Shown in pieces: positions 1 to 22,510 of a DNA stretch of 22,510 nt (position 1 is the first letter of the stretch; each line of letters starts with the position of its first letter). The position numbers were made by a program, and so were the translations under genes. Under the pieces are notes generated by a model. The model did not search any database. It was not told the origin of the DNA and saw only the letters and a list, made by a program, of their open reading frames with translations. The stretch is from a virus. Location: positions 1 to 22,510 of IMG/VR virus record IMGVR_UViG_3300020451_000667; one strand, 5' to 3'.

Positions 1-149
1 GACCCAGAATATCCTTCAAGACTGAATGCAGTATTTGAAGTTCCTACAACCTCAAAGTTACCTTCAAAATTAGCACCACCAAGCATGGCAAAATTAGCTG
101 CATAAGCAGCACCTGCCTCTGGATCAAAAGTAATTTTTTTAGTTGCCAT
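1..149 (-). CDS. Partial probable virion structural protein, N-terminus only
   Basis: The first 49 residues are visible, beginning MATKKITFDPEAGAAYAANF and running to the left edge; the rest lies outside the window. The start is well supported: a strong Shine-Dalgarno sequence (AAAGGAG on the minus strand, 157-163) lies 7 nt upstream of the ATG at 149-147. The gene overlaps the end of the 75-residue gene by 11 nt (ATGGCAACTAA), which implies translational coupling. No signal peptide or membrane segment is visible. The segment around residues 30-45 (NFEVVGTSNTAFSL) has the alternating pattern of a short beta-sandwich edge, and small cyanophage tail proteins have similar starts, but I cannot name a family. 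Its place at the end of a baseplate gene cluster suggests a tail or fibre component. That role is an inference. Confidence 0.8.
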   Translation of the reverse strand, partial: MATKKITFDPEAGAAYAANFAMLGGANFEGNFEVVGTSNTAFSLEGYSG

Positions 150-366
150 TTACTAACTCCTTTAATAGAGATTTGATCTCACTCATTTCACTTTTTAAAC
201 TTGCAAGATCACTTTCAACAGTTAAAGATTTTTCTTTTTCAAGTTTACGTTGCTTACGACGATTTATATATTGTTCATAAGCAGTTGTGTTAGTATTGAT
301 AATTTGATCAGTGTTTGGATCTCTGACCAAATCTGAGTTACCTTCAACTGGGATGTAGTTTGTCAT
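139..366 (-). CDS. Small conserved phage protein with C-terminal coiled coil
   Basis: This 75-residue protein has three visible parts. The N-terminal part (about residues 1-30) includes YIPVEGNSDLVRDPNT. A basic linker follows (about 35-46, NRRKQRKLEKEK). The C-terminal part is an amphipathic helix. Hydrophobic residues at V50, L54, L57, M61, I64, L68 and L71 follow an exact 4-3 heptad spacing, so a parallel oligomeric coiled coil is likely. There is no signal peptide or membrane segment. I recall similar short proteins with the IPVEG...LVRD start beside structural genes in T4-like cyanophages, where they are usually left as hypothetical. Its ATG overlaps the stop of the DUF4815 gene by one base (TAATG, 364-368), and no Shine-Dalgarno sequence is evident, so translation probably depends on termination-reinitiation. 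It may be a small connector or assembly factor for its larger neighbours. That role is inferred from context only. Confidence 0.85.
   Translation of the reverse strand: MTNYIPVEGNSDLVRDPNTDQIINTNTTAYEQYINRRKQRKLEKEKSLTVESDLASLKSEMSEIKSLLKELVNGN
157..163 (-). promoter_or_regulatory. Strong ribosome binding site for the leftmost gene
   Basis: The minus strand reads AAAGGAG, then 7 nt, then ATG at 149-147. The element lies inside the last codons of the 75-residue gene (its LLKEL segment), so ribosomes finishing that gene pass directly over it. It is the only clear Shine-Dalgarno match among the gene starts visible here, and it fixes the start of the leftmost gene. Confidence 0.8.
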
Positions 367-368
367 TA
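364..368 (-). promoter_or_regulatory. TAATG stop-start overlap between DUF4815 gene and 75-residue gene
   Basis: The minus strand reads TAATG: the TAA of the long gene (368-366) shares its last A with the ATG of the short gene (366-364). With no evident Shine-Dalgarno sequence just upstream, termination-reinitiation is the likely way the short gene is translated, tying its output to that of its large neighbour. Confidence 0.75.
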
Positions 369-3300
369 TGCTAGAGTAATAACTCTTAGATCAGAAACTC
401 TAGGAACGTATGTTTGATTTGTTGATGTCAATACAAACTTTATTCTATAATATTTAAATGGTGGTAAATCTTCCATATTAAATTCATACTCTTTGAATGT
501 TACATCTCTGCTAGTAAATCCACCAACATCAGTTTTAGGAATTAATCTATCAGGTCTACCATCACTCTTAGAAGCATCAATTACTTGGCCCAAATCATTC
601 AAATTAGTATAGCCTGGGAATGCTTCAAATATAGGATCAAAATTAGGAGTAACACTAATTGCATAATATGCTCTTATATCTGAAAATTCATTAATATGTG
701 CATCAAGCAATATTTTAATTGATGATGCTGAGTTTGCTAAACTATTTTCTCTAGAAACATATTGACATGCATTTGGATCGTCAAATAATGAATTAACTCT
801 AGAATCTTCTATGTAATTTGAGATTGGAGCATCAACTCTATTAGAAACTAAAATCGCACTCATCCTTTGTAGGTCTACAACAGGAGATATATTTGGATTA
901 CTTGTTTCTAATGTAAGTGTCATGTTAAATGATCTATCACCGTTTAATGCCTGAATTGCAGAATTGTTAGTTTCATTAATCCTAGATGCTATCATTCTAG
1001 GAGAATTCAAATAGTTTGTTTTATTTAAAGTTATAGTCTCAGTTCCTTTATCTAAGAAAGGTAGATCAGCACCTTGACCTAATCCATTACCTAAACTTGA
1101 TGCTGATACTGTTTTCAAAGTAGCAGATAAAGTTGTACCAGGCACAGTTACATTTCCAATATTAGGTGAAATAATTTGGAAAGGAATATTTTGTGTTGCG
1201 TAAGCATCATATCCACCAGATGATTTAGTATCATTGATGTATAATTTAGGATTGCTTGTTGCACTTGAGGCACTCTCTCTATCAGGAACACCAAACGCTA
1301 ATCCAGTTTCAGCAGAAGTTAAAGCAGAAGTATCTATTTTAACTGTGTAACTATCAAATGTAATTGGATTAGGATCTCTGTCAGTAATTTCATTTAATTT
1401 ATGTGTTCTATTAATTCTTCCTAGAGAAACACCACCCAATTCATACTTACGAACAGGAGTTCCTTTAATATAGCCTTTTGCATTATTTCCTCTAGTGATA
1501 CCTGTAATTGATCCACTAGAAGCACCAGTGTATTTGATTACCTCATCGCCAATTTGTAATAGGCCTGGATTAGTTGCTCCAACAGAAACATTTTCATATG
1601 TTGCAAAGTCATTAGTACTAACAACAGATATTGTTGAAGTGGAAGTTGCACCATATGGTAATGATAATTTAGTTGGAATAACATCAGGCTCAACACCAGA
1701 GATTGTTACTCTATTAGTCTCATGATGCATACCATGATTTCTATGATCTACAGTAAAGTGTCTTCCATCGCTTACTTCTGTAATTTTTATTGCTCTAGTA
1801 ATTCTAGCATTAGTATTTGAGGAACCAACTGTTGTATTTAATGATGTTGTTACACCACTGAAATCTCCAGTTAGTGGATTAGAATAAGTCAATATTCCAT
1901 TAAGAGCAAAATCTCCTTGAACATTGTCTAAAATTAACTCATTAGTATTACCTATTGAAACAATAGACATTCTTGCATTTCTACCAGGTAAAACGTCTCC
2001 ATTTGATGCGGTTATTGTTCCTATTCCAAGAACATCACCTCGTTGGAATCCTGTTCCAGAATTTACAATTCTAGCAGATGAAATTCCACCATCAGTGACC
2101 AAAATATCAGCAGTTAAGAAATCTCCACCAGCAGTTATGTTAGTCATTGCAATTCCAGTATAAAGTTGAGATCCAGATGTTGGTGTAAATCCTAAACCTG
2201 CATTAACAATAGCCATGCTACCTGTTCCTATACCAGCACTTCCAATAAAATCACCAAATGCATTTGATGCAGCTGCATAAGTGGTGTCTCCATCATTAAA
2301 TGATAATTGATTGACTGTGGTTCCAGACTTTATAACAGTATCTGCTAACGAAGTTCCAATACCAACTCTAATTTTCTTTGAATTTAAATTAATTGAATTT
2401 GGTTGTAATCTTGCAATTTGCTTATTACCTATAGACAAAATAGGATTGTATATTTCTAGTGTTCCACTAGTTTCAAATACAGCTTTATTAATAACAAATT
2501 TCAAATCTTCCCACTGACTTGGTTCCCATGTAGATGCGTTCTGTGATTTAAATAATGATCCCAAGTATGGTTGTTGAGATATAAATTCATCAGTTAATAA
2601 ATCAGACTCTCCAACTCTTGAAATAAAGACTTTATATTTTGTTGACCATGATGCTAAACATATCGCATATTCAGTGTTGTCACCTTCAAGATATACTGGT
2701 GCTTCAAAATTAAATCTAGTTGCGACAGTTCCATTAGTAGAAGTATTAATTTGATCTGGAGTTAAAATTATTTCAGAGAATGGTAAAACTTTTTGTGTTG
2801 GAGTTCCACCTTCCATAGTTCGGATCTGTATTGTTACAGGAATATCCATATCATCTTTAGTCTGGAAGTAAACATCACAACTAGTAATGAATAGACCACC
2901 TTCTTCAGTAACTTGGAAAGACTGTGCTAATGGATCATACCAAACATCTTGACTACTTGTAGAAGTATCAGTTGAAATTGCCTCTGTTTTCATGACAGTT
3001 GATCCTGTCAATGTTTTAACAGCTCTCTCTTCTTTTGTTGGTTTTGTTTGAATAATAGCATTTCGAGTGGAAACAATATTTTCTTGAACTGTTTCTAAAG
3101 TTCCAGAAGCAGTATATGTATCTTCACCATAAGTATCTGTATTTTCTTTATCAAGAGTTTCATTATCAATTACTGTAAATGTTTTTGTTCCTGTTTCAAA
3201 TTTTGGATGATTACCACTATTTGGATTTGGAATATAAAAACTACCAATTAAATTAGCACCAAGATCAGAAATTAATCGTTTTGCACTAATAGTTGCAGTA

Positions 3301-6300
3301 GCACCACTAGTTTCACCTCTAAGTTCCATTCCAGTAGTTGTATATCCATAAAAATCTCCTTGAGGTTGATCTGCTAATGCTTTTGTATCAAGGTTTATTA
3401 TAGTTGATGTTGCAGAATATGTTGTTGGCATATTTGTAGAACCATCATTAGTAGATGCAAGTTGAACTGTGCCTGGTGTTCCTAAGAATGTTTCAAGACC
3501 TGTTGCACCAACTTGAGAAACGTATGGATTTTTTGCAAAAACTTCTGTTGGAGCATTATATGGGCCTGATCTGTGATTTGCTTGTGCTACTCTAAATCTA
3601 ATCGCAGGAATATCTGTTCCCTCTGCTGGTATACCAGATCCTGGCATTGTTCCAACAACAGTTTCCCCAACTTGGAAAGTTCCATTTGTCATGGTAATTT
3701 CAGTTAGTTTTGGAGTGCAATATTTTGTTACCGCAATATTATCAAAGAATCCGTATAACTGTGTAAGTGGTTTACATTTTGTAACTCTAAATTCTACGTT
3801 TCTAGAACGCATGTTAGTAATAACATCGCGACTTACAATTCTATCTCCAAGAGATTCGTTATCAAATTGTTCTGTAACAATCTTTCTAGTTCCATTTCTA
3901 CTTTGATTATCAACACTGAAGGTATCACGAATTGTATCTTCAAAAGTGGTTGTTGTGTTTGTATCATGGAAGACTGAATGGTTAACACTTCTACCACCAT
4001 TAATCCAACCTGCCTTAATGATTTCTTCTACAGTAGTTGTACTTGTTTCTGTATACTGGTCTTTTCGATCCACTTGCTCTGTTCCAACCCAGTCAGTTTC
4101 CCAAGAATTCCACTGTATTGGTGCTAATCCAGTCTGCATGTCAACTCCAAACTCCTGCATAGCTTGTGCCATAACACCAGCAAAGTTACCCTCTTGTTGA
4201 ATAATCTTTGCATCAAGTCTAGCAGTGTCTGTCCATGTATCTGTTGACGGATTTAATTTAATAGTTGATAACCAGAAACTGACTAAGAATGGTGTCACAC
4301 TCTCTGTTCTAGTAGCAAATTGTTGACTTAACCATTCAACCTCAGTATAATTTAGTGTAACAACATCACTCTGTTTTAATATATTCGTTCCTTCAGCAGC
4401 AAGAAAAGCACGATCAGCTGTAACATCCACACCCTCAACTGGGCCAGGCATAAGATCAATAGAAGTGCAATAGTGTTGTGGTCTTAATTCATTCTTCTTA
4501 GTATCTAAACTACACTTAACTTTTAAACCATTAGTCTCTTGTGGTTGAAGAGATGTGAAATTATCAACAAAGAAACCAGATTTAAATTTGTTCAATCCAT
4601 CAGCATCAGGAATGAATAAACTTGATGTTTTTGTCTCAAGCATAGACAAGGATGTATAATATTCAAGGTTTTTAATTCTATCCTCAAGTTCTTTAATATC
4701 ACTCATTCTATATCTCTTATATTTTAAGAAATCAATACTTGCTTGTCTTGGTTGGAATAAGAATGGTGGTAATTTAACACTTGCAACTTCTATTGCATCA
4801 TCCACACCAGTTGGTCTCTCCATTTTTTCGGATGGATCGCCATATTTAACTTGGAATCTTCCAGTCTTATCTAAGAAAATTCTATCTACTCTGCCAACAA
4901 AATGTGAAAAAGTAAGATTAATTGATTCATCAGATGCTAATATATTTTTAGCAGAACTTCCAGAACTAGTAAATGTTCTTCCAAAAAATTCAAGTGGCGA
5001 TCTAACACCCTCTGCGACTGTATAAGTATCTACTTTTGGTCTTATATCAAGAGTATCAGTTACATATTCACCATTAATCATTGGAATATCTTTACTATAA
5101 TCCCAACTATTATATGAATTTCTAGTTGTTATATCTCCATCATCAGTTGAATCATAATAACCATTTGTAAAATATATTTTTAGTTGTTTCTTAGGTGCTT
5201 TTGCATTAGATTTTCTAGTAATAAAACCATAATCATAGAAAGTGCTTCTCTGACCATTAGTAAATGTATAATTTGCAGATATATTTTTACTAGTATTATC
5301 TAAAGTTGTAATTAAACCTTGAACTGTTGATTCTTCAAATTGTATAATTTCTCCTTCTTCAAATGCAGTTTCATTTTTAACAATATATGTAATCTGCGAA
5401 TCAGTTACAATTTCAGAAACAGCCGCGACAGCACCACTGTTTTGACCCATTACTTTTTCACCAACAATCAAATCTGTTGTTTTTCCAGATGGCCCATTTA
5501 AAGATGTTAATGTCATCTTAGGTGCGGTTGCTTCTGATGTATCAGTTGATTCATAGATACCATGAATTCTAATAATATCTGCTTCGTTTAATATTATCTT
5601 TTCATCTTCAACTCTAGTTCCTATTGGGAAATTACCAAATGTTAAACCATTATTTAAAGTTGTTCCACCAATACCAGATCCAGTCTCTTTTGATTTATCT
5701 ACTACAATAGAGTTTACACGATTTAATTTTTTTAGTTTTGATGTTGGTTTTGATTTTTGAAGAGTTGCAATCAATGTTGCTCCACCTACTGCTGCTCCTA
5801 AACCAACTATTTGTAAAACTGTATTGCCTGAAGAGAATCTAAACATGTCATCATTCAATGCCACAGTTGTTCCATCAGGTCTCATGACAACATATCTTTC
5901 TTCGTCAAAGGGTAAAAATGTTTCATTTGTACCAGCAGCTAAAGCAGATGAGAATTGACCCAATCCAGTATTAGAATTAAGAGCAATATCAACAGTAAAT
6001 TGTTTTCTAATTGTTATGGTTGAACTAGAGAGATCAACATCTGATATAAAGGCTTTTGGCAACAATGAATATAATCTATTATCAACAGATCTTTCTAATG
6101 GTGATGACTGAAGTTTTAAACTAGAAACCTGTGTTCTGGTTGCTGGAACTTCATTACTAACAACACCAGTTACTGCTTGAACACCTTGAATAGTTACATC
6201 ATTAGTTCCAACTGCAGTAATTCTTGCAAATGTTGGAACGCTATTATCTAATCCACCAAATGATAAAATATTATTTACTTTCAACCCACCAGGAAATAGT

Positions 6301-8096
6301 GAACTTTCACTAGTAATTGTGCATATTCCTGAATGACTTGATGATATACCTGCATTTCCAAAATCAATAATAGGTCTTTGTATTACATCTCCATTAAATG
6401 ATTTTGCAAAACCAACATTACCCAAATCAGGGCCGCCATAAATTGATTTTACATCTTGCATTCCATGAGATGTTACTGCAACAGCAACACGATTATTATC
6501 AATACCATTTACGATAAATGGTTCATTTTGAACAAACTTACCAGTTACATCATATACATTTAAAGATGTGCTATTACTAACAGCATTAACTAAGAATCCT
6601 GAAGCACCACTATACTTTCCTTTAATTTGAGTTGGTATTGTGAAGGTATCTGGTTGAGATAAAGTTATCTTGGAGAATAATTGAATATCGTAAAGTGATG
6701 CATCCCATTCATTTAATGCAGAGTTGGATGTTGAATATGAACCAGACTCTAATGCAAAATCATAAACTCTTGCAACACCAATCTCACCACCACCAGCAGT
6801 AGTTAAAGCACTACCTATTCTTTGATCTCTTAAACTCACAACGTAAGTATTTCCAATTCCAATCTGTGGCACACCTTGAACATTATTAAGCCTTACTGCG
6901 TTTCCTGTTTTATATGCAACACCTTGATTTTCTAATGTTTTTGAAGTTCTTGTTTTTGGGCAATCTATAAAAGTAGAACTTATAGTTTCTACTTCATATC
7001 CCTTGATAAACGCTTTACCAGGTGATACTTGATATACTGCAAGATCATCATTTGCTAATGTTCCACCTTGAGTGAATTGACCAGTTTGATATACTCCATT
7101 ATTACCTACATTATCATTTAAGGAATCTTTCAGAGCAATACCAAAACTTTTAACCATATAATCACCAGATTCAGCATATGTTCTACGAGCTAATTCATCT
7201 CTAATAAGACCGTAATTTGTATTTTTAATTTGAGATCTTAAAATACCATTATCAATAACTGCTAATTCGACAAAATTAGAATCATTAAAATCATCTAATG
7301 GTTTAGCAAATAAACTTACAGATATTCTTAAACGATCAGCACCAGGTGCAGCGTAATTATTAAAACCTTTTGAATTGTCTGCTAATGTTTCATCTTCATC
7401 AGCATTTATTATATCTTCATCTATTCTTAATCCGATTCTAGCACTAGGAGTATTTGTGTATTGTGATAAAACAATTGTTTCATCTTGAACCTGAACAAAG
7501 TTACCTCTTATAAAATATACACCATTTGATATTGAAAAAGATGCAGCAGTTGATGTTGCATTATTTTGAATACATGAAGCAAACGATTCACCTGTTGGTA
7601 TAAAAGCGTTATTTTCAGGGCCTGAAACAATATCACTATCTGCCAATAACAGTTCACCATCAGCAAAAACTTTAATACTACTATCTTCGACTCCAGAAGA
7701 CATATATGAAATATAAAGTGTTAAATTACCATTCTCACTGTTCTCAGACTTGAGAATCTGTTTAATTATAGCTGTTACACCTGTTGTTGCACCAATTATC
7801 TTCCTATCAATTAACTGATCAATATAAAATTCTACAGGAACTCCTAAATGACTATTATTTAACTCTACAGCAAAATACTCAGGAGAATATGCAGTATTAC
7901 CTGGTATTACTTTTGCACCTTCTTTAAAGAAGTGTTGGCCAAATTTTTCAATTTGATTCTGTAATATAGACTGGAGACCTGTTAATTCTCTTGCTTGTAC
8001 AGGATAACCAGGCTTGAAAAGAATCTTTTGATAATTATCATTCGCATCGAAATCATCAAAATATGGTGAAACGTTAAGGTTGGTTTGTTGAGCCAT
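366..8096 (-). CDS. Giant DUF4815-type virion structural protein
   Basis: This 2576-residue protein starts at the ATG at 8096-8094, 6 nt after the gp8 stop. The N-terminal region (roughly residues 10-570) has the features I associate with DUF4815, including SPYFDDFD, KILFKPGYPVQARELTGLQS and an Ile/Gln/Phe-rich helix. A helix near residue 1135 (RMSDIKELEDRIKNLEYYT, about 4640-4715) looks like a short coiled coil. A recognisable domain begins at YDPLAQSFQV near residue 1719 and runs to about 1880, with PVTIQIR, EYAICLAS and QPYLGSLFKSQNAS on the way. Near residues 2174-2201 is GLLQIGDEVIKYTG, shared with the giant upstream protein. The last 150 residues (YIEDSRVNSLFDDPNACQYV through EAFPGYTNLND to YVPRVSDLRVITLA) form a compact C-terminal domain. 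No signal peptide or transmembrane segment is seen. By position, after gp8 and where T4 has genes 9 to 11, it is probably a baseplate-periphery or fibre-attachment protein. The structural role is well supported; the exact role is not. No strong Shine-Dalgarno sequence precedes the start. Confidence 0.93.
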   Translation of the reverse strand: MAQQTNLNVSPYFDDFDANDNYQKILFKPGYPVQARELTGLQSILQNQIEKFGQHFFKEGAKVIPGNTAYSPEYFAVELNNSHLGVPVEFYIDQLIDRKIIGATTGVTAIIKQILKSENSENGNLTLYISYMSSGVEDSSIKVFADGELLLADSDIVSGPENNAFIPTGESFASCIQNNATSTAASFSISNGVYFIRGNFVQVQDETIVLSQYTNTPSARIGLRIDEDIINADEDETLADNSKGFNNYAAPGADRLRISVSLFAKPLDDFNDSNFVELAVIDNGILRSQIKNTNYGLIRDELARRTYAESGDYMVKSFGIALKDSLNDNVGNNGVYQTGQFTQGGTLANDDLAVYQVSPGKAFIKGYEVETISSTFIDCPKTRTSKTLENQGVAYKTGNAVRLNNVQGVPQIGIGNTYVVSLRDQRIGSALTTAGGGEIGVARVYDFALESGSYSTSNSALNEWDASLYDIQLFSKITLSQPDTFTIPTQIKGKYSGASGFLVNAVSNSTSLNVYDVTGKFVQNEPFIVNGIDNNRVAVAVTSHGMQDVKSIYGGPDLGNVGFAKSFNGDVIQRPIIDFGNAGISSSHSGICTITSESSLFPGGLKVNNILSFGGLDNSVPTFARITAVGTNDVTIQGVQAVTGVVSNEVPATRTQVSSLKLQSSPLERSVDNRLYSLLPKAFISDVDLSSSTITIRKQFTVDIALNSNTGLGQFSSALAAGTNETFLPFDEERYVVMRPDGTTVALNDDMFRFSSGNTVLQIVGLGAAVGGATLIATLQKSKPTSKLKKLNRVNSIVVDKSKETGSGIGGTTLNNGLTFGNFPIGTRVEDEKIILNEADIIRIHGIYESTDTSEATAPKMTLTSLNGPSGKTTDLIVGEKVMGQNSGAVAAVSEIVTDSQITYIVKNETAFEEGEIIQFEESTVQGLITTLDNTSKNISANYTFTNGQRSTFYDYGFITRKSNAKAPKKQLKIYFTNGYYDSTDDGDITTRNSYNSWDYSKDIPMINGEYVTDTLDIRPKVDTYTVAEGVRSPLEFFGRTFTSSGSSAKNILASDESINLTFSHFVGRVDRIFLDKTGRFQVKYGDPSEKMERPTGVDDAIEVASVKLPPFLFQPRQASIDFLKYKRYRMSDIKELEDRIKNLEYYTSLSMLETKTSSLFIPDADGLNKFKSGFFVDNFTSLQPQETNGLKVKCSLDTKKNELRPQHYCTSIDLMPGPVEGVDVTADRAFLAAEGTNILKQSDVVTLNYTEVEWLSQQFATRTESVTPFLVSFWLSTIKLNPSTDTWTDTARLDAKIIQQEGNFAGVMAQAMQEFGVDMQTGLAPIQWNSWETDWVGTEQVDRKDQYTETSTTTVEEIIKAGWINGGRSVNHSVFHDTNTTTTFEDTIRDTFSVDNQSRNGTRKIVTEQFDNESLGDRIVSRDVITNMRSRNVEFRVTKCKPLTQLYGFFDNIAVTKYCTPKLTEITMTNGTFQVGETVVGTMPGSGIPAEGTDIPAIRFRVAQANHRSGPYNAPTEVFAKNPYVSQVGATGLETFLGTPGTVQLASTNDGSTNMPTTYSATSTIINLDTKALADQPQGDFYGYTTTGMELRGETSGATATISAKRLISDLGANLIGSFYIPNPNSGNHPKFETGTKTFTVIDNETLDKENTDTYGEDTYTASGTLETVQENIVSTRNAIIQTKPTKEERAVKTLTGSTVMKTEAISTDTSTSSQDVWYDPLAQSFQVTEEGGLFITSCDVYFQTKDDMDIPVTIQIRTMEGGTPTQKVLPFSEIILTPDQINTSTNGTVATRFNFEAPVYLEGDNTEYAICLASWSTKYKVFISRVGESDLLTDEFISQQPYLGSLFKSQNASTWEPSQWEDLKFVINKAVFETSGTLEIYNPILSIGNKQIARLQPNSINLNSKKIRVGIGTSLADTVIKSGTTVNQLSFNDGDTTYAAASNAFGDFIGSAGIGTGSMAIVNAGLGFTPTSGSQLYTGIAMTNITAGGDFLTADILVTDGGISSARIVNSGTGFQRGDVLGIGTITASNGDVLPGRNARMSIVSIGNTNELILDNVQGDFALNGILTYSNPLTGDFSGVTTSLNTTVGSSNTNARITRAIKITEVSDGRHFTVDHRNHGMHHETNRVTISGVEPDVIPTKLSLPYGATSTSTISVVSTNDFATYENVSVGATNPGLLQIGDEVIKYTGASSGSITGITRGNNAKGYIKGTPVRKYELGGVSLGRINRTHKLNEITDRDPNPITFDSYTVKIDTSALTSAETGLAFGVPDRESASSATSNPKLYINDTKSSGGYDAYATQNIPFQIISPNIGNVTVPGTTLSATLKTVSASSLGNGLGQGADLPFLDKGTETITLNKTNYLNSPRMIASRINETNNSAIQALNGDRSFNMTLTLETSNPNISPVVDLQRMSAILVSNRVDAPISNYIEDSRVNSLFDDPNACQYVSRENSLANSASSIKILLDAHINEFSDIRAYYAISVTPNFDPIFEAFPGYTNLNDLGQVIDASKSDGRPDRLIPKTDVGGFTSRDVTFKEYEFNMEDLPPFKYYRIKFVLTSTNQTYVPRVSDLRVITLA

Positions 8097-8102
8097 AGTT
8101 AA

Positions 8103-9683
8103 TTAGAACTGTAATATTATTTTGATGTCTTCTTTTTGGTTGGAAGATCTTGTGATAGATGGTCTGTGATCAACATAAATCATATTTCCAGAATATTTGT
8201 CAACTTCTGGATTAGAAACTCCCTTAGTAAATGATTGACCAAGGTAATAGGTTCTATTATTTAGAGTAGTAGAAAGGCCTGAAAATACAGTGCTAATCGA
8301 TAAATTAGAACTACCACCAATAATAGTCACACTTCCACCTGAAGATGGTTCAGATGTAAATCTAGTGGTATTATAACTTGGAACATTTAAATCTAAGTGA
8401 GATGGTGTTAGTGCTGTGCTAATACCACTTGATCCTGCAGTAGCAAAACCTGCGATTGTTCTATCTTGCCAATATTTCAAAACACCAGTTGTCTGGTCGT
8501 AAGAAATAACTCTTCCAACAGCTGTTGATCCAGTGGCAACAGTTTGTCTTACATAATCATCTGCAGTAAATGTTACAGAACTGTATCCAGTTCCTGCCAA
8601 TCTTAGTGCATATGCAGCACTAGCTTTATCTAATGTAAGTATTTCATTAGAATTGAATGCTTTAGGGTTCTCTAAAATACCTATTCTAGCAACTTGGTTT
8701 CCAGTTATGAAATCTGGGTTTTCAGCATCATTCTCAATTCTTGCATACAATAAAGCATTAGTTGCACCCAATTCTCTATAGATATCAGAACCATGACCAC
8801 CAGGTGGAGGAATAATTACATCAAGAGTTGGTTGTGAAGTTGGTGTTGGAACAGATCCAGCAGATAAATCAACATTACCATAAGTGTATCCAAATCCTTC
8901 GTTTGATACAGTAACACTTTCTATTTGAGCATCATTATTAACAACAACAGTGCATTCTGCATTGAATCCATCACCTTTAATTGGAACTCTAGTATAAGTT
9001 TGGTTAGCAGTTCCTATACCAGTTCCTCTATTTTTAACAACAACAATTTTTATTCCACCATCTGTAGCGTTATTCTTAACAGCAGCGTCTGAAGCATCGT
9101 TTCCCCAATCTGCTGGAACTGGCATGAAGTCAGTAGAATCAAATTTGATTAAATCCGCAGGTTTAATACTATACAAATACTTCCATATATAACCGTCTCC
9201 AGAAGTACCAGGTGTTCTTGGTTCTAAATCTGTAAAGGTTGGTTCATCAAGTGATGGTTTTCCATCAGGTGTTTCTGGTGTTGTTCCGTTCTGTAAACAA
9301 ATATAAACTCTAAAATCACTGTTAACAACAAAGAAGTTTGCAGTATACAAAGATGTTCCACCAGAGTTTGGAGGTGCATTAGAAATACTGTAATCGTGTC
9401 TATAGTAATCATATGTTGTTCCAGAGTTCCAGTTCAATTTTGGAACAATTTGTTTTACATCAGTGGATGTCACCCTTTTCACAGCAAGCATGGTATCGTG
9501 ATAATCATTCATATTATCAAAATTATCAACTGGTGCTGGAGGATTTGAATCCCAATCACTTTGATACGCGGTTGGGTTGGGTAAACCAACAAATGCATAA
9601 TAAGAGTTAGTCGAAGTGGATACACCAGCAACGAAATTCTTTGCGTTTAATATTCTTATTTGATCAGTTATGATAGCCGCCAT
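8103..9683 (-). CDS. 8: Baseplate wedge protein gp8 (T4-like), enlarged
   Basis: This 526-residue protein is a homologue of T4 gp8, a structural subunit of the baseplate wedge. The recognised order of motifs is as follows. Near residues 67-95 are MLAVKRVTSTDVKQIVPKLN and a WNSGT/YDYY segment. Near residue 164 is DGYIWKYLYSIKP followed by FMPVPADWG. Near 330 is IGILENPKAF. At the C-terminus are SGNMIYVDHRP and EDIKIILQF. From memory, T4 gp8 has DGYVWEYLFEI at the equivalent place and ends SGEMIYMENRP...EINILFTF. T4 gp8 is 334 residues, so about 190 extra residues are present. They fall mainly between PADWG and GILENP (with a GFGYTYG repeat near 8880-8930) and between NPKAF and SGNMIY. The ATG at 9683-9681 is preceded by a 28-bp AT-rich gap with a late-promoter match but no clear Shine-Dalgarno sequence. 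The preceding gene being gp7-like supports the call. Confidence 0.92.
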   Translation of the reverse strand: MAAIITDQIRILNAKNFVAGVSTSTNSYYAFVGLPNPTAYQSDWDSNPPAPVDNFDNMNDYHDTMLAVKRVTSTDVKQIVPKLNWNSGTTYDYYRHDYSISNAPPNSGGTSLYTANFFVVNSDFRVYICLQNGTTPETPDGKPSLDEPTFTDLEPRTPGTSGDGYIWKYLYSIKPADLIKFDSTDFMPVPADWGNDASDAAVKNNATDGGIKIVVVKNRGTGIGTANQTYTRVPIKGDGFNAECTVVVNNDAQIESVTVSNEGFGYTYGNVDLSAGSVPTPTSQPTLDVIIPPPGGHGSDIYRELGATNALLYARIENDAENPDFITGNQVARIGILENPKAFNSNEILTLDKASAAYALRLAGTGYSSVTFTADDYVRQTVATGSTAVGRVISYDQTTGVLKYWQDRTIAGFATAGSSGISTALTPSHLDLNVPSYNTTRFTSEPSSGGSVTIIGGSSNLSISTVFSGLSTTLNNRTYYLGQSFTKGVSNPEVDKYSGNMIYVDHRPSITRSSNQKEDIKIILQF

Positions 9684-9704
9684 GAACTTTGGTTACACTT
9701 TTTT

Positions 9705-9716
9705 TATTTATTTAGA
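9705..9716 (-). promoter_or_regulatory. Candidate T4-type late promoter (-10 element) for gene 8
   Basis: On the minus strand the region reads TCTAAATAAATA. It holds AATAAATA (9712 to 9705), which fits the NATAAATA late-promoter consensus of T4-like phages, and an overlapping TCTAAATA (9716 to 9709) that matches TATAAATA at seven of eight bases. It spans the stop codon of the giant gene and ends 21 nt upstream of the gene 8 ATG, leaving room for a short leader. A T4 late promoter needs only this element, so no -35 box is expected. In AT-rich DNA a chance match is possible. Confidence 0.5.
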
Positions 9717-12700
9717 CGACATAGTTCTCAGATTTAAGAGCCGCCTTTCTCTTAATCTGTGGCCCAGTCTTAATACCAGTAACACCATTGGTAGTATTAA
9801 CAGTATATGCTTGTGCTAATTGTCTATCATTTAGTTGTAATCGACCCCAACTAAAGTCACCGATGAATGATGTAGATAGACCTTGATTTAATGTTGAATA
9901 ACCAACAGTATTTTGTAATCCATGCCAATCTAGAACTTTACAGAATACTCTTGTTGCCTCTTCTGTTGTACTTTGACCGAATGATACAGTTGTTACTCCA
10001 ACATGATGTGATACCTCGTATATGTTATCTAGGGCAGTGGTTCCTACACCAACATATCCAATAGAACTAGTCATAGAAACTGCGGTGACACCAGATCCAA
10101 GGTTAGAATTGCTAACAGTGAAATAGTAACCAGTTTGTATACCACTTCTTGTTATCGCGTTAGGGCTATTAATATTACTATCCCTTAAAGGAGAATCTTT
10201 TGGAATGAATAAATCAAATACGAGTGCAGTTCCAACACCAATTGCCACACCGTTTATTCTAGAAATGTTTGAGCATATACCAACTCCAGTAATAACACCA
10301 AAGTCACCCTCATATAGATCAATACTATTCTCCTCCCTAACATATGTAGGTGGAGCGATTAAAACTTGTGGAGGTGCAGCAGAAGTATAACCAGTTCCAA
10401 CAATTCCTGAATTAATACCAACTGTAATAGATGATATAGATCCATTAGTAACAGTTGCAGTTGCAATCGCTGTTGCAGTGGTTCCAATACCTACAAATGG
10501 AGTTCCACCAATGCTTATAGGTTGCTGTATTCTAACTTCAGGAACCGATGTATAACCATCACCACCGTCTGTAATTGAGAAGAATGATACTGTGTTAGCG
10601 ATAGATACGATTGCAGTCGCAGCTGCACCAGCAAGAAACTCATATTCAGAACTTGCATTAACTATTTGAATTTCTTTTTGGAAACCCCTGTCTGAGGGAT
10701 TCTCATTCTCAGGGTTAAAGAATGGTTTACAACTATCAATGAATATTTCTGTTTGACCCACACCAATAGGTTGAATTAAATATGCGGTTGGGAATAACTT
10801 AGGTTCGTATAGTGGTCTATCTTTACGAACAATTTTTCCATCAATAAATCTATCCTCTAATTGTCTATACCATTTAACAGGTCTTGTTTCAGTATCACTA
10901 TCACCTAGACCTCTTCCATAATATTGATTAGTTACAACTGTATCAGATGATTTTATTTCATGAACTGCTCTAGGGAACTCAATGAAAGTTCTTGTGTTGT
11001 AAGTTGGATTGTATCCTAATTGTAAATCATCACCAACTTTTACAGTTTCAATAATATCTCTGTCAACAACGTCAGCACCACCAGTTCCTCTATAGAAGAA
11101 CATTCTCATTACATCAGTTGCATTTGGTGCTTCTGTGAATGTTATTGTTCCACCACCATTAAACTCATAACCTTCACCTGGCACTTGTAAAACATCATTT
11201 ATTGTTAAAATAATGGTATTCTGCACAACTATGTTTGAACCAGTTCTTGCTTGTATAGCAAATGCCTCACCAGCTACTGTGAGTGGGAATGATTTTCTAG
11301 TTCCATTGAATAGATTTGAGAAATCATCAAGAGCTTGGAGTTCACCCATTGTCCACATATTGAATTCATCATAGTGAACTTTCTGAATTGTTATCTGGAA
11401 AGGTTTAAATGGTTTGCTTGGATCATCAACTGGTATCGCATATGCACTTACAGGTTTATCTGTTGATGTTCCAACTGGTGCAGATCTAAATGTAGGAACA
11501 GTTAAAGTATGACCAATACCATAACCATATCCTGTATTTGTAATTTCAAAATCAATTACACTGCCAATTCCCGTAGTACCAACTCCAACCGTAATATTTG
11601 CTCTTGCCTGTGATCCACCACCACCAACTGGATTAAAATGAGTATTTTCATACCAAAGAGGAATATCTTGATATGGTAATGGTTTGTCAATTATAGCAGT
11701 AAATGTTGAAGCACCATATCCTACATTAGTTCCAGCTAATATTGGATTATTAGTTCCTATGCCAGGTATTGAACCAGTATTTGTAACAGCAATACTTACA
11801 ATTCTACCATTATGAACAGCAGCAGTTCCAATGTTATAAAGAACTGGAACTCCAGTAGTAGATGTAGCAACAGCAACATTAACGACAGTTGCTATTCCAA
11901 CACCAGTGATTGATGTTGTTCCCATACCCACTGGGCCTGGGAGTATTCTATAACCAGAACCACTATTACCAATACTAACTGTTTTAACTTTACCTGCATT
12001 ATCAAAATCAATAGTAGCACCAGCACTAACTAGAGCTTGATATCCAAACCCTTCACTTGATCCGACTGATATAATAATTCCACCAACAGGAACAGATGCA
12101 GTGTTAACATCACTAGCAACAGATGCTTTAGATCCTGTAAATGTTATAGATGTAATTCCAGAAACTTCAGATAGAGTATAATCATTCAGATCTCCAGCAC
12201 CCTGTAGTATACCATTTATCATCACAATACCAAGGTTTGTAGCAATACCAGTTATATTTTGCTTATCTGATTTCAAAGTGAATACTTCTTTTTGACCTGT
12301 AAATTCTTGAGATATATCATCAATTGAATAGTTTCTAGAGTAAGCATCAATGTTTCCTCCAGCAAGACCAGATCTATTAAATATTCTTCCACTGAAACTT
12401 GATGTGGTTGTAATACCAGTAAAGTCTCTATCCATTGATGGAAGGCCAGTGCTTCCGACACCTATGGGTCTACCACCTTTTGGTGCTTCAATAAAGTTAA
12501 CAGTGCTATCAACAATATTATAATTACCAGACATCTTCTCAATAAGATCTTTATTATTATGATCTAGAAGTTTTGTTCCCATCCATTGCCTATGAACTCT
12601 TATAGCGTTAGCAACTCCAGCATGATTAACAGATATAACCTTCATCATCTCACTTCCAGTTGTGTCAACACCAACTTTAATTACATCACCAGCAAAGAAT

Positions 12701-15700
12701 GAAGTTATACCAGAAGTTGACATTATTATTTCACTCTTTGCAAAGTCAGCAGTAAGAGATGATGTAACTCCAGTACCCACGATAGGGCTTTGAATAATGT
12801 TATCAATTGCTATCAACGCTCTTGTATTTTGGTTTTTACTTATCAAACTATGTGAAGATCCTATACCAACAGCAGTAAAATCTAATGGAACTGCGATTGA
12901 TTTAAGTGCGTTTTCTGCGGATGCTGCAAGTTTAACTAAACTATCACTAACTTTAATAATGAAAGCTTTATCGGGGATATATGAAACTGTTACAATTCCA
13001 GTTGGAATCACAAAGGTACTAGCAGCAATTCCTATTGAATCTGTAGTCGCTCCAACACCTGTGGTTGTGCATCCTACTATAGGCTGTTTTATAGAATATT
13101 CGACTTCTTCACCAGTTACAAAGAAATGGTTAGGAATACTAATAGTATTGTTGGTTAAATTAACTATGTCAGTGCTAGATCCATCAAAGTCTTTCTTAAA
13201 TACTTGATTAGTTTCATTTAATATTGGGAAACCAGTTTTAGATCCAAAGAAAGTTCCTTCATAGACATCAAACTTAGTTTGAATAGATCCAGATTGTAAT
13301 TCAATTTTATTAGTATTATTATCTTCATGAACTTTAAGAGCATGAATAAATGTTTTAACTTCTACAGCTGTATTTGCATTTGGAACATATGATATTTCTG
13401 TAAAGCAATCTGATCCATCTCTTCTTCCACCAATAGTTCCTATACCAGTTGCATTTGCATTAACACTCGCTCCAGTTATGATATTTCCATACTCTGTCAT
13501 GAATACACGAGTATCATCGTCAATCATCATGATTTCTGAGAACTCATATCTATCATTTGTGGTATCCTTGACTTGAACTAATGCATATGCAGCATCAAAC
13601 TCTTCACTATAACTACCAACACCTACAGGGAACGGTGCAGATCTTGATGGAATTGTGGATGATTGAGCAATTAATGCTCCATTTTTTAATGGTAACGTTC
13701 CTAATCCAACACGAGTTTCAGATGATATTCCTATGGTAATCGAGTTGATATATGCAGTTGCAATACCAGCTCTCGGTGTAAATCCAACTTTAATTTGAGC
13801 AGTGCTTCCAAGACCAACAATATGTGGTCTAAATGTTCCTAATGGTTCTGCAGCAAGAGAATCTCTCCTATTATGAATTGTTAGTTGACCATACTGCTCA
13901 AATGCTACAGTAGATCCTAAACCTACAGGATTTTGATGCATGATCATGCTCAATTCATTATATTCAACAGTTCCTTCACTTGTTGCCACAGAGACAATCA
14001 TTTTAGCAGATCTAGGATTATACAATTCATCGCTTCTAGCTGTTCCTAATCCTGTGTTAAATACTCCACCATCCGTAGATGAGGTTCCCACAGTGGCTAT
14101 GATAACCTCAACCTCATCACCAGCATGAGAAGATCCAGCCAATGTTGTTGCAGCACCAATATGAACAAGTGCTGTGGTTCCTATGCCAGGATTAGAACGA
14201 TTTACTATAGAAGTTGATAAACCTACAATTTGTGTTGTTCCACTTCCAACAAGTTCATTAAGGTTGTATGAAAGTGTTGTTACATTATAGTTGTTAAACT
14301 CACTCTTATTTGGGAAGAAATTAAGAACTGCTTCAGTTCCATCAACAGTGGAATCCATAGATCCAAGATCTCTTACAGTATCTACTTGACCATACTGGTT
14401 AATCATTGATTGACCACTAACAGGATCAAACAAAGCGTTAACCATCATTAATTGTCTTTCACCTTCAAATAAACTATCCTTCACATACACCATAAATCTA
14501 TTTTCTTTATTACCAGCAATTGCAAATCTACCTACCTCAGAGAATGCTGTTGTTCTTGGTAAATCATTAAATTGATCGCTAATATTGTCAATAGTAATAA
14601 CTCTATTTCCTACAGACTCAGCATAGTCAATTAAGATGCGGTTTTGGAAAGTGATTTCATCAGATAGATTACCAGAAGCAGGAGATCTTGATTTTAAATT
14701 TTCTGTAGCTAAATCAAAGTTATCAACTTCATGTAAACTCTCAAATCCTTGTAAATCAATAACACCAGTTACTGTTCCAGCAGTTCCAACGACCAATGAT
14801 GCCTTTTGAGCAACGGGTAAAGTTGATTCCAATTGAAGATTACTAAACTTTTGGAATCCTGCAGTATGAGTTAGAGTATTAACTATATCTTTCCATTTTT
14901 CCATGAATACTCTAGACTTAATCGCATATGCAAATCTTTGATAGTATTCATTATCATGAGTTACCTGTAACACATTGCTTAAGAAACCTGTCTCATATTC
15001 CCACCCATTATTAACCATTGAGAAATAATCAACTAAGAAATTAGTATCAAAAGTAAGAATTATATCAGATACTGTTCCTTTAGCACCCGTAACTGTAGAT
15101 TCTATTAATTTACCAACTTCAAAATCACTAGCTGCCTCTATAGTCAACCATTGACTTGCTGGATCATACTCTGCAACTACACCAGAAACTGGGCCAACAC
15201 TAGTTTCAGATGTTAATGTTTCTTTTGTATTAAATGTGTTTGGTTGTAATTCAGGAGAGAATTGTGGAAAATCTCTTTCTCTTACTAATATCGCTGACGA
15301 TATAGTGGTATCAAAAGTACCAGGTATTTCACCACTTGCAACTAAACCAGCCATACTGTAGGTTACTATACCAACGTTACCTAAATTCTGATGAACTTGT
15401 GTGACTTCAAAGGTTCTAAAATCATATTGATCAGAATTATATCCTTTTCCTGTAGATCCAACTCCAACACTAGCATTTTCAACTAAAAGTTTATCACCCA
15501 CTTCTATAGGAAATTCTGGTGCAAGACTATAAGCAACTTTTAATGTTGCAGCAACAGTTTCTGTGGATGAATCATAAACAAGATTTGTAACTCTAATACC
15601 ATTAGGATTATTAACAGGAACAATAATAGGAGATACGTTAGATAAACCATAAGTATTTTCAATAATATCAACATAACCAGGTGTATCAGGAGTTGTTAAA

Positions 15701-18700
15701 TTATAGACTAAATCAACATCATTATCTTTTTGTCTAGTAAGACCATCAAGAACAACTAATGTTGGTGGGTGATTATAACCTTTACCATACGATGTAATTC
15801 CAACACGTTTTAAACCAGATAGTGCTGAAATTTTAATAATTTGTGGAAGTTTTGATTGAGGTCTTAATGTAAAGTCTGATGGATAATCAAAACCAATGTT
15901 GTCAATTTTTGTAGTCTGAGGAACACCTATTGATGTGCTAGATGCTTCTAAAATAGCACCTGTTCCTGTGTCAGAGGTTACAGTGGATACACCAGGTAAT
16001 CTAGTATATCCTTTTCCTTTTTCAGACAATGAAACTGCTGCTATTGGGCCATAAGCAGTTTTAGATGTAGTATTATAACTTAAAATAGTTGTGCTTGAAC
16101 TTGTATATGATTCTTCTTCAGGAAATCTATCTAAATCATATGTAAATGTATTTGTCGAGTTTGCAAGAATATTAAACTGACCTGCATAACGACTATCTTT
16201 AAATAATATTGAATTGTTTCCTATAATTTCTCTGTCTAAAACAAGTTCTTTGTTTATGTCAGGATTATCAGAAGATGTATTTGCAACTAAGTTGTAATAA
16301 AGTATTCTTGGAGTATTTTGATTATATGTTAATGTTAGTTTTCCATCTATACCAACCGTTCCACTTCTACTTACATTGAATGTTGATGACTGTTCATTTG
16401 ATGTGTATTCGTGAATAAAATTGTAGTCTGTATAAAGTTCTAAATCAAACGCAGGTAGCGTATCTGTAATTTTAATGTATGATAAAGATGAATCTGACAA
16501 GTCAAATACTACAGTTCCATTTTTATAAAACTCCAATGGTGGATTAACTAAATTAAATACTCCACCAGTACCAGCACTACCCACTGTGACAAATTTGGGT
16601 CTACTTTGTTTTGTTTGGAATCTATTAGCACATAATTTAATTTTATCTTTATCAACAACATATACAAAATACTCTTCATCATTAGTTAAACCAGCAATTT
16701 CTGTATTTGCTGTAAGAATAACTCTTTGGCCAGTGGTCATCTCATGACCTGCTATTTCAATTGAGCCAGGATCATTAATTATAGATCCTGAAGTAGTAAT
16801 ACCAGATGCAGTAAAATCTAAAGTTCTTGCAATTAATTTTCTATTTGCTTTATTATATTTGACAGGAACTGTTGTAGTGATACCAGCATTTACAGATAAA
16901 AATACTTTATCATTATGACCTAAACCATGACTACTAGCAGTTGATACGGTGATTAAATTTTTCTCTATCGATCCTGTTACTGTGTCATTATATTTTCTTC
17001 TAAAACTATGATATGTGCCAGTTCCGATACCTGTAAAGTATACTAAACTTTGTTGTTTAATAGTATGCCCAACACCAGTAAATACATCCTCTGGATCTAT
17101 ACCACCACCAGTGGTTCCTACACCAATTCTAACAGTTGATAAACCAATTAAATCATCAGATAATTTAGCTACAAATAGTGGCATAAATTCTGTGTTATGA
17201 TTTGCACCAAGATTAACTAAATTATTACCTGATGCAAATAAATTAGCTCTAGCACGGTTAGTTGCAATGCCTATAGGATTACCACTGTTTCTATGATATG
17301 TTACCTGATCTCCAGTTTTAAATTTATGATTTGGTAAGAATATGGATCTTGTTGGTAGGAATATTGAACTTCTTCCACCAGCAGGATTACTAATTGTAGC
17401 TGTTGTTCCTATTCCAGGCCCAGCAGTTGTTCCAACACCTACAGATTCTACAGGATTAAAGTAGTATTCAAAATTAACTTCATTATCAAATGTAGTAGTA
17501 AAACCAACATCAATCTTAAATTTTCTAGGATCTTCCTCTATCGCTGTTCCTATTGCATGAGTTGCTCCAACACCAGTGCTATCATCTAAACCATTTTGAT
17601 TTCTCAATACTCTTATTCTAGAGTTAGCAGAATCTATATTTAATAATTTAACTGTTTCTAATTGAGTTCCAATTCCAACTTTTAAAATATCATTCTCTCT
17701 TAAATTGAGACTATTGAGATTTGAATTTGGAGAAGGTAATTTACCTTGAACACTAAAGAATGTAACTAATCCAGTAACAGAAACTTTTGGTATATCCTCA
17801 GATAATAATAGTTTTGATGATGTTATTCCAATACTATAAGTTTTTTGGCCAAGTCTAGAACTAGTAGTTGACATTCCAGACACAAAAACTTTATCACCAT
17901 TTTGTAAATTTAATGGATCAGTGTGAACACCAACAAATCTTCCTCTTTCATCAGCAGGATAAAATTCAACATTTTGCAATTTTGTATTAGTAACTGAAAT
18001 AGTTCCAATACCAGGCCCTGTTACTCTAGATACTTTTCCAACTGTTTCAAAGTTTTCAGCAACTTTTTCTTCAAATACGAGTTTATCGCCAACCTGATAT
18101 GAAGAACCTCCAGTTACAATACCAATTTTTTCTACAGATCCTTCGGAAGCATAAACAATAGAACCTTCTTGGGTAACATACTTATATGATTGACTTACAT
18201 AATCATAAGAACTATCATCTTGAAGTAATTCATATGGTTCAGTATTTCTTACCCAACCAGTTTCATTAAGATTAATTTCATCTTGATTGCTCTTAGATAA
18301 GAAATTAAATTCATTTGGTTGACCATTAAAGTTTTCACCAATCAAATATGGAAATTTTGGTTTTTTAAAGTTATTGAACGGATCACTAGAATCTGATGTT
18401 ACTGTTGATTCAAGAGTAGCAAAATAAGCATATGTTCCATTTGGATATTCAGGAGTTACACCGTATCTTCCGTTGTTTTCATCAAGATAAGTTTCATCAG
18501 TGTTACTATCCCATGTAAAGTCTTCTATAAAGAACTCTTGTGGGAAAATGCTAGTAGGAGGTCTATTAGTTTTTAGATCAACAGAATAACCAGAATTAAG
18601 TTGAACCACCGATCCACCAGTGCTCTTTTCGTATGCATATGGGCCATATATTGGAAGACCATCATATGACCAACCAATAATTGGTGAGTGTTGTGTTCTG

Positions 18701-21700
18701 TTTTGTTCTACACCACTTGATAGAGATAGATCTCTAGTTCCAACTAATGGATCTCCATCTGAATTGTTTTGATATAAAACCTTTCTTAAACCTCTTGGCA
18801 CATATGCATGTGAACATTGTAGCTCACGACTAAGTTGTGTTGGTTTTTCTATGAATACATCAGAACTATCGATATTTGTAAAGTTCTTCTTAACCTCGTT
18901 TACTTGCCATGTTTTTAAATTAACATTGAAAATAGCAAATTCACCAGCAGATATAACATTAAGTGATGTGGTAGATGCACCATATCCAACACCAGCCTTA
19001 ATTATTTTGATAGATCTTATTTCACCGTCAACTAATTCTGGAACTAATTCTGCACCAGTTCCAATACCTGTAACTGAAATACTGGGTGGTGTATTATAAG
19101 ATTGACCTCTGTTTTGAATCGCGACATCAATAATTTGGCCATTAGCAACAACGGGTAATAATTCACCACTTATTCCACTGTATAAGTCAATTCTAGGTTG
19201 TCTATTAAAGTTAAGTATTTCAGATGCACCGTATCCAACACCACCATTTGTCAAATGAACAGATGTAACCTCACCCCTAAACAGTGGTTGAGGAACACAT
19301 TGGAAAGTATTCCCCTCTATTGAACTTATACCAACAATACCCTCAACCTTTACTATAATTGGATCATAATTAAAACTATGAGTTCCTACTCCAATTGAGT
19401 TTAAACGTTGATATTGTTTTGTTTTAAAATAAAAATCTTTTGCAGTTGTTCCAACACCCACATTCGATAACTTAAATGTGTTTTCATCTATAACAGAGAC
19501 ATAATATTTTTTATCGCTTGAAAGACCTTCGATAGCAGTTCCACCAGAATCGGGAGTATAAGCTACAATCTCACCTGTCTTATAATCATGGTTACTGATG
19601 GTGATTCTATCAAGTGCTGTATTAATTCCAGTTGGTTCACATGTTTTAAGTTTATTTTCATATCCATCTCCAGATTCCAATACATTAATATTACCAACTT
19701 GTAATTTACCTTTGAAAGACCTGAACTGATGATTTCCTTCACCAGCAGCAGTGAAAGCTATGGTATTAATACCAATAACCGCTTCATCTAAGTTTCTATG
19801 AAGTCTAATTGTTTTTTGTGGATACCAAGTGTTTCCAGCATATCCTACCCATGTATCAATTTCTGTCATACCAGTAGGAGTAGAGGTATTAACATAATAC
19901 ACTGCACCAGTGCTTAATCCTGCTAATGCCTTTTCCCCAAATGTATCGTATATAACTTGCTCATGATTTCTAAATTTATGATAAGTTAAAAATCCTACGT
20001 TAAAATCATCAGATCCCTTTACAACTATAGTTTGAGATCCTGAACCAGAATTAAACACCACCTGGTGGGGAACTGTAACCATTTTACACTCAGCAACAGC
20101 ACCACTTCCATTTCCTCCACTTATTGATACTTTAGGAATATCAAGATAATCAAAACCTGGATCTTCAATTAGTATTTCTTGTAAACTACCTCTGGTTGCA
20201 ACATATCCAGTAGCACCTGCTCCCACACCATCATTAATTGCTAACTGAGGTGGATTTATAACATCATACTTTCTACCACCACCAGTTACGTCAATTGACT
20301 TAATATCACCATAATAACAAAGGTCTTGAGACTTGTAACTTAATACTTCAACACCGTTAATTAAAATACCATTATATCCAATTCTTGTTTTATATTTTTT
20401 GCCATCATAAACTGGCATGTCAATTTCTCTAAACAGTTTTTGTGGTTGAATTATTTTTCTATGAAATTCATACTTTTCAAAAGTGTTATTTGTGATTGTT
20501 GTAGTAACAGTGGTTTCAGATATCTTTTGATAATTACCGTTATATAAGTTTGATCTAGATTTTGCTAACTTTATGTTGTTCTTATCTACACGTTCTACAA
20601 AGTATAATCCTTCACTAAAAAGAAAACTTGTTATACCACCATCATCATCTTTTTGTGGTGTGTAGTAAATGGCATCACCACTAAAGAAGTTATGATCATT
20701 ATCACCACTTGTAATCGCAATAGTTGTATCACCACCATTAAAAGTTCCAGATAATGTAATTTTCTGGGTGCTTGGATTTAACTTATGATCAGATCCATAT
20801 GTTGGTAGAGAGTTAGATGCAATTAAGTTCTTAAGTTTAGAAAGAGTGTGAGCATACCCCACTTCTTCCATGTAAATATTTTGAATATTAGCGGTAAAAT
20901 TATTTAAATGCTGTTGATTATTATCTACGCTACTTCCATCAGAATTAGGTTTTGAAAGAAGTTTTCTTATTGAAAGAACTGCAGTAAGATCACTTATTGC
21001 AGATCCCTGCATTCTAATTTTATTCGGTTGAGATCCAGCTTCATCTGATAAAACATCAGTGACAACATAACTCCCAGTTAAATCTCCAGTTGATGTTTGA
21101 ACTGATATTGTGTCATTTATTCTTATTCTATGAAAATCTTTTGTAGTTACTTCGTAAGTTGGGCCTGAAGCATCTTGTAGTGTAATAGTATCTACATTAT
21201 ACTTTGGTTGAATATTAAATAACCAGTTGTTTGACTGAAAATCAGTTACTTTTGCTATCTTACCTAAAGATTTTAATTTTACTTTTGCACCTGTTCTTTG
21301 ATAGAAAGTATTAGGAAGTTCTATACCACCCAATACACCTGTTATTCTGCATCGTATGCCGTCTGTAGTGACCCCTGCGGTGCTGTTTGCTTGACCCAAG
21401 GCATATACATAGGTATTTTGTCTAATTGGTGTAGCATCCTTAATAGTGGTGGTAATGCCAGTTGTGCTTATACCCAAAAACTGAGTTACGTTTGTGTTAG
21501 AGTATGTGCAGACTCCTGTAGTTCCATTTTGATATTTAAATGTTAAAGTTCCATTATCAGGAAAGCCTATAGTTGAATCAACGTCAATAAAAGTCTGTGC
21601 TGCTCCAACTGCACCAACATTTCTTGAATTAGCATGAACAGCGAAATTACCATAAAGCAACTCGTCAGAACTACCTGTTCCAAATGAAGCATCAATACTA

Positions 21701-22510
21701 ACTTTGTAATAGGTTTCAGTTAAAAGACCAACTCTAACCCTTTCGACCATTGATACAGGGCCATATGCTCTAGATAAGTTTTCAAATGGTTCTTGAAATA
21801 GTGTTTTATTTTCAAGATCCATTGGATCACCTTGAATTGCCTCAACTATAATGTCACGAGTTTTTCTGTAATTAGCATCTGACGGTGCAATTACATAATC
21901 GGCAGGTCTGACAATATCTACTTCTTCGTTATATAATGATTTAAATAGTAATTTAAATGACTCGTCAGTTCCTCTAGAGTTATAAAAATCTTTTGAGTGA
22001 CGAATAAATTGTGGTTGATTTAATGCAGGGGATAAATCTTTTTGAAAACCAGGTAAAAATTGTTTTTTAGACTTCTTTAAAAATTCTTCTAAAAATAAAT
22101 TACTTAAATTATGAACCTGACCACCACTTGTTCCAACACCAACTGCATGAGTTCCTGCGTTGGATGATGAAAATACAAATTCCTCTGGTTCATCAGGATT
22201 ACTAAAAGAAGTAATACCACTAAATCCACGAATACATCCAGTAAATGAATTTGTTGTCAATCCAGTATATGTAATTATTTCATCATCTATTTTCAGTAAA
22301 CCATAATTATCTGGAAATCCTGTTGTATCCTTTACAGATATAGTTTGATCAAATTGGCCAACAGCACCTGAGAGGGTCGTAAAACCGACTAGAGTGCCTG
22401 ATTTATTTAATTGTATGTAAGAGTCTAGATTATTGATTATATCAATCGGGCCACCTTGATATTCTTGCCCTTGATAGTATGCACTTAAAAATTCACCGAC
22501 TAAAGGGCTA
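9712..22510 (-). CDS. Giant gp7-like baseplate wedge protein, N-terminus beyond window
   Basis: The frame is open without a stop from 9714 to the right edge: 4265 codons plus one base. The TTG at 22260 is not a convincing start, because the 83 codons upstream continue in frame and read as structured protein (FLSAYYQGQEYQ, GFPDNYGLLKIDDEIITYTG). No ATG occurs among them. A segment at 21910-22008 (FIRHSKDFYNSRGTDESF ... LYNEEVDIV) resembles, from memory, the DFYSTKG...LYNEEVEI stretch near the C-terminus of T4 gp7. A second segment at about 14836-14950 (AIKSRVFMEKWKDIVNTL, then HTAGFQKF) resembles a later gp7 part with KSN...RW...HPVGF. Between them, about 2,300 residues hold a YHYH-like domain (18390-18720), a possible cupredoxin-like segment (16280-16550) and H-x-F-x-T-G-D repeats. 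After them come a three-copy module (13375-14520) and GxGY motifs up to the C-terminus. Its place directly before gene 8 matches T4 gene 7, the wedge initiator (1032 residues). It is certainly a structural gene; the gp7 assignment is probable. Confidence 0.9.
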   Translation of the reverse strand, partial: SPLVGEFLSAYYQGQEYQGGPIDIINNLDSYIQLNKSGTLVGFTTLSGAVGQFDQTISVKDTTGFPDNYGLLKIDDEIITYTGLTTNSFTGCIRGFSGITSFSNPDEPEEFVFSSSNAGTHAVGVGTSGGQVHNLSNLFLEEFLKKSKKQFLPGFQKDLSPALNQPQFIRHSKDFYNSRGTDESFKLLFKSLYNEEVDIVRPADYVIAPSDANYRKTRDIIVEAIQGDPMDLENKTLFQEPFENLSRAYGPVSMVERVRVGLLTETYYKVSIDASFGTGSSDELLYGNFAVHANSRNVGAVGAAQTFIDVDSTIGFPDNGTLTFKYQNGTTGVCTYSNTNVTQFLGISTTGITTTIKDATPIRQNTYVYALGQANSTAGVTTDGIRCRITGVLGGIELPNTFYQRTGAKVKLKSLGKIAKVTDFQSNNWLFNIQPKYNVDTITLQDASGPTYEVTTKDFHRIRINDTISVQTSTGDLTGSYVVTDVLSDEAGSQPNKIRMQGSAISDLTAVLSIRKLLSKPNSDGSSVDNNQQHLNNFTANIQNIYMEEVGYAHTLSKLKNLIASNSLPTYGSDHKLNPSTQKITLSGTFNGGDTTIAITSGDNDHNFFSGDAIYYTPQKDDDGGITSFLFSEGLYFVERVDKNNIKLAKSRSNLYNGNYQKISETTVTTTITNNTFEKYEFHRKIIQPQKLFREIDMPVYDGKKYKTRIGYNGILINGVEVLSYKSQDLCYYGDIKSIDVTGGGRKYDVINPPQLAINDGVGAGATGYVATRGSLQEILIEDPGFDYLDIPKVSISGGNGSGAVAECKMVTVPHQVVFNSGSGSQTIVVKGSDDFNVGFLTYHKFRNHEQVIYDTFGEKALAGLSTGAVYYVNTSTPTGMTEIDTWVGYAGNTWYPQKTIRLHRNLDEAVIGINTIAFTAAGEGNHQFRSFKGKLQVGNINVLESGDGYENKLKTCEPTGINTALDRITISNHDYKTGEIVAYTPDSGGTAIEGLSSDKKYYVSVIDENTFKLSNVGVGTTAKDFYFKTKQYQRLNSIGVGTHSFNYDPIIVKVEGIVGISSIEGNTFQCVPQPLFRGEVTSVHLTNGGVGYGASEILNFNRQPRIDLYSGISGELLPVVANGQIIDVAIQNRGQSYNTPPSISVTGIGTGAELVPELVDGEIRSIKIIKAGVGYGASTTSLNVISAGEFAIFNVNLKTWQVNEVKKNFTNIDSSDVFIEKPTQLSRELQCSHAYVPRGLRKVLYQNNSDGDPLVGTRDLSLSSGVEQNRTQHSPIIGWSYDGLPIYGPYAYEKSTGGSVVQLNSGYSVDLKTNRPPTSIFPQEFFIEDFTWDSNTDETYLDENNGRYGVTPEYPNGTYAYFATLESTVTSDSSDPFNNFKKPKFPYLIGENFNGQPNEFNFLSKSNQDEINLNETGWVRNTEPYELLQDDSSYDYVSQSYKYVTQEGSIVYASEGSVEKIGIVTGGSSYQVGDKLVFEEKVAENFETVGKVSRVTGPGIGTISVTNTKLQNVEFYPADERGRFVGVHTDPLNLQNGDKVFVSGMSTTSSRLGQKTYSIGITSSKLLLSEDIPKVSVTGLVTFFSVQGKLPSPNSNLNSLNLRENDILKVGIGTQLETVKLLNIDSANSRIRVLRNQNGLDDSTGVGATHAIGTAIEEDPRKFKIDVGFTTTFDNEVNFEYYFNPVESVGVGTTAGPGIGTTATISNPAGGRSSIFLPTRSIFLPNHKFKTGDQVTYHRNSGNPIGIATNRARANLFASGNNLVNLGANHNTEFMPLFVAKLSDDLIGLSTVRIGVGTTGGGIDPEDVFTGVGHTIKQQSLVYFTGIGTGTYHSFRRKYNDTVTGSIEKNLITVSTASSHGLGHNDKVFLSVNAGITTTVPVKYNKANRKLIARTLDFTASGITTSGSIINDPGSIEIAGHEMTTGQRVILTANTEIAGLTNDEEYFVYVVDKDKIKLCANRFQTKQSRPKFVTVGSAGTGGVFNLVNPPLEFYKNGTVVFDLSDSSLSYIKITDTLPAFDLELYTDYNFIHEYTSNEQSSTFNVSRSGTVGIDGKLTLTYNQNTPRILYYNLVANTSSDNPDINKELVLDREIIGNNSILFKDSRYAGQFNILANSTNTFTYDLDRFPEEESYTSSSTTILSYNTTSKTAYGPIAAVSLSEKGKGYTRLPGVSTVTSDTGTGAILEASSTSIGVPQTTKIDNIGFDYPSDFTLRPQSKLPQIIKISALSGLKRVGITSYGKGYNHPPTLVVLDGLTRQKDNDVDLVYNLTTPDTPGYVDIIENTYGLSNVSPIIVPVNNPNGIRVTNLVYDSSTETVAATLKVAYSLAPEFPIEVGDKLLVENASVGVGSTGKGYNSDQYDFRTFEVTQVHQNLGNVGIVTYSMAGLVASGEIPGTFDTTISSAILVRERDFPQFSPELQPNTFNTKETLTSETSVGPVSGVVAEYDPASQWLTIEAASDFEVGKLIESTVTGAKGTVSDIILTFDTNFLVDYFSMVNNGWEYETGFLSNVLQVTHDNEYYQRFAYAIKSRVFMEKWKDIVNTLTHTAGFQKFSNLQLESTLPVAQKASLVVGTAGTVTGVIDLQGFESLHEVDNFDLATENLKSRSPASGNLSDEITFQNRILIDYAESVGNRVITIDNISDQFNDLPRTTAFSEVGRFAIAGNKENRFMVYVKDSLFEGERQLMMVNALFDPVSGQSMINQYGQVDTVRDLGSMDSTVDGTEAVLNFFPNKSEFNNYNVTTLSYNLNELVGSGTTQIVGLSTSIVNRSNPGIGTTALVHIGAATTLAGSSHAGDEVEVIIATVGTSSTDGGVFNTGLGTARSDELYNPRSAKMIVSVATSEGTVEYNELSMIMHQNPVGLGSTVAFEQYGQLTIHNRRDSLAAEPLGTFRPHIVGLGSTAQIKVGFTPRAGIATAYINSITIGISSETRVGLGTLPLKNGALIAQSSTIPSRSAPFPVGVGSYSEEFDAAYALVQVKDTTNDRYEFSEIMMIDDDTRVFMTEYGNIITGASVNANATGIGTIGGRRDGSDCFTEISYVPNANTAVEVKTFIHALKVHEDNNTNKIELQSGSIQTKFDVYEGTFFGSKTGFPILNETNQVFKKDFDGSSTDIVNLTNNTISIPNHFFVTGEEVEYSIKQPIVGCTTTGVGATTDSIGIAASTFVIPTGIVTVSYIPDKAFIIKVSDSLVKLAASAENALKSIAVPLDFTAVGIGSSHSLISKNQNTRALIAIDNIIQSPIVGTGVTSSLTADFAKSEIIMSTSGITSFFAGDVIKVGVDTTGSEMMKVISVNHAGVANAIRVHRQWMGTKLLDHNNKDLIEKMSGNYNIVDSTVNFIEAPKGGRPIGVGSTGLPSMDRDFTGITTTSSFSGRIFNRSGLAGGNIDAYSRNYSIDDISQEFTGQKEVFTLKSDKQNITGIATNLGIVMINGILQGAGDLNDYTLSEVSGITSITFTGSKASVASDVNTASVPVGGIIISVGSSEGFGYQALVSAGATIDFDNAGKVKTVSIGNSGSGYRILPGPVGMGTTSITGVGIATVVNVAVATSTTGVPVLYNIGTAAVHNGRIVSIAVTNTGSIPGIGTNNPILAGTNVGYGASTFTAIIDKPLPYQDIPLWYENTHFNPVGGGGSQARANITVGVGTTGIGSVIDFEITNTGYGYGIGHTLTVPTFRSAPVGTSTDKPVSAYAIPVDDPSKPFKPFQITIQKVHYDEFNMWTMGELQALDDFSNLFNGTRKSFPLTVAGEAFAIQARTGSNIVVQNTIILTINDVLQVPGEGYEFNGGGTITFTEAPNATDVMRMFFYRGTGGADVVDRDIIETVKVGDDLQLGYNPTYNTRTFIEFPRAVHEIKSSDTVVTNQYYGRGLGDSDTETRPVKWYRQLEDRFIDGKIVRKDRPLYEPKLFPTAYLIQPIGVGQTEIFIDSCKPFFNPENENPSDRGFQKEIQIVNASSEYEFLAGAAATAIVSIANTVSFFSITDGGDGYTSVPEVRIQQPISIGGTPFVGIGTTATAIATATVTNGSISSITVGINSGIVGTGYTSAAPPQVLIAPPTYVREENSIDLYEGDFGVITGVGICSNISRINGVAIGVGTALVFDLFIPKDSPLRDSNINSPNAITRSGIQTGYYFTVSNSNLGSGVTAVSMTSSIGYVGVGTTALDNIYEVSHHVGVTTVSFGQSTTEEATRVFCKVLDWHGLQNTVGYSTLNQGLSTSFIGDFSWGRLQLNDRQLAQAYTVNTTNGVTGIKTGPQIKRKAALKSENYVV
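13375..14520 (-). repeat. Three diverged copies of a 70-80-residue module
   Basis: Three segments of the giant protein share one layout: a strand with VYVKD / VSVATSEG / VQVKDTT, then a hydrophobic strand (ERQLMMVNAL / YNELSMIMHQN / FSEIMMIDDD), then a Tyr-Gly turn (NQYGQV / EQYGQL / TEYGNI), then a closing strand (AVLNFFPNK / AQIKVGFTP / TEISYVPNA). The approximate positions are 14308-14520, 13772-14012 and 13375-13597. They are spaced about 508 and 415 nt apart. Residue identity is low but the order of landmarks is the same, as expected of an old tandem duplication of a beta-sandwich unit. Confidence 0.65.
18390..18720 (-). other. YHYH-like domain inside the giant protein
   Basis: The minus strand encodes GWSYDGLPIYGPYAY (18631-18675) and, about 50 residues later, LDENNGR followed by TPEYPNGTYAYF (18421-18486). 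These are the spaced landmarks of the YHYH protein family (GWxYDGxPIYGPYGY; LDECNGxxxxTPEYPxGTYHYH). The family's name motif is replaced by YAYF (18421-18432), and the usual Cys of LDEC is Asn. The histidines that might bind a ligand or metal are therefore missing, so a purely structural role is likely. The family's function is not established. Confidence 0.75.

Follow-up and report, generated by a model that had tools for sequence, protein, structure and literature searches.

A T4 gp7-like baseplate wedge core divided by a giant insertion in a metagenomic contig related to cyanophages

In both phage T4 and the T6SS, gp7 (TssG) joins two chains of gp6 (TssF) in a helical core bundle and a trifurcation (PMC6300606, PMC10457771). 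In T4 gp7 (PDB 5IV5, 5HX2), the core corresponds to residues ~727-889 and the extra mass of the protein, ~640 residues, lies before it, while T6SS TssG and P2 gpI are small adaptors, which fill the same role in a 2:1 heterotrimer and, according to the literature, share a distant common fold with gp7 (PMC6300606). The orthologue from Vibrio phage XM1 (gp17) is only 242 residues long, and its flexible internal loop and C-terminus each hold six tail spikes (PMC10457771). Short homologues, with the whole core in one chain downstream of gp6, are also encoded by Shigella phage Ag3 (284 aa, PF23786 Baseplate_wedge) and Desulfovibrio phage 7757, and, like XM1 gp17, they lack the N-terminal ~640 residues of T4. 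For cyanophages, one comparison lists gp7, like gp10 and gp12, as a gene of the T4 group that does not belong to the cyanophage core (PMC3037559), and a 2020 paper described gp7 as absent from cyano- and pelagimyophages, with VrlC substituting for it (PMC7029224). The gp7 name is nevertheless already in GenBank, where proteins of S-SM2 and others are called 'gp7: baseplate wedge initiator' and that of S-CRM01 'gp7-like'.

We analysed a 22.5-kb linear metagenomic virus contig (22,510 nucleotides, hereafter the window), whose large genes all lie on the minus strand. Its largest reading frame matches PHROG 2885 'baseplate wedge subunit' (phrog_2885; E=0, 3,157 bits, best stretch residues 2-3572), and its best named relative is the full-length 'baseplate wedge initiator' of Synechococcus phage SynMITS9220M01 (SynMITS9220M01_083, 4,067 aa). 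The features discussed below are as follows, with residues numbered along the giant protein.

22363..22509, minus strand: first part of the gp7 N-terminal core (residues 1-49); residues 1-265 align by hhalign with the short gp7 family at probability 99.4
22174..22374, minus strand: module M1 in the N-terminal core (residues 46-112); module HMM E=6e-31
21715..22110, minus strand: gp7 core half A (residues 134-265), motif DFYxxxGTxxSxxxLFxxLYxE; hhalign to short gp7s, probability 99.4, E=4.8e-22, and to T4 gp7, probability 97, E~1e-10
15280..21714, minus strand: main insertion (residues ~266-2410, ~2,145 aa), between halves that abut in T4 and short gp7s
16603..20700, minus strand: five M3 modules in the insertion (residues 604-661, 841-899, 968-1040, 1722-1798 and 1916-1969); E 4.9e-28 to 4.6e-12
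15943..20298, minus strand: five M2 (GxGY) modules in the insertion (residues 738-810, 1083-1156, 1150-1198, 1440-1488 and 2119-2189); E 1.8e-25 to 9e-7
18394..18705, minus strand: YHYH-like domain (residues 1269-1372); PF14240 E=2.9e-20, 73.5 bits versus a cut-off of 25
14797..15279, minus strand: gp7 core half B (residues 2411-2571), motif DxxYYQxFSYxIxS..W..HxAGFxxF; hhalign to short gp7s, probability 99.0, E=3.9e-18, and to T4 gp7, probability 34-56, E 1e-4 to 4e-4, in the position anticipated
9715..14796, minus strand: C-terminal extension (residues 2572-4265, 1,694 aa) with beta modules M2, M3 and M5
9712..22509, minus strand: giant gp7 homologue holding all of the above, 4,265 aa and a stop codon, running off the contig at its 5' end
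8103..9683, minus strand: gp8 homologue, 526 aa; PF09215 E=1.1e-10, phrog_438 E=5.6e-165
366..8096, minus strand: DUF4815 / VrlC-type large structural protein, 2,576 aa; PF16075 E=4.1e-56, phrog_358 E=0

Judged by the offset to a 98%-identical IMG/VR relative, the N-terminus of the window gp7 is missing ~24 residues, and gene 6 would lie beyond the end of the window. Gene 8, which an earlier note on this DNA had placed next to the giant gene, indeed follows it directly (PF09215, phrog_438), and gp6 lies upstream of the giant gene both in the IMG/VR relatives (up to 98% identity) and in SynMITS9220M01, where the order is gp25, gp6, 'baseplate wedge initiator', gp8, structural protein. Thus, the gene order 6-7-8 of T4 is recovered by way of the relatives. 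In nearly all loci compared, gp6 precedes the gp7-type gene, and in many short-gp7 loci gp8 comes after it. The next gene after gene 8 in the window encodes the DUF4815 protein, for which the VrlC name was taken from same-position genes in two other loci. Between gp7 and gp8, S-CRM01, P-TIM68, S-PM2 and Mosig carry one to three extra virion-type genes (tail-fibre-like, chaperone-like), while the window carries none.

The earlier note had pointed to two gp7-like segments far apart in the giant gene. Both were found in one open frame, SKDFYNSRG..LYNEEVDI at residues 172-199 (21913-21996, minus strand) and AIKSRVFMEKW..HTAGFQKF at residues 2529-2555 (14845-14925), with 2,329 residues (~7.0 kb) between them versus ~106 residues between the same motifs in T4 gp7. 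Single-sequence searches of Pfam, NCBIfam and the PDB gave too little signal by themselves, whether the query was the entire giant protein or one of its halves, and since the phmmer match of the giant protein to T4 gp7 was marginal (E=0.045, residues 168-200 only), profiles were used. With these, each segment matched gp7, the second via the short homologues. A cyanophage-only profile of the first segment, with T4 held out, found T4 gp7 at E=1.5e-5 (PDB-sized database, 177,635 sequences). The cyanophage profile of the second segment found the proteins of phiM12, pf16, S-PM2, 7757 and Mosig at E<=4e-9; it did not find T4 gp7 directly, and a broader profile gave 9.6 bits. Moreover, the short-homologue profile aligned with both halves of the T4 gp7 core (probability 98.2, E=2.7e-14), and when PDB sequences were searched with it, T4 gp7 came out on top (E=2.1e-10) with both halves in order.

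An unbiased sliding profile-profile scan, in which 53 overlapping 160-residue segments covered the whole giant protein, revealed that only residues 1-320 and 2401-2640 match the short gp7s (probability 98.7-99.0; 75.6 for the extreme N-terminal segment 1-160), the best value among segments elsewhere being 1.4. Against T4 gp7, the first region reached a probability of 97 and the second ranked next (56 and 34), with E ~1e-4 versus 0.019 for the following segment. Half B by itself matches T4 weakly when compared directly, and its identity rests on the short homologues. The Pfam model PF23786 (Baseplate_wedge) scored window residues 1-300 at 12.4 bits (E=0.1), below its cut-off of 27 bits, and the protein is not filed as a member; the same model is matched by all 32 short homologues at E<=0.01 and yields separated partial matches in S-PM2 and P-RSM4, those in P-RSM4 gp7 being three pieces in the right order. 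No counterpart of the ~640-residue N-terminal part of T4 gp7 was found, the core starting at the N-terminus of the window protein.

We modelled with AlphaFold2 a natural 298-residue short homologue that holds both halves (32 sequences), and obtained a model of modest confidence (pLDDT 64, pTM 0.35). In a Foldseek search, the top three PDB matches of this model were gp7 of T4 (in two states) and of Klebsiella phage KP1, with E-values of 1.5e-10, 1.9e-10 and 8e-6 over nearly all columns and a low global TM (0.24), and no other PDB entry matched below 0.06. Hence, the core is identified as gp7 by homology, synteny and the modest-confidence fold match of the short homologue, and our collective results support the window protein as a homologue of T4 gp7 whose two core pieces, contiguous in T4 and in the short homologues, are ~2,150 residues apart.

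The position of the cut was located by hhalign against a profile built from 31 short gp7s, whose gaps span about 75-170 residues; this placed residues 1-265 on columns 22-190 (probability 99.4) and residues 2411-2567 on columns 185-365 (99.0). Because these columns adjoin, the halves abut in a short protein and the inserted stretch corresponds to residues ~266-2410. In T4 gp7, too, the stretches matched by the A-side and B-side segments are adjacent (about 727-814 and 818-889) and come in the same order as in the window, with ~67-106 residues between the T4 halves, and the 53-segment scan detected no gp7-like segment within the main insertion. The split proposed in the earlier note is borne out, the insertion measuring ~2,145 residues, and to it must be added two parts that the note does not mention, a C-terminal extension of ~1,700 residues and an insert of ~85 residues in the N-terminal core (~50-133). 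The latter appears as a gap in the hhalign alignment, holds module M1 and follows a stretch (the start of the core) that is a helix-turn-helix region in short homologues. At the site of this M1 insert, P-RSM4 has ~500 residues. The whole P-RSM4 gp7 (14012-32219 and beyond) counts 6,603 residues, with a PF23786-like core in three pieces, insertions of ~500 and ~2,700 residues and, in the portion read, at least 17 M2 modules.

The stretch between the halves had been described as rich in repeats. A phmmer self-comparison of the three window proteins returned just two weak pairs, so that iterated family HMMs were needed to reveal the modules; these gave M1 (2 copies), M2 'GxGY' (7), M3 (6) and M5 (2); neither the 20 shuffles nor T4 gp7 yielded any hit. 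Besides the copies listed above, there are two weaker M2 copies in the C-terminal extension (residues 3630-3671 and 3961-3999) and a sixth M3 at residues 3122-3201 (window 12907-13146). Since M1 also occurs in the VrlC-type neighbour (once, at its residues 2152-2207) and M2 in gp8, the adjoining baseplate proteins have building blocks in common. The window gp8 has 526 residues versus 334 in T4, with M2-like sequence at its residues 162-269, and seems to be enlarged by the M2 family as well. Residues 580-1465 of the insert were predicted to be all-beta, with confidence over most of the first 630 residues and poor values in the YHYH region. Sequence and fold searches of the PDB with the insert gave nothing significant, and a search of viral structures returned mostly phage proteins, the best being cyanophage gp7. 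The C-terminal extension was not detected by segment HMMs in gp7 of S-PM2, S-CREM2 or S-CRM01, and shares one module with P-RSM4. We also considered that it had arisen by fusion of the extra genes that lie between gp7 and gp8 in S-CRM01, P-TIM68, S-PM2 or Mosig, and found no homology.

Given these data, the giant frame is probably gene 7 of a Kyanoviridae-type cyanophage, encoding a split wedge core with a covalent peripheral insert and C-terminal arms. Residues 1-265 and 2411-2571 would together form the gp7 wedge core and, by analogy with the T4, XM1 and T6SS structures, we infer that this core combines with two chains of gp6 in building the core bundle and the trifurcation of each wedge. 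The chain would leave the core, pass through ~2,145 residues of beta modules and the YHYH-like domain, and re-enter to complete it, while another ~1,700 residues, again rich in beta structure, would follow at the C-terminus. The added parts may be covalent peripheral arms, six copies per baseplate, from which the outer baseplate would be built and on which parts that bind the host would be docked or displayed; the earlier note had suggested that such an arm may reach the host surface or stiffen the rim. They might take the job of the T4 gp7 N-terminal part, gp10 and gp11, and the wedge core would relay any pull on an arm to gp25 and the sheath. Peripheral arms standing in place of the T4 gp7 N-terminal part and other rim proteins would be the most economical reading of the layout; the location at the rim, the docking of fibres and the transfer of force are presumed.

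A less probable alternative, which keeps a minor share of our confidence, is that the insert is mainly an enzymatic or receptor-binding tool, with a YHYH-like domain that cleaves the cell envelope or attaches to it, and beta modules that serve only as a stalk. The presence of this domain between the halves, noticed earlier, was confirmed, its PF14240 score exceeding the cut-off. Moreover, no other part of the insert is as well conserved as the block around it (window residues 1200-1600) in the distantly related gp7s of cyanophages S-PM2, P-RSM4 and S-CREM2. For YHYH, PMC7824862 predicts a hydrolase that is associated with the tail and depends on metal, with three histidines and one aspartate. 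However, the name-giving motif reads YAYF in the window and in 48 of 57 relatives (YAYY in 6 of 57), and hence the proposed metal site seems to be partly gone. This degenerate motif, as read from the sequence, weakens the hydrolase prediction of PMC7824862 for the giant-gp7 branch, and the domain, modelled with low confidence, makes up ~5% of the insert. The gp7 of P-TIM68 retains YAYH.

The preferred reading, a wedge core with covalent arms, is also supported by the distribution of the gap between the halves. Both halves occur in one open frame, with similar spacing, in about 40 other contigs and several isolate genomes. Outside the cyanophages, the gap is 0 in Ag3, 66-67 residues in KVP40-like XZ1 and in T4, ~77 in 7757, 213 in pf16, 234 in Variovorax V45v66 (Vx66), 341 in pelagiphage Mosig, 396 in Rhizobium AF3 and 778 in phiM12; neither Ag3 nor 7757 has the YHYH domain or the M modules. 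Environmental contigs fall at 75-87, 115-170, 236, 300-430 and 526-664 residues, and cyanophages at 1,060 (S-CRM01), 1,557 (S-PM2), 1,623 (S-CREM2), 2,129-2,294 (the family of the window) and 2,685 (P-RSM4). In a FastTree phylogeny of the two concatenated halves, every gap above 900 residues belongs to one 14-tip cyanophage clade (support 0.895), and gap length tracks the tree, the nearest-neighbour difference being 0.067 log units versus a permuted mean of 0.52 and minimum of 0.36 (2,000 permutations). This pattern suggests that the insertion expanded once in an ancestor within the cyanophage lineage and grew further afterwards, although we infer its polarity from a midpoint root. The giant cyanophage gp7s (PHROG 2885; SynMITS9220M01_083, S-SM2 gp7, Bellamy gp111) are about 4,100-4,300 residues long and split at the same position, and a relative with 46% identity over the N-terminal 700 residues differs in nothing essential. 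The window protein is another member of this group, and every giant cyanophage gp7 that we examined has the split, expanded architecture.

The exact abutment of the halves in short homologues is also what a removable element would give, and we therefore considered that the insert is taken out post-translationally, by proteolysis or by splicing of the intein type, so that the virion would contain a gp7 of T4 size. This seems very unlikely, as Pfam and PHROG profile searches of the window proteins found no intein or homing-endonuclease family, the modules of the insert recur in gp8 and the VrlC-type protein, and insert length follows the tree. Moreover, gp122 of S-CREM2 (1,937 residues), encoded between gp6 and gp8, was detected by mass spectrometry with 91 unique peptides and 27.2% coverage (PMC10665884), and we found that it has both gp7 halves, 1,623 residues apart. 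This coverage amounts to ~527 residues, of which only ~314 can lie outside the insert, so that by arithmetic on the published totals (rather than from a peptide map) at least ~213 detected residues belong to the insert. This implies that the insert is present in the virion of this relative, and coverage above what the non-insert part could supply argues against its splicing or loss.

Still more improbable is a coincidental likeness to gp7 of two unrelated pieces of a tail-fibre-like polyprotein: the weak direct match of half B to T4 would fit it, but the specificity of the sliding scan, the order and abutment of the halves in T4 and the short homologues, the conserved position between gp6 and gp8 and the Foldseek matches all speak against it. 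Least probable of all, a chimeric contig joining two genes, conceivable for a linear metagenomic contig, is refuted by the about 40 contigs and several isolates that have both halves in one gene at similar spacing.

The proposed arrangement of covalent arms around the split core resembles XM1 gp17 in having a conserved wedge core and two variable places, but those of XM1 are short and bind separate spike proteins, whereas in the window they are giant covalent parts; unlike in T4, the extra mass is internal and C-terminal. The XM1 loop (80-106) is part of domain I, and its counterpart may be the smaller, N-terminal site of insertion, not the main one. As a tentative extension, which we regard as rather doubtful, the gp7 core could be a general growth slot of contractile baseplates (internal loop and C-terminus), carrying receptor-binding parts non-covalently in simple phages like XM1 and as covalent thousand-residue arms in cyanophages, with the Kyanoviridae arms having taken the place of both the N-terminal part of T4 gp7 and the pins and short fibres (gp10-gp11-gp12). 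If this were true, the 'missing' cyanophage gp7 and rim proteins would sit in one giant split protein.

The gp7 core is present beside VrlC in cyano- and pelagiphages, Mosig included, which contradicts the absence reported in PMC7029224, and the cutting of the core in two by a giant insertion explains why gp7 was thought to be missing from cyanophages. Our search of the literature, covering sources outside subscription journals, found no description of the split core or of the length series. These findings correct the models of the baseplate in phages that are among the most abundant in the sea, name exact boundaries for structural work, and mark gp7 as a place where cyanophages may mount peripheral, possibly host-sensing, parts.

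Finally, several gp7 homologues proved to carry other labels or none. The minimal 284-aa homologue of Ag3 (5542-6396) is annotated 'head closure Hc2', and several gp7-homologue PHROGs (phrog_460, phrog_3465) are filed under head and packaging, which looks like a spreading misannotation. In Vibrio phage XZ1, a gp7 frame of 1,169 aa lies at about 3853-7359, in an unannotated GenBank gap after gp6.
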